Source: Mixophyes australis (taxonomy: Eukaryota > Chordata > Amphibia > Anura > Limnodynastidae). From it: a stretch of DNA of 64,000 bases. The translations under genes were made by a program, and so were the position numbers. Below, in pieces: positions 1-64,000 of this stretch. The stretch covers positions 394,068,283-394,132,282 of the forward strand of contig JAVHZZ010000001.1 in NCBI GenBank assembly GCA_036250195.1, given 5' to 3'. Each line of letters starts with the position of its first letter. Positions within the stretch are counted from its first letter, which is position 1. The notes under the pieces are model-generated. The model saw nothing but the letters and a program-made list of their open reading frames with translations, ran no database searches and was not told the DNA's origin.

Positions 1-249
1 GGGTACGTGTTTCCTCCCTTTCCAGTCATCCTTCAAGTACTCAGGAAGATAAGGAAGGAAAGGGTAGAGGTGACAGCAGTCCTCCCGGCATGGCCGCGTC
101 GCCTTTGGTTCACAGTAGCACGGAGGATGCTACTGGATCGTCCATGGCCATTGCCAGTCAGACCAGACCTCATACATCAGGGGCCGGTTCTGCATCCAAA
201 TCCGGGCTCTTTTGGTTTGATGTCGTGGAGACTGAGCGGTGACTATTGA
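1..249 (+). pseudogene. DIRS-like element: C-terminal end of the RT/RNase H/methylase-like ORF (partial)
   Basis: An open frame runs from the window edge to a stop at 247-249. Its product is arginine- and proline-rich, with a 'LPAWPRRLWF' stretch followed by 'GPVLHPNP'. That layout resembles the end of the long DIRS ORF (reverse transcriptase, RNase H, DNA-methylase-like), which I recall as usually ending in a 'WPRRAWF...QGPFIHP' style sequence. It lies directly upstream of, and slightly overlaps, the tyrosine-recombinase remnant, as expected in DIRS elements. Only the tail is inside the window, so intactness upstream is unknown. The family call is by recognition, not by search. Confidence 0.6.
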
Positions 250-1216
250 AATCCAAAGGTGTTTCAGACAAGGTGATAGACATTCTAGTTCAGGCAAGGA
301 AAAATAATTCCTCTATAATTTATTACAAAATTTGGAAAAAATTCATTTATTGGGCAAGAAACATGGCGAAGGATACCATGCCTTATAGTGTTCCAGATGT
401 GCTAGAGTTTCTTAAAGATGGATTTGTGAAAGCACTAGCACCGTCTACATTGAAGGTGCAATTATCTGCTATTAACATCCTTCTTGATAATAAGCTGTCA
501 TCTCAGGATCTCGTCTTCCAATTCTTTCAGGCACTGAAAAGGTTTCGACCAAGAGTGAAACCATTCTTAGCCCCGTGGGACCTTAATATTTCCTGGACGC
601 ATTAACCACTGACCCCTTCAAACCATTGCAGGACATCTCTCTCAAATGCCTCACTCCGAAAGTGCTCTCTCTAGTGGCAATCACTTTGGCTCGTCGGATA
701 GGGGACATACATGCATTATGGTGTGAAGAACCCTTCCTGAACATTTATGAAGATAAAGTGATTTTGAGGATGAACCTGGAGTATCTACCCAAGGTTGTCT
801 CTTCCTTCCACATCAATCAAGAATTGGTGCTACCATCTCTCTAATCCTCATCCCACTAATAGTGAGGAGAGACAACTCCATACTCTAGATGTGGTGAGTG
901 CCATATCTACATTGTCAAGACGGAGAAGCTTAGGAAGACAAAGCAACTATTTGTACTTCCTGAAGTCCTCACAAGGGTCTTGCCCCACCCAAACCCACAT
1001 TGGCGAAGTTGATTAGAGAAGTGATTGCACAGGCCTACAGGAATTCAACTAGGGCGGTAGCGACCTCTTGGGCACATAGAACCCAGGCATAGGCAACTGA
1101 CATCTGTAAGGCCGCCAGATGGTCGTCGGTGCACTCTTTTTCTAAGCATCTGCTTGATGTTTCAGCCTCTACGGAGACACAGTTTGGGAGAAGGATTCTC
1201 CAGCAAACGGTGTAAT
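246..1216 (+). pseudogene. DIRS-like tyrosine recombinase (integrase), decayed
   Basis: Three frame pieces (246-605, 626-844, about 795-1216) together read as one tyrosine recombinase. DIRS elements use this enzyme to insert circular cDNA without target duplication. The N-terminal SAM-like part has 'KIWKKFIYWAR' and 'LAPSTLKVQLSAI'. The first catalytic Arg lies in 'LARRIGDIHAL' (near 680-712). The second Arg lies in 'NSTRAVATSWAHR' (near 1040-1078), where the family usually has His at the first position. The C-terminal 'SFSKHLLDV' (near 1136-1162) lacks the nucleophile Tyr I would expect. There are at least two frameshifts, and a stop near 1089. The copy is therefore inactive. Confidence 0.7.
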
Positions 1217-1299
1217 TAAATTTTTGTTGAATGTTATTAAGGTGTTGGTTTTTATTGCCACCCCCCTGAATATTGTACTGTTTTGGTATATCCCGTTGT

Positions 1300-1500
1300 C
1301 AGGGCTGCCATGGAGTTGGGAAAGGAAAATTGAGAATTATACTCACCGTTAATTTCCTTTCCTTGACATACTCCATGGCAGTCCTATATTTTCCCACCCT
1401 TGTTCTAATAGTTATTTTATAGGACGGCTTGGGAAGTTACAAAAGACACTGAGGAAGAGGAGAAGCTGCCTTATATAGGGTCCAGGTGGGGCAAATCTTT
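1300..1500. repeat. Terminal inverted repeat/hairpin at the 3' end of the DIRS-like element
   Basis: After the recombinase stop there is an imperfect fold-back. 'GGGCTGCCATGGAGT' at about 1304-1318 pairs with 'ACTCCATGGCAGTCC' at about 1370-1384, and the 'GGAAAGGAAA' and 'TTTCCTTTCC' arms inside also pair. DIRS elements end in inverted terminal repeats, so this probably marks the 3' terminus. The exact edge was not resolved; sequence to about 1500 ('TTATATAGGG') may still belong to the element. Confidence 0.5.
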
Positions 1501-1839
1501 TCCTGTCTACACTAAGCTGATCAGGGTATTAACCCATTCACAGTCAGTTTGATCACTGTGAAAATCTATATATTCACTGTTTTAGACTTATGAAAGCCAA
1601 GCAGTGTTTTGCATTTATCTGAACTAACCTATTTGCCCCCCTCCTCTACAAAGACTTTTTCCTCTACTCTGGCAGCCTAATGTTGAATGGAGGAAATACT
1701 ATACACAAATGCAGCTAACATCAGAGCATGTGCACAGCGCTTAGACCCATGAGGTATCCAGCAAGGCCAGAGAGGCTTCACCTGGATCCCATTGTAAAAA
1801 AAGAAAAAGTCAAGTAGCACCATTCTGAAATGCAGCTTA

Positions 1840-2280
1840 ATAATCATCATCATCATCATTATCTTTATTTATATGGCACCACGGAATCTGCAGCACCATA
1901 CAACAAACAACATAACAAAATACAGATAAGTAAGGGACAAGAGAAACAATACTAGAGACTATAGTGCTACTACATAAAAAGACACAGCTAGAACAAAGGA
2001 AACATTACAAAGAGGATGAGGAATTATGAGGTAGAGAGGGCCAAAATTGTGAGAGTTAACATTAAGAGGATTAGAGTAGCAAATGGAAACTATAGAATTG
2101 GAGTGAAAGAGGCAGGTGAGGGAATTATCTTAGAATGGGGTGGGGTAGGCAAGTGTGAAAAGTTGAGTGTTGAGGAAGTGTTTGAAAGATTAAAGGATGG
2201 GGGTAAGTCTGATTGGATGGGGCAGGGAGTTCCATATGTGGGGACATAATTTAGTAGGTGGCGATAGCTGATGAGGTGAG
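1840..2280. repeat. Interspersed repeat with (CAT)n and 'TTTATTTATATGGCACC' start
   Basis: A short CAT-triplet run at about 1841-1859 leads into 'TTTATTTATATGGCACC' and then a purine-rich body. The part at 2137-2250 is clearly related to 7240-7345: both share 'GGGGCAGGGAGTTCC' and the surrounding order of bases. It is therefore a dispersed repeat, not a gene, and the short ORF at 2016-2249 is incidental. Class (SINE, LINE tail or DNA element) is not established. Confidence 0.55.
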
Positions 2281-2790
2281 GAGAAGGTCATTGACAGAAT
2301 GTAGTGGGCAAGTAGGAGTCTATTTATTGACTAGTTTGGAGATGTAGGAGGGAGAGGCTTTAAAGAGGGCTTTATAAGTGAAAGCAAGCAACTTGAATTG
2401 TATTCTGGAGGGAATAGGGGGCCAATGGAGGGTTTTGCAGAGAGGCATAGTGGAAAAGGAATGTCGGCAGAGGAAGATTAGTCATGATTGCATTCAGCAC
2501 AACTTTCAGGGGGGATAGTTAAAGAGGGGATGATTGCAATATTCAAGGCGGTACATGACAAAAGTATGGATTGTCTGGTGGCATCCAGGGAGAGGAAAGG
2601 GTGAATCTTGGCAATATGTGAAGGTGGAGGTGACGGACAGGAATGGGCAAGGGACTGGATGTGGTGAGGGAAATTGAGGGCGGAGTGATGATGACCCCCA
2701 ACCAGCGTGTTTGGGAAACATGGTAGAGGTTGACACCATCAACCTTAAGGGAGGTCAGAGGAGGGAATGTGATGTTAGGCAGTGTAAAGA
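2280..2790. repeat. Body of a long amphibian-type interspersed repeat, class unknown
   Basis: Purine-rich, non-coding sequence including 'GGGCCAATGGAGGG' (about 2419-2432). I recall closely similar text in many copies in frog genomes, but cannot name the family. No ORF here has a recognisable product. It runs into the CAT-triplet repeat that begins at 2793. Confidence 0.4.
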
Positions 2791-2792
2791 TC

Positions 2793-3090
2793 ATCATCAT
2801 CATCATCATCAACATTTATTTATATAGCGCCAGCAAATTCCGTAGCGCTTTACAATTGGGAATAAACATTAATAAAACAATACTGGATAATACATACAGA
2901 CAGAGAGGAAAGAGAACCCTGCTCGCAAGCTTACATGATCAGTTTTGCATATGCTGAGTCCAGCTGTCCAGATAGAGATGGCAGAGAGGGAGTCTGACAC
3001 ATAGGAGAGGAGGGAGGGATAGAGGACAGGGAAGCCTGTACCCTTGTTCCCATAGTGGTCTATGGGGACCGATTTAAGCACCAGTAATGA
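2793..3090. repeat. Interspersed repeat, (CAT)n + 'TTTATTTATATAGCGCC' family, copy 1
   Basis: It starts with seven or so CAT triplets, then 'TTTATTTATATAGCGCC' and 'CGTAGCGCTTTACAATTGG'. A second copy is inside the retroviral gag at 48993-49136, with the same order through 'CAGACAGAGAGG' and 'CTCGCAAGCTTACA'. The tail resembles the 3' end of many amphibian repeats. The second copy sitting inside coding sequence shows that the family is mobile or was recently so. Confidence 0.7.
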
Positions 3091-3236
3091 GGTTAAGACT
3101 GGATAAATCTCTGCTTTCTCAGGAGTTACCCCTTTGCTTAATTAGAAAAAGCTGTGAAAGAGCCTTTTTTTTGCAGTTACGTCAGCAATTTGTCTCTATA
3201 CCACTTGTAAATCTGTTATGTAACCCCCTGTTTGCT

Positions 3237-3550
3237 AGGTAGGTGGTGTAGGTTTATTTCTTCAATAACACCTACCTCTGAAGTACCTTTAGGTCAGCCA
3301 CATGGTTTTAGTTTCATCTCTTTAACCTCAGGCTTACATGGGTAAAGTGGCACATGAATGTTTATTAGCAAGAAAGTGTGTGTGATGGAAGCACAAGTGT
3401 AGCAATCTACAGTTATCAGTATTGTATAGATGGGGCCAGAATACACAGTAAGTGAGGTGGCGCTTTATTTACATATCACATATTCTAGCACAGTTCACTT
3501 ACTTTAGGCACAAGAGATAACACTTTTGCATAGGGGGTCTGTTACCTGAA
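3237..3550. repeat. 314-bp direct repeat, upstream copy (flank or pseudo-LTR of the PLE)
   Basis: This stretch is identical, without indels, to 6045-6358. It abuts the 5'-truncated PLE coding region at 3551. The two readings are (a) the 3' end of an upstream, more truncated tandem PLE copy (the 'pseudo-LTR' arrangement known for Penelope-like elements), or (b) an unusually long target duplication. No coding content. Confidence 0.85.
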
Positions 3551-4547
3551 TTTTTTGGATATTACTGTATATGTAGAGGGAGGAGTCATACAAACCAAAA
3601 CCTACAAAAAACCCACGGACATCATTGGATATATCCATTATGATAGTAATCATTATCAAAGATGGCTAAACAACATACCCTATGGGCAAATGAAAAGAAT
3701 CAGAAAGAACTGTAGTGATGATAAGGTTTTTAAGGAACAGATTCAAGACCTAAAGAAGGCCTTTGTTGGCAAGGGATATGATGAGAATTTCTTGAGTCAA
3801 GTGGAGAATAAAGTTTTAGAGACTAATAGAGATGAGTTATTCATTCAGAGAGAAAAATCATCAATAGATCACTGCCACAAATATGATTGGGCCTTCATAT
3901 CAGGGTTTAGCAAAGATTTTAAAAATGTTGAAAGGATTTTTGGTAAATATTGGGACATTTTACGAAAAGACAATATAATAGGAAATTCACTTCCAGCAAA
4001 ACCTGTTTTTGTGTATAGAAAAGCCCCCAATTTAAGGGATAAATTAGTAAGGAGTACTCTGCCAGAAGATGTGAGAAAATCTGTGAGAACCATAGGTTTC
4101 CACAGATGTGGGCTATGTATGGCCTGTAAAATTATCAAGACAAATATGAGTAAAATTACCAATTTGGAAGTAAATGGGTACCATATTAAAATTGAGCAGT
4201 TTATAACATGCCACACAAGCAATGTCATCTATATTATGGAATGCAAATGCGGTAAATTTTATGTGGGAAAAACCTCACGTCCCCTGAAAATAAGGGTACG
4301 CGAACACATTTATAATATACGCAAAGGTTTAGAGACCCATTCAGTTTCCAAGCATTTTAAAGATCACCACAAATGCAAACCGGAAGACATAAAATTCTTC
4401 TGCGGTCTACAAGTAGTTGAAGGAAATTGGAAAAATAGAGACGTTGCAGGGATGTTGTCTAGAGCTGAAATGAAGTGGATTTTCCTTTTGAAAACTTTGG
4501 TCCCGAGGGGCCTCAACATAGAATTTGATTTAAAATGTTTTATTTAA
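3551..4547 (+). CDS. Penelope-like element polyprotein, C-terminal part: RT thumb, zinc-like linker and GIY-YIG endonuclease (5'-truncated)
   Basis: A 330-residue open frame with no internal stop (ATG at 3555; the element's frame enters from 3551). Residues 1-95 match the RT thumb of PLEs ('TKTYKKPTD', 'HYQRWLNNIPYGQ', 'IRKNCSDD'). Cysteines in 'CGLCMACK' (about residues 186-193) fit the zinc-like linker. The GIY-YIG nuclease follows: 'NVIYIMECKCGKFYVGKTSR' with the Arg in 'KIRVREH' and a later Glu/His region. In PLEs this nuclease nicks the target to prime reverse transcription. The palm and fingers are absent, so the copy cannot move alone, but this part looks undamaged. The abrupt start at the thumb is a 5' truncation typical of target-primed insertion. 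Confidence 0.88.
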
Positions 4548-6044
4548 ATTTACTTTATAGTATATAAATATTGCATGTATTTTTAAATATATATCATATA
4601 TCCTTAGAGGCATTGAATGTTCATATTGTATTATCATCTCTATGGGGAATGATAGTGATATGTTACCATGTCTGTTCTTTGTTTTTATCTTTTTCGATGT
4701 TCCTGAGTTATACCGAGAAAAGAATTACAAGAGAGAGCCAAAAGTATGAAGATACAGAAGAACAACATTTATCATACTTGAGATTTTTTAACCTTTTATA
4801 TAATGTTTATATGTTTTGTGAATAATTTGCCAAATTTATATGTTTTGTGAATAATGTACATGTTTTGTGAATAATCTTCCAAATTTTGTAACATTATGTG
4901 TTTTTTGGAGTATGTGTCTATAGGGCATGGATAGTATATACAGTTTGGATTATTTATTTTGATGGATTAATACACTATGTATGTAACAGTGTTTTTATAT
5001 ATACAATAGAGAATTTCCCTCCTTCAGTATATCGAAGCGTGTGTGAAACTGTTTAAATGCTAGTTATACACGGGGGAATTTGATTCAGATTAGATTACAC
5101 AGTGTTAGGATAGTTTTTAAATAAAGTTTTGTGAGAATGACAACTTCCGGTATCGGGAAAACGGAAGTATGTGAGTATCAAGCCTCGCTCTCACTGTAAC
5201 CAGAAACAACTACAGGGCGGAAATGAGTATTCATCCCGGGGGTTTCAGTGAATATAAAAGGAGACGTTATAAGAGATATTAGCTTACCTTGAGAAAGACT
5301 CTTGTCTTGAGTCGAAACGCGTAGGTTGTAAGCTGATTCGTGTTCCTGTTGCTGGACGTTCATTTGATACAATTGGATGGTTGATTATACACGCATGACT
5401 ACAGCCATATCTGGTACGAATATATACATTACCTTTTTATACATGTTTTTATCTGTTTAGCATGACATGCTGGTTATGCAATAAACATGTTTTTTAAAAG
5501 TTAATGCACCAGATTGTGTTTATTATTTTTCTACATTATTCAATCGGTGGAACCTACTTTGAGATGGGATGTGAAGGAGAGTCCTCTGAGTGTATATATA
5601 TACGAGATGCCTGATACCATCTGCATTTTTGTAAGCATAACGGCACTGGGGGGAGTTTGACATGAACAACACAGAAGTTTTGTTTGGTGTCGTTTCCATT
5701 CCCTGCACAAAGTGAATGAATATAGAAGATCTATCTTTTGGGATTCTTTTTGGGACTATCATTACTAAGTTGTGTACATATTGCACTATTATTGTCCCTG
5801 TTTTGTATTGTTTGAGTTTGCTGTAGGTTTGGTGTATCTACCTACAAACAAGGATATCATTTATCATCAAGTGGGAGGAACCTATTTCCACATTGAACAT
5901 CTTCTATGTGTTTGAAAGTCTGCGCTTGAATGTACGTGGTTTTTGATTTTATAATACTGTATTTTGGAGGGAGGTGGACTCTCCGTTCCACGTATCAGGC
6001 TGCAATTCTAGTGAAGCGCCACATCATCCTATATTGTGTATAAC
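4548..6044 (+). mobile_element. 3' untranslated region of the PLE
   Basis: A 1.5-kb AT-rich non-coding tail follows the GIY-YIG stop. It contains a triplicated 'ATATGTTTTGTGAATAAT' motif near 4806-4875 and the hammerhead-like fold at 5281-5334. It runs to the start of the downstream 314-bp repeat. ORFs in it (for example minus-strand 5178-5372 and 5523-5786) show no recognisable domains. Confidence 0.65.
5281..5334 (+). ncRNA. Hammerhead-ribozyme-like fold in the PLE 3' UTR
   Basis: Closing stem: AGCTTAC (5281-5287) pairs with GTAAGCT (5328-5334). Second stem: GACTC (5297-5301) pairs with GAGTC (5309-5313). Then comes GAAA (5314-5317) followed by CGCG and TA (5318-5323), which fits a type I hammerhead with a one-pair stem III and cleavage after UA. 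The other core strand reads CTTGAGAAA rather than CTGANGA, so this copy is degenerate. Hammerheads in PLEs are established knowledge. That this one ever cleaved is inference. Confidence 0.45.
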
Positions 6045-6358
6045 AGGTAGGTGGTGTAGGTTTATTTCTTCAATAACACCTACCTCTGAAGTACCTTTAG
6101 GTCAGCCACATGGTTTTAGTTTCATCTCTTTAACCTCAGGCTTACATGGGTAAAGTGGCACATGAATGTTTATTAGCAAGAAAGTGTGTGTGATGGAAGC
6201 ACAAGTGTAGCAATCTACAGTTATCAGTATTGTATAGATGGGGCCAGAATACACAGTAAGTGAGGTGGCGCTTTATTTACATATCACATATTCTAGCACA
6301 GTTCACTTACTTTAGGCACAAGAGATAACACTTTTGCATAGGGGGTCTGTTACCTGAA
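6045..6358. repeat. 314-bp direct repeat, downstream copy
   Basis: Base-for-base identical to 3237-3550; the offset is 2,808 throughout. Flanks differ on both sides ('...GTATAAC' before, 'CTCACCTATTC' after). Complete identity implies that the duplication is very recent, or that the copies are kept alike by conversion. Confidence 0.9.
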
Positions 6359-6900
6359 CTCACCTATTCTGCTGCACTGGGTGTGGCGTGTCCAGTGTAC
6401 ATGGGCTCATGAGTCAAAGTGGTCCTGCGTTGAACTCTTCTCTTACAGACCCTGGCCCAGCATGCACCCAGGGTTGTACTACCACAAGTTTAATATGTCC
6501 TACTCTTGGATAGGCCTAGGTGAAAGCAGGAGCTCCATATGGTTTCATTGAATCTGTGCAGTTTTGTTATCCAGTACCCACCTCCTGTTCTGCACCAGTC
6601 GGCTCAGTGCTCACACTTACAAATGCTGGTTCCCTTCCAACCTTGCTCTTCCCTTTCTGGCTGCCTGGCTAGACTTGATCCTAGTTCCTCTCTGATGGGA
6701 TTAGTCTCTGCTGTCACGTGACTTATTCCTATTACCTGCAACCTCTCGCCTGGGACTTGGCTACAAAATATCTCACAGTCTTCCAACCCCCGTTCCTGGG
6801 ATTCTATAGCATTAATAGTTTTGCTGATGAAAGAAAAACACTTATCTGGGTGCAATTAACTCCACATCACACTGTTTGCACAAAGTGTCTAACACTGTAA
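6359..6900. other. No gene recognised
   Basis: Ordinary-composition sequence with short ORFs on both strands and no recognisable domain. I see no terminal repeats or tandem structure. Confidence 0.4.
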
Positions 6901-7225
6901 AACTGGGTACACACTATACAAAATTTCTCCCGATGCGATATCCTTAATGATTTTACCAGTGACTGCAATAAATACAAAAAGGCCCGATCAGCATGCCGAT
7001 TCATGTGACAACACTAAACATCTGTCATAATCATCGGCTGAAAATATTGTGGCTCTGCACACTCTACAGAGATCTATGGATACTGCCGGTCATTAGTGCG
7101 TACACACTGCAGAATCGGAAAGACATAATTCCATCATTGAACGAGATTTTTAGGTCAGTTTAAAAAGCAAATTAAACCATACAATGTGCTTTACAACAAT
7201 AATCGTTCATTGTTGGAGCGTACAC
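6901..7225. repeat. Possible MITE-like repeat with 'GTACACAC' ends
   Basis: 'GGGTACACACTATAC' at the left and 'GCGTACACACTGC' / 'GCGTACACACGATATC' further in are repeated motifs. No clean TIR/TSD pair was found, so the limits are approximate. Confidence 0.3.
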
Positions 7226-7227
7226 AC

Positions 7228-7430
7228 GATATCAGGCCGAAGTGTGAAAAGGGGAGTTTTGAGGGCGCATTTGAAAGATTGAAGGTTGGGGGCGAGTTTG
7301 ATTGGGTGGGGCAGGGAGTTCCAAATGTGGAGAGCAGTATGAGCAAAGTCCTTATGACGGGAGTGTGAGGTGGTAAAAGATGATGAGGAGAGACGAAGGA
7401 CATTGACAAAACATAGTGGGAAACCATATG
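7228..7430. repeat. Second, shorter copy of the 2137-2250 repeat
   Basis: Shares 'GGGGCAGGGAGTTCC' and flanking bases with 2137-2250 in the same orientation. It starts abruptly at about 7230 after the 'GTACACAC' sequence. Confidence 0.55.
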
Positions 7431-7757
7431 AGATTACTCTAATTTGCTTCAATACTCAGGACTGTCCAGATTTGCCACATGAGTACTATTGTTAATTCTC
7501 ATCTCATATCAGCAGTTGAGCCTTGGGCAGTAGATGATATCTTTGGGGATATATATGAAGGTTATGGGCAGGATAATGTATATCTCATTGGAGATGGCCC
7601 GGTGATATCTTTTAAAAGTTTAATATGTCAGTTATATTTTTTTTACCTCAATGCATCTCTTAAATTTAGTTGACATTTGATCCAGATTAGCTTAAGAATT
7701 ACTCAGATCAACCTTAAGTCTTGGTTCATTCTTGGTGATTTTTTTTCCTTTTAATGT
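7431..7757. other. No gene recognised
   Basis: AT-rich spacer. The 5-bp target copy AATGT (7753-7757) of the solo LTR lies at its right end. Confidence 0.4.
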
Positions 7758-8254
7758 TGTCAGGTTAGCTCACAGATAATTGAGTGAGATCCTGCTGTCT
7801 CAATGAGTGTTAACTAAACTTCCCTGGAGGCGCGGAGTCTAACAAAATGGGAAATGTTCACTAGGGATTCCCGCAAGGGAATATGGGCTTCTGCAGCTCC
7901 CACCTTGCGCGCAGCCCTCCAGGAAAGCTCCCAATGTGACAGCTAGAGAACCAGTTACATAGCAGGAAAATGATCCAATTCAGCCATCAAATGGTGGTAA
8001 CAAAGATTGCCATTTTATTGTAAAACATTAATACAAGGGTTCTATGAAGACTTGAGTAATTTGCAGATGATGATCATGAAGACATGCAAGAATAGTAACT
8101 GTCAGCAACATTCATTAATACAAGCTGCATATGCAATAACCAGAGTCTCTATTAATAGTAGAATTGAGGCACAGGAATCAACAAAGTCCAAACATATTCA
8201 GCCACTATTGGCACCTCTTGTCACAGATGATAGAACTGATAACAGTAATCAACA

Positions 8255-8545
8255 ATGCCAGCCAAGTAGATAACAGATGCGGATCATAGCATTCATCACA
8301 GACTGTGGAAACGGTATGCAGAGATTGTGATAGTTCAACATACAGCAGCGATGAACATACGACAGCAATGAATAGCAGCTTACCACGGATTGTGAAACAG
8401 GTAACAGTAGTCAGCGATGCAGGCCGTGCAGGTAACAGGTGTAGATCATAGTGTTTACCACGAGCAGTGGAACAAGTATGCAGAAATCTAGGAAGTCCAA
8501 CATACAGCAGCGATGAACACACAGCAGCGATGAATAGCAGCTTAC
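8255..8545. repeat. 162-bp tandem repeat inside the solo LTR, left part
   Basis: The sequence 'CTTACC(A/C)' starting a unit occurs at 8379 and 8541, and after the nested element at 14068 and 14230: a 162-bp period both times. Units share 'GATTGTG(A/G)AACAGGTAACA' and 'GTAGATCATAG'. Roughly three and a half units exist in total, counting both sides. Confidence 0.75.
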
Positions 8546-9219
8546 TGTTACGAGCCGCGGCGGTGCCCAGCCGCCGCGACCCTCCTACCTGCGTCCCGGC
8601 CGTCGCTATGGCGAGCGGGACGTCACTTCCGCCCATGACCCGGCCGTTGCCGGGGCAACGGATGGACGCTTCAGCGCTGCGTCCCGGCGGTAAGAAGCCG
8701 GGCGCATGCGCTCAACATATTACACCTGTGGGCTAATTAATCTAGGTAGGGGGCTGAGGATTATCAGAGCCAGGCTCTGATTGGCTGGGTCTACTACTTA
8801 AGGCAATGAGGTCTGCTACCTCATTGCCGGTTATAGCTTCTGTGCTCCAGTCTGCTGACCTGCTTGTCCCTGTTCCTGTATCCTGATACTGCTACTGATT
8901 TCCCGTGTATGACCCCTGGCTTTGAATTGGACTTCGCTTGTGTTTCCTGTGACCCTGATCTTCGGCTTGTTTACCGTTTCTGCTATCTGCCTGTGACCCC
9001 TGACCTCAGCTTGTTTACCGATACTGTTGTCTGCTGCCGGCCCTTGACCTCTGCGTGGACCTCACTCCGCTTGCCTGGGTTCTCCCCAGCCGGTACACAC
9101 TTCACGACCCTCTGTCAGTCTGCGGCCCAGTCTGTCCCCACCATCAGGGGCTCCAGTGAACACCTGACTGGCAGAGTAGATTCCGGGTTGTGTTGTGCCG
9201 GCTGGAGGGGTTCCTAACA
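8546..9219 (+). mobile_element. 5' LTR of sushi-like chromovirus A (674 bp)
   Basis: Starts TGTTACGAG and ends TCCTAACA, so the outermost bases form an inverted TGTTA/TAACA. The 3' LTR (13394-14067) is the same length and differs at about a dozen positions by eye, mostly transitions. TSD CTTAC is at 8541-8545. A TATA-like TACTTAA is at 8796-8802, followed by an 11-bp perfect hairpin (8803-8829) that overlaps the presumed transcription start. GC-rich at its 5' end. Confidence 0.92.
8796..8836 (+). promoter_or_regulatory. TATA-like box, hairpin and presumed mRNA 5' end of element A
   Basis: TACTTAA (8796-8802) precedes GGCAATGAGGT/ACCTCATTGCC (8803-8813 with 8819-8829). GCCGGTTATA (8827-8836) lies about 30 bp downstream of the TATA-like box and is the exact complement of 9221-9230. 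This fits a self-priming mRNA 5' end. The start site itself is inferred. Confidence 0.55.
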
Positions 9220-9231
9220 TTATAACCGGCC
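9220..9231 (+). promoter_or_regulatory. Primer-binding site of element A, self-complementary type
   Basis: Directly after the LTR comes T plus TATAACCGGC (9221-9230). It does not begin with TGG, as a tRNA primer site would. Instead it is complementary over 10 bases to 8827-8836 in the LTR. The Tf1/sushi group is known for priming from the 5' end of its own mRNA. Confidence 0.65.
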
Positions 9232-9247
9232 ACACTAAGACGAGGTT

Positions 9248-10081
9248 GTGATGGATGGAAGCGGATCCACACCGTCTCCAGCACAGGCCTTAGCAGCCCA
9301 TGTTGAGTCCTTGTATCAGATGATCCAGGGATTGGCTGAGCGTCTGTCTGTTCAAGAAGAAGCCGCAAAAACTTCTCAACCCACTCCCAGTTCCTCCTGT
9401 GAACCGAAGATGAATTTGCCGGATCGCTTTTCTGGAAATAGATCTCTGTTCCGGAATTTCAGGGAAAGTTGCAAACTCTATTTCCGGTTGAGACCCCGTT
9501 CCTCCGGTTCAGAGCAGCAAAGAGTCGGGATCATCATTTCCCTCCTACAAGGTGACCCCCAGTCCTGGGCCTTCTCTTTGCCACAGACCAGTCCTGCCAT
9601 GCAGTCCGTAGACTCTTTCTTTGAGGCATTGGGTCTACTGTATGATGACCCGGATCGAGTTGCCTCCACGGAAGCTCATCTACGGGCCTTGAAACAAGGC
9701 CGGCGGTCGGCAGAAGAATACTGCGCTGAATTCCGTAGATGGTCATCTGATAGTGGATGGAACGATCCCGCCTTACGTAGTCAGTTCCATCTCGGCCTGG
9801 TGCAATACCCATCTCCTAGCTCTCTGGAGGATCTGATGCACCTCTCCATTAAAATTGACAGGAGGTATAAAGAGCGGAGAACTGAAAAGGAGACATCATC
9901 ACCTCCAACCGCCTTTGTTCCTGTTTCCACGGATGGTGAGGAACCGATGCAATTAGGAGCATATCGCCTTTCCCCTGAAGAAAGAGACAGGAGACGATCA
10001 CAAGGCCTATGTTTATATTGTGGCACAAGAGGCCATTTCTCCCGTTCCTGCCCAAATAAGCCGGGAAACGAGCATGCCTAG
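9248..10081 (+). CDS. Gag of sushi-like chromovirus A
   Basis: A 277-residue protein with an uninterrupted frame. It holds a Gln-rich N-terminus with likely coiled coil (residues 14-40), a Ty3-type capsid region ('LPDRFSGNRSLFRNF', 'LLQGDPQSWAF', 'RSAEEYCAEFRRW'), and one CCHC zinc knuckle near the C-terminus, 'CLYCGTRGHFSRSC' (C-X2-C-X4-H-X4-C). Gag packages the element RNA into particles. The ATG at 9248 is the first in-frame start after the primer site. The C-terminus overlaps the pol frame by about 20 bp, with a slippery heptamer just before its stop. It resembles sushi-ichi-type Gag, the ancestor family of mammalian PEG10/RTL genes. Confidence 0.92.
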   Translation: MMDGSGSTPSPAQALAAHVESLYQMIQGLAERLSVQEEAAKTSQPTPSSSCEPKMNLPDRFSGNRSLFRNFRESCKLYFRLRPRSSGSEQQRVGIIISLLQGDPQSWAFSLPQTSPAMQSVDSFFEALGLLYDDPDRVASTEAHLRALKQGRRSAEEYCAEFRRWSSDSGWNDPALRSQFHLGLVQYPSPSSLEDLMHLSIKIDRRYKERRTEKETSSPPTAFVPVSTDGEEPMQLGAYRLSPEERDRRRSQGLCLYCGTRGHFSRSCPNKPGNEHA

Positions 10082-13000
10082 GGAACAAGGGGAAAGTTCA
10101 CCTAGGTCTGCAAATTGTCTCCCCAAAAAATGCCGTATTGATCCCTGCACAGCTCACGTTCAATACCCGTTCCATGGACCTGGCAGCCTTCATTGACAGG
10201 GGAGCTGCGGGCAACTTCCTTGACATCGGGTTCGCCCGCGCTGCTGAAATTCCAATGGTAAGACTCAAGTCTGCTGTTACGGTTTGTGGTTTAGATGGAG
10301 CTCCGTTACCTGGTGGCAAGATTTCCTGGGAGACCCCGCCACTACAGTTAAATATCGGAGCCCTCCATTCAGAATCAATAACCTTTTTCCTTATTGATTG
10401 CACATCGGTGCCCTTGATCCTGGGTCACCCATGGCTTTCCCGGCATAACTCTGTAGTGGATTGGATAAAAGGAGAAATTATCCACTGGAGTTCTTATTGT
10501 GAACAGTCCTGTTTGTCACTACCGTTGCGGTTGGTTCAGTCTATTCCGGAGCAACTTCCCTCACAATACCACGACTTCTGGGACGTGTTTTCTAAGAGAG
10601 CGGCGGATACCCTACCACCTCACCGTGACTTCGACTGCGCTATCGAGCTCATACCTGGTTCCAAGTTGCCTAAGGGACGCCTGTATTCCCTCTCAGCTCC
10701 CGAGACCAAGTCCATGCAGGAGTATATTGAGGAGAATTTGGAAAAGGGCTTCATCGGGCCGTCTAAATCTCCAGTAGAAGCTAAGTGTTTTTTTGTATCT
10801 AAAAAAGACGGAGGGCTAAGACCCTGTATTGACTACAGAGGATTGAACCTCATCACAGTTAAAAACACCTATCCACTTCCTCTCATCTCTGTATTGTTCG
10901 ATCAACTAAGAGGTGCTACAGTCTTCACCAAAATTGATCTCCGGGATGCATATAACCTCATACGTATTAGAGCAGGTGATGAGTGGAAGACGGCATTTAA
11001 TACGCTCTCCGGCCATTATGAATATTTGGTCATGCCGTTTGGTCTGAGTAACACCCCTGCAGTGTTTCAGGATCTAATTAACGAAGTACTACGTGAGTTT
11101 CTGGGACATTTCATTGTGGTTTACTTGGACGACATCCTCATATATTCGGACTCGTTGTCAGTACACCAGGGTCATGTCAGACAAGTGTTACAAAAGTTGA
11201 GAAAACATCACCTCTATGCTAAACTCGAAAAATGTGAGTTTGAGGTTCCGAAGGTATCCTTTCTTGGTTATATTATCTCCTCGGAAGGATTCTCTATGGA
11301 CCCAACCAAGGTCCAAGCAATCCTAGACTGGGTACAACCGAACAACCTCAAATCGGTCCAGAGATTCCTGGGATTCGCCAATTACTACAGGAGGTTTATT
11401 GGCGGTTTTGCGGATATCGTGGCTCCCATCGTCACTTTGACCCGTAAAGGAGGTGATCCAGCTGTTTGGTCACAACAGGCGAGAACTGCATTCGAAACCC
11501 TGAAGAAAGCTTTTGTGTCTGCACAGGTCCTCAGACATCCAGATCCTAAGGTACCGTTTATTCTTGAGGTAGATGCCTCTGACGTCGGTGCTGGGGCCAT
11601 CTTGTCACAAAAAGATCCTCAGACCCACCGCTTACATCCATGTGCCTTTTTTCCCCGTCAGTTTTCCTCAGCAGAAACCAACTATGACGTGGGAAACCGA
11701 GAATTGCTGGCAATTAAATGGGCCTTTGAAGAATGGCGACACTGGTTGGAAGGCGCTGCACACCAGATCTCCGTTATAACGGATCATAAGAATCTGCAAT
11801 ATATACAGTCAGCCAAACGTCTGAACCCCCGACAGGCTCGTTGGTCGCTGTTCTTCATCCGGTTCAACTTTATTATCACCTATCGTCCTGGTTCTAAAAA
11901 TATTCAAGCGGACACTCTGTCCAGAAGTTTCCTGGCACATCATGCTCCGGTCACTAGCCCAGAACCTATTGTCCCTGTGTCTATGATTCATGCTGGGTTA
12001 ACCCAAGACCTGAGCTGTACCTTACAGAGGTTTCAGAGATTAGCCCCTGATAATACTCCAGCAGGATGTTTGTTTGTCCCAGTTCATCTGAGGAGGGCAG
12101 TTCTTGCTGAAGCACACGATAGTCAAACTGCCGGACATCCGGGAGTCTTTAAGACAATAGAAATCCTTTCCCGTACTGTATGGTGGCCATCTTTATCTGC
12201 TGACGTCAAGAGTCACGTCCTGTCATGTGATGTTTGTGCCAGAAACAAAGTCTCCAGGACCCGTCCAGTAGGTCAGTTAGTTCCTTTGGCCATTCCTGCA
12301 AAACCATGGACGCACTTGTCCATGGACTTTATAGTTGATCTACCACCTTCTGCAGGACACACTACCATTTGGGTCGTGGTAGAACGGTTCAGCAAAATGT
12401 CACATTTCGTTCCACTAACCAAACTGCCTACTGCTCGGGATTTGGCCGTCTTATTCATTCAACATATTTTCCGGCTCCATGGACTTCCTACTGACATCGT
12501 CTCCGATTGGGGTTCTCAGTTCATAGCCCAATTCTGGAAATCCTTCTGTACTCTCCTTGGAATCAAGATCAGTTTATCATCCGCATACCACCCTCAGTCA
12601 AATGGGCAGACTGAAAGGGTTAACCAGTCACTGGAACAGTTCCTCCGATGTTACACTTCAGAGTTCCATGACAACTGGTCCTCTTTGCTGCCCTGGGCAG
12701 AGTTTGCATACAATAACTCAGCTCACTCATCTACTCAAACTTCCCCGTTCTTCTGTAACTTCGGTTTCCATCCCAGGTCTAACTCACTATATTCTCTCAA
12801 ATCTGCTGGTATCCCGGAGATTCGTTCCACAGCTGCTGATCTGAGAGTAATTTGGAGGAAAGTTCAGTCCTCCTTGAGAAAATCCTCATTGTCTGCTAAA
12901 AAAAATTCGGACCGCCATCGTACCACCTGTTCATTTAAAGTGGGCCAGAAAGTGTGGCTTTCAACTCGGAATGTTAGGCTCAGACAGCCTTGTAAAAAAC

Positions 13001-13584
13001 TAGGGCCTAAATTTATTGGTCCGTTCATGATCACCAAGCAGATTAATCCGGTAGCTTTTAGGTTGAAGATTCCTGGCTCATTAAAGATTCCGAACACGTT
13101 TCATTGTTCATTACTTAAACCAGTACTATACCCGAGTCAATCCCAGCCGACAGGGCTTTCTGTGGGAAATAGGAACACAGCACAAAAATTTGTGGTCCAG
13201 AAAGTTCTTGACTCCAGAAGAGTGCAGGGGCAGGTACACTTCTTAGTACAATGGAAAAAACGTGGATTAGAGGAACGATCCTGGGTTCCGCGAAGACGAC
13301 TATGTGCGCCTAAACAGTTGAAGGATTTCTTCAAAAAATTTCCAAAGAAACCTGGATGTCGGGGTCCCTCGACCCCTCCTCAAGGGGGGGTACTGTTACG
13401 AGCCGCGGCGGTGCCCAGCCGCCACGACCCTCCTACCTGCGTCCCGGCCATCGCTATGGCGACCGGGACGTCACTTCCGCCCATGACCCGGGCGTTGCCG
13501 GGGCAACGGATGGACGCTTCAGCGCTACGTCCCGGCGATGAGAAGCCGGGCGCATGCGCTCAACATATTACACCTGTGGGCTAA
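10060..13584 (+). CDS. Pol of sushi-like chromovirus A: protease, RT, RNase H, integrase, chromodomain
   Basis: One open frame, entered by -1 frameshift. Counting from 10138 as residue 1: protease 'FIDRGAAGNFLD' (18-29), where family members have DSG, so the catalytic triad is altered. RT follows with '[16 protein letters not shown]' (about 222) and YLDD (329-332). RNase H has 'EVDASDVGAGAILSQ' and 'ITDHKNLQYI'. Integrase has HHCC (about 660-705), catalytic Asp in 'MDFIVDLP', Asp in 'SDWGSQF' (DRG is usual) and Glu in 'GQTERVNQ'. A C-terminal chromodomain is recognisable ('KVLDSRRVQGQVHFLVQW'); it steers insertion to marked chromatin in chromoviruses. The frame runs through the polypurine tract into the 3' LTR; the stop at 13582-13584 is therefore LTR-encoded. 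No stop or frameshift is seen. Confidence 0.93.
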   Translation, partial: AGKRACLGNKGKVHLGLQIVSPKNAVLIPAQLTFNTRSMDLAAFIDRGAAGNFLDIGFARAAEIPMVRLKSAVTVCGLDGAPLPGGKISWETPPLQLNIGALHSESITFFLIDCTSVPLILGHPWLSRHNSVVDWIKGEIIHWSSYCEQSCLSLPLRLVQSIPEQLPSQYHDFWDVFSKRAADTLPPHRDFDCAIELIPGSKLPKGRLYSLSAPETKSMQEYIEENLEKGFIGPSKSPVEAKCFFVSKKDGGLRPCIDYRGLNLITVKNTYPLPLISVLFDQLRGATVFTKIDLRDAYNLIRIRAGDEWKTAFNTLSGHYEYLVMPFGLSNTPAVFQDLINEVLREFLGHFIVVYLDDILIYSDSLSVHQGHVRQVLQKLRKHHLYAKLEKCEFEVPKVSFLGYIISSEGFSMDPTKVQAILDWVQPNNLKSVQRFLGFANYYRRFIGGFADIVAPIVTLTRKGGDPAVWSQQARTAFETLKKAFVSAQVLRHPDPKVPFILEVDASDVGAGAILSQKDPQTHRLHPCAFFPRQFSSAETNYDVGNRELLAIKWAFEEWRHWLEGAAHQISVITDHKNLQYIQSAKRLNPRQARWSLFFIRFNFIITYRPGSKNIQADTLSRSFLAHHAPVTSPEPIVPVSMIHAGLTQDLSCTLQRFQRLAPDNTPAGCLFVPVHLRRAVLAEAHDSQTAGHPGVFKTIEILSRTVWWPSLSADVKSHVLSCDVCARNKVSRTRPVGQLVPLAIPAKPWTHLSMDFIVDLPPSAGHTTIWVVVERFSKMSHFVPLTKLPTARDLAVLFIQHIFRLHGLPTDIVSDWGSQFIAQFWKSFCTLLGIKISLSSAYHPQSNGQTERVNQSLEQFLRCYTSEFHDNWSSLLPWAEFAYNNSAHSSTQTSPFFCNFGFHPRSNSLYSLKSAGIPEIRSTAADLRVIWRKVQSSLRKSSLSAKKNSDRHRTTCSFKVGQKVWLSTRNVRLRQPCKKLGPKFIGPFMITKQINPVAFRLKIPGSLKIPNTFHCSLLKPVLYPSQSQPTGLSVGNRNTAQKFVVQKVLDSRRVQGQVHFLVQWKKRGLEERSWVPRRRLCAPKQLKDFFKKFPKKPGCRGPSTPPQGGVLLRAAAVPSRHDPPTCVPAIAMATGTSLPPMTRALPGQRMDASALRPGDEKPGACAQHITPVG
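10063..10106 (+). promoter_or_regulatory. -1 ribosomal frameshift signal between gag and pol
   Basis: GGGAAAC at 10063-10069 sits in gag phase as G GGA AAC. A 7-nt spacer (10070-10076) follows, then a stem: CCTAGGGAAC (10077-10086) pairs with GTTC (10096-10099) and CCTAGG (10101-10106), with one bulged A and a 9-nt loop. The pol frame is open from 10060 and the gag stop is at 10079-10081. GGGAAAC is the heptamer used by PEG10 and by SRV-1/MPMV gag-pro, so the geometry is textbook. Confidence 0.85.
13378..13393 (+). promoter_or_regulatory. Polypurine tract of element A
   Basis: CAAGGGGGGG then TAC sits directly before the 3' LTR start at 13394. It is the expected plus-strand primer position. 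Confidence 0.75.
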
Positions 13585-14067
13585 TTAATCTAGGTAGGGG
13601 GCTGAGGATTATCAGAGCCAGGCTCTGATTGGCTGGGTCTACTACTTAAGGCAATGAGGTCTGCTACCTCATTGCCGGTTATAGCTTCTGTGCTCCAGTC
13701 TGCTGACCTGCTTGTCCCTGTTCCTGTATCCTGATACTGCTACTGATTTCCTGTGTATGACCCCTGGCTTTGAATTGGACTTCGTTTGTGTTTCCTGTGA
13801 CCCTGATCTTCGGCTTGTTTACTGTTTCTGCTATCTGCCTGTGACCCCTGACCTCAGCTTGTTTACCGATACTGTTGTCTGCTGCCGGCCCTTGACCTCT
13901 GCGTGGACCTCACTCCGCTTGCCTGGGTTCTCCCCAGCCGGTACACACTTTACGACCCTCTGTCAGTCTGTGGCCCAGTCTGTCCCCACCATCAGGGGCT
14001 CCAGTGAACACCTGACTGGCAGAGTAGATTCCGGGTTGTGTTGTGCCGGCTGGAGGGGTTCCTAACA
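13394..14067 (+). mobile_element. 3' LTR of sushi-like chromovirus A (674 bp)
   Basis: Same ends and length as the 5' LTR. The target copy CTTAC is at 14068-14072. About 12 substitutions against the 5' LTR, no indels, so the insertion is young. Confidence 0.92.
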
Positions 14068-14320
14068 CTTACCATGGATTGTGAAACAGGTAACAGCAGT
14101 CAGCGATGCAGGCCGTGCAGGTAACAGGTGTAGATCATAGCGTTTACCACGGGCAGTGGAACAAGTATGCAGAGATCGAGGAAGTCCAACATATAGCAGT
14201 GATAAACACACAGCAATGATGAATAGCAGCTTACCACGGATTGTGGAACAGGTAACAGGTGTAGATCATAGCGTTTACCACGAGTAGCAGATAAACTCAG
14301 TTTCCACGGGTATGCATCCC
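14068..14320. repeat. 162-bp tandem repeat inside the solo LTR, right part
   Basis: Continues the array broken by element A. A full unit runs from 14068 to 14229, then a partial one in which the middle is missing. Confidence 0.7.
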
Positions 14321-14551
14321 AACAGAGCCATCAGGGTAACAGATATGACTTGAAGAACCAGCAATGCAAAAATGAAAGGAGAGGCCTTATAAAGGGAGGC
14401 TGACCAATGGTAAACCTGACCCAGTACACAGGTTTAGCAAACACAGGTGCAGACCATGACTAATCGTCTGCACTAGAGACGGGAATTAAAGTGACAGTCA
14501 GTGCTTAGAGGCTCAAGTAGAGGTACTTGGGGAGCGGAGTGGGACAAATGT

Positions 14552-14824
14552 GTTATCTCTCCTCTGAATGAGGACATTTTAATGGTTACTATATTAAGAG
14601 TAATAATATCAAAGAAGTATTTATTAAAAAGGAGCCACTGTCATGTACCTGATTTGGGAGATAGCAAGTTCTAAACTAATGTCTGTATTACCCTTTCAAG
14701 TCCAGAGATGTTGGATTCAGGTCTGTCTGTGTTCAGGAAGTGTTGTCACCAGTTTGTGAAGTAAATAGGCTGCATAGTTGGAATGTGCAGGGCTTTATAT
14801 AGTGTTCAAATTGCCGCAGATGAT
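14552..14824. other. No gene recognised
   Basis: AT-rich spacer between two solo LTRs; nothing recognised. Confidence 0.4.
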
Positions 14825-14829
14825 AGGAG

Positions 14830-15833
14830 TGTTATGATCTGCCTTATAGTTTTGTGTGCATTTTACCCTGTGTTACTATTTGCCTTGTTTTCCTGTGTGC
14901 ATATTACCCTGCAGTACCTGTGATCCTCCAGAGGTGCTGTTGTTTGGCCTTCCTATCATGGGTTAACCAGCACTGCTTATTAATCATCCACACCTGTCTG
15001 TGGCCTATATATGCCTGCATTTTCCTGTACCTTTTGCTGGTCATTGAAGTTCCTGTCCTACTCATGTGGCTCTGTTCCTGAATTACCTGCATGTATCTCA
15101 GTTCCTGGTTTCAGTTAAGTTATACCGCTTTCATACTGCCGCCCTGGCAATATCTCGGGTTTTTCAAGCCGGGTTTTTGCCGGGGCTCGGAGCGTCCCAG
15201 CTCAGAAACACCATTCATACTGCACCTCGGACCCGGGAATTTCCCGGGTTGACCCCATTCATACTGCACAAGTCTGTGCCCTGGCAATTTGTGGGAGTCA
15301 TCACCAGAGCAGTTTTCATTGGCTGAAAAATGGTGATGTCATCCACCATTTCTCCAAAACTCCTTCTCGAATCTTCCACGGGCTCCCACCGATGACATCA
15401 TCCTCCAGAGACAGGCAGACAGCCAATCAGCTTGTTTTCTGTGCAACCCGGGTTGAAAAACCCGGGTTGCACCATTCATAGTGCAGGCAACCCGGGTCCG
15501 ACCAGGGAATTACCCCTCGATAAATCCCCGGTTGAAGACCCGGGTTTTTAGACCCGGGATTTTTGACTTGTACCATTCATACTGCACCAAGACCCGGGTC
15601 GTTTGAGCTCGCCCCGGCAAAAACCCGGGATTTTGGTGCAGTATGAATGGGGTATTATTGGCTGCATTTCTTTATCATTTACTGTTGTCTGCCAAGATCT
15701 GGAAATCCATTGTTTCATTTAACTTGAACTAACTGGACTATACCTTTACTGCAATAAATAGTTTAAACATTTATATCACGTGTCTGGCTCCATGGCTGTA
15801 ATCAAGGAATGGGTTTTGAACAGAACCATAACA
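14830..15833 (+). mobile_element. Solo LTR, split by a Harbinger-like MITE
   Basis: Begins TGTTATG and ends CATAACA, with target copy AGGAG at 14825-14829 and 15834-15838. Without the nested MITE it is about 470 bp. 'GCCTATATATGCC' near 15002 is TATA-like and AATAAA is near 15752, so the LTR probably reads rightward. There is no internal region. Confidence 0.85.
15123..15654. mobile_element. Harbinger-like MITE (TSD TTA)
   Basis: Left end TACCGCTTTCATACTGC, and right end reading TACCCCATTCATACTGC on the other strand. TTA is at 15120-15122 and 15655-15657. PIF/Harbinger elements duplicate a 3-bp TWA site. The body is full of 'CCCGGGTT' and its complement, so it folds into several hairpins. 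'CATTCATACTGCAC' recurs internally, suggesting a composite or multimer of shorter units. No transposase. Confidence 0.75.
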
Positions 15834-15838
15834 AGGAG

Positions 15839-16436
15839 TGAATAAAACATAAAAAATGAAATGTTCACCCCACCTACTCATGCCTGTATCCAACATCCTT
15901 CTTGCATTTTCAGTTGGAAAAAAAGAATGGTTCATAAAGACGATGAAACAAAAAAAGGATATAAAAAAGGAAAAACAAAATGAACATAAAATCTTTTTTT
16001 GTGTGCTAACCACTATAAAGTACCACCACAGATACGTGCCTAGAATTTTTTTAAAAAATTCTAACCTACATCACACAATTGTTCAGCCGTTGCTGCTTTC
16101 CAAACTGCAGTGTCAAGTACAGTAGAATAGTGTCGTTTGTTTGTTTTCTTTGTAAACATCCTATTAGGAAAATATGTATTGTGTTTTGCATCGTATATAT
16201 GAGTCATCTTGGCTCTATCATCAGATGCCAATGTAGGCTAATTTTTGTTGGCAAATCTAAAACAAGAAAAACTAGTACGGAGTTACTGGTAAAACATCAC
16301 ATGTACAGTACAGGTTTGCATAGTTGCCAACATTTGAATATACTTTCCAGGGACATTTTGCTGTTGGGCAGGTGCATCTAAGTACGACTGGTACAGTCTA
16401 GGTGGACATTGGTGCACAGCAGACTCCATTATGACA
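15839..16436. other. No gene recognised
   Basis: AT-rich sequence with short ORFs on both strands but no recognised domain or clear repeat ends. Confidence 0.4.
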
Positions 16437-16444
16437 TTTTAGAC

Positions 16445-16714
16445 CAGTGATAGGCAACCTGATACACTTAAGGGGCCGCATGGGTGGATCTTTATCCTGT
16501 AAAAGGGGCGCACGTTACCCTTATTTTTAGTAATAAGTTAAAACAAAATATTTAATCAAAGTAAGAAGCACCTATCTGTAATAAAAAATCAACAGACATT
16601 TCAAACAAGTGTTACAAGTGATAACAAACATATCTGACAATGAAGCAGCAAAGAGCTGGGGGCTGCATGTGGAGGGCCACATGCAGTCCTAGGGCCAGTT
16701 GTTGCCCATCACTG
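16445..16714. mobile_element. hAT-type non-autonomous element (270 bp)
   Basis: TIRs CAGTGATAGGCAAC and GTTGCCCATCACTG. Target copies TTTTAGAC (16437-16444) and TCTTAGAC (16715-16722) differ at one base. An 8-bp TSD and CAG-start TIR fit hAT. Non-coding. Confidence 0.85.
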
Positions 16715-16935
16715 TCTTAGACTCACTGTGATCGGTTAATGATAATTATGTAATTTTTTATAATTTCTGTATTCATTGTTAGTAAATATTAACTGATAAA
16801 GCTCAGAGAATAGGAATAGAATTTAATTTAAGAATGGACAAATGGTGAAGTGTTGGCAAACAGGGACATTACTAAATCCTAAAGTGACTTATATGTTCAT
16901 GGTATGTAGACTTATTCATTATCCATTAACACTTT

Positions 16936-17753
16936 GAGGGGTATTCAATTGACCACGAGTTATTTTTTTTCCTGCAGCGTTAAAAAAAAACAACGCAGCG
17001 TTAAAACTCGTGCAATTCAATTGAAAAACAGGTAACGCTGTCCCCGTGCGTTAATCATTGGTGCTTGCGAATTTTTAGTGGAGTAAAGGGGAGGGTTTAA
17101 CACAATCATGTATAAAAAAAAATAATATTGGCATACATTTGCATACATTACACAACCTTTCTATTTTATAATATCTACATACAGTACTTTCTTTTAACAT
17201 AGTTATTTATTTTACTATTTTTTACTATAGAATTATCTATACCATTTCAAAACACATTAGTACATACATATTAGTACAAAATACATACAGAAATATAATT
17301 AATTAGTGATTTTTGCATTTTTTTATTTTCATGGGATTTTATTTTCATTCTTTTTTTAAAATAAAATAAACTTTTTCATGTTATGCATTACTGATAGACA
17401 TAGTTTATCTTTTTTTTTAATTATTACAGGATTTCAAATAGTTTTCTTATGTTTTTTATTTTTAGCACACCCCAAAGAGGTGCGAGATAAAACAGCATAT
17501 TGGCCTGTTTAACACACCGCTTTAAAAAACAATTGAATAGCTTTTAATGTGGCTGCCTCTCACCCACCCTATACTTTCAATAGACCTTCTACTGGAGCGC
17601 GATAGGTCAGTTTGAGCACACTAAAATGGTGCGTTAAAAATTGAATTGAATAGAGGGTAAAGTTAACACGCTCCAAAATGGAGAAAAAAACGCATTAAAA
17701 TTATTTAACACAGTGTTAAAAAAATTACTTGTGGTCAATTAAATACCCCCCTT
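16936..17753. mobile_element. MITE with long TIRs (about 0.8 kb)
   Basis: 'GGGGTATTCAATTGACCAC' at the left matches the complement of 'GTGGTCAATTAAATACCCCC' at the right. 'AGTTATTTTTT' continues the match. The interior is AT-rich with further 'AACACGC/GCGTTA' pieces. TSD not resolved; superfamily unassigned. Confidence 0.7.
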
Positions 17754-17755
17754 AA

Positions 17756-19779
17756 GTTGTTCCCTCATTCCCGGATTCACTACCTGTCTTTCCTTTATTG
17801 CAGTCTCCTCCCTGTTATCTTCTTTCTTCAATTTACCTCCATGTCTTTCCTCCCCTTATATAGTGCAACACTCTTTGTAAATTGTATAACTACTAGTCTA
17901 CCCTGGGGCCTAGTGCAAATAGAATACTTATATTAGGGTCTGTATTCTGAAACTTAGTGCAAACAGGCTATACTGGACTGTATAAGAAGGTCACTGTTTT
18001 TGTCTTCATTGAGTGTTTACTTAGAGTTTGTTGAGACTATGTACAATAGATTCAGTGTAAATTGATATAATTTGATGTCTAATTAAACATTTTGACATTG
18101 TTACTTTTTTATTTAAAGAATTGATGAATATTAGGTTTATGGTAACAATACTATTGTAGCATTTGGCGAAATTTTGTTATGTGGCATCCAACTGCAAAAC
18201 ACTGCCAAGGAAGTGCATCTATTAAACATTAACTTCGCCTTTTCATGTAGTTAATAAATAAATTTGCCCCAAAACTGATTGGATTTTGTTAAAGTGCAAT
18301 GAAAAAAAACAGAAATACAAATATAATATCTTCAATAAAAAAGCATCACAGAAAGCATCCCAAACTGTCAGTTGACAGAGAAAAAAATGCAAAAATCTCA
18401 TTTTTATTAGTTGCACACCTAACAATGGTCCTGATTTTCCTGAGACAGTCCTGGGGTTTCAACATCCAAAATAGTCATGGCCCTGACTTAATTTGGTGGG
18501 GTTTGATCTTATTGAGGCATGATTTGGAAGGATGGGGGTGTGGGGTCTAATGTGTGTTGATCTTCAAATCAGGGAGATTTTTAAAAAGCAACAAAAACAA
18601 TTAAAAAAGAGAAGATATGTAAGAGCTAATTAATGGAAGGACTTTATTATATAAAGGTAAAGGTCCATATGGCACCATAGTTTTTTAGCAGCACTTTGAT
18701 AGGATGACGACTGTTAGTGAACCTGAGATATATGAAAGACTTTCTGAAAATATGGCTGAATTATTACATAAGTAAACAGAGCTGTTATGACAACCAAGGA
18801 AAGGCAAGAGAGGGATTATACAGATTACATAAATAATTACACTGCTAAAATGACAACATTTAATTCCATATACACTAACAACAGGATCATACTTTGCAAT
18901 CATTGGTAATTAAAAAAAGTCAGGCTCTTAAACTATCCACATGAGGTACCCACATATTAGTAGAACGTTTAACATAAGGAACAATGGATCAATTTGCCAT
19001 TTTCCCTGTATTGTTGCCATGTGTGTCCCTTTATTACAGTCAGGTTTGGAGATGTCCTGCCTGGTTTTCAGATTACTTTGAATTTCAGCAACAGCAAAGA
19101 TAAAGCTGTACTCAAAAATCCATAGCATTGCAGTGATATATGGTAGAACCACATCAACAAGTGAAAAAACAGGCAACATTTTAGGACGCCCTCCAAATTG
19201 GAGAGGTCAGTTGTTTAACTTACAAGTTAATAAGCTCCACTTTGCGGATGGAAAACAAATGTAAAATTATAACCGCAAAATTGCAACCCAACATGTGTAT
19301 TCTGAGTCTTAAGATATTTTGATGTGGCCCAAATAATGATTAAAAAAATAGAATAATTAAATGAATAAAAGAAAAATGTGTGTACTTCCTTAAAATAAGT
19401 AGCCAGCACCAGCCTGGGCTGGTTACTGCCAAAGCAGAGGAACAAGGATTACTGGGTCCCTCTGCAAAAGCAGTAATCAGCACCAGGTTATGCCAGGCTG
19501 GGCTGGTCGCCCTCTTACAGGGAGACCTGCAGCGTGGGGTCTCTTTTCATAGTGTGATACCAGCCCCAGCCTGGCTAGCTCCGGGCATAATTCCCTAACA
19601 TATATAAACATGCTTAATTGTATTCTGACTTTAAGATATTAACCTGGCATTTACTGCCTAAAAGGTGCTAGGAGTGAGCCCCAGTTGTAAGTTTTGCAGC
19701 GGACTCCACAATAATTATCAGTCTGCAGCGCAATGAATAGTATTGGTTACTTATTTTAGGGGGGGAAATATTTTTTTAA
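17756..19779. other. No gene recognised
   Basis: About 2 kb of AT-rich DNA. ORFs up to 83 codons occur (for example minus 18928-19179) but none shows a recognised domain, splice context or conservation that I can see. A G/C-rich patch with repeated 'CCAGCCTGG'-like motifs (19400-19595) may be a SINE or LTR scrap. Confidence 0.4.
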
Positions 19780-20699
19780 CATGTAACCAGGGCTGCCAAG
19801 ATAAATTCAGGGCCCCCGTACAACAACTTCATGGGGCCCCCTTATAGGTGCGCATGTAGAAAAATGTTGTGCCGCCACCTGGCGGCGCGCAAAGTTAGAC
19901 GTGGGTGTGGTCATACAATTGGGGGCGTGACTATGCATCATTGGGGCATGGCTGGTGGGGGAAAAGCGCTAGGACCTGAATTCCCTGGAGCGTGACATAT
20001 GTCCAAGGACTCCTGACTTTCAAGACATCTAGCACCACAGTGTAGTACAGAAAGAATGCATTGAGTACACAGAGAGTTTACAGTCTTGGCCTGTACCTTA
20101 CATTGGGCAGATCACTCACCAAAAATTGACATTGTCCCACTAGAATCACAACATTTCACACACTCTCCTGCTCTCTCCTACCTGTTCTTTTCACTTTCAC
20201 CCCATGTGGCCGCAGATTTCTTTAGTTGCGACTTGTCTAGGTCCTGGAATGTTGGGGGACCCTATTTGGAAAAAAATGGCTACATTTAGAAAATTACAAC
20301 CATCCCCGCCGTTAAATAAGTAGCACCCATGATTAATAATTAGGCCTTCCTCCAGCCCCAACATTAAAATAATAGTATTCCCATTACCCCGCAAACAAAA
20401 TAGCAACCATTAATTAGCCACCATCTACCTCACACACGCTACATTTCCAAAAGCTCCCTGTGCCATCACACACACATTACTGTGCCCCTTCATCATCACC
20501 ATGCTATGCCCCCTTATGATCGTACTGTGCCCTCCATGCTGCCTTTGCCCCTTTCTTCAACCCCCTGTGCCATGCTGTCTTTACCCCCTCCTTTCAGCAT
20601 CCCCCCTGTGCCATGCTGCATTTACCCCCTCCTTTCATCATCCCCCTGTGCCATGCTGCCTTTGTCCCTCTTTTCTTTATCCCCCTGTGCCATGCTGCC

Positions 20700-22318
20700 T
20701 GTCACTCACCGGACTGTTAGTGCGTCTAATTTTAGACATGGGTCTCTCTCTCTCTTGCCAGCACCTGTCTTGCGCCGCGGCCGTCCGCCATCTTGACCAA
20801 AGGATTGCGCATGTGCAAGACCCACGGACTGTTTAAACCTTGTTCCTAGTCTCATTGGATAATTAATCACCTCTCACTACTTAAGGCACCTGTTGCCCTA
20901 TTACCTTTGCCTGTTCTTGGTCCTCATTCCATTGAGACACCGAGGAGTTTCCTGTTCCTGCTTGTGCTATCTGTTTGCTGTGGACGCTACCTGCACCTGG
21001 ACAAGTTCTCTCTCCACATCAAGTGGTAATACCTGCCAGCCGCAGACCGCTCCTTGCTACCTTGTATCGTATCTGCACCTGGACAAGTCTTCTCTCCACA
21101 TCAGTGGTAATACCTGCCAGCCGCAGACCGCTCCATGCTAACTTGTATCGTATCTGCACCCGGACAAGTCTTCTCTCCACATCAGTGGTACCTGCCAGCC
21201 GCAGACCGCTCCATGTTACATTGTATCTTACCTGCACCTGGACAAGTCTTCTCTCCACATCAGTGGTAATACCTGCCAGCCGCAGATCGCTCCATGCTAC
21301 ATTGTATCTTACCTGCACCTGGACAAGTCTTCTCTCCACATCAGTGGTAATACCTGCCAGCCGCAGATCGCTCCATGCTACATTGTATCTTACCTGCACC
21401 TGGACAAGGGTTCTCTCCACATCAGTGGTAATACCTGCCAGCCGCAGATCGCTCCATGCTACATTGTATCTTACCTGTGCCTGGACAAGTCTTCTCTCCA
21501 CATCAGTGGTAATACCTGCCAGCCGCAGATCGCTCCATGCTACATTGTATCTTACCTGCACCTGGACAAGGCTTCTCTCCACATCAGTGGTAATACCTGC
21601 CAGCCGCAGATCGCTCCATGCTACATTGTATCTTACCTGCACCTGGACAAGTCTTCTCTCCACATCAGTGGTAATACCTGCCAGCCGCAGACCGCTCCAT
21701 GCTACATTGTATTTTACCTGTACCTGGACAAGTCTTCTCTCCACATCAGTGGTAATATTGCCAGCCGCAGATCACTTCAGGCTACCTTGTACTCTACCTA
21801 TCTCTGGACAAGTCTTTACTTCATGCCAGCGGTAACACCTGTCAGGAGCAGCTTATTCTACTACTTTGCATGTTACCTATTTTTGGGACTAAAGTCTATA
21901 GTGTCTCTGGAGTATAGCTGCGAGTCACTGACTCTCCTATTACATTGTTGATTGGCTGTTTGCATAGACTTTCTCCAGTTGTCAAGTATTTGCCTGCTGT
22001 ATGCTACCTGCGTGCTAAGCACTTTGGAACTCTCTCCTCCTTTTATTATTACTCATCATTCTGCCGTGCTACCATTGTTTCCACTGTTCAGAGACTATGC
22101 ATATCTATCATTGACATTCCTTCTTCCATTCAGTTTGTATAGTTCCGTATATTCACCACACTCCCCAGAGGACCGCGACCTGCACAGTGGCAGCCGCTAA
22201 AACCATACTTCCTTGCGGGAGTTCCTGGAGAAGACCAGCCACTGTGTTAGACTCCACGCCTCTGGTGAGTAAAGTTACACCTGGTGAATTCTGGGTAAAA
22301 CTCCTAGTGCCCGTGACA
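20700..22318 (+). mobile_element. Solo LTR (1.62 kb) carrying an 81-bp minisatellite
   Basis: Starts TGTCACTC and ends CCGTGACA. CTGCC is at 20695-20699 and 22319-22323. 'CTACTTAAGGCAC' (near 20877) resembles the TATA-like region of chromovirus A, and the two LTRs share a pyrimidine-rich 'CCTGTTCCTG' style downstream. A Ty3/gypsy origin is therefore likely. No gag or pol remains. Confidence 0.85.
20985..21835. repeat. 81-bp minisatellite, about ten units, within the solo LTR
   Basis: Units read 'TACCTGCACCTGGACAAG' ... 'ATCAGTGGTAATACCTGCC' ... 'TTGTATCT'. The period is 81 bp in most units, a multiple of three. Frames on both strands therefore stay open for 241-286 codons (20975-21835 plus; 21019-21744 minus). 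These ORFs are repeat artefacts rather than genes. Confidence 0.9.
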
Positions 22319-22686
22319 CTGCCTTTGCCCCCCCCTTTGTACAACCCCCTGTTCCGTGCTGTCTTTGCCCTGTCTTTTCCTTTCTCTTCTGTCTTCTGCC
22401 TTCTTCTGTGCTCGGGCCTTCACTGAATGTCGCCGGCAGAGAGGGGTAGAGGGACGCCGGCGCTGCGATCATGTGAGTATTTGTATACACACATGATCGC
22501 GCCGCCAAACACCTCCCCCCCCCCCCCCCCCCACCGGCTGCGGAGAAAAAAGAAAAAAAAATGCATTGGAAAAAAAAAAGTTTTTAAAAAAAGTAAAAAA
22601 AAATAAAAATCCAGAATGAGGGCCCATGTAATTAGTACTGCTCCCCCCCCCTCTTGGCGGCCCTGCATGTAACCACCTGTGTATGG

Positions 22687-23110
22687 CAGTGGTTCCCAAA
22701 CTTTTGCAGTTCGCAGCATCCTTAGAGTCTCCATAATTTTTTCAAGGCACCCCTCCAAAATAATTACTGAGCAATCCCGTTTTATAAGTAGTTGGGTCAA
22801 AACAATGTAATAAGTATTTAGGTCAGGACAGAAATACTTATTTAGTTGTATGCAAAAATAATACACATAAATTCAAGGGATAAGAATATTTTTATATATT
22901 TTTTTCAATTATATTTCTGTCAAGGAATAATTTACAGCTAACTCACACTGTGCCAGGCGCGGGCTGCATGGGCAGCAGCTCAGTTTCAGCAGCGCTGTCC
23001 TATACAGCAGCTGCTGCGCTGTCAAAGAGGCGTCCGCGGTTGTGCTAATACACCGCCGCAGACGCTTCTTTGACAGTGCTGCGGCTGCTGTATAGGACAG
23101 TGCCGCTATG
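22687..23110. repeat. hAT-like end fragment and a 45-bp-arm inverted repeat
   Basis: 'CAGTGGTTCCCAAACTTTTG' (22687-22706) is the kind of TIR found in many vertebrate hAT MITEs; a matching right end was not found. Separately, 22989-23035 pairs with 23060-23108 ('CTGTCCTATACAGCAGC' with 'GCTGCTGTATAGGACAG'), giving a long GC-rich stem. Confidence 0.5.
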
Positions 23111-24370
23111 GTGGGCACTAAGTTAGCGCAGGGGGGGGTTTCTGGAGACTCAGACCCCCCCCTGCGTGCGCCACTGTTGGGCTCTGGAACTTTATGTGGA
23201 GCTTTCAGCCCCTCCTGTGTCACACTTTGTGCAGCAATCTCCCTACATGTTCCTCCTATTCCGGCAATAGGCACTTTCACGGTCAGTTGATAATGATGAC
23301 TGTCATATCCTTATTATGGCTGCATCAAAACTTGGTTAGAGCAACCTGCTAATGAAATTGACAGACATCACAGGTAAAGTCGCAGAGTATGTACCAATCC
23401 TTCTTTCTGCTATCACTCACCCCTTTATCCTTGTCTCCTCAGCCAGCCTCTCCTAAGGAATTTATGCAGCTTGTCTCCATAAAGTTATCTACCAAGTAGA
23501 AAGTTTGTAGACGAAAGTCCCCAATCATGATGTAAAAATATTTTATCAGTTGTGGTTAGGTAACAATCTCTCCTATATCTTTGTCTGCATCTTGTCTAGA
23601 TTGTGGAGCAGCTGCTAAAAGTGCTGCCCCTGCTGCACACATATCATTTGCACCTATTTTGCATGAATGTGCCCGATTATTGTGACGTGCATACTGTTTG
23701 CATGTTAAATGGTATCTGTGGAGGTGAGAAATGTTACTTGTTCTAATGGGGGGATCTGGGCATTTGGGAGACATGCATAACTATATGTGGGTTAGGCACA
23801 CTTGTGCACCTCCGTTTACACCCACATGCAGGAACAAGATCTGGTTCTGCAGGGAGAGATATTCAGTTATTGCGGATGCACTCTAGAATGGACTTTGATG
23901 TGACATTTTTGCTCTTTCCGGTGTGCACATTTTGTAGCTGGATCTGTACATCTGCAAAATGTTTGAGTTGGGGGCTGTTCAAATTATTATGCACCATGAT
24001 AGACAATAAGACCCATTTGTGTAAAATAAATTCACTGTTTGCCACAGATTTTACTGTAAATTTCCTCCATTGTCTGTCTTCCTGATTCATTCTCTTGATA
24101 GTTTAAAGTCTGCTTTTGTTGGGTAGACATAATCCTCTTATTAATTGGAGGATATTGCTAAACAAAGGCATAAACTGTTTTTTATATCAAGATAATTTAT
24201 ATCAAGATCATTTTTTTCTGATTCTTAGTACATCTTGGAAATCATATATGGCAGGTGCTATAGTAGCTGAGCGGAAATTACTTTTATGCTAAGCAGGGGT
24301 CTGCCTGCGCTGGGGGGCACTTTGTGGGCTACCTGTTTGTAAGCTAATATATAACACCAACATTTTATGC
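23111..24370. other. No gene recognised
   Basis: No ORF beyond about 93 codons and none recognised. Also no clear repeat structure except a C/G-run pair at 23130-23165. Confidence 0.4.
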
Positions 24371-24394
24371 AGCATTGCACAAAGAATATTTGGC

Positions 24395-24650
24395 ATTCAC
24401 ATCCGTCAATGCCTTATTAGAACTTACAGCATCAATACCCAAAAACAAACAGACACACGCACGCACACTAGGGTCCATTTTAGTCAGCAGCCAATTAACC
24501 TATCAGTATGTTTTTAGACTGTGGAAGGAAATGAGAGCACTTGAAAGAAACCCACACAAGCATAGGGGGAACATACAAATTCCACACAGCTAGGGCCCTG
24601 GTCGGGAAACTGTGAGGCAGCATTGCTAACCACTGTGCCAAAGTGCTTCC
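24395..24650 (-). repeat. Interspersed repeat fragment, copy 1 (related to 62925-63100)
   Basis: 'CCAATTAACCTATCAG', 'TGGAAGGAAATGAGAGCAC' and 'GGGGGAACATACAAATTCC' match, in reverse complement, the order of motifs at 62925-63100. It is a widespread vertebrate-style repeat whose oriented tail here points left. Confidence 0.55.
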
Positions 24651-25016
24651 CAATTATCATTTATTGTTGGAACTGATACCTCAGAAATTAAATTTCACAA
24701 CATTCAGGGTTTTCTAAAGAAAAACATAAGTATGACCGAATCACGCACAGAAAGCATGATATTGGCAACACAGGATTGTTAGAAATAAAATGGTCCTTTA
24801 AAGAATGGAGACACTGGTTGGAGGGGGCTAAATATCCTATAATACCTTTAATTGTATATAAAACACAATACAAAATACATTTCATCGGTCAAATGATTAA
24901 ACTCATGTCCGGCTTTATGCTTTTCAACATTCAATGTTTTTGTTTCTAAGCCCAGTAGACAAGCTGTGGTATTAATCTAGTAGGGCATCAAGGTTATCAC
25001 AAGACAGTTTGTATAC

Positions 25017-25240
25017 TTTCCAGATCTGTCTGATGGCTGATGTAATTTAATGTTACTAGTGGAGAACTTATGTTAAGAGATATGTGGAATCTTGTTCAAT
25101 CTGTGCCTGAACTAGGACTCATAGGTGTCGCTTAGATCTGCCTGGTGGCTGATGTAGTTTAACGTTTCTTGTGAAGAACTAGAAAAATGTTAAGAAATAT
25201 GTTGACTCCTGCTCAATCTATGCCTGAACTAAGAGGAGGG
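25017..25240. repeat. Local tandem duplication in the gypsy relic
   Basis: 'AGATCTG(T/C)CTG(A/G)TGGCTGATGTA' through 'CAATCT(G/A)TGCCTGAACTA' occurs twice, about 115 bp apart. It covers the integrase zinc-binding end. The two copies have diverged, so the duplication is not recent. Confidence 0.65.
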
Positions 25241-25748
25241 GAGGTCTCTTCCCACTTGCACTGCAAACACTAACTTTTCCAACTAAACTATGGACCCACA
25301 TTTTGTGGCTCATTGCCCAGTATCTCGGGCAATCCTAAAAATCTGGGTTGTAGTTGATCAATATAGTAAAATGTCCAATTTTTTTATTTCAGGTGTCTAC
25401 AGCAACGTCTCTGGCAAGTCTATTTATGGAACATATTGTTAAACTTCTTAGCATTCTAGCATATGTGTATATGTGTGTGTATTTATATATATATAATATA
25501 TATATACATACACACTATCAGGTACTATATCAGGGGTTCACGATTCATTCCGACATTTTCGACTGCATTTTTTAATCTATTGGGCATTAAAATATACTTT
25601 TATCTTGTTGTATCGCCCTGAAACAAACAGACAGATTGATATAACAAATCAATCTGTAAAGCAATATCTGAGGACATTCCATAACTAGGCAAAAATATAT
25701 TGCTGACAAACATAGTCCGGAAGCTCGCAATTTACAATTGGAGATCAG

Positions 25749-25936
25749 GGGGTAAATGTATGAACATGCGGGTTCTTCAACACCCGCGTGTTCAGCGTGT
25801 TCGGCGATTAAATTTCAAGCGGCGCTGCATTGTAAAGGGAAGTTTCCCTTTACAATGCAGCGCCGCTTGAAATTTAATCGCCAAACTCACTGAACATGCG
25901 GGTGTTGAAGAACCCGCATGTTCATACATTTACCCC
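25749..25936. mobile_element. Palindromic MITE (188 bp, GGGGTAAATG ends, TSD CAG)
   Basis: The two halves are almost perfect inverted copies. Removing it plus one CAG (25746-25748 or 25937-25939) restores an uninterrupted integrase reading, so the target site is certain. It shares GGGGTAAATGTA ends with the element at 41719-41892. Superfamily not assigned. Confidence 0.85.
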
Positions 25937-26082
25937 CAGGTCTGGTTCTCCACTAGCAACATTACATTTTATCAGTCCTCTGCTAAATTGGGACCTCGAT
26001 TTATAGGTTGATTAATCAGGTATTAGAAGTAATTAATCCAGTGATGTTGTAATTGCAACATTCATGTTATATACAAATTTGG

Positions 26083-26277
26083 ATTTTTTTCATGTCCCTC
26101 ATTTGTTTCTCATACTCTACTTTCCAGGAGCAGTCTGAGTACAAAATATAGACATTTTTCATGTTTTTCCTTTTTCACAATAGCACCTTACAGCGTCTAG
26201 TAAATTGTAAGACTATAGCCCTGTTGAAAGATCATGAAGAGATTCCTAAAATGTTCTTGTTGACTGTCTTAAGTATC
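26083..26277. other. No gene recognised
   Basis: AT-rich flank of the gypsy relic and the next hAT MITE. Confidence 0.4.
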
Positions 26278-26285
26278 CTCTATAG

Positions 26286-26432
26286 CAGTGTTGGCTAACC
26301 TGTGACACTCCAGGTGTTGTGAAACTACAAGTCCTAGCATACCCTTCCAGCAATAAGCTGCTATATATTGACAAAGCATGCTGGGACTTGTAGTTTCACA
26401 ACACCTAGAGTGTCACAGGTTAGCCAACACTG
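26286..26432. mobile_element. hAT-type palindromic MITE (147 bp)
   Basis: TIRs start CAGTGTTGGCTAACC; the arms extend about 50 bp including 'GTTGTGAAACTACAAGTCC'. TSD CTCTATAG is exact at 26278-26285 and 26433-26440. Related by its arm sequence to 46946-47093. Confidence 0.9.
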
Positions 26433-26440
26433 CTCTATAG

Positions 26441-27450
26441 CAAAGTGGCCTGTGGCCTTTTTGGAAGGAGGGGGCATCGTGAAGGAATGAAAATGTATCT
26501 GAAGTGCCTTTACTCAAGAATTCAGTTTGTAAGTAGGGCCCTTTAGGGGGTGCCTTCATTACGTGAAGTGGTGATTGCGTGAATTACACCTGGATAATCC
26601 TTTGATTGGTGAAAGTTCCGAGAAGATATAATTTCATCATGATTCACATTGGATATTTCTATTTGTCTTTTATTTTCCTAATAGCGTTTGTATTATACAA
26701 TACTGTACCATTACTATCTCTTCTTCTTTTTTATAAGTCATTGACTTGAGACTAAAGAAGAAACTGCATGGGTCAACCCCTTCAAATTTAATTATTCTTA
26801 TTTGAATTGCAATATATTTGTCTATATTTCTATTCATAATAGTGTGCCCTCAGCGCAGAAATATTCACTTTTTTGTGTTTTATTGTTCTTCATACTGGGG
26901 CTGGGGTGTTTTGGTCTCTGGTGATTAGATCTACAGCAGGTGGTTGTGAAGTGCTGTAAGGAGATTTGATTTAATTTTGTTAGATAAAGGTATGAGTTAT
27001 ATACTGGAGACTGCAATGTAATTTTGGGGATATTTCTTCACCTGTCCCCCATTAACTAGTTCTTCCACTGCGTTGTGGCATGTCTGCAGGAAGGGAGGGA
27101 GAGAAGAGGATACCTGCAATAAAGTTAAGGGCACATTGGAACAGAGAAAGATAAAGGGTAACATGGAAGATAAACGTGAAATATTTTGGAAAGTTTTATT
27201 ATAATAACATGGAGATATGAGGGAAAATGTAATTGCACATAGGAGACATGAAGGAGAGGTGGAGGGACACAGAGAAAAGGTAATTGGACAGAGGACAGGT
27301 GGGGACACGGGCTGGATAGCCTAACATAATTCAACATGTTTTATATTATACTATATAGTGTTAGAATGCATCTAAAATTAATTTCACACTATCAAAACTC
27401 CTAAATTTTCTATATTTATTTATTAAAATACAGAAATATTGCACATACCA
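26441..27450. other. No gene recognised
   Basis: About 1 kb of AT-rich sequence with minus-strand ORFs up to 103 codons, low complexity and unrecognised. Confidence 0.4.
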
Positions 27451-28020
27451 GAAATAAAATGTTAACATATCATAGTCACTTATAGGTTTGCTCCTGACGT
27501 CTCTGTAAGTATTCGAACTAAGAGCAGACCTTGCACACAGTGATCCTCATCCAATCTCTCTACGCGTTTTGTCTAGAGTGACTTCATCAGGAGGGGTGGA
27601 TCCAGCTTGAAACAGACCATTTCTTATCGGGCAACTTAATTACACTTACAGTTTCATTCATCACATATTATCTATTATCTATTCATCCGAACTTATATTC
27701 ATACACACATCGTGAGTCCATTTTACACAGTGCACAATGTCAAAACTAATATCATCACATATAGTAAATGTATGATAAACAGTGTAATAAAGCTATTAAT
27801 AATAAAAAACAACAACCTCTCTTCTTTGCACAGGTGGATAAATAAATTAATTAGCCTCTTAATGTCAATCTTATACTGATCGATCCAATGGTGTATTAAA
27901 AATGGGACAAAGTACCCTTTTGCAACGCTTCAATCACAACTAGTCTCTAGACGTCAACTTGCTCACACCTTAATTCTGCATTACAACAATTTCTCTCTTG
28001 CAACATTGTATCCATACAAT
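27451..28020 (-). mobile_element. 3' UTR part of a minus-strand PLE relic
   Basis: Assigned because a hammerhead-like fold (27542-27605) occurs on the minus strand at a distance from the PLE stop near 33565 that becomes about 630 bp once the intervening hAT and MITE are removed. That is similar to the 740 bp in the PLE at 3.5-5.3 kb. The 3' terminus is not resolved. Confidence 0.5.
27542..27605 (-). ncRNA. Hammerhead-ribozyme-like fold of the minus-strand PLE
   Basis: On the minus strand: GATCC (27598-27602) and CTC (27591-27593) pair with GGATC (27542-27546) and GAG (27558-27560) as a bulged stem I. The core strand is CTGATGA (27584-27590), stem II is GTC/GAC (27580-27582, 27571-27573), then AAAA (27567-27570), CGCG and TA. 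The first strand is a perfect hammerhead core. The second has A where the catalytic G12 (GAAA) belongs, so this copy should be inactive. Confidence 0.55.
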
Positions 28021-28394
28021 ATCACTATCAGGGGCGGATCAGGAACTTAAAGTTAAAGCTATGCCCTCTCCCCCCCCCCCCCCACACACTTTTCCATCTG
28101 TGGGACAGAGACCTAAATCGGGACAGTCCTGCAGTTGGGAGGTATGAATATTGGTTCACCCCAGGGCCGGACTGGCCATCTGGCACTTCTGGCATTTACC
28201 AGAAGGGCCGATGGCTGTATGGGCCGGTCCGGTCCCTGCGCTTCCAGTCCTTTTTTTTTTTTAAACTTCCGCGCGGCCGCGCGATGTGCCGTCCGTCTGT
28301 TGAGCGCGCAGGTTGTTGAGGTGAGTTGGTGTGTCCGGGGATAGTGACAGGTACTGCAGGGGAGGGGGGAATGAGTAAAAATAACTGCAGGGAG

Positions 28395-29700
28395 ACTGTA
28401 TGGGAGAAGTGATTGAAAATGTCTGCAGGGGGAAGGGGGGGTGTGAGGGACATGTCTTCAGTGGGAAGGGGGGGTGTGAGGGACAATGTCTGCAGGGAGA
28501 AGGGCTGGTGTGAGGGACAATGTCTGCAGGGGGAAGGGGGGGTGTGAGGGACAATGTCTGCAGGGAGAAGGGCTGGTGTGAGGGACAATGTCTGCAGTGG
28601 GAAGGGGGGGTGTGAGGGACAATGTCTGCAGGGAGAAGGGCTGGTGTGAGGGACAATGTCTGCAGGGGGAAGGGGGGGTGTGAGGGACAATGTCTGCAGG
28701 GGGAGGGGGGGTGTGAGGGACAATGTCTGCAGGGGGAAGGGGGGGTGTGAGCGACAATGTCTGCAGGGGGAAGGGGGGGGGGGTGTGAGGGACAATGTCT
28801 GCAGGGGGAAGGGGGGTGTGAGGGACAATGTCTGCAGGGGGAAGGGGGGTGTGAGGGACAATGTCTGCAGCGGGAAGGGGGGGTGTGAGGGACAATGTCT
28901 GCAGGGGGAAGGGGGGGTGTGAGCGACAATGTCTGCAGGGGGAAGGGGGGGTGTGAGGGACAATGTCTGCAGGGGGAAGGGGGGTGTGAGGGACAATGTC
29001 TGCAGGGGGAAGGGGGGTGTGAGGGACAATGTCTGCAGCGGGAAGGGGGGGGTGTGAGGGACAATGTCTGCAGGGGGAGGTGGGGTGTGAGGGACAATGT
29101 CTGCAGGGGGAAGGGGGGAGTGTGAGGGACAATGTCTGCAGGGGGAAGGGGGGGTGTGAGCGACAATGTCTGCAGGGGGAAGGGGGGGTGTGAGCGACAA
29201 TGTCTGCAGGGGGAAGGGGGGTGTGAGGGACAATGTCTGCAGGGGGAAGGGGGGTGTGAGGGACAATGTCTGCAGCGGGAAGGGGGGGGTGTGAGGGACA
29301 ATGTCTGCAAGGGGAAGGGGGTGTGAGGGACAATGTCTGCAGGGGGAAGGGGGGTGTGAGGGACAATGTCTGCAGGGGGAAGGGGGGTGTGAGGGACAAT
29401 GTCTGCAGGGGGAAGGGGGGTGTGAGGGACAATGTCTGCAGGGGGAAGGGGGGTGTGAGGGACAATGTCTGCAGCGGGAAGGGGGGTGTGAGGGACAATG
29501 TCTGCAGGGGGAAGGGGGTGTCTGAGGGACAATGTCTGCAAGGGGAAGGGGGGGTGAAGGACAATGTCTGCATGGGGAAGGGGGGGTGAGTGACAATGTC
29601 TGCAGGGAGATTGGGGGGGGTGAGTGACAATGTCTGCAGGGGGATTGGGGGGGGTTGAGTGACAATGTCTGCAGGGGGAATTGGGGGTGAAAATGTCTGC
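28395..29700. repeat. 33-34 bp G-rich minisatellite, nearly 40 units
   Basis: Units read 'GGGGGAAGGGGGGTGTGAG' + 'GGACAATGTCTGCA'. Length varies with the G run, so frames slip between units. The G-rich strand is the plus strand, with runs of 5-9 G every 33 bp or so. Long minus-strand ORFs (up to 504 codons, 28196-29710) are just translations of the C-rich complement (Pro/Ser/His/Cys/Arg). Confidence 0.95.
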
Positions 29701-29749
29701 ATGGGGGCAATGGCTGTAGGAGGGGGAAAATAAAAAATTGCCAATGTGT

Positions 29750-29935
29750 GTGGGGGTACAGTATATGACTGTAATGTATGTGGAGCGACAGTATATGACT
29801 GTAATGTGTGTGGGGGGACAGTATATGACTGTAATGTGTGTGGGGGACAGTATATGACTGTAATGTGTGTGGGGGACAGTATATGACTATAATGTGTGTG
29901 GGGGACAGTATATGACTATAATGTGTGCTATTAAT
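29750..29935. repeat. 28-29 bp tandem repeat, six units
   Basis: 'GTATATGACTGTAATGTGTG' + 'TGGGGGACA', immediately following the G-rich minisatellite in the same hAT element. Confidence 0.85.
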
Positions 29936-29999
29936 TGAATGTGGGGCTGTTTGGGGAAAATTAGGTATATTTATTAAATTAAATTATAAATTATTTAAT

Positions 30000-30640
30000 G
30001 CCTGAGATGGTTGGGAAATGGTTATTTTTATTAAATATAAATGCTATTTTATTTCTTGCTGGGGTTGATTGGAGGGAGGGAAAGCGGTTTATTTATTAAA
30101 TGGGAATACTATTAATTTAATGTTGGGGCTGGTTGTAGGGAAATAGGTCTATTTATTAAATGTATATACTATTTAATGTCAGGGCTAGTTGGAGGGAAAT
30201 AGATGTATTAAATGTGAATACTATCATTTTAATGTTGGGGCTGGAGTAATGCCTAATTTTAAAACGTAGGTGTTATATTGATTTTACACCGCTGCTGGTT
30301 GGAGTTTTCTAAATTTCATGTAACCATTTTTTTTTTCAAATAGGGCCCCCAACATTCCAGGATCCAGACAAGCAGCAACTGATCTAAAGACACCAGCAGC
30401 CACAAGTGGAGACAATGACAAGGCAGGTAAGAGAGACCAGGACATTCTGCCAACTGCCCTGAATTTGGTGGGTGACTGTCCCGCTTAGTCAGGATTTGGT
30501 GTGAGTACAAGGACAGTTGGGAGGTATGTACTGCTTCACATTGTACTGCTTGTGAAGGCAGAACTGTGTGCTCCTAATAGTGCTCACAGTATTGCCTGTG
30601 TATTTGTTGAAAATGTGTCTAATAACCATATTACATCATA
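30000..30640. other. Interior of the inner hAT: AT-rich, then the shared family module
   Basis: Several 'TTTATTAAAT...GGGGCTGGTTG' repeats (29940-30245) resemble, in reverse complement, those in the outer element at 31550-31800. No coding potential recognised. Confidence 0.5.
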
Positions 30641-32099
30641 GGAGCCCCTCTGTCTTAAGTGCCTAGGGCCCCCAGAGCCTTAATCCAGCTCTGATTAGCA
30701 GGAGGGAGCGGATAGCTACTCCCAGTTCCTGGATAGGACACAGCCTGCAGAGAAAGCCGAGGAGCTCTAAGTCTCATGAGATTTATTAATCTTGTGAGAC
30801 AAAGAGCTTCCCTGCTCACTCTACAGGAAGTTCCCAATCTGATGGATGTCAGCAGCATCAGAAGCATAGATAAGTGCAGTGGGCTGGGGGTGTTGTAATG
30901 TGTTTCTGGGGTGGGGTGTGGTATGATAGGGAGGGCCTGATAAATGTAATGTTTTATTATAATGTATGTATCAATGCCCCACGTTGACCATGCCCCCAAC
31001 ATAATGTGGGTACGCCCCTTCTGGCGCCGCTGCTGTGCAGCGGCACACAGTTTTGTCCTGCTCATCAACAGGGATGGGCCTGTATGCTTGAAATGCCAGG
31101 GCTGATTTTTAGTCCCAGTCCGGCCCTGGTTCACCCACATAATGGCTGCCTCCTCTATGAATAAATGATGGGTACACATTGACTAATACATAGAAGGTAG
31201 GGCAAAAAGAGCAACTAAATTTAGCAGAAGCAAACAGAACATAATCACAAATCACAATATACATATTCATGCATATTTTATAGCATAGTGCAGATGAACA
31301 GCCAATATAGAAAAATACAGATCGCAGACTGTCCTGCTCTCTTCTACCTATTCTTGTCACTTTTCCTACCTGTGGTTGATGCTGACTTTTGCTCAGTTGC
31401 CGCTTGTCTGGATCCTGGAATTTTGGGGGCTCTATTTGGAAAAAAAATTGGGTACATGAAAGTTAGAAAACTCCAACAAGATCTAGTGTTAAATCAAAAG
31501 CATCCATGTTTAATATTTAGGCCTCCCTCTAGCCCCAACATTAAAATAACAGTATTCACATTTGATAAATATACCTATTTCCTTCCCTCCAAACAACCCC
31601 AGCAATAAAATAATAGCATTTACGTTTAATATAACCATTTCCCACAAACCATCCCCGGCATTAAATAATTCATATTCACATTTAATAAATAGCCCTTCTT
31701 CCCAAACTCAGCCCCACATTCAATTATTAGCCCCAAACGACCCCAGCATTAAATTAAAGGTCCCATCCCCTCATCTTAAATTAATAGGCCTCACTAATAA
31801 ATTAAATAGCCACATTATCACCCCACAAATAAATTAATAGCACCCAACATTAAATAATGAGCTCCAACCCACAGTCCACAATTAAATTAATAGTCTACCT
31901 CCCACCCAAATTACAGTGCATACACTCCTTACCTTGGCATTAATAGCATTTCCATTTAATAAATATACCTATTTCCAGCAACCACCACAGCCATTAAATA
32001 ACTAAATTTACATTTAATAATAGACCTCATTCTCTTCAAACTGTGAAACACATTAAATTAAATTGCCCCATCATCACCCCACACTCACATTTTATCACC

Positions 32100-32625
32100 A
32101 TAAGCCCCCCCGCCCTCAGCCACGCATATAATTGCCACAAGCCCCTCCTGTCCTCAGCCACACATATAATTACTATATAAGCCCCCCTGCCCTCAGCCAC
32201 ACATATAATTACTATATAAGCCCCCCTGCCCTCAGCCACGCATATAATTAGTATATAAGCCCCCCTGCCCTCAGCCACGCATATAATTACTATATAAGCC
32301 CCCCTGCCCTCAGACACACATATACTTATTATAAATGCCCCCCTGTCCTCAGACACACATATAATTACTATGTAAACCCCCCTGCTCTCAGCCAAGCACA
32401 TAATTACTATATAAGCCCCCCTGCCTTCAGCCACACACATAATTAATATATAAGCCGCCCCTGCCCTCAGCCATGCACACAATTATTATATAAGCCTCCC
32501 TGCCCTCAGCCACACATATAATTACTATGTAAGCCCCCCTGCCTTCAGCCACACACATAATTACTATATAAGCCCCCCTGCCCTCAGTCACACGCATAAT
32601 CATTATATAAGCCCCCCTGCCATAA
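32100..32625. repeat. 39-bp minisatellite, about 13 units, in the outer hAT
   Basis: Units read 'CATATAATTACTATATAAGC' + 'CCCCCTGCCCTCAGCCACA'. The 39-bp period keeps a minus-strand frame open (13-residue repeats, 32036-32482); it is not a gene. Confidence 0.92.
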
Positions 32626-33053
32626 CACTAACCTTGTTCCAGCTGCGTTTGAGACACTACACTGTACACAAGGGACAGCACCTGTAACGTGGTGCGCGTC
32701 CCATGTGACATAGGGGGAGGGAGGGACGGATGATCTGCGGCAACTACAAGGTAGGTGGCTGGTTTTGGGGAAGGGGCCAGCCACAAACTACCACACTGTC
32801 CCCTGAAAGAGGGGGGGCCTAGGGCACGTGTCCTCAGTGACCCTTCCCCCCCAATCCTGCTCTGTGTTAGGCTGGCTGGACGAAAAGGATCGCTGGGTAA
32901 TTAAAAAAAAAAATTACACACACAAAAACAATTGTCATGAAAAAAATAAAAATATATTAGGCGGCCTATGGCCGGCCTCATTAGAACACCGGCCTACCAG
33001 GAATATTCCCGGTAAGGCATATGGTCAATCCGTCGCTGATCACTATTCACAAA

Positions 33054-33380
33054 GGGCCTGATTCATTAAGCAAAGTAAGGCAAAAAAAGGAGTACATTTT
33101 ATCTGGGACAAACCATGTAACAATGAAAAGGGTGCAAATTAGTTTATTATTTTGTATATAAGTTAAATACTGGCTGTTTTTTCAAGTAGCACATAAATAC
33201 TTAGATAATTAGATAGATTTGTTTTTACACTGAAATTTAAAGTTGATCTAGGAGATGCCCTACCCCAACTATAAATCTGTCCCCACATTTTAAATTTACC
33301 TCCCCCTGCAATGCAACATGGTTTTGTAAAGGTGCAAAGTTACTCCTTTTTTGCTTTCCTGTTCTTAATGAATTAGGCCC
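33054..33380. mobile_element. MITE with 'GGGCCTGATTCATTAAG' ends
   Basis: Left GGGCCTGATTCATTAAG and right CTTAATGAATTAGGCCC. AAA occurs at 33051-33053 and 33381-33383 as a possible 3-bp TSD. 'AAAAAAGGAGTA' continues the TIR match. It lies only a few bases from the outer hAT target site, inside the PLE 3' UTR. Confidence 0.75.
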
Positions 33381-33564
33381 AAAGTGTCTGTCTCTAAACT
33401 TCCAAGCGTGCATATTTCAACACCCCCCTACAAAGAGCTAATCTGATGTGCAAGAATAGAATTCAATATTTATGATTGGAACGCATACACCAATGAGTAA
33501 CAGATCTATTGTTTACAGTATCGCTAACATACATAGTCCATATTCAATAGAACGTGATGCCCAT

Positions 33565-34530
33565 TTTTCATATAGTAAAAAGACTTCTAAAAATGTAGTA
33601 ATTTTCACAGTCCTCATTTAATCCAATTGATGTAAAGGTGTTAAATGTATAAATCCAGTATGTTTCTCTTTGGGCTTACCTCAATAAACGATCACCTCGT
33701 CTTTTGTCTATCTCAATATGTTCGATAGCTTTGAATCAAAGTGAGCCAGGATCTGCATGGCGATGCCTAGAAAAATGATTAGGAATATTATGATTCTCAA
33801 CTATATGCAGAATATTTCTTAGATGCTCAAATATTCATATTTTCAACGTTCTTTTAGTTTTGCACACATATTTTATACCACAATCACATTCAATTAAATA
33901 AATCACATGTGTGGTATTACAATTTGCAAATGACTTGATTTTTGTAGATGCATCCGAAAAGGTTTTATGATCCTTATGCAAATATTTGCATGCTTTACAA
34001 TGTCCACAAGGAAAAAATCCCTTGGTGGATGTTCACCATTTGTCACTTGAATTGAATCCATCATTAAGATAACAAGGAGCCACATGCGATTTCAAGGTTT
34101 TTGGTACTTTAAAAATAATATGAGGTTTAACAAGTAAATAAAGAGATAATAATGGATCTAATTTCAACACTGACCAATTTTTTTCTAAAATATTATTAAT
34201 TTTATTATTTGCTATATTAAAAGTGGTGATAAAAGGCCATATAATTTTCTTACTGTCTTTTCACTCTATCTTCCTATAAGTTAATACTACTACTATCTAC
34301 TCTATTTAGTCCCCCCACTTTCTCTAAGCTAGTCTGTAGTAGTTTTTCAGGGTACCCTTGTTCTTGAAAAGGCTTATACAGGACTGCCACTTGAATATCA
34401 AACATTTAAATATTCTCACAATTCCGTCAGATTGTCATGAACTGTGAAACAGGGATGTTATCCTCCCATTTTTTATAATGGCTGTTGGCATAATCAATAT
34501 AACTATTACTATCTACTTCCTTAATATGTG
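33565..34530 (-). pseudogene. Penelope-like element C-terminal region (thumb and GIY-YIG), decayed
   Basis: Reading leftward: thumb 'HYKKWEDNIPVSQF' (about 34460-34420), 'FQEQGYPEKLLQTSLEKV' (about 34370-34318), the linker near 33980-34000, and the GIY-YIG 'THVIYLIECDCGIKYVCKT' (about 33915-33860) with 'FEHLRNIL' and 'NHFSRHRHADPGSL' after it. Stops and frameshifts are present, and the expected Gly of YIG is Cys ('YVCKT'). The arrangement parallels the intact ORF at 3551-4547. Confidence 0.75.
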
Positions 34531-34560
34531 TTTATTAAGGAAATAGATAGTAATAGTTAT
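34503..34560. repeat. 25-bp inverted repeat at the 5' end of the PLE relic
   Basis: 'TATTACTATCTACTTCCTTA' (34505-34524) pairs with 'TAAGGAAATAGATAGTAATA' (34535-34554), with one mismatch; about 10 bases separate them. Confidence 0.8.
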
Positions 34561-34800
34561 ATTGTATAAGTATTGATAACTTCATTATCTATATAATGTT
34601 CAGTGTCTAAAACCAAATCAAGAATGTGTTTTTCTTGTTTATAAGAGGTTGTTTAAGGTATGTGACTACTACTAAAGGTTACTAAGGATTATAGTTTATA
34701 ATTTGTGTTTTAACATTATAAATGTTAATTGTTTTTTAAATAACTGATATATGTTTATAACTGTCACAGACATAATTATTTATATATTCGAGCTCAATGA

Positions 34801-35290
34801 GTGCACTGCTGGGTTTACTCCATGGACAAACCTCCTCGCTCACAAATGCACAACTTTATCCACCTGATGAAGAAATGGTTACAGCCCGAGACATTAACCG
34901 GTCTGCAGATGGTGGAAAGAGTAGTCCTGGATCATTATTTGAGGTCTCTGCCCATGGTTTTGCGCAAGTGTGTGAGCCACATGGACTCTCAGACAGCTGA
35001 CAAGTTGTGGAGATGGTGAGAGGTATCTGGTGGCAGAGGAACTATTGGCTCCACGCAGCTCCGCTTAGATCCGTGACAGCGCATTTCAGTAACATCTGGT
35101 AAGACTGTTCTGTGGGAAAAGGATACTGGGCAGTTATAAGGAGGTAAAAAGGAAGAGACTGTTGGCACTGGGCCTGGAGACTGGCCAGGAATGCCAGGAA
35201 GGTCCCTGCCATTCAAAAGACTTGACGATAATGTGCTTCAATTTTTTAGATGCGGTATACCAAGACATGTTATTGCTAATTGTCCCGTTA
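34801..35290 (+). pseudogene. SCAN-like Gag with a decayed zinc knuckle (Gmr1-like gypsy element)
   Basis: 'KKWLQPETLTGLQMVERVVL' followed by 'DHYLRSLPMVLRKCV' and 'MDSQTADKL' (34870-35005) is SCAN-like. The SCAN domain of zinc-finger proteins derives from Gag of Gmr1-like gypsy elements. Near 35230-35288 'CGIPRHVIANCP', with a frameshift in front, is a CCHC knuckle ending. The copy is frameshifted and has no intact start-to-stop frame. Confidence 0.6.
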
Positions 35291-35413
35291 TACAAAAACC
35301 TATGCAATGTTATACTGCCTTTGAATATTGCAGAATGTCTTTTTTACCTGGTTAGACTGTACTTGCTGAGCCAGAAAAACAAATGTGTTGGTAGAAAGGT
35401 TCAACAAAAGCAT

Positions 35414-35580
35414 ACTGAAAAAGGTTGTACATAAAGATGGGAAAATCTGGAATTATTTATTGCCATATTTATTACTGACCATTAGGCATGTTACTCAGTC
35501 CTCTACAGGGTTCTATCCATTTTTTTTGTTGTATGGGATACACCCCTGAGGGTTGCTGGATGTGACATATGCAGTGGTTA
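35414..35580 (+). pseudogene. Integrase C-terminal fragment (gypsy, probably Gmr1-like)
   Basis: 'WNYLLPYLLLTIRHVTQSST' then 'GFYPFFLLYGIHP' and, after a stop, 'GLLDV'. This is the region after the catalytic Glu in gypsy/retroviral integrases ('LLPYLLFAYRE...STGFSPFELLYG'). It follows the SCAN-like Gag within 150 bp, so protease and most of the integrase have been deleted. Confidence 0.65.
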
Positions 35581-35631
35581 GTAACTCACAAAAGTAGTCC
35601 AAGGAAGGACAACTGGTGAACTGTGACAGGA

Positions 35632-35965
35632 TCATGGGTGCCCAAGGCTCATTGATGCATATGGGGAGTGAAGGCTAGCCCATCTGGTCCAATCCCACAG
35701 AAGAGCTACTGTAGCACAAATTGCTGAAGAAGTTAATGCTGGGTATTATAGAAAAGTATTAGAACACACAGTGCATCACTTCTTGTTGTGTTTGGGGCTG
35801 TGTAGCTGCAGATTGCCCATGCTAACCCCTGCCCACTGCTGAAATTGCCTACTATGGGCATGTGAGCGCCAGAATTGGACCATGGAGCAATGGAAGAAAG
35901 TGGCTTAGTCTGATGAATAACGTTTTCTTTTACATCATGTGGACGGCCTGGTGTGATTTGGAGGG
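35632..35965 (+). pseudogene. Tc1/mariner transposase fragment
   Basis: 'NWTMEQWKKVA' followed by a stop, 'SDE', another stop and 'RFLLHHVDG' (35872-35950) is the region of the first catalytic Asp. Upstream sequence (35650-35860) fits the DNA-binding half. No TIR is visible, so it is an internal fragment, decayed. Confidence 0.65.
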
Positions 35966-37935
35966 TGTTATGAGTAAACTAGAGATGGCCATGCTTAAGG
36001 AGAATAGGTTATGTTGGGAAGTAGTCACCCTGGAACGGTATATAGCTGATCAAATCATACCATGAGGTTTAAAAATTTTGAAGGAACCATCATTCAATAG
36101 TTCAACAGCCAAATTTAAAACAGATCGGCAACATATAATAGATTCATGTTTCTTTTTGTTGATGAATCTGATAGTAGCAGAAAGAAGGAAGGATTTTAAG
36201 AATTTAATTTAGAGGAAGAGATTAAAATAATACAAAATGTGATTATTCCTTTTTCGGATCTTGAAGATTATCAAAGGTTGGAGAATAGGATTTATATGAA
36301 GTTAGAGAGGGAGAAAATGGTTATTAGAGTCAGGAAACATAAGAAGTTCCTCAGAGATAGGATTGATATCAAATGTGATGAGGATAAGGGCTCTGGATTC
36401 AAAATACAGGTGCAAAAGAGAGACCGTAGTAGGGTTAATAGGGAAGGAGATATTCTGATTAAATCACGCCCTCAAGTCCGACGAGATAAAGGAAGAGAAT
36501 TGTATGGGGAAGCTATGAGAAGAGGTGTAGGTGGGAATTCGGGTCGTCATTATAATGATCACCAGTATAGAAAGAACACGTACTACCCCACTAATAATTG
36601 GGGATATGGAAGAAGGAGAGATGATCCAAACACTAGTTAGGGTTGGAAAAAGCAACAAACTTATAGGAGTTTTGGAAATGAGAGGTTGATGCAGATGATG
36701 CATTGTATAGATTTAGGAAAAGGACAGATGATATATTGGATAGGAGTACTGGTATTCCTGTGACCTCAAATAGGTATTGTCAGGATTCCCAACATGAAAC
36801 AACAGAGCGTAGTTAACGAAGTGGGTTTTATTAAACACCGGTTACACAGATTTCAAGATGTAGAATGGTAGGGTATATAATACTCTGCAGCAGGGCACTG
36901 CAGAAAGACTGGAGAGCTGAAAGCAGGTATTGTTGGTAATACTATGCAGCAGGATAATGCAGAAACACTGGAGATCTGAAAGCAGGTACAGAGTCACAAA
37001 CAAGCCTAATCAGGGGTCACAGGCAGGTGCAAAAACGGAGGGACGAGCAGAGGTCAATTCCAGAAGACCAATCAGGAGAGAACACAGGTACAGCAACAGG
37101 GTAATGGCAACAGATGATCTGGTCAAGACTGCTGGGAAAAGCAGACTTTTGTAGGCCAGAAGCAGGTGTTAATCATCCTGGAGTAACGAGGAAGTTCTGG
37201 AAGGTAAGAGAGCAGCCTGAGTACCACAGTGGCCCCTTTGGTGGAACAGTGGTACTACAGGCAGGATGCTTATATATTCAAAAGGTCCAACAAAGTTCCT
37301 GGCAGACAGGAGTTGCAGGATGCAGATTGTGACAGGTATGCTTGCTTGGTTGAGCAGGGGAGAAGATCTTCCCCTCCCCCACATTTTTAGGATGAACAGG
37401 ACAAAGGAAGTACAAGGGCTAGGGGTGAGACTTAAGAGCAATAACAAGATAAGAATCAGGAAAAAGAGAAGGGACTCAAAAGAAGATACCCCCCTCCAAA
37501 AGAAAGAATTATTTAGTATGTTTGATGAAACCATCTTGTTCTGCAAAGAAAGTGAAAGGTACAAAGATAGTTAACTTGAGCAAATATACCATAACAAAAT
37601 AAGGGGAATCACTTCTATGTAGGGGATTGAAATTTTCCTCGACTAGTAAATTGAATTTATTTGAAGTTTATATTGATGTACAGATGTTTTTAAAGGAAAT
37701 TGTCTTTAAAGAACTGTTTTTCATAAGATGATCAGGATCAAGCCGAATGTAGTAATGGGTTCAGCAAGAAATGTACCTTTAACCCTATCCATGCTAGGGG
37801 TCATTTTGTGGAAACCTTTAGGAATTTAGTTATGGAGGAGGTAGAGAATATTAATATTTGCCCATGCAGGAATCAAAATTTAACAAGAAAGGAGAAAGAT
37901 TCACCGAGTTCCCTATGTGGGATGTCAGTTGTGAT
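35966..37935 (+). pseudogene. Penelope-like element N-terminal region, split by a solo LTR
   Basis: 'CWEVVTLERYIADQIIPXGL' (X = stop, about 36020-36068) and a charged 133-codon frame (36239-36640) rich in Lys/Arg precede the LTR. After it 'KKCTFNPIHARGHFVETF' (about 37763-37816) and 'NLTRKEKD' (about 37878-37901) match the segment just before RT motif 1 of PLEs. It stops there and is joined to gypsy sequence. Several frameshifts. Unlike the other two PLE copies, which keep the 3' end, this is a 5' piece. Confidence 0.5.
36778..37334 (-). mobile_element. Solo LTR (557 bp)
   Basis: Starts TGTCAGGATTCC and ends GATTGTGACA; GGTAT is at 36773-36777 and 37335-37339. Repeated 'GCAG(C)AGG..A.TGCAGAAA' motifs (36885-36975) are in tandem. 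Orientation is uncertain; AATAAA-like 'TTTATTAAA' near its left end suggests the minus strand. Confidence 0.8.
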
Positions 37936-37938
37936 TAA

Positions 37939-38190
37939 GTAGAATCCTGAGGCAGAAAAGGTTTTTCAGGCATTGAAGTTAGCATTGTACACCATTGTGC
38001 TACCTGTTTTAATGACATCTGATTTTAAAAATGAATTTGTCATGCAGACAGATCCATCAAATGTAGGGATAGGGGCAGTGTTATCCCAAAGTAAAAATGG
38101 TGAGGAGCACCTTCTGATTTATTTAAGCAGGAAGTTAAATGTGCATGTGAGAAACTATGCCACTATGTCTATTTCCGTGGGGTTTTAAAA
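37939..38190 (+). pseudogene. Gypsy RNase H fragment (probably Gmr1-like)
   Basis: 'NPEAEKVFQALKLAL' and 'FVMQTDPSNVGIGAVLSQ', then 'LIYLSRKLNVHVRNYATM'. The first RNase H catalytic Asp is in 'QTDPS' (DAS is usual). The frame ends at 38187. It may be the distal part of the same Gmr1-like copy as 34801-35580, separated by the Tc1 and PLE pieces. Confidence 0.7.
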
Positions 38191-38930
38191 CCCATCAATT
38201 CAGGACATTTATTGCTTTCCTAGTGCTTCTTTCACAATATACAGTACACACACGACCATATACCAGCCCACTTTGACCACTGTATATATGTTATTATTAT
38301 TTAATTAAATAGACAGAAATCCTCATTGCTGTTGTTCAGAGAAGCCTTGAATATTTATCAATAAACTTTACAAAAGAGACCACTAAAAGGAACAATACTG
38401 TGAGAATAATTTAGATGATTCACTATAAAGTATATATAATGTATATTGGCAGAGTCTTGTTTTCAATAAAAAAAATTGTGTCCAGTCTTACAAAATTATA
38501 AAATATTTATTAGTATATAAAACAAACTTCATTCTGCAAACATATTAAAATAGCATACTGTACATAGGGAGCTACATGTTGACGGAACTTATTACAGTAA
38601 AATTCAGCAGTCAAATTTCTGTTCTCGCTTACCTGATCTTACAGCGTTGACTACCTGATGTTCTCTCTTGCTTGTACTTTGAGCTTTGCTGTCAGTTGGC
38701 TGGCTCCTGGAAACTTGGAGTCTTGTATTGAAAACATGCAAAAATTGTATTGTGATGCAAAATGTTAACAAACTCTGACTGATTAGGCTGTTCAAACACA
38801 ATACTCCATTATGACCAAATAAAACAACCCCTTAGTACAGGCATATACAGATAATAAAATATATAAAAATTATTTATAATCATCTACTAATTTCTACTAG
38901 CCTCACCTGAATAGTATTTAGCATTCTAGT
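38191..38930. other. No gene recognised
   Basis: AT-rich; one minus ORF of 65 codons (38604-38801), unrecognised. Confidence 0.4.
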
Positions 38931-38934
38931 GACC

Positions 38935-39450
38935 ACTGAGAGTACAGAGAGCATCCTTGTGAACGCCACCCAATACAGAGATCATCCCCCCACCCAGTCA
39001 TTTCATCACCAACCCCCCAGCCATTTCCTTACACCCCAGTGACCAATTTATGATCCCCCAGTGATTTCATCACCCATCCACCAGTCATTTCACCATCCAT
39101 CCCCACAACCAATTCACCCCCCTAGTCATGTTTATCAACCCCCAGTAGACAGTTTATGACCCTCCTAGCCATTTCATCACCCACTTAACTAGTCATTTGC
39201 TCACCTACCCCCCCAGCCAACCCCCCTCAGCCATTTTATCAACCCCCAGCAGCCAATTTATGACACCCCAACCATTTGATCAACCATTCCCCCTGCCACT
39301 CCATCACTCCCCAACCAATTAATTTCCCAAACCCTCACCAGCCAATTCATCACCCTACTCTGTTATCAACAACCAGTGGCCAATTCATGGCCCTCCACCA
39401 GCCATCAAGCCCACTTCCCAGACAATTTATCACCTCCTCCTCCCCTCCTG
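38935..39450. repeat. Degenerate C-rich tandem repeat
   Basis: Irregular units of about 25-40 bp: 'CCCCCAG(C/T)CATTTCATCACC' and 'CAATTTATGA(C/T)CC'. In style it resembles the tandem arrays inside the hAT-type elements, but no TIR/TSD pair was identified here. Confidence 0.7.
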
Positions 39451-41715
39451 ATATTTAAGCAGTAGGTTAAACTTACCTTTCTTTCTTCTGGCCCTGTTCC
39501 TCTCCTCTTTCAGCCTCCAGCACTGCACTGCATACATTTTTGTTTTTGTTCTGTTGAAAGTCAGCCGGCAGCATATATGTTTGCTGTTAGTTGCCCTGTC
39601 AGTGTGGGTGCAGACTGTACTTAGTCTGGCCTTGTGAGATGTGGTATTCTCACAAGGCCAAATTAAGAGATCCGCAGCCTCAGAGATCTGCAGCTAACAG
39701 CATTGCATTTGCTGTTAGCTGCCTCGCTAAATAGTGGTATTGCAACCAGGGTCGCCCCCATGAATCATGATGCTGGCTACTGACATTTACTTGTAGAGGT
39801 GTTCTGTATCGGAACTTAGCTTATGAACATCAAACATTTAGCTCAGCACAGAACAATTCACTCTACTATATGCTACCTAGTAAGTGTAATTTCACCTTTG
39901 CACAGAAGTATGTAGCAATAAAACATAATTGCCTACTCTCCTGAGCAAGTAAGGTCAGTGGAAAGTACAGCATTGCCCTGTATGCCTGCCATGGTAAACC
40001 GTTTACATACTGATCTTCTTTGTACAGGGTGACATACAATTATGCTTGTGGATGCTCAAACTTAACAGTTAAGAGCTATTTGCATTGTATGCATGACTAT
40101 GTTTCTTCCTATAACTAGTTGTGTGTATACTCCACATGCGCACACTTATAATCAACCATTTAGTCATCTGAACAATGCGCTTCTGTTTGAATACATATAT
40201 TGTTTTTAAGTGGTTAATTACATTCACATATAGGAATAAAAAGAAATAATTGAAAGCATATACAGTATATGTGTGTATAGCTATGAATCGATTGATAGAA
40301 AAAGAAAGATAAATACAGATAGCTTTAGAGTATATACAGTATAGCTTTAACAATATTTTGTTTGGAACTATATAATAAAACATGAATTTAAATCTTTATT
40401 ATGTGAAATACAAATAAACATTTTAATGTAACCAAAAGGAAGTATATAATGGTGCTTCACTCTGCACTTGAAAAATCTGCATTCCAGTTCTTTCATGAAA
40501 AGTCTTATTGTACGCCTCCACTGGCAGCCTTCTATTTATTCGCTTGAAATCAGCAAGCATAAATCATCTAACAAGAAATAAGAACACAGAGGGTGCCCTA
40601 TAGTGTAATCCGTTTCTCTTAGATCACAACTGTGCACAGAATTATTAAGGTGTGTACCAGATAGCCAAGAAAGCCAGGCTTATCTCATATGCCACTTCGG
40701 TCCGTCGGAACCCCTCTTCAAAAGAAAGACCTATTTAACCGTTTAGCGCAACAATAGGGCTCTTTTGTTTTGCTCTATTTATTTGTCCAGTTATCACATG
40801 CGTTTGTGCACCCATGGGAGACAGTAGTAGTGCAGCAGTAATTTCAATGTTGTGCTGCTTGATTATCACCGGTGTTGCCATAACCTCTGGCAGCATGCAA
40901 CTCTTGCACAACCTCCTTTCTTACAGAATGCTGCGCACAATACTATAGGTTCCACCAATGAATGGAGCTAGTCACCAACCATAGGAAGAGCAGGACACAT
41001 CCCCTGTGGCAGTGCACGTGTTACTTTCACAATCTCCCTGAAATTATTTTTCAAAAGTAGGCAAGTATGCAGTAAACCAATTGTAAACACAACACAACAA
41101 CCTACTTCAATATAAACTGCACATTGACACCAAATTCATGTTCACTCTTCTGCAGAGATATTCTTGCAATTAACACTTTTTTTCAATGCATTGATTGCAG
41201 GGGCTCACGTGAAGTCACTTTATTATAAGTACTGGAAGCTGGAGAAAATCTCTTGATCCACATCCAAAGCATAAGCAAGTTTTAACTTTAAGAATGTTAA
41301 TTAACATTTTCTAGGGAAATAGTTTAGTAATAATATAGATAACATGTTTGAAGTTAGTGGCTTTCCGTGACCCATGAAAGCTGTAGAATGCATATTTATC
41401 ATGTCCAATACCTGTTCAAATTTAACCTTATCTCGTCTTCAAATAGAACTGTATATTGCTTTGCAAGCTTGGAAGTTTTTTTGCCTACACAGGAAAAGCT
41501 CCCTAGCAACTTTCAAAGTTAGATATAGTAACAAAATGGACAAATGTACAATGAGGTCTTCACTTTTCCAGGATAAGTCGAGATTGAGGACCTGATGCTG
41601 AGTTGTGTTTGCCTCAAAAATACGGTTAAAAAAAAAAAGAAAAAAAGATGAACCTAAACAAAAAAAGCTTATATATGTGTGTATGCTCAGTCATAAGCAT
41701 CTCGAAAAGAGTCCA
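39451..41715. other. No gene recognised
   Basis: About 2.2 kb. It includes a short hairpin 'CTGGCCTTGTGAGA'/'TCTCACAAGGCCA' (about 39628-39662), but no recognisable protein and no further repeat with clear ends. Confidence 0.4.
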
Positions 41716-41718
41716 AGG

Positions 41719-41892
41719 GGTAAATGTAACAAGCTGAGAGTTTTCCGGCAGGTTTGAAAAACCAATCAGATTCTAGCTATCATTTATTTAGTACGTTCTA
41801 CAAAATGACAGCTAGAATCTGATTGGTCGCTATAGGCAACATCTCCACTTTTCAAACCCGCCGGAAAACTCTCAGCTTGATACATTTACCCC
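41719..41892. mobile_element. Palindromic MITE (GGGGTAAATGTA ends)
   Basis: Left GGGGTAAATGTAACAAGCTG, right CAGCTTGATACATTTACCCC. The arms continue through 'GAGAGTTTTCCGGC(A/G)GGTTTGAAAA' in parts and 'CAGATTCTAGCT'. Flanks CAA and CAG are an imperfect 3-bp TSD. Same end family as 25749-25936. Confidence 0.8.
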
Positions 41893-43247
41893 CAGTTCTA
41901 CACAAGCAGCATATGCATCAGGTTTATGCCAGAAGTACCTTGGATATGCACAAAAATCAACCCAGAGCATACAGATAGGGCTAGCGTACAGTACACCCAG
42001 TTGAGAATGTAGTGTGAAGCGTATGCCGCATTTCTCAATTAATACTGCTCAAAATTAAAAAGAGGACCACTTGCTTCATTTCCTCTATGAATAAAGAGCA
42101 ATGCTACATTAACAGTGCATATGTCTTGTGTACAGCCACATCAGCCAAATTTTCTTTCTTTATTTATTTTACCTTGACCGTAACCAACTTTTTATGTTTG
42201 TACTGATTGCCTCTACGTATTGTGCATTGAGAATGTTCTGCGACTGCCCTATTTGTAGAGAATGCGCACTATTACCATCCTATAAATATGTATTGTGCTC
42301 TGTGACTGCACCACACTGTTTAATAATTATGTTTTCACTTTATTATTAAATACATCTAATCTATGTTCAATGAAACAAGTAAATTGAAACAGCATTTATT
42401 TTTTTATTTTTGAACAAACTTTTTTTTGACAATTTAAATCAATAAATACATTCCCTAAATGCAGAGTTCATCCATCATTATTGACAATTGGGACTTGGGC
42501 GTTGCTTTTGTTCCATTAGTTTGTCATTATGTTTCAATTTTATTGAATTTATGCTTTTGGATTATCATTCTTGTTTTATATGCTTATGCACAACAGCAAC
42601 AATTATACTTATGACTTTTTATACTTATGACGTATGAGCTTTTATTCAGGATTAATGTTAGTTACAAGGTTAAATCAGAAGAATATAAAGTTCAGTTAAT
42701 CCAAGCACCTATTTACCACTCTGAAGATATACACAATAATTTTCCATGGCCAACATTGAGTCATCAAAGACCTAAAGTGTCATGTCTACAAAATCAAACA
42801 TGTTTTTCAGCTAGGATAAGATATTACATTTGTTTACCTTCATTTCTGTTTAGCCTCAATGGGCTGGTCTCTTCTGTGGCCATTGACTCCCTGGGAATGA
42901 CGTCCTGGGTGTCTTCTACTCACACTGCTGCTATGTGAAACAGAGGAAAAAATGTTTTGCTTGACTTTCATTTAGTTTAAATTCATTATTTAACAAGTAT
43001 CAACATGTACAGTATGTGGTAGAAAACCACGCTTTGAACACTCCCCCCAAAAAAATTGAACACGCCAGAAATATAGACAAAAAGATTTACCTTTACAATG
43101 GACATTTGCATTCCCATTTTCCCCAAAATGCCCATTGACAATAACATTTGAAAACATAAATCTATCATTATTTTTATTAACACAATATTCTCTTATAGTA
43201 CTATGTCTGTGTGTTATTGTATAAAGATTGCTCCTGTATTATTACAC
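41893..43247. other. No gene recognised
   Basis: AT-rich. ORFs 42128-42349 and 42627-42938 show no domain I recognise. Confidence 0.4.
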
Positions 43248-43249
43248 TA

Positions 43250-44038
43250 CTGTCATAGCCAAAAGTTTTGAGAATGACACAAATATTATTTTTCACAATG
43301 TCCGCTGACTCAGATTTTATGATGGCAATTTGCATATACTCCAGAATGTCATGAAGATTGGACTGCTGAGGACTGGGGTAAAGTCATTTTCTCTGATGAA
43401 TCCCCTTTCAGATTGTTTGGGGCATATGGAAAAACGCTTGTCCGGAGAAGGAAAGGTAAGCACTACCATCAGTCCTGTGTCATGCCAACAGTAAGTAAAG
43501 CATGCTGAGACCATTCATGTGTGGGGTTGCTTCTCAGCCAAGGGTGTGGGCTCTCTCACAATTTTGGCTAAGAACACATCCATGAATAAAGAATGGTACC
43601 AAGACATCCTCCAAGAGCAACTTCTCCCAACCATCCAAGAACAGTTTGGTGACGAACAATGCCTTTGCCAGCATGATGGAGCATCTTGTCATAATGCAAA
43701 AGTGATAACTAAGTGTCTCGGGATCAAAACATCGAAATTTTTGGTCCATGGCCAGGAAACTTCCCAGACTTTATGATTGTGGTCAATCCTCAAGAGGTGG
43801 GTGGACAAACACATTTTTGAATTGCAGAGGTCTTCAAAAAGAAGGGTCAACACTGCAAATATTGACTCTTTGCATAAACGTAATGTAATTGTCAATAAAA
43901 GCCTTTGACACTTATGAAATGCTTGTAATTGTACTTCAGTATACCATAACATCTGACAAAAAGGTCTCAAAACACTGAAGAAGCAAACTTTGTGAGAACC
44001 AATACTTGTGTCATTCTCAAAACTTTTGACCATGACTA
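43250..44038 (+). mobile_element. Tc1/mariner element, internally deleted (789 bp)
   Basis: TIRs 'CAAAAGTTTTGAGAATGACA' (left) and its complement at the right (44005-44030). TA is at 43248-43249 and 44039-44040. The transposase is read from about 43335: 'DWGKVIFSDES' (first Asp), 'GLLLSQGCG' region, and 'QHDGASCHNAK' (second Asp, about 43672-43704). The third acidic residue region is disrupted. The N-terminal DNA-binding half is missing and there are stops, so it is dead. Confidence 0.88.
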
Positions 44039-44199
44039 TACTTTTTAAAAAATAATAATCACATCTGTAATGCACACTCATGTAAATATTAACAGAAGGT
44101 TTATATTTATATATCTTCAATGTACTCTTGTAGTCCAGTCTTCATATTATGCATATATCTTTTGGGTTAGATAGCTCTGGAAAAAAAACTTGTCCAAAC

Positions 44200-44726
44200 T
44201 TTAAAAAATGTGGACATAATAATAATTGTAAATGTCATTTTTAGACATTTTGTTACATTTTATAACAGAACAGATGAGGACAGATGCAGAACAGCAACGG
44301 GATGCATCTATCCCCGACGACCGTATAGACCGGCGCATGCGCAGAGTTGCAGCGTGTCAGGCGCCGTCTCCGCACTGACACTAGGTGCAGGAGACGGACA
44401 CCTGCACCTTGTCAGCAACCACGTCCTGTTGCCTAGCAGCAGGACGCTTTCTCTGCTCACCTGTCTGCAGCCAGCATGTCTGACCGCCAAAATCTCCCTA
44501 ACCCAATCAGGATACACCTTAGGGTATATAAAGCAGCCTCTGACACATGTCTAGGGTAAATCATCCAAACACTGCTTGTGTAAATCACAATGAAAGTGCA
44601 AGCAGTGAACAACCAGACAACTATGTATCAGGTTCAGGCATACCAAGTGTCCTTGTAGAGAAGTGGATAGTGGTATTAGAGCAGAATAGATGAATATGGA
44701 AGAGGGGAATCAACACTGAATGGGTA
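44200..44726. other. Unclassified; TATA-like promoter-style segment
   Basis: GC-rich 44300-44480 followed by 'GGGTATATAAAGCAGCC' (44522-44538). This looks like an LTR or LINE promoter region, but I found no paired ends. It directly precedes the truncated LINE. Confidence 0.3.
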
Positions 44727-45962
44727 TTGCAGTCGTGCTGTAAACTGAGAGTCCAAATTATTATTAGTGGGAATCAACATGGATTTGTGAGGGATAGGTC
44801 ATGTCAAACTATTCTAATTAGTTTCTACGAGGAAGTTAGTGGAAACTTAGACCAGGGCAGCACAGTAGATGTGGTCTACTTAGATTTTGCAAAGGCCTTT
44901 GATACAGTGCCACACAAGAGGTTGGTTTAAAAAATTAGAGAACTGGGTCTAGGAATCAACATTTGTACTTGGATCAAAAACTGGTTAGAGAATAGGGAAC
45001 AGAGAGTTGTGATAAATGGAACATTTTCTAATTGGTCAAAAGTCTTAAGTGGAGTACCTCAAGGTTCCATGCTGGGACCACTCCTTTTTAATATATTCAT
45101 TAATGACCTTGGTGATGGTTTAGAGAGTAAAGTTTCTATTTTTGCAGATGACACTAAACTCTGTAAGGTAATAAAATCAGAGCAAGATGTAGCTTCTCTA
45201 CAGAGGGGCTTAAATAAACTGGAGAATTGGGCAGCCAAATAGAATATGAGGTTTAACACAGATAAATGTAAGGTTATGCATTCAGGGATCAAAAACAAGA
45301 ACGCAATCTATAAATTAAATGGAATTAATTTAGGAGAATCTATAATGGAAAAGGATTTGGTAGTGCTCGTAGACAGTAGACTTAGCAATAGTGCTCAATG
45401 TCAAGCAGCAGCTGCAAGGGCAAACAAAGTATTGGCATGCATAAAAAGGGGCATAGATGCAAGGGAAGACCGTGTCATTTTGCCACTGTATAAATCGTTG
45501 GTAAGACCTCATCTTGAATATGCAGTACAGTTCTGGGCATCACTCTATAAAAAAGATAATTTGGAACTAGAAAGGTTTCAGAGAAGGGCGACAAAATTGA
45601 TAAAGGGTATGGAGTCATTAAGTTATGAGGAAAGGTTAGCCAGTTTAGGCATGTTTACTTTAGAAAAGAGGCGTCTAAGGGGAGATATGATTACTATGTA
45701 CAAATACATTAGGGGTCAATACAGAGAACTTTCATGGGAACTTTTTACCCCAAGGACTATACACAGGACATGTGGTCACTCCCTAAGGTTAGAGGAGAGA
45801 AAATTTCACAACCAGCAAAGGAAGGGGTTCTTTACAGTAAGGGCAGTCAAGATATGGAATTCATTGCCAGGGAAGGTTGTGATGGCAGATTTTATAGATA
45901 TGTTTAAGAAAGGGTTAGACAAATTTTTAGCGGAAAGGTGTATCCAGGGATATGACCGTTAA
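44727..45962 (+). pseudogene. Non-LTR retrotransposon (CR1/Rex1-like) reverse transcriptase, 5'-truncated
   Basis: One frame with only two stops (44928-44930 and 45240-45242). RT motifs in order: 'NQHGFVRDRSCQTILI', 'VVYLDFAKAFDTVPHKRLV', 'SGVPQGSMLGPLLFNIFIND', 'SIFADDTKL' (the FADD active site, about 45136-45162), then 'DKCKVMHSG', 'KDLVVLVDSRLS', 'LVRPHLEYAVQFW' and 'KRRLRGDMITMYKYI'. It ends at 45962. LINE RT copies its RNA at the nicked target. The endonuclease half is absent. The clade is not resolved; it resembles CR1/L2/Rex1 relatives. Confidence 0.85.
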
Positions 45963-46152
45963 TTAAAATAGTAGTGGATATAGGGTAAAAATAGGACTGC
46001 AATATTGAGTCTGGGGGGATTATCACAATTGAAGCAGATTGGCGGTTGCTTACTCTGGATCAATTTCAAATATAAGTGCAGGATCGCAGGAGATCCAAAA
46101 TAGGTTGAACTTGATGGACTGGTGTCTTTTTTCAACCTCATCAACTATGTTA
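45963..46152 (+). mobile_element. 3' UTR of the LINE
   Basis: It has 'GGTTGAACTTGATGGAC' followed by 'TTTTTTCAACC' (46102-46136), a small hairpin typical of 3' ends of this LINE type in amphibians, and ends around 'CTATGTTACTGTGTTA'. Confidence 0.65.
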
Positions 46153-46506
46153 CTGTGTTAAATAGGATGAAACATCCCAGAAAAGAAATGCAGAATAGAT
46201 GGAGAAAGTACATGCAGTTCTAAAAGAATGAAGCCAGACTCACTCAATACCTGCGTGGTAAAGTTCCTTCCATTGAGTCCTTTGTAGATATTTTACCTCC
46301 CCTGGGAGTGGGGAGCATTCAATGTAAATGGCTGGAGTAAACAGTGTTCTGAATGCAGTACGTCTGGTGGTGCGCATGTGTGGTGTAGCGAAGCGATGAG
46401 TAGTTACTGGCTATTGCCCCCGGCTATCAATGTAGTTAGGATATTCCAGCGGAATATGGTGTATGCAAATGTCGAAGCAGACGTACCCTACGTGCTTCAC
46501 CTGGCC
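46153..46506. other. Unassigned sequence upstream of the retroviral LTR
   Basis: It does not align by eye with the first 256 bp of the 3' LTR (60778-61033). No domain recognised. It may be a divergent U3 or unrelated DNA. Confidence 0.35.
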
Positions 46507-47111
46507 CACAGAGGATTAATGATCAGAATGATATTGTGTGTATAATGTTAATAGACCAGCTTAAACCACATTTTCAGCGGGAAGATACATATGCCGCTGT
46601 TGGAGAGTTGACCCCCACCCTTGGAGGGCATTGTTTGAACCGAACTATGACCTGCATTATACTGGACTGTCCTGAATGCTGAACCAATGGAAACTTGCCA
46701 TGACATCACTCCTGTTTTTTATGTATCACAAACTGTATATAAACCAAGCACTGGGGCCATCATACAGTCTACTTGACCACAGACTTCAGGATTGAATGAC
46801 TATATGCTGGATCCAGAACGCTTGCGTATGTATCGGCTTTACTTTATTTATTGAATTTTTATTTGTTGCATCTTGTTATTAAATCTCTTTCTGCGTTGGA
46901 ACCACACAAATCGAAGTGGACAATTTTCATTGATAGCAACTAGACCGGGGGTAGGTAACCTGTGGCTCTACAGGTATTGTGAAACTACAAGTCCCAGCAT
47001 GCCTTTCCAGTAGATAACCAGCAGATAGGTGGCAAGGCATGCTGGGATTTGTAGTTTCACAACACCTGGAGAGCCGCAGGTTGCCTACCCCTGGACTAGA
47101 CGAACATAACA
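46507..47111 (+). mobile_element. 5' LTR of the endogenous retrovirus (recognisable part), with a MITE inside
   Basis: Homologous to 61034-61479 from 'ACAGAGGATTAATGATC' to 'GAACATAACA'. It has a CCAAT box (46684-46688), TATATAAA (46736-46743) and ATTAAA (about 46879). The first about 256 bp of U3 found in the 3' LTR is absent or replaced. A hAT MITE lies at 46946-47093. Confidence 0.85.
46946..47093. mobile_element. hAT-type palindromic MITE inside the 5' LTR
   Basis: TIRs CCGGGGGTAGGTAACCTG and CAGGTTGCCTACCCCTG; the arms share 'TTGTGAAACTACAAGTCCCA'. TSD AACTAGAC/GACTAGAC (46938-46945, 47094-47101). The 3' LTR has the empty site 'GCGACTAGACGAAC', confirming the insertion. Confidence 0.92.
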
Positions 47112-47114
47112 ATT

Positions 47115-47124
47115 TGGGGGCTCG
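47115..47124 (+). promoter_or_regulatory. Retroviral primer-binding site, tRNA-Pro-like
   Basis: TGGGGGCTCG lies three bases after the LTR end. A proline-tRNA primer site begins with these ten bases. The match breaks off after that. Confidence 0.65.
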
Positions 47125-48064
47125 GAGCAGTGAGATCACATTACCGGAAGATTCGCAAATCCTACGGATTTCGGGTCCTCAACAAGTGGTGGAAGACGCG
47201 TCATAATTGGGTAAGAACACAATGTGTTCGAGGCCTGTTTATCATTCTGTGTTGTGGAACCGAATGTCCGTTTTGTGTAATCCATGAAGCACTGGTTAGA
47301 ACCTAGGGACAAGAAATAAAGAAAAACCTGTTTCTTTTTATTGTCTTAGTGCGATTCCATTTGATTTATTTTGCATAGTGTATGCATAAAATTCCATGTG
47401 TTTAATCAGTTGTTTTGATAGATAGTCCTGTTGTATTTTATAGTGTAATCAATTGTTAAAACCTCTGAAAACTTATTACAAACATTTGGGAAAGTTTTTT
47501 TCTGCGCAGAAAACAAAGGTGTATGTGAATTTTGTGACTGTATAGATAAAGTAAAGTTGATGCCGGTTGCTGTTTGACGAAACAGGGTATAAAAGAGAAC
47601 CAAGGAAGGTATACTGTGTTTGTGAAAGCAGGGTAATTTTGTGACCAATCGCAATTGTAATTGCATAGTATACAGGTAGCTTAGTATCTGTGTGCCGCGC
47701 GGTCGGACCGCACATGTTATATACGTAACTAGTGATTGAGTGATTGTGAGCGGCTGGAGGAGGTACGCTGGTAAGGCTGGTATTAGTAAATACTTAGGGC
47801 TACCAGTGGTATAGTAATCAGCAGGAACCTGTCTGAAAAGGTGGGATATTGTTTTATGCTGTAAAGTGTTAATAATTCCGTCAGTTCAGTAGAAAGGGCC
47901 TGTGTTAGGGACTTCGCTGGGTACGCTGTCAGTCTTGTGTATTGTTTAGTGTTACACAGTGGAGAAGAAGTGAGTGGACGCAGCTTGTGTAATTCGTCCA
48001 CGGCCACCACAAATCTCACACCTGAGTTTTTGCATTGCGAAACATTGGAAAATTCCGTTTCCAC
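47125..48064 (+). other. Retroviral leader
   Basis: About 0.94 kb between the primer site and the gag ATG. No coding frame recognised. It presumably held the splice donor and packaging signal, neither of which I can place. Confidence 0.5.
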
Positions 48065-49916
48065 ATGGGTGCTAAGCAAACGTGTGAGATGGCCGATGTG
48101 ACCGACGTACAGGTCAAAGCAGGACCGACGGGGTCTGCTCGGTATATAATGTGTAAGAAATATGGTGCGTACGCAACAAAGTACTGTGATAAGTGGATCA
48201 AGATGACCAATGAATGTGTGAAACCATTTCCCAAAGTTTGTACTTTCAATTCAGAGGTTAGAGATAAAATCTGTTTTATTTATTTGAAATCATTGAAACA
48301 AAGAGTAAAACACAATGACTGTTTAAAACTGTGGCAACAGGAAGGGAACACGTGGCAGGGTAACGTGTGCTTACTGGAAGGAAGTGTTGCGAAGCGAGGA
48401 GAAGGGAGGCGCTCCCCCATCGCCATATGCGGGCGGGGGCAAAAGTACAGCCGATACCAAAAATTATAAAAATTAAACAAGTAATTTATATCCTGTATTA
48501 AGTAATTTCAAAGGTAATGTTTCTGAAGAAGATGATGAACCCACTGTTAATTCAGCCATTGCCCATGCAATTAACATACAAGAGGTACCACGCAGACAAC
48601 GAAAGGGAACAGTCCCACCAGCAGGGCATCATCTGAAATTGGTGAAAGTAGCATAGATATTAATAAACGGGGTAACATTCATTGTTCTGAAACAGTAATT
48701 TCAGCAATTAATCCAGAATGTAGCGATTTGGTAGGTTTGCATCATGTCCGCACAATAGCAGTTCCCAATGGGAAAGCGGACAAAGATGGTGTAGTTCCCA
48801 TAAAACATGTAGCACTGCATTGTCCATGGGCTAGATCTGAGCTGCATTCCATTATGTCTGATTTCCCAGATCCTAGGAAAGAGTTGGCCAAATGTCAGAA
48901 ATTTGTTAAAGATTTAGGTAATGCACATGAGCCAACTAATAAAAATTGACGAGTGGTGTTGAGGACCTGTCTTCCTCCCAATAGTGACATCATCATCAAC
49001 ATTTATTTATAAAGCGCCAGCAAATTCCGTAGTGCTTTACAATTGGGAACAAACACTGATAAGACAATACTAATTAATACATACAGACAGAGAGGTAAGA
49101 GAACCCTGCTCGCAAGCTTACAATCTATAGGACAATGGGAGTTAGAAACACAAGGGCATGTGTTACATCATATTGCATTGGGACATACAAAAGTTTATTA
49201 AGGATTGTATGTTGGAGGGAGAGAAGTCCTTAACAGATGATGATAATCAGGAAAATATTAAACGTATAATCTCACAGTTGACCATATACTTTCCAGTGGT
49301 GGTGAATTGGAGCAAAATATTTACTATCTAACAAAAGGATAGTGAAAATGCGTCAGATTATTTTGCAAGAGCTCTGGCAGCAATGATCCAGTACATAGGG
49401 ATATCAGACATAAAAGATGATGTGCATCATAGGAAGGTAGCTGTGACAGTGTTAATGGATGGTCTCAAGGAAAATCTAAATAGTAGGGTACAAACCTCTT
49501 TACCTAATTGGAGGGGAATCACGGTAGATGCTCTTAGAGAGTCTGCTGTGGAGCATGACAAAAATATAGGAAAGAAGAGAGAGGCGCAAAGTGAGAGGTT
49601 AATGATGGTAAGTATGCAGGTTTTAGAAGCACTACACACACGACAACAGTATAACAACACGTATTATGGAGAGCGACAAAAGCAAGAGACAATGAGGTGT
49701 TTCAAATGTTTTAAAATTGGACATGTAGCAAGAAACTGTCAAGAGAAAAGAGATAGAGGGGAACATAGGGACAATAGAAGATTTGGGCCAACCAGAAGGG
49801 GATCACATATATACCAACAAGATAGGACACATACACACTTCTCAGAGATTTTCCAGCAGTTGCCTGCACACATCATAGCAGCAAATGCTTTGCGGAAGAA
49901 CAGTAACCAAGACTAG
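48065..49916 (+). pseudogene. Retroviral gag (matrix, capsid, nucleocapsid), decayed
   Basis: Matrix begins 'MGAKQT' at 48065 (Gly2, a myristoylation-type start) and runs to a stop at 48467-48469. Capsid pieces: 48728-48949 ('CPWARSELHSIMSDFPDPRK', a class I-type capsid start) and 49383-49590. Nucleocapsid: 'CFKCFKIGHVARNC' (about 49700-49741), a single CCHC knuckle. The stop at 49914-49916 ends gag. A dispersed repeat is inserted at 48993-49136. Frameshifts and stops separate the pieces, so no Gag could be made. Confidence 0.8.
48993..49136. repeat. Interspersed repeat, 'TTTATTTATAAAGCGCC' family, copy 2, inside gag
   Basis: Close match to 2800-2945 in the same orientation, starting with CAT triplets. 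It splits the capsid region. Confidence 0.85.
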
Positions 49917-50498
49917 GGGCTAGGTCATACCTGTATCCTACAACCAGTTAGGTTAACTGAAAATCTTAGGGAAGAACCTACAGTGACAGTTGATGTATCT
50001 GGTGTAGCACAAACTTTTCATGTGGGTACAGGGGTGGCCAGATCCGTGATAACTTCTCCTTTGAGTCTACAGGTTACCAACAGAACTGTTCCAGCTATGG
50101 GGGCAACGGAGAGAGTGCATTGCCCTTTGACTTAACCTGCAGAAATTACTATTGGGCCCCTGTATACCAAACATTCCTTTCTCTTGGCTTCAGCAGCTCC
50201 TACTAACCTACTGGGCAGTGATTTATTGTGTAAAATGGGATGTGTCATTTACTGTACCCCTGATGGTGTATTTCTAGACATATCAGGAAAGGTTGTATAT
50301 AAGGTACAGGACATATTGGACTCCCCGCAAAGGTTAATGCTGTACTCTACCATTCTAGAACAAGGTCGATCTCAGGTAAAGGAAATATTATCACAAATAC
50401 TGGGTTCCCTATGGACCAAAGATGGACAGAGATCTGAATTGATGGCAAATGTAGCTCCTGTAACGATTAATCTGAAAAAATCCCACATTACCCATTAA
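49917..50498 (+). pseudogene. Retroviral protease region, decayed
   Basis: 'FHVGTGVARSV' (about 50016-50048) is where the catalytic D-T/S-G should be; Asp is replaced by Gly. A later stop is at 50132-50134. Downstream 'NLLGSDLLCKMG' (50196-50231) is the conserved flap-to-helix segment of retroviral proteases. Confidence 0.7.
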
Positions 50499-51891
50499 AA
50501 CCGGAGGTGGAATTAGGGGTGTATCCTGTATTTGAAAGGCTGCTGCAACAAGGGATCCTAATTTGTACATCCAGCACAGCCAATAGTCCAATTTTCCCAG
50601 TGAAGAAGAATGGGGGGAAGGGCTTAGATTAGTCCAAGAGCTAAGGGGAATTAACAAAGTTGTTGAGAGCCAATTCCCCGTAGTGCCCAATCCAGGTGTC
50701 ATAATTATTCAGATTCCACCATTTGCCAGTCATTTCACTGTCATTGATCTCTGTTCTGCCTTCTTCTCTGTCCCTCTTCATCCTGTCAATACTTTTTTGC
50801 ATTTTCCTATAGGGGGTGCAATATACATAGCCAAGGTTCCCCCAGGGGTTCATTGACAGTCCTTGTATTTTCTCCCAGGCTTTACATGACTGTTTGCAAT
50901 CCTTCCAACCAAGCAATGGGTCTATTCTAATTCAATATATAGATAATTTATTGCTATGTTCTGTTTTGTTTATGTCATCTGTGCATGATACTAAACTGTT
51001 GTTGCTCCATCTCTCTCAAACAAGCCATGTCAGACCAAGGTTAAATACTTGGGACACTGTCTAACCCAGGGGCTAAGACACCTAACAACAGACAGAATAC
51101 AAGCAATACAAAACCTGACCCTGCCGCAGAATCAACAGCAGATCTGTACCTTCTTGGGGATGTGTGGATATTGTAGATCATGGATTCCAGGTTTTTCTAT
51201 TCTAGCATTACCAATGCAGGAATTAGTCTCATCCTCAAAGCCTGAGCGTGTTACACATACAGAGGACTCAGAGGAGGCATTCTTTAACCTTAAAGAGAGT
51301 TTGACTAAGGCACCTGCTTTGGGAATACCGGATTATGAAAAGCCATTTGAGTTGTATTGTACGGAGGCTGATTGTTGTGCAACAGGTGTCTTGACACAGA
51401 AACATTTTGACGCTAGCAGACCGGTAGCATACTACAGTGCACAATTGGGCACTGTGGCAAAATCACTCAAAACATATTTAAGAAGTGTAGCAGCAACTGC
51501 TCTTCTGGTAAGTAAGAACGAGGTTGTAGTATTAGGACATGATTCAACTGTCTATACACCACATGCAGTATCTGCTCTGTTAAATTCAGCTCAAACCAGA
51601 CATGTCTCTTCAGCAAGGTTCACAAAGTGGGGACTAGCTCTGATGGCACCTGCAAACATCACCATCAAACGGTGCAATACTTTAAATCCAGCTACATATC
51701 TACTATATGTGCCTCAAGATGCACAAAGGGTGGAAGGGGAGGGGACTCTGGCTAGAGGTGAATTTTGCAGGTATACTGATACACATGATTGTATGGAATA
51801 TATGAACCAGACTTTTACTGCGAGACCTGATATACGTGACACACCCTTAGAAAATGTAGATTTTTATGTTTTACACGGATGGGAGTTATAG
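50499..51891 (+). pseudogene. Retroviral reverse transcriptase, decayed
   Basis: Fingers and palm (50499-51000) survive in shifted frames: 'FTVIDLCSAFFSVPL' and, at the active site, 'QYIDNLLLCS' (about 50932-50961), where YIDD has become YIDN. 51049-51891 is an 280-codon frame covering thumb and connection ('FLGMCGYCRSWIPGF', 'ALGIPDYEKPFELY', 'RPVAYYSAQL'), gamma-retrovirus-like in pattern. Several stops and shifts. Confidence 0.8.
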
Positions 51892-52290
51892 ACAGACAGA
51901 CACAGGAGAACTATGTTTCGGTTACGCTGTTGTAGATGATGAGGGTGTTATAGAAGCTGAACCCCTTGGCCCACCCAAGTGGCCGAACTTGTGGCAATTA
52001 GGAGATTGTGTGAGTTGGCAGAGGGTAAATCAGCTAATATATACACTGACTCTAGGTACGCCTTTGGGGTAGTGCATGATTTCAGGGCCCTTTGGGGTCT
52101 TAGAAATGTTATGACAGCAGCAGGCATAGCAGTAACACATTCACATCACATAAAAGGACTCTTGATAGCGATACAGTTAACTTAGGCAGTAGCCGTCATC
52201 AAATGCAAAGCTCACACATACAAAGAAGACCAGGTATCAGTGGGCAATAGCAGAGCAAATGAGCTGCCAAGTGGGCAGAAGGGTTATCTG
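51866..52290 (+). pseudogene. Retroviral RNase H, decayed
   Basis: 'FYTDGSYRQTDTG' (51867-51905) holds the first Asp. After a frameshift near 51978, 'AELVAIRRLCELAEGK' holds the Glu and 'IYTDSRYAFGVVHDF' the second Asp. It overlaps the RT frame end. Confidence 0.78.
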
Positions 52291-52369
52291 TAAATGTATC
52301 AACTGACAAAATGATGGTTTTTCAAACGACAAACACACAGAAATGAATTGAAATGCAAGATTTGTGTTC

Positions 52370-53497
52370 ACTACAGGAAAAGATGATCTGGAAGGCAAAG
52401 GGATGTGGTCAAGAGTCCTCTGGACTCTGGAGAGATGGACAAGGTAGGCCCGTGGCTCCCAGGGCATATTACCCAGGCCTGGCTGAGGCAGCATCATTTA
52501 GGTAAAGAAGGTATGTGTAAGCCGGTTAGAGCCTACTGGTGTGCACCAGGCTTTTCTTCTCAGGCTGGTAAGAAGGCAATGTCTTGTCTTACTTGTTTGA
52601 GGAAAAATGTCGGGAAGACAATGCCAACTGAGCCATCCCATATCCCTCCTATAGACGGACCTTTTCAGGTAATACAAATTGACTTCATCCAATAACCACC
52701 TCGCAGGAATCTCAAATATGTAATAGTTTGTACTGATGTGTTTTCTAACTGGGTAGAGCCATTTCCAGCTGCCACTTTACTGCTAAGAAAATTGTTCAGG
52801 AATTTGGATGCAGATATGGTATCCCTAGAATTATAGAAAGTGATAGGGGTACTCATTTTACTAGTAATTTATTTTAGAACATGTGTAAACTTATAGGAAT
52901 CAATAGCAGACTTCATACTCCTTACAGACCACAAGCCAGTGGTAAGGTGGAAAGGGAAAAGATACCATTAAGAACAAACTGAGTAAGATAATGGCTGAAA
53001 CCGGATTGGCATGGCCCGAAGCTTTGCCACTAGTCCTCCATAGCATCAGAACCACTCCCAGACCTCCTCTTAATCTGTCCCCCTTTGAGATACTTTTTGG
53101 CAGACAACCTCATTTGACCATAGGTCCACAGGATGATTTAAAGTGCAATAATGAAATGACTGTGCAATATCTCATAAAAATGAGCAGACAGCTTAAACAA
53201 TAACAACAGAAACTCAAATTGCTGTCACCTGGTATGCCAGAAACAAATTGTCATGATGTTGAGCCTGGGGAATATGTTATGATCTGCAACTACTTACGCT
53301 CAGGTTGTTTAACAGACCGTTGGGAAGGCCCGCACCAAGTGTTAATGACCAGCACCACATCTCTGAAGGTAGCAGAAAGAGACACTTGGGTCCATTCAAC
53401 TCACTGCAGGAAAGTCAACAATCCGGAGAAGGTACAAGACAAAACTGAGACTGACAACACAGATCTGTCACTTGTGAAACTGTTCCGTGAGACCTAA
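52370..53497 (+). pseudogene. Retroviral integrase, decayed
   Basis: Zinc-binding Cys pair 'CLTCLRKN' (52582-52605). Core: first Asp in 'IQIDFIQ' with a stop next to it (52672-52695), second in 'ESDRGTHFT', Glu in 'ASGKVERE' (about 52932-52955). The C-terminal domain 'DRWEGPHQVLMTSTTSLKV' (53315-53371) and 'WVHSTHCRKV' matches the class I (gamma-like) pattern. At least two frameshifts and several stops. Confidence 0.8.
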
Positions 53498-53960
53498 AGA
53501 CTGCAGCTACTGACATCTGGAGGAAAAGTTGTTAGAACAATCAATACAGCCTGTTGCCAAACCCAGTTCAGGGGTAATGAAAAGATCTGCTAGCTCTGAA
53601 ACTCAGAGACAGTGTGAGGGGCTATTGTCTGGAGAATATTTGTAAGTACTGTGACTCCCTAGTTAAAGAGAAGTGCATCCAGCGATGTTAGTTCAATAGT
53701 AATCTGGAATTGGGCGGGCATCCTCTAGATGATTATCACTCCTTAGTGGGTAAGGTCTTAAACCAAACAGAGTGCTGGGTGTGCTCTCATGTGCCTCAGG
53801 GACACATAATGTAGAACTAGTACCATTCCTGTTAAACATCTCATTCCCGAATTATGGGGAGGGAGGTCCATAAACGGGAGATATAATATCACTAGGTCCC
53901 CTAGTCTAAAGCTTTGCCAACACTCCCTAGATCGGTCTTTGTTATGTCTAAATATCTCAC
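53498..53960 (+). pseudogene. Retroviral env, surface subunit, 5' part, decayed
   Basis: 'NQTECWVCSHVPQG' (about 53763-53804) contains the CXXC motif of gamma-type surface subunits. Sequence up to about 53960 continues in broken frames. The next env segment is displaced by a hAT-type element. Confidence 0.6.
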
Positions 53961-54663
53961 ATGTACTGGGCCATGCTGCTCCCGCTCTCCATCACTGTGC
54001 CATCCTGCACCCCCCTCTCCATCACTCGGTGCCTTTCTGCTACCCCCCTTTTTTTCCTCATACAGTGCCTCTCTCTCCCCCTTTTTCCTCATACTGTGCC
54101 TCTCTCTCTCCCCCTTTTTCTTCATACTGTGCCTCTCTCTCTCCCCTTTTTTCCTCATTCTGTGCCTCTCTCTCTCCCCTTTTTCCTCATACTGTGCCTC
54201 TCTCTCTCCCCCTTTTTCCACACTGTGCCTCTCTCTCCCTGATGTTCCTCACACTGTTTCTCCCTTTTTTTTTACTTACATTTGTATTAGCTGTTTTCCT
54301 CTCTTCTGTCTTCTCTCTTCTCTCTTCCTGCTTCTTTCTTCTGTCTTGGTTCTCTCTGCGCTGCTCCTCACTGACTGTCAGGGACTGTCAGGCATGACTT
54401 GATGCCCGTCAGTCAGTGATCACGTGAGTATCTTTCTTTCTTTTTTTTTTTTTAAAACCCTGCTCCCCCCACCAATGAAGGGGCGGAGCCCCAAACCGCC
54501 ATACCGCCGGACCCCCGCACCTTCCCCCCGGTGGCAAAAAAAAAAAAAAAAGGAAAAAGGAAAAAGTCGGTTAAAAAAAATAAAAATGGAAAAAAAAAAA
54601 AGTGAACAGTGAGGGCCCAGGCCTGGGTAATTAGTACCCGCTCCCCCCCTCTCAGTGGCCCTG
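53960..54663. mobile_element. hAT-type non-autonomous element, family 'CAGGGC', partial, inside env
   Basis: The right end 'CTCTCAGTGGCCCTG' at 54649-54663 and the preceding 'GAGGGCCCAG...TAATTAGTAC' match the right end of 19788-22665. 54050-54240 is a 30-34 bp pyrimidine-rich tandem ('TTTTTCCTCATACTGTGCC'). The left TIR was not found, so the 5' end is approximate or lost. ORFs 53914-54402 are repeat-derived. Confidence 0.65.
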
Positions 54664-54916
54664 AATAGGCATATGGAGTTTTGACAAAATTTTATGTAAT
54701 ATCATGAATGATTGTACTGTACCTTATGTCCTCCCAGATGATGTGTATTATATTAGTGGAAGCAAGGTTTACTTCTGGTTAACTCCGAATTCAAAGGGTT
54801 TATGTTCTCTAGGTAAATTGGTTCCTGAGGTTATGACCATTACAGATGATGAAATGATTGATATCCATAGAACTACATCACCTCCATATGTACACACACA
54901 GTATAAAAATCGTGGG
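54664..54916 (+). pseudogene. Retroviral env, surface subunit C-terminal segment
   Basis: A frame from 54704 reads 'DDVYYISGSKVYFWLTPN' then 'GLCSLGKLVPEVMTI', the end of a gamma-type surface subunit. It is cut at 54916 by the LTR of chromovirus B and resumes in the transmembrane subunit after 60017. Confidence 0.65.
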
Positions 54917-54988
54917 TATCAGGATTCGAACCCAGGGCTTCTGCCTTTGTGGACTGCTGCTCTACTGACTGAGCTATTCTGGCTACTG
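54917..54988 (-). other. tRNA-like sequence at the LTR start (antisense)
   Basis: On the minus strand: A box TAGCTCAGTCAG (54965-54976) and B box GGTTCGAATCC (54922-54932), 32 bases apart, with a D-arm GCTC...GAGC. The anticodon arm does not pair well. The 3' LTR keeps both boxes (59626-59636 region and 59583-59593). It is a tRNA-derived or tRNA-mimicking element end, not a functional tRNA gene. Confidence 0.6.
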
Positions 54989-55077
54989 GACTGTTCCTTG
55001 CCTTTATCCTGTGTTCCAGATCAGTTCTAGTGATCTCCTGATGTTTCAGCATGCCTTAGCTACACCCCTTGACTTCC

Positions 55078-55125
55078 TATAAAAGCCTGGCCAGTTCCTG
55101 GCTAGTTCTCCAGTGCCTGATTATT
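55078..55125 (+). promoter_or_regulatory. TATA box and presumed mRNA 5' end of chromovirus B
   Basis: TATAAAA (55078-55084), then GCCTGATTATT at 55115-55125, the exact complement of 55363-55373 just after the LTR. It is the same layout as in element A. Confidence 0.6.
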
Positions 55126-55361
55126 GTGCTCCTTGCCTGTGATCTAGCTCCTGTTCCTGTTGCTTTTCTTACCTGCAGACATCTTCTACTCGTGTATCGA
55201 CCTCGACTTGCCCTCAACTTTGCTTCTTCCCTAACCATTGGACCTCATTGCCTCTCTGTGTACCATACCTGGCTACGTTTGACTATTCTTATATTCTAAT
55301 CTCCTGTTGGCCAGCCTTCCTCCCTGCCACTGGGCTCCTATCCAGTCTCCGGACCATGACA

Positions 55362-55373
55362 GAATAATCAGGC
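55362..55373 (+). promoter_or_regulatory. Primer-binding site of chromovirus B, self-complementary type
   Basis: G then AATAATCAGGC, complementary over 11 bases to 55115-55125. No TGG start. Confidence 0.65.
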
Positions 55374-55399
55374 CCAAAAATGGGAGTAGCTGCGCTAAA

Positions 55400-56600
55400 T
55401 ACTCTAAAAAAAAACAAATAAAGGAATTGCAAGAGTTTGCCTGCGTTTCTCAGAACAAGATCAGAGAACTAGAAACCCTTGTTAAAGCTCAGCAGGAACA
55501 AATAGCTCAATTGCAGAAAGAATTAAAAGATTATGCCGCCACTGCTGCACAAATTTCGCGTCCACCATTGCCTACAAAATTCAGTGGCGATCGTCGCTTA
55601 TACAGAGGCTTCTTAAACCAGTGCAGCATAGATTTTCAGATGCAACCTACACAGTTAAAAAATGATAAGATGAAGATTTTTTTCATAATCAATGTCCTGA
55701 AAGGGGAAGCCCTAGGCTGGGTCTCTCTATACATTGAGCAAGACTGCTATTCTGGAAGATCTGGAATCTTTTACGTCTACTATGGGCCAAGTCTTTGATG
55801 ATCCTAATCAATGTGCCACAGCTGAAGCTTAACTCCATAGACTGCGACAAGGAGGATGCTCTGTGGGTTAGTATACCGCTGAATTCCGATGCTTGGTTGC
55901 AGACACCACATGGAATGATTCTACAAAAAAAGACAGTTCTGTTGCGGCCTTTCTAAGAAAAGGATGAACTGGCCAGAGTATACACTCCTAATGATCTGGA
56001 TGATTTTATCCAACTGTGCATTCGGATTGATCAAAGGCTAAGTGAGAGGAAAAATGAAAGATTAAGAGCGTTTGGTGTGGACAGTAATTTGCATCAATTT
56101 AATAGAGCTACAAAGTTCAAATCCACACCATCAGACAATCCTAACGTCTCACCCGAACCAATGCAAATTGATGAAATTAGGAAACCATTCAGTTTTAATG
56201 AGAAACAGAGATGTCAGGATGAGAATCTTTGTTTATATTGTGGTGATCAAGGACATTACTCCTTCGCTTGCCCAAATAAGATTTGCCAGACCATTGCTAT
56301 GACTGACTTTAAGCAAATGGATTCCAAGGAGTCTAGTCAATCCTTTTCCATCTCACAATCACTAAATCCTTTGGCTCATGAAAAAGGAGATCCTCTGCCG
56401 TCACAATCACATTTTGTTAACCCAATAACACTTTCATCCGGGTCTCTTGTAATTTGCAGTCTGGCTATGCTTGACTTGGGTGCTGGTGGCAATTTCATGG
56501 ATATTGCACAGGAAAACTGTATTGAATCAAAGAGTAAACAAGCACCTGTAAATTTGGACTGTAGATGGATCCCCTTTGTCTTCTGGGCCAGTAACTCATG
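55400..56600 (+). pseudogene. Gag of chromovirus B, decayed
   Basis: Coiled-coil-like 'ELETLVKAQQEQIAQLQKEL' (about 55469-55528), then 'LPTKFSGDRRLYRGFLNQC' and 'LKGEALGWV' (capsid), a frameshift near 55750, and a zinc knuckle 'CLYCGDQGHYSFAC' (about 56231-56272). The layout matches Gag of element A. Stops and frameshifts in the capsid. Confidence 0.8.
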
Positions 56601-59600
56601 AAACTATCTAGATACAAATGACTATCGAACCAGGGCATCAGGAGGCTATAAGCTTTCATTTGATAGCTTCACCTAAATTTCCAATAATACTGGGAATCCC
56701 CAGGCTATCTACCCATAATCCCTCTGTCAACTGGGACACTCACACTTTATCCTTTCCTTCTGAGCACTGCAAACTAAATTGGAGTGCTCAGAATTGCATA
56801 GAACTGTGGTATCTGTAGACCAGCAGGTCACCGAACTTCCTTCTAAAGATTTGAAATTGCCTCCGCAATACAGTGAATTTTCAGATGTCTGTGATAAAAA
56901 GATTGCAGATTTACTTCTACTTCTCCTGCTGGTGCAGCCTTATTTGTTGTTGAAAAGAAAGATTCTACCTTACGCCCCTGTATTGATTATAGGGAACTCA
57001 ACAAGATTACAGTCAAGAATTGTTATCCACTCCCCTTAATACCTGAATTGTTGTAGAGGCTACAGAAGGCAAAGATCTTTAGAAAGCTTGATTTGCGTGG
57101 GGCATACAATCTTGTTCGTATTCGACCCGGGGATGAGTGGAAAACCGCCTTCAGGACAAGATATGGACATTTTGAGTCTAAGATCATACCTTTTGGCCTA
57201 TGTAATGCCCCTGCAACTTTTCAGCATTTCATCAATGATGTCTTGAGAGACTTATTAGATCAATTTGTTGTTCCCTATCTGGATGACATTCTTATATTCG
57301 CTGATAATCTGGAGGAACATCGCAAACATGTCTGTACTGTACTCGAAAGACTTCGGAGGAACCAATTGCATATCAAATTGGAAAAGTGTGAATTTTAATA
57401 AACCACGATTCAATTCTTAGGATACATAATTTCCCATGATGGTCTGAGCATGGATCCCAGTAAGATCGATGCAGTCATTAACTGGCCTAAGAACGAAAAG
57501 CAAGTACAATGGTTTATTGGTTTTGCCAATTTCTACCGGAACTTCATAAGGAACTTTTCTGGAATTGTTTCTCCTATTATACAACTTATCAAGAAGGCCG
57601 CTAATTTTGAATGGTCACCTGAAGCTCAAGAAGCTTTTACCCAACTTAAGACTCTTTTCACATCAGCACCAATCCTGATACATCCAAATCCTGCATTACC
57701 TTTTACTGTTAAAGTTGATGCCTCTGATTCTACAGTGGGAGCAATTCTTTCTCAATGTGTCGGTGAGAAGATGTTGTTGCATCTTTGTTACTATTTTTTC
57801 AGATGACATCAGCTGAGAAAAACTATGATATTGTAAAAAAAGAATTATTGGCCATTAAGTGTGCTTTTTCAGAATGGAGACAACTTCTTGAGAGTTCTTT
57901 CCACCCTGCGACAGTTCTTACTGATCACAGAAATCTTGAATTTTTACGCACTGCTAAACAATGGTCTCCTAGACAGGCCATATGGACTTTATTCTTCTCT
58001 CGCTTTAACTTTATAATTTCTTACAGACCGGGATCCAGAAATGGTAAAGCAGATGCACTCTCAAGAATGTTCTCCAAGCCTCATTTAGAAGAAAATTCTG
58101 GAAAGACTATTCTACCTGAGCACAACTTCTTAGGGGCAACTGGTCCTAAGGATTTACTCTCTCTTTTGAAAAATGATTATGACGCTGATCCTGTCCTCAG
58201 AAGTCCTTCTGCAGATGTTAATTTAACTTTTCATAATGGCTACAGGACTCAGCTTTATTGTCTTTATATACCTGAGTCAGTACGAGTTGAAGTATTGAAA
58301 TTAGTCCATGATTCCAAACCTGCTGGACATTTAGGAGTATACAGAACTCAAGAATTGTTGGCACGTTCCTTTTGGTGGTCAAATTGTAAAAGCGATGTTA
58401 AAAATATGTTTCATCACGTCTGACATGTGCCCGAAACAAGACTCCTACCACATCATCACTAGGTTTGCTACAACCTCTTCCTAATCCATCTTGTCCCTGG
58501 AGCTCTATCTCTATGGATTTCATAGTTGTTCTACCTCCTCCGAAAGGGATGACAACAATTCTTGTGGTAGTGAACCGTCTAACTAAAATGGCTCATTTTA
58601 TCACTGTTAAAGGAATACCCACTGCTAAACAGACTGCAGAGCTTTTAATTCAGGAAACATTCAGGCTTCATGGCATCTCTGATCGAGGTGTTCAGTTCAC
58701 TTCTATGCTTTGGAAGAGTTTTTGCACTGCCCTGGGAATAAATGTTAATCTGTCCTCGGCTTTTCACCCACAGTCTAATGGACAGACTGAAAGGACTAAT
58801 TAGGCACTTGAACAATATTTAAGATGTTTTATTAGTTATCTTCAAGACGATTGAATGAATTTTCTACCCACTGCTGAATTCTCTTACAATAACTCTGAAC
58901 ACAGTTCAATTTCCCAGACTCCTTTCTTTGCCAACTTTGGACTCCATCCAACATTTTTTCTCCAAATCTCCCGGTTTCCACATCAATTCCAATGGTGACT
59001 GATAGAATCGCAACTTTACAAGAAGTTCAAAAGAGGCTTATTGAATATTTGAGAGAAGCCCAGGAACATTAGACAAGCTGCCAACAGACACCACTGAGAT
59101 GTACCCAAATTTCTTGTTGGAGACAAAGTCTGGCTATCACTAAAAACCTTAAACAGCGGATACCCTCACCAAAATTGGGTCAAAAGTTTATTGGGCCATT
59201 TAAAATCCTATCCCAAATTGGTCAAGTTGCCTTCCGCTTAGAACCTCCCAGCTCTTTGAAAATACATCCGGTATTCAATGCTCCTCTGCTCAAACCATTT
59301 CAAGACAATCCCTTCCCTGGCAGGATTTCGGCCCCACCCCCACCAGTCATGGTGGAAGGAGAAGAAGAATTTATTGTTGAAGAGATCATGTGCTCCAGAA
59401 TCCACAGAAATAGATTACAATACTTGGTGAAAAGGAGGGAATATGGTCCGGAAGAAAATTTGTGGGAGCCTACAGAAAATGTCTATGCCTCCAGATTAAC
59501 CAGACTATTTCACCAGAGACATCCTAGTAAACTAGCTCCTGAAATATCCAGAGGACATACTGGAAGGAGGGGAGTACTGTCTGGATTTGAACCCAGGGAT

Positions 59601-59640
59601 TCTGCCTCTGTGGACTGCCACTATACTGACTGAGCTATTC
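56450..59640 (+). pseudogene. Pol of chromovirus B (protease to chromodomain), decayed
   Basis: Protease: 'AMLDLGAGGNFMD' (about 56466-56504, DLG for DSG) and 'FPIILGIPRLSTHNP'. RT: 57093-57398, with '[12 protein letters not shown]' (YLDD). RNase H: 'VKVDASDSTVGAILSQ' and 'VLTDHRNLEFL'. Integrase: 'HDSKPAGHLGVYRTQELL' (zinc part), 'MDFIVVLPPPKG', 'DRGVQFT', 'HPQSNGQTERTN' then a stop. Chromodomain: 'VEEIMCSRIHRNRLQYLVK' (about 59371-59430). At least six frame breaks. Domain order equals element A. Confidence 0.85.
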
Positions 59641-60017
59641 TGGGTCCTCGACAGTTCCTTGCCTTTATCCTGTGGGCCAGATCAGTTCTAGTGATCTTCT
59701 CATGTTCCAGCATGCCTTAGCTCCACCCCTTGACTTCCTATAAAAGCCTGGCTAGTTCCTTTCTCCAGTGCCTGATTATTGTGCTCCTTGCCTGTGATTT
59801 AGCTCTTGTTTCTGTTGCTTTTCTTACCTGCAGACATATTCTACTCGTGTATCGACCTCGACTTGCCCTCGACTTAGCTTCTTCCCTAACCATTGGACCT
59901 AATTGCCTCTCTGTGTACCATGCCTGGCTACGTTTGACTATTCTTATATTCTAATCTCCTGTTGGCCAGGATTCCTCCCTGCCACCGGGCTCCTATTCAG
60001 TCTCTGGAACCGTGACA
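59578..60017 (+). mobile_element. 3' LTR of chromovirus B (440 bp)
   Basis: Starts TGTCTGGATT after 'GGAAGGAGGGGAGTAC' (polypurine tract, 59562-59577) and ends CCGTGACA. Confidence 0.88.
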
Positions 60018-60748
60018 ATGGCAAATGAAATATGATTCCTGGTAAAGAACCTGTAGCTACAAACTTAATTAGTGAATCTACAGGATTTCAAATTATGATT
60101 GCATTAGACCCCACCAGGGTCGCTTGGGGAACCTTTAATTTTAAGTATATTGAAGACCTGGCTAAATTGATAGATAATTTCACTGAGATGTATGATGACA
60201 CTTTTAGGTATACGGGTAAGGAGCTACAGGCTTATAAAAAGGAGTTAGTGCAACATTGACTGGTGTTAAATTATCTCACATCTATTACTAGTGGATATTG
60301 TGTAACGTTAGCCACCCAATTTGGTGTCAAATGTTGCACATACATTACCAATAATACAGACGACCCCAAAGAAGTTCTTCACCGGAAAAGGGACGAAATC
60401 TTACAATTAAAATGGAAATTTCAGAAGAACCATAATTCTTCACTGTACGACATAGGAGAAAAGGTAGCAGGATGGTTTTCATGGTTGAATCCTGCAAAAT
60501 TGTTCTCTGGTCTAGAGGAGTGGGTACTGGAAATGGTTGCTAGTATAGGTAAGCTCCTTATTGTTATATTTGGTGTCATCTTAGTAATTGGTTTACGTGT
60601 CAGATGTGTTACTACTGTGTTGAAATGTGGAAAACGTTCTACTGAGGTAAATACTGACAATAAGACTGCAATGGTGATGAGAAGTACAGTTATCATGGTT
60701 AACGAAGAACTGCATAATAATCCTGTTTTAGAAAGCATGATTAGGTGA
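60018..60748 (+). pseudogene. Retroviral env, transmembrane subunit, decayed
   Basis: Two pieces of one frame (60032-60259, 60263-60748) split by a stop or shift. In the second: a conserved ectodomain patch with one Cys, ten residues, then a Cys pair (about 60299-60340), 'NNTDD' glycosylation-like site, a Trp-rich juxtamembrane part, a hydrophobic membrane span ('LLIVIFGVILVIGL', about 60556-60597) and a cytoplasmic tail of about 50 residues ending at 60748. The subunit anchors the fusion machinery; this copy is broken. Confidence 0.75.
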
Positions 60749-60765
60749 TAGTTTTGTGCACTATC

Positions 60766-60777
60766 AAAGGGTGGAAC
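60766..60777 (+). promoter_or_regulatory. Retroviral polypurine tract
   Basis: AAAGGGTGGAAC lies immediately before the 3' LTR TGTG at 60778. Confidence 0.65.
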
Positions 60778-61479
60778 TGTGTAAGTTGAATAATTAACAT
60801 TAATTTCTAAATAGTTGACCTTAATAAAGTTACAACACACAGTCTTTTATAATCAAATGTAATAGATTTAATAGTTTAATAGTTTAATATCATAATGTTA
60901 AAACCACTTTGTTGATATCTAAGGTTCAGGATATAGGAAGCATATTGTTTAGTGTCATTTTAATCCATATTTTACCACCAGACATCCGCTATAATCAGCT
61001 AAGCGATCGTACCTTTCATATGCAAGCTATGGATGACAGAGGATTAATGATCAGAATGATATTGTGTGTGTAATGTTAATAGACCAGTTTAAACCAGCTT
61101 TTCAGTGGCAAGACACGTATGCAGCTGTTGGAGAGTTGACCCCCACCCTTGGAGGGCATTGTTTGAACCGACGTATGACCTGCATTATACTGGACTGTCC
61201 TGGAATCTGAATCAATGGAAACTTGCCGTGAAATCACTACTGTTTTTTATACATCACAAACTGTATATAAACCAAGCACTGGGACCATCATACAGTCTAC
61301 TTGACCACAGACTGATTGAATGACTGTATGCTGGATCCAGAGTGCTTGCGTATGTATCGGCTGTACTTTATTTATTGAATTTTTATTTGTTGCATCTTGC
61401 TATTAAATCTCTTTGTGCGTTGGAACCACACCAATCGCAGAGGACAATTTTCATTGATAGCGACTAGACGAACATAACA
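60778..61479 (+). mobile_element. 3' LTR of the endogenous retrovirus (702 bp)
   Basis: TGTGTAAG to CATAACA. TATATAAA near 61266 and ATTAAA near 61404. The downstream 446 bp matches 46507-47111 without its MITE. Confidence 0.85.
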
Positions 61480-62900
61480 GAAGCATCTTCACCTTCCCTC
61501 TCTGATAATCTACACCATATTGCTTATTGTCTAATTTTTAAGAGGTTATGCTTACTCTCAGGAAATTTGGTAACAAGGCTACTGATGAGGAGGGACGCAT
61601 TATATATAACCCGGACAATGATGGAATGAATATTTTTCCGATTCAGAAAAATGTATTCATTTTTTCCTGGTGGTATCAGGACTGCATGAGTCCACTCTCC
61701 TTATGACATGTGGAAATTTAACAATGGTGTAAAATTGCTGCTTTCTCTGCAAAATGGATTCCCCAATCAATGGTAAAATAATAAACTGCCTGGTGTGTAA
61801 CAGCAGTTGCTGTTTTAGTACCCATCTAAAAGCTGTGACATTCCTGCCACCACAACTACCATGGTTTGGAATGAGCAAAATGCACAGGAATTACAAAACA
61901 ACAAACAATTCAGTCAGCAGAGGTATTGCTGTGCAGGTGCCACTCATAGTCTCAAGGTCACTCTGTACAGTCTTTACAATTTCCATGTTGACATGAGGTG
62001 GGAGTCTGAATGGGCGTCTCACCTCTGTGTCAGACATTCAAAGAGGCTTTCACATGACCTGTACACACGCTCTCTGTGCCCTTGTTGTTGTTGTTGTTGC
62101 TGCTGTTGGTGAAGGAAGTGCCGTCTGGAAGTAAAATCAAGACCAAGAGAAATGTATATATCAGAAAAAGGGGGAAAACCCCCAAAACATTTTTGTCTAA
62201 AACATTTTCAACATTACTTATAAATAATGCAGGATAAATTAAAAACAAACATTACAAAATTGTCATATTTAATCTTGTGTAATGTTAGCGAACAAAATGC
62301 GAAAAAAAAATGACATACTAAAACATACATTTGCAAAAGAAGTATTAAATAAGGTTTGCATTTCAATTATAATTAAAAAATGTGTGTTTAATAACATTTC
62401 AGTGGACCAAATGCAGCAACAACCTTTGATAAAAATGAAAATCCAAGATATGATGGATATCATATTCTTTGGGCCTCATGTAGAGTTGGATGTAAGTCTT
62501 TTTCTTGCAAAAGTTTGCATTTCCGTACATATCAGTGGTGGAAGTGGGCTGGTATATGGTGATATGTCATACTTCACTTCTCCTACTGCCTTCATTGTAA
62601 CGCTATCAAATCCCATTCACTTACATTCCCATTACATTTTTCATACCTATTCTCAATTGTCGTACCGCAACCTCTAAATTCCCACTTTGACCACTAGCAT
62701 GCAGTATTCAGATTCGGCCACATCTTACACTTACGACTCATGCTTAGAGAGGAGAAACAGGAGATGTGAGTGGCAGGCAAACACTGACTGACTAAAGTGA
62801 TCTCGCATTTATGTAATTGTGACTAAATCAGAGGTAGAAACTCAGGGTGGTTACCACCCAAAAGTGATTGTGGCAACTCACAGCACTGTGAGCATGGGCT
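61480..62900. other. No gene recognised
   Basis: AT-rich flank. A (TTG)n microsatellite is at 62083-62101. ORFs up to 131 codons (62282-62677) show no domain. Confidence 0.45.
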
Positions 62901-62924
62901 CGATTATGACACGGGTCCTATCTT

Positions 62925-63130
62925 TGTGGCATCGGTATGTTCTCTCCATGTTTGTGAAGGTTTCTTCTGGGTGTTCGTGGGTGTTCCTTCCACAGTCTAA
63001 AATCAATTGTTCTGTCAATAATGGACCCTAATGTGTATGTTGTGAATTTAGACAGTAAGCGCCAATGGGGCAGGGACTGATGTGAATGATTCAATATTTT
63101 CTGGAAAAATGTTGCTTAATATGTAGGCAC
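62925..63130 (+). repeat. Interspersed repeat fragment, copy 2 (related to 24395-24650)
   Basis: 'TTCCTTCCACAGTCTAAAA', 'ATGGACCCTAATGTGTATG' and 'AGTAAGCGCCAATGGGGCAG' follow the order seen, inverted, at 24395-24600. Confidence 0.55.
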
Positions 63131-64000
63131 TAAACACATAAACAGCATAAAATAAATACATAATAAAACTTTTTCAAAAATGTTACTTTCTAAATAAAAA
63201 AGATAGCAGTTACAGTGCAGTCAATGTTTTAGTTCCAGATTGTTTTGATCATTAACCCGTTACTGTGTAACTTATCTGATCTTTAATGAATTTTTCATAG
63301 GGTGGGAGGGATGCCACCATTTGTCTACTGCTATCAGATGGCTAAAACCTATGGAGTATTGTACTCAAAAACCCTAGATGTCTTTCTAGTCTTCACAGTT
63401 TTATACATAAGAAAACTGAGCCAATACATATTTTACTGTGCATCCAACCATATATATTTGTTCTTAATTAATGAAGACTAATATTAACCTCTGATAAACG
63501 TATCCTAAATCCAAAATCAATGATGTGTTCTGTATTCCAAGCAGTCATGGAAGTAATGTTATTACTTTAGTGCAACAATTACCTTAAGTCTTTTAATTTT
63601 TGGCAGTAACAAATTGGGCTGGCAGCATGAATTAAGTCCCAGAATTTATGAACTGGTTATAATTATTTCCTGTTTGTTTTTCACACCATCAGTCAGATTT
63701 GTTCAAATAAAATGTCTACTGTTAATTGGCAAAGTCCTGTTGCCCGGCATTATCAGCTAATTAAATGTTCTTATGTTCATTCTGAAATGGTAAGAAATAA
63801 ACAGATATGGGACTCTACCTAAAAGTGATCCTTTATCACAAGACATATTTAACTTTCCTGCTATAAAGATGCTACCGGTTTTCCATTGAATATATTGAAA
63901 AGTTGCCAACAATTGAATATAATTAGTGAGCACACTACCTTGATTGAACTATAATTCCCATTATGATATGTTCACAGAGTATGGTTTCAATGTTGTTTTC
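63131..64000. other. No gene recognised
   Basis: AT-rich; nothing recognisable up to the window edge. Confidence 0.45.

What the first reader, a model, noticed from the sequence alone, without database searches (positions are those of the whole stretch)
8796..9231. Self-priming layout in chromovirus A, with an extra hairpin at the mRNA start
The ten bases after the 5' LTR (9221-9230) exactly complement 8827-8836, about 30 bp downstream of the TATA-like box, where transcription should begin. No TGG tRNA site is present. A perfect 11-bp hairpin (8803-8829) overlaps the same point, so part of the primer sequence could be held in a second structure. Self-priming is established for Tf1 and was proposed for its vertebrate relatives; the hairpin coupling is my inference.
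Basis: partly seen in the sequence, partly recalled or inferred. Interest (0 to 1): 0.75.

Follow-up and report, generated by a model that had tools for sequence, protein, structure and literature searches.

The report
Self-priming retrotransposon with conserved promoter-edge hairpin
A jumping gene in a vertebrate genome appears to start copying itself with the tip of its own RNA, a known trick, and just before that tip lies a hairpin whose two arms have changed in step across related copies, so its pairing seems to matter; what it does is not yet known.

Summary
Element A is a Ty3/gypsy chromovirus (LTRs 8546-9219, 13394-14067). PBS 9221-9230 exactly complements 8826-8835; an 11-bp hairpin lies at 8802-8828. 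Self-priming holds: three other families here (B, C, D) have different primers with matching PBSs, the primer starting 30-31 nt after a TATA-like box (37 in one B copy), and one D copy carries a compensatory primer/PBS change. This is the known Tf1/sushi mechanism.

If transcription starts at the primer, the mRNA 5' end holds only three bases of the hairpin; the whole hairpin exists only in promoter DNA and at the U3/R boundary near the mRNA's 3' end.

Yet its pairing is maintained. GGC-N21-GCCGGTTATA occurs 7,276 times (reversed control 9). Over 27 variants, 6 of 11 pairs change on both sides; covariation is 0.277 against 0.120 shuffled and at most 0.105 slid. A distant LTR family keeps it with different arms.

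Preferred, unproven mechanism: the hairpin hides the 3' primer copy from the PBS. Rivals: promoter DNA palindrome, arm homogenisation, 3'-end signal. Eight literature searches listed no report of it.

The parts
8546..9219 (+). 5' LTR of element A (TGTTACG...CCTAACA), preceded by target duplication CTTAC 8541-8545
   Evidence: 98.1% identical to the 3' LTR; ends and duplication read directly
8795..8801 (+). TATA-like box TACTTAA (TATTTAA in several subfamilies); first T is 31 nt before the primer's first base
8802..8828 (+). 11-bp hairpin GGCAATGAGGT/ACCTCATTGCC, loop CTGCT; last three bases are also the first three of the primer
   Evidence: covariation
8826..8835 (+). self-primer GCCGGTTATA, predicted 5' end of the mRNA (start of R)
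   Evidence: exact complement of 9221-9230; 31 nt after TATA-like box; start site inferred, not measured
9221..9230 (+). primer-binding site TATAACCGGC, one base (T9220) after the 5' LTR
9251..10081 (+). gag reading frame
   Evidence: PF03732 Retrotrans_gag, E 1.9e-11
10063..10069 (+). GGGAAAC, candidate -1 frameshift site where gag and pol frames overlap
10138..13584 (+). pol reading frame: RT, RNase H, integrase, Tf2-type SH3, chromodomain
13394..14067 (+). 3' LTR of element A; holds the hairpin (13650-13676) and primer copy (13674-13683) that would lie near the mRNA's 3' end
55115..55125 (+). self-primer GCCTGATTATT of degenerate chromovirus B (5' LTR 54917-55361)
   Evidence: exact complement of 55363-55373
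55363..55373 (+). primer-binding site AATAATCAGGC of element B, one base after its 5' LTR

Best explanation
Element A is a Tf1/sushi-type chromovirus that primes reverse transcription with the first ten bases of its own mRNA (8826-8835), which anneal to the PBS just after the 5' LTR; RT/RNase H then cuts the primer free and extends it into U5. Shown here: the complementarity, the TATA spacing, and the exchange of primer and PBS sequences together across families. Inferred: the start site and the priming itself. The 11-bp inverted repeat between the TATA box and the start site is held for its pairing. [quoted passage not shown] In RNA it can exist complete only at the U3/R boundary of the 3' LTR, where its 3' arm takes in the first three bases of the second copy of the primer sequence. 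The mechanism I think most likely (about 0.3 on its own) is a guard: the hairpin holds GCC of the 3' primer copy, so that this copy, identical to the true primer, does not occupy the PBS. The confidence given is for self-priming plus pairing held by selection, not for the guard.
For: Self-priming: A GCCGGTTATA/TATAACCGGC; B GCCTGATTATT/AATAATCAGGC; C GCTGGTTCTT/AAGAACCAGC in 29 of 30 gag-search loci and in L126; D GCACGAGTAT/ATACTCGTGC in L119, L120, L125. L124, a D relative, has GCTCGAGTAT/ATACTCGAGC, a compensatory change in one copy. First T of the TATA-like box to first primer base: A 31, B 31 (37 in the window's 5' copy), C 30, D 31, L127 31.

Hairpin pairing: 7,276 sites genome-wide against 9 for the reversed pattern (the pattern fixes the outer three pairs). 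In 27 distinct variants 94.6% of cells pair (slid controls at most 55.9%), 6 of 11 pairs change on both sides (shuffled mean 3.9, 4 of 500 reach it), 25 cells change on both sides (shuffled 8.4, 0 of 500), covariation 0.277 against shuffled 0.120 (sd 0.016, 0 of 500) and at most 0.105 when slid. L127, a distant LTR family, keeps TATTTAA, a perfect 11-bp hairpin and GCCGGTTATA with different arms.

Guard: modelled binding to the PBS piece is -15.5 kcal/mol for the 5' end and -8.0 for the 3' copy with its hairpin.
Against: No start site, 3' end or priming was measured. The guard rests on one in-silico comparison, and its altered-arm control (-10.3) was itself structured, so it isolates the hairpin poorly. 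L040 lacks the 5' arm yet keeps exact primer and PBS. B and C show no stem of comparable strength and D only a 6+3 bp one that abuts the primer (fold z -0.22, -1.30 and -0.87), so a guard is not general. In pairs 4-10 the departures are 9 A.C, 5 G.T and 4 others, so they do not point to the sense RNA. One of five covariation measures is weak: further pair types 10 against 8.3, reached by 46 of 500 shuffles. Related sequences can exceed shuffles without structure. The leader's predicted minimum does not contain the primer/PBS duplex. Family A itself shows no compensatory primer/PBS change (0 of 62).
Confidence: 0.6

Rival explanations
1. The inverted repeat works as DNA: a palindrome in the core promoter, between TATA box and start site, that a dimeric protein binds or that eases strand opening.
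For: It fills the space from the TATA-like box to the start site in A and in L127. The lack of a G.T over A.C preference in pairs 4-10 (5 against 9) is what a double-stranded constraint would give. D has a shorter inverted repeat in the same interval.
Against: Arm sequences change on both sides at 6 of 11 pairs with pairing kept, unusual for a sequence-specific binding site. B and C, with nearly the same TATA spacing, lack a comparable stem. Pair 11 is most often U.G (13 of 27 variants).
Confidence: 0.3
2. The paired changes are produced by mutation, not selection: reverse transcriptase or a repair polymerase switches template within the imperfect palindrome and makes one arm a copy of the other.
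For: Arm homogenisation in quasi-palindromes is known from other systems (recalled, no call). The arms sit beside the expected first strand-transfer region. Mismatches without strand preference fit.
Against: It does not explain why thousands of copies and a distant LTR family keep an 11-bp stem at one fixed place between TATA and primer. Intermediates with a single G.U or A.C exist (L092, L053), as stepwise change would give.
Confidence: 0.15
3. Transcription starts upstream, near 8802, so the hairpin does lie at the mRNA 5' end and competes with the primer.
For: The hairpin overlaps three primer bases and folds well.
Against: From the first T of the TATA-like box to the primer is 30-31 nt in four families and L127, the usual distance to a start site (general knowledge); a start at 8802 would lie only 7 nt after that T. 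The published model places the primer at the mRNA 5' end (PMC10085805, passages).
Confidence: 0.05
4. The hairpin is a 3'-end formation or polyadenylation element of the 3' LTR.
For: LTR A has none of 12 poly(A) hexamers tested, whereas a published sushi LTR model has an AATAAA motif (PMC3601003, passages). The hairpin is in a suitable place for the 3' RNA.
Against: No direct evidence; other subfamilies and families were not checked for hexamers.
Confidence: 0.15

Closest known systems
Tf1 of Schizosaccharomyces pombe and Tf1/sushi-group chromoviruses (Tf2, Tj1, sushi-ichi)
   Same: PBS directly after the 5' LTR is complementary to the predicted first bases of the mRNA; no tRNA-type TGG; chromodomain integrase; Tf2-type SH3 domain; gag and pol in a -1 relation, as the G3 paper says of most members outside fission yeasts (PMC10085805 passages)
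   Different: Has an 11-bp inverted repeat between TATA box and start site, with covarying arms; my searches listed no description of this. The two side duplexes of the Tf1 'pretzel' structure are only partly supported here.
TAR-type R-region hairpins of lentiviruses
   Same: Hairpin near the U3/R edge, beside the region of first strand transfer (start of an HIV abstract seen in a listing; rest recalled)
   Different: TAR lies inside R and is present at both RNA ends (recalled); here the hairpin is almost wholly in U3, so only the 3' end would have it, if the start site is right.

Membership tests
[quoted passage not shown]
   Sequence complement exact in copies of A, B, C, D. That the primer is the true mRNA 5' end is inferred from TATA spacing.
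Tf1/sushi group of chromoviruses | Ty3/gypsy pol order with chromodomain after integrase | tested here: met
   RT, RNase H, H2C2, rve, SH3_Tf2-1 and Chromo in this order in one frame
Tf1/sushi group of chromoviruses | Reverse transcriptase groups with the sushi clade in a tree | not tested
   No tree built. In the 120 listed relatives the named ones are vertebrate, mostly fish, one Xenopus tropicalis (69% identity); one is named Transposon Tf2-9 polyprotein.
Tf1/sushi group of chromoviruses | -1 frameshift between gag and pol (most members outside fission yeasts) | tested here: met
   G GGA AAC in gag frame at 10063, pol in the -1 frame and open across it; that frameshifting occurs is inferred
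Tf1/sushi group of chromoviruses | Three-duplex 'pretzel' structure of the leader | tested here: inconclusive
   The central duplex and a second helix inside it appear when a 5'-end piece and a PBS piece are co-folded. The leader's overall minimum lacks the primer/PBS duplex. The TGTG/CACA candidate beside the PBS is not kept in all subfamilies (by eye).
Tf1/sushi group of chromoviruses | RNase H cleavage that frees the primer | not testable with these tools
   Needs biochemistry

The most novel reading that the evidence does not exclude
Self-priming elements of this layout carry two identical copies of the primer sequence in each RNA, one at the 5' end and one in the 3' R region. This lineage evolved a pairing-selected hairpin at the U3/R edge that masks the 3' copy, so that only the true 5' end reaches the PBS: a cis-acting guard of self-primed reverse transcription.
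Probability: 0.25. Interest if true: 0.7.

Novelty: new variant of a known kind. Interest (0 to 1): 0.5.

Why it matters
Self-priming has been shown for Tf1 in fission yeast and inferred for vertebrate relatives. Four families in one vertebrate genome whose primer and PBS changed together make the vertebrate case strong. The covarying hairpin beside the primer is a new cis element to test. It raises a simple question for every self-priming element: how does the RNA avoid using the second copy of its own primer sequence?

Tried and rejected
Rejected: tRNA priming (no TGG in the 20 bases after the LTR). Chance complement (four families, near-fixed TATA spacing). Hairpin at the mRNA 5' end (see rivals). 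A known RNA family: Rfam over 8500-9300 gave only one lncRNA hit far below its cut-off, E 0.32. Folding the whole leader gave no support for the primer/PBS duplex. Counts of G.T against A.C did not decide between RNA and DNA. Diversity along the LTR is not used as evidence: those 30 copies were chosen by similarity to this very stretch. One search left minus-strand loci unturned and was redone.

Led nowhere: a genome-wide count of PBS sites (AACATTATAACCGGC) and a pattern that leaves out the two commonest hairpin types did not complete, so the share of hairpin-less LTRs is unknown. PMC1369541, PMC109269 and PMC1563812 are not held. Butler et al. 2001 on vertebrate Tf1/sushi elements was not looked up; I saw it only in other papers' reference lists.

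Corrections: my notebook says 28 of 30 for family C; one search shows 29 of 30. Of the 24 strings one was typed twice; its shuffle test is therefore not cited. One search uses the 23 distinct strings, picked out by eye from the 100 listed, plus 4.

Full report
What is there. The window lies in an unnamed 3.13-Gb genome; the named relatives of the RT among the 120 listed are vertebrate, mostly fish, one Xenopus tropicalis, so the host is probably a vertebrate. Element A runs from 8546 to 14067 between CTTAC duplications, with LTRs 98.1% identical. Its frames are gag (PF03732) and pol with RT, RNase H, integrase, Tf2-type SH3 and chromodomain, in a -1 relation across GGGAAAC at 10063.

Observation. 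TATAACCGGC at 9221-9230 is the exact complement of GCCGGTTATA at 8826-8835. The hairpin is 8802-8828. On the + strand of the window the primer sequence occurs only in the two LTRs. Perfect 11-bp stems with loops of 3-8 occur at 7 places, two of them the LTRs.

Self-priming. A second, degenerate chromovirus B in the same window (LTRs 54917-55361 and 59578-60017) has a different, 11-base primer/PBS pair. A gag-family search brought 30 loci, of which 29 show family C with yet another pair and one (L059) none; L126 is C again. Relatives of B's RT gave family D. Of the nine loci fetched from that list (L117-L125): three have GCACGAGTAT/ATACTCGTGC exact (L119, L120, L125). One, L124, has the compensated pair GCTCGAGTAT/ATACTCGAGC. 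Two have one side changed (L122, L123). L117 is B with one primer base changed. L118 keeps the B PBS but its primer was not located in the piece. In L121 neither was located. The primer begins 30 or 31 nt after the first T of a TATA-like box in A, B, C, D and L127 (the window's 5' copy of B has 37). For family A, 85 loci were examined (five of them, L031-L035, surround the RT match and do not reach the LTR); the primer was located in 67 and the PBS also in 62: 51 of 62 exact pairs, 11 of 62 with one side changed, 0 with both. I read the 11 as decay. Family A alone therefore gives no compensatory case; the evidence is between families and in the single copy L124.

Hairpin. Of the 67 family-A copies, 56 have no mismatch in the 11 pairs (G.U allowed), 8 have one, 2 have two, and L040 has seven, its 5' arm being gone. 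This sample leans towards the window's own type because 30 loci came from a search with this stretch and the rest from its RT. The genome-wide pattern GGC-N21-GCCGGTTATA is less biased: 7,276 sites, 9 for the reversed control. It fixes the outer three pairs and leaves eight free; only the first 100 places are listed, all on one contig, and neighbouring sites can be the two LTRs of one element. I took the 23 distinct strings found by eye and added 4. Over the 27 variants 94.6% of cells pair (shuffled 85.8), 6 of 11 pairs change on both sides (shuffled 3.9; 4 of 500 reach it), further pair types are 10 (shuffled 8.3; 46 of 500), and the covariation score is 0.277 against 0.120 (sd 0.016, 0 of 500) and at most 0.105 for slid partners. 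Because the variants are related, the shuffle count is not a probability; the slid controls keep relatedness and still fall far below. L127 shows the same arrangement in an LTR whose R-U5 is only distantly alignable (score 57 against a maximum of 35 in 200 shuffles), with arms GGCAGGGAAGG/CCTTCCCTGCC. Its PBS is unknown: the 521-base piece did not reach it, and what looks like another repeat interrupts the LTR (by eye).

Where the hairpin can act. [quoted passage not shown] The complete hairpin is in promoter DNA and, if the RNA ends beyond it, near the 3' end of the mRNA (13650-13676). An RNA of this layout holds the primer sequence twice. In a simple co-folding model the free 5' end binds the PBS piece with -15.5 kcal/mol and the 3' copy behind its hairpin with -8.0; a control with a scrambled arm gave -10.3 but folded on its own. 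That suits a guard but does not prove it. D has a 6+3 bp repeat ending at the base before the primer, and B and C have no stem of comparable strength, so the guard would be a feature of the A lineage.

Rivals. A DNA palindrome is about equally likely in my view: in pairs 4-10 the departures are 9 A.C, 5 G.T and 4 others; pair 11 is most often U.G (13 of 27). Template-switch homogenisation of the arms could mimic covariation. A role in 3'-end formation is open because LTR A has none of 12 poly(A) hexamers.

Known background. Self-priming by a three-duplex leader is established for Tf1 and described as common to the Tf1/sushi group (PMC10085805, passages; PMC6317226, passages; PMC4600332, passages; PMC3601003, passages). 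I saw only passages of these. My eight answered paper searches listed no paper that, by title or start of abstract, describes a hairpin at this place, and the one for amphibian self-priming elements found none. The library lacks most subscription papers, and the key vertebrate paper of 2001 was not read.

Verdict. Observation confirmed; self-priming well supported and of a known kind; hairpin coupling at the mRNA 5' end not supported; the hairpin itself is a maintained cis element, not described in what I could search, whose role is open.

Noticed in passing
54917-60017: Degenerate second chromovirus (B) with its own self-primer/PBS pair. It lies between two 92% identical repeats at 46508-46945 and 61036-61469, so it may be nested in an older element.
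   Followed up: partly
8546-9219: LTR A contains none of 12 common poly(A) hexamers.
   Followed up: partly
3237-3550 and 6045-6358: Two 100% identical 314-base repeats 2.8 kb apart flank a 330-codon frame (3555-4547): possibly a very young short LTR element.
   Followed up: no
8217-8545 and 14068-14258: Element A appears to sit in a tandem array with a unit of about 162 bases.
   Followed up: no
28354-29927, 20949-21845, 32061-32667: Tandem arrays with periods of about 34, 81 and 39 bases; the first is open in three frames of the - strand, so its long ORFs are probably not genes.
   Followed up: no
L040: Family A copy that lost the 5' hairpin arm but keeps exact primer and PBS.
   Followed up: partly
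G000: The RT query had 46,990 first-look candidates (150 scored); many listed copies share one score and open frames of 1200 residues, which points to recent amplification of a family near A.
   Followed up: no
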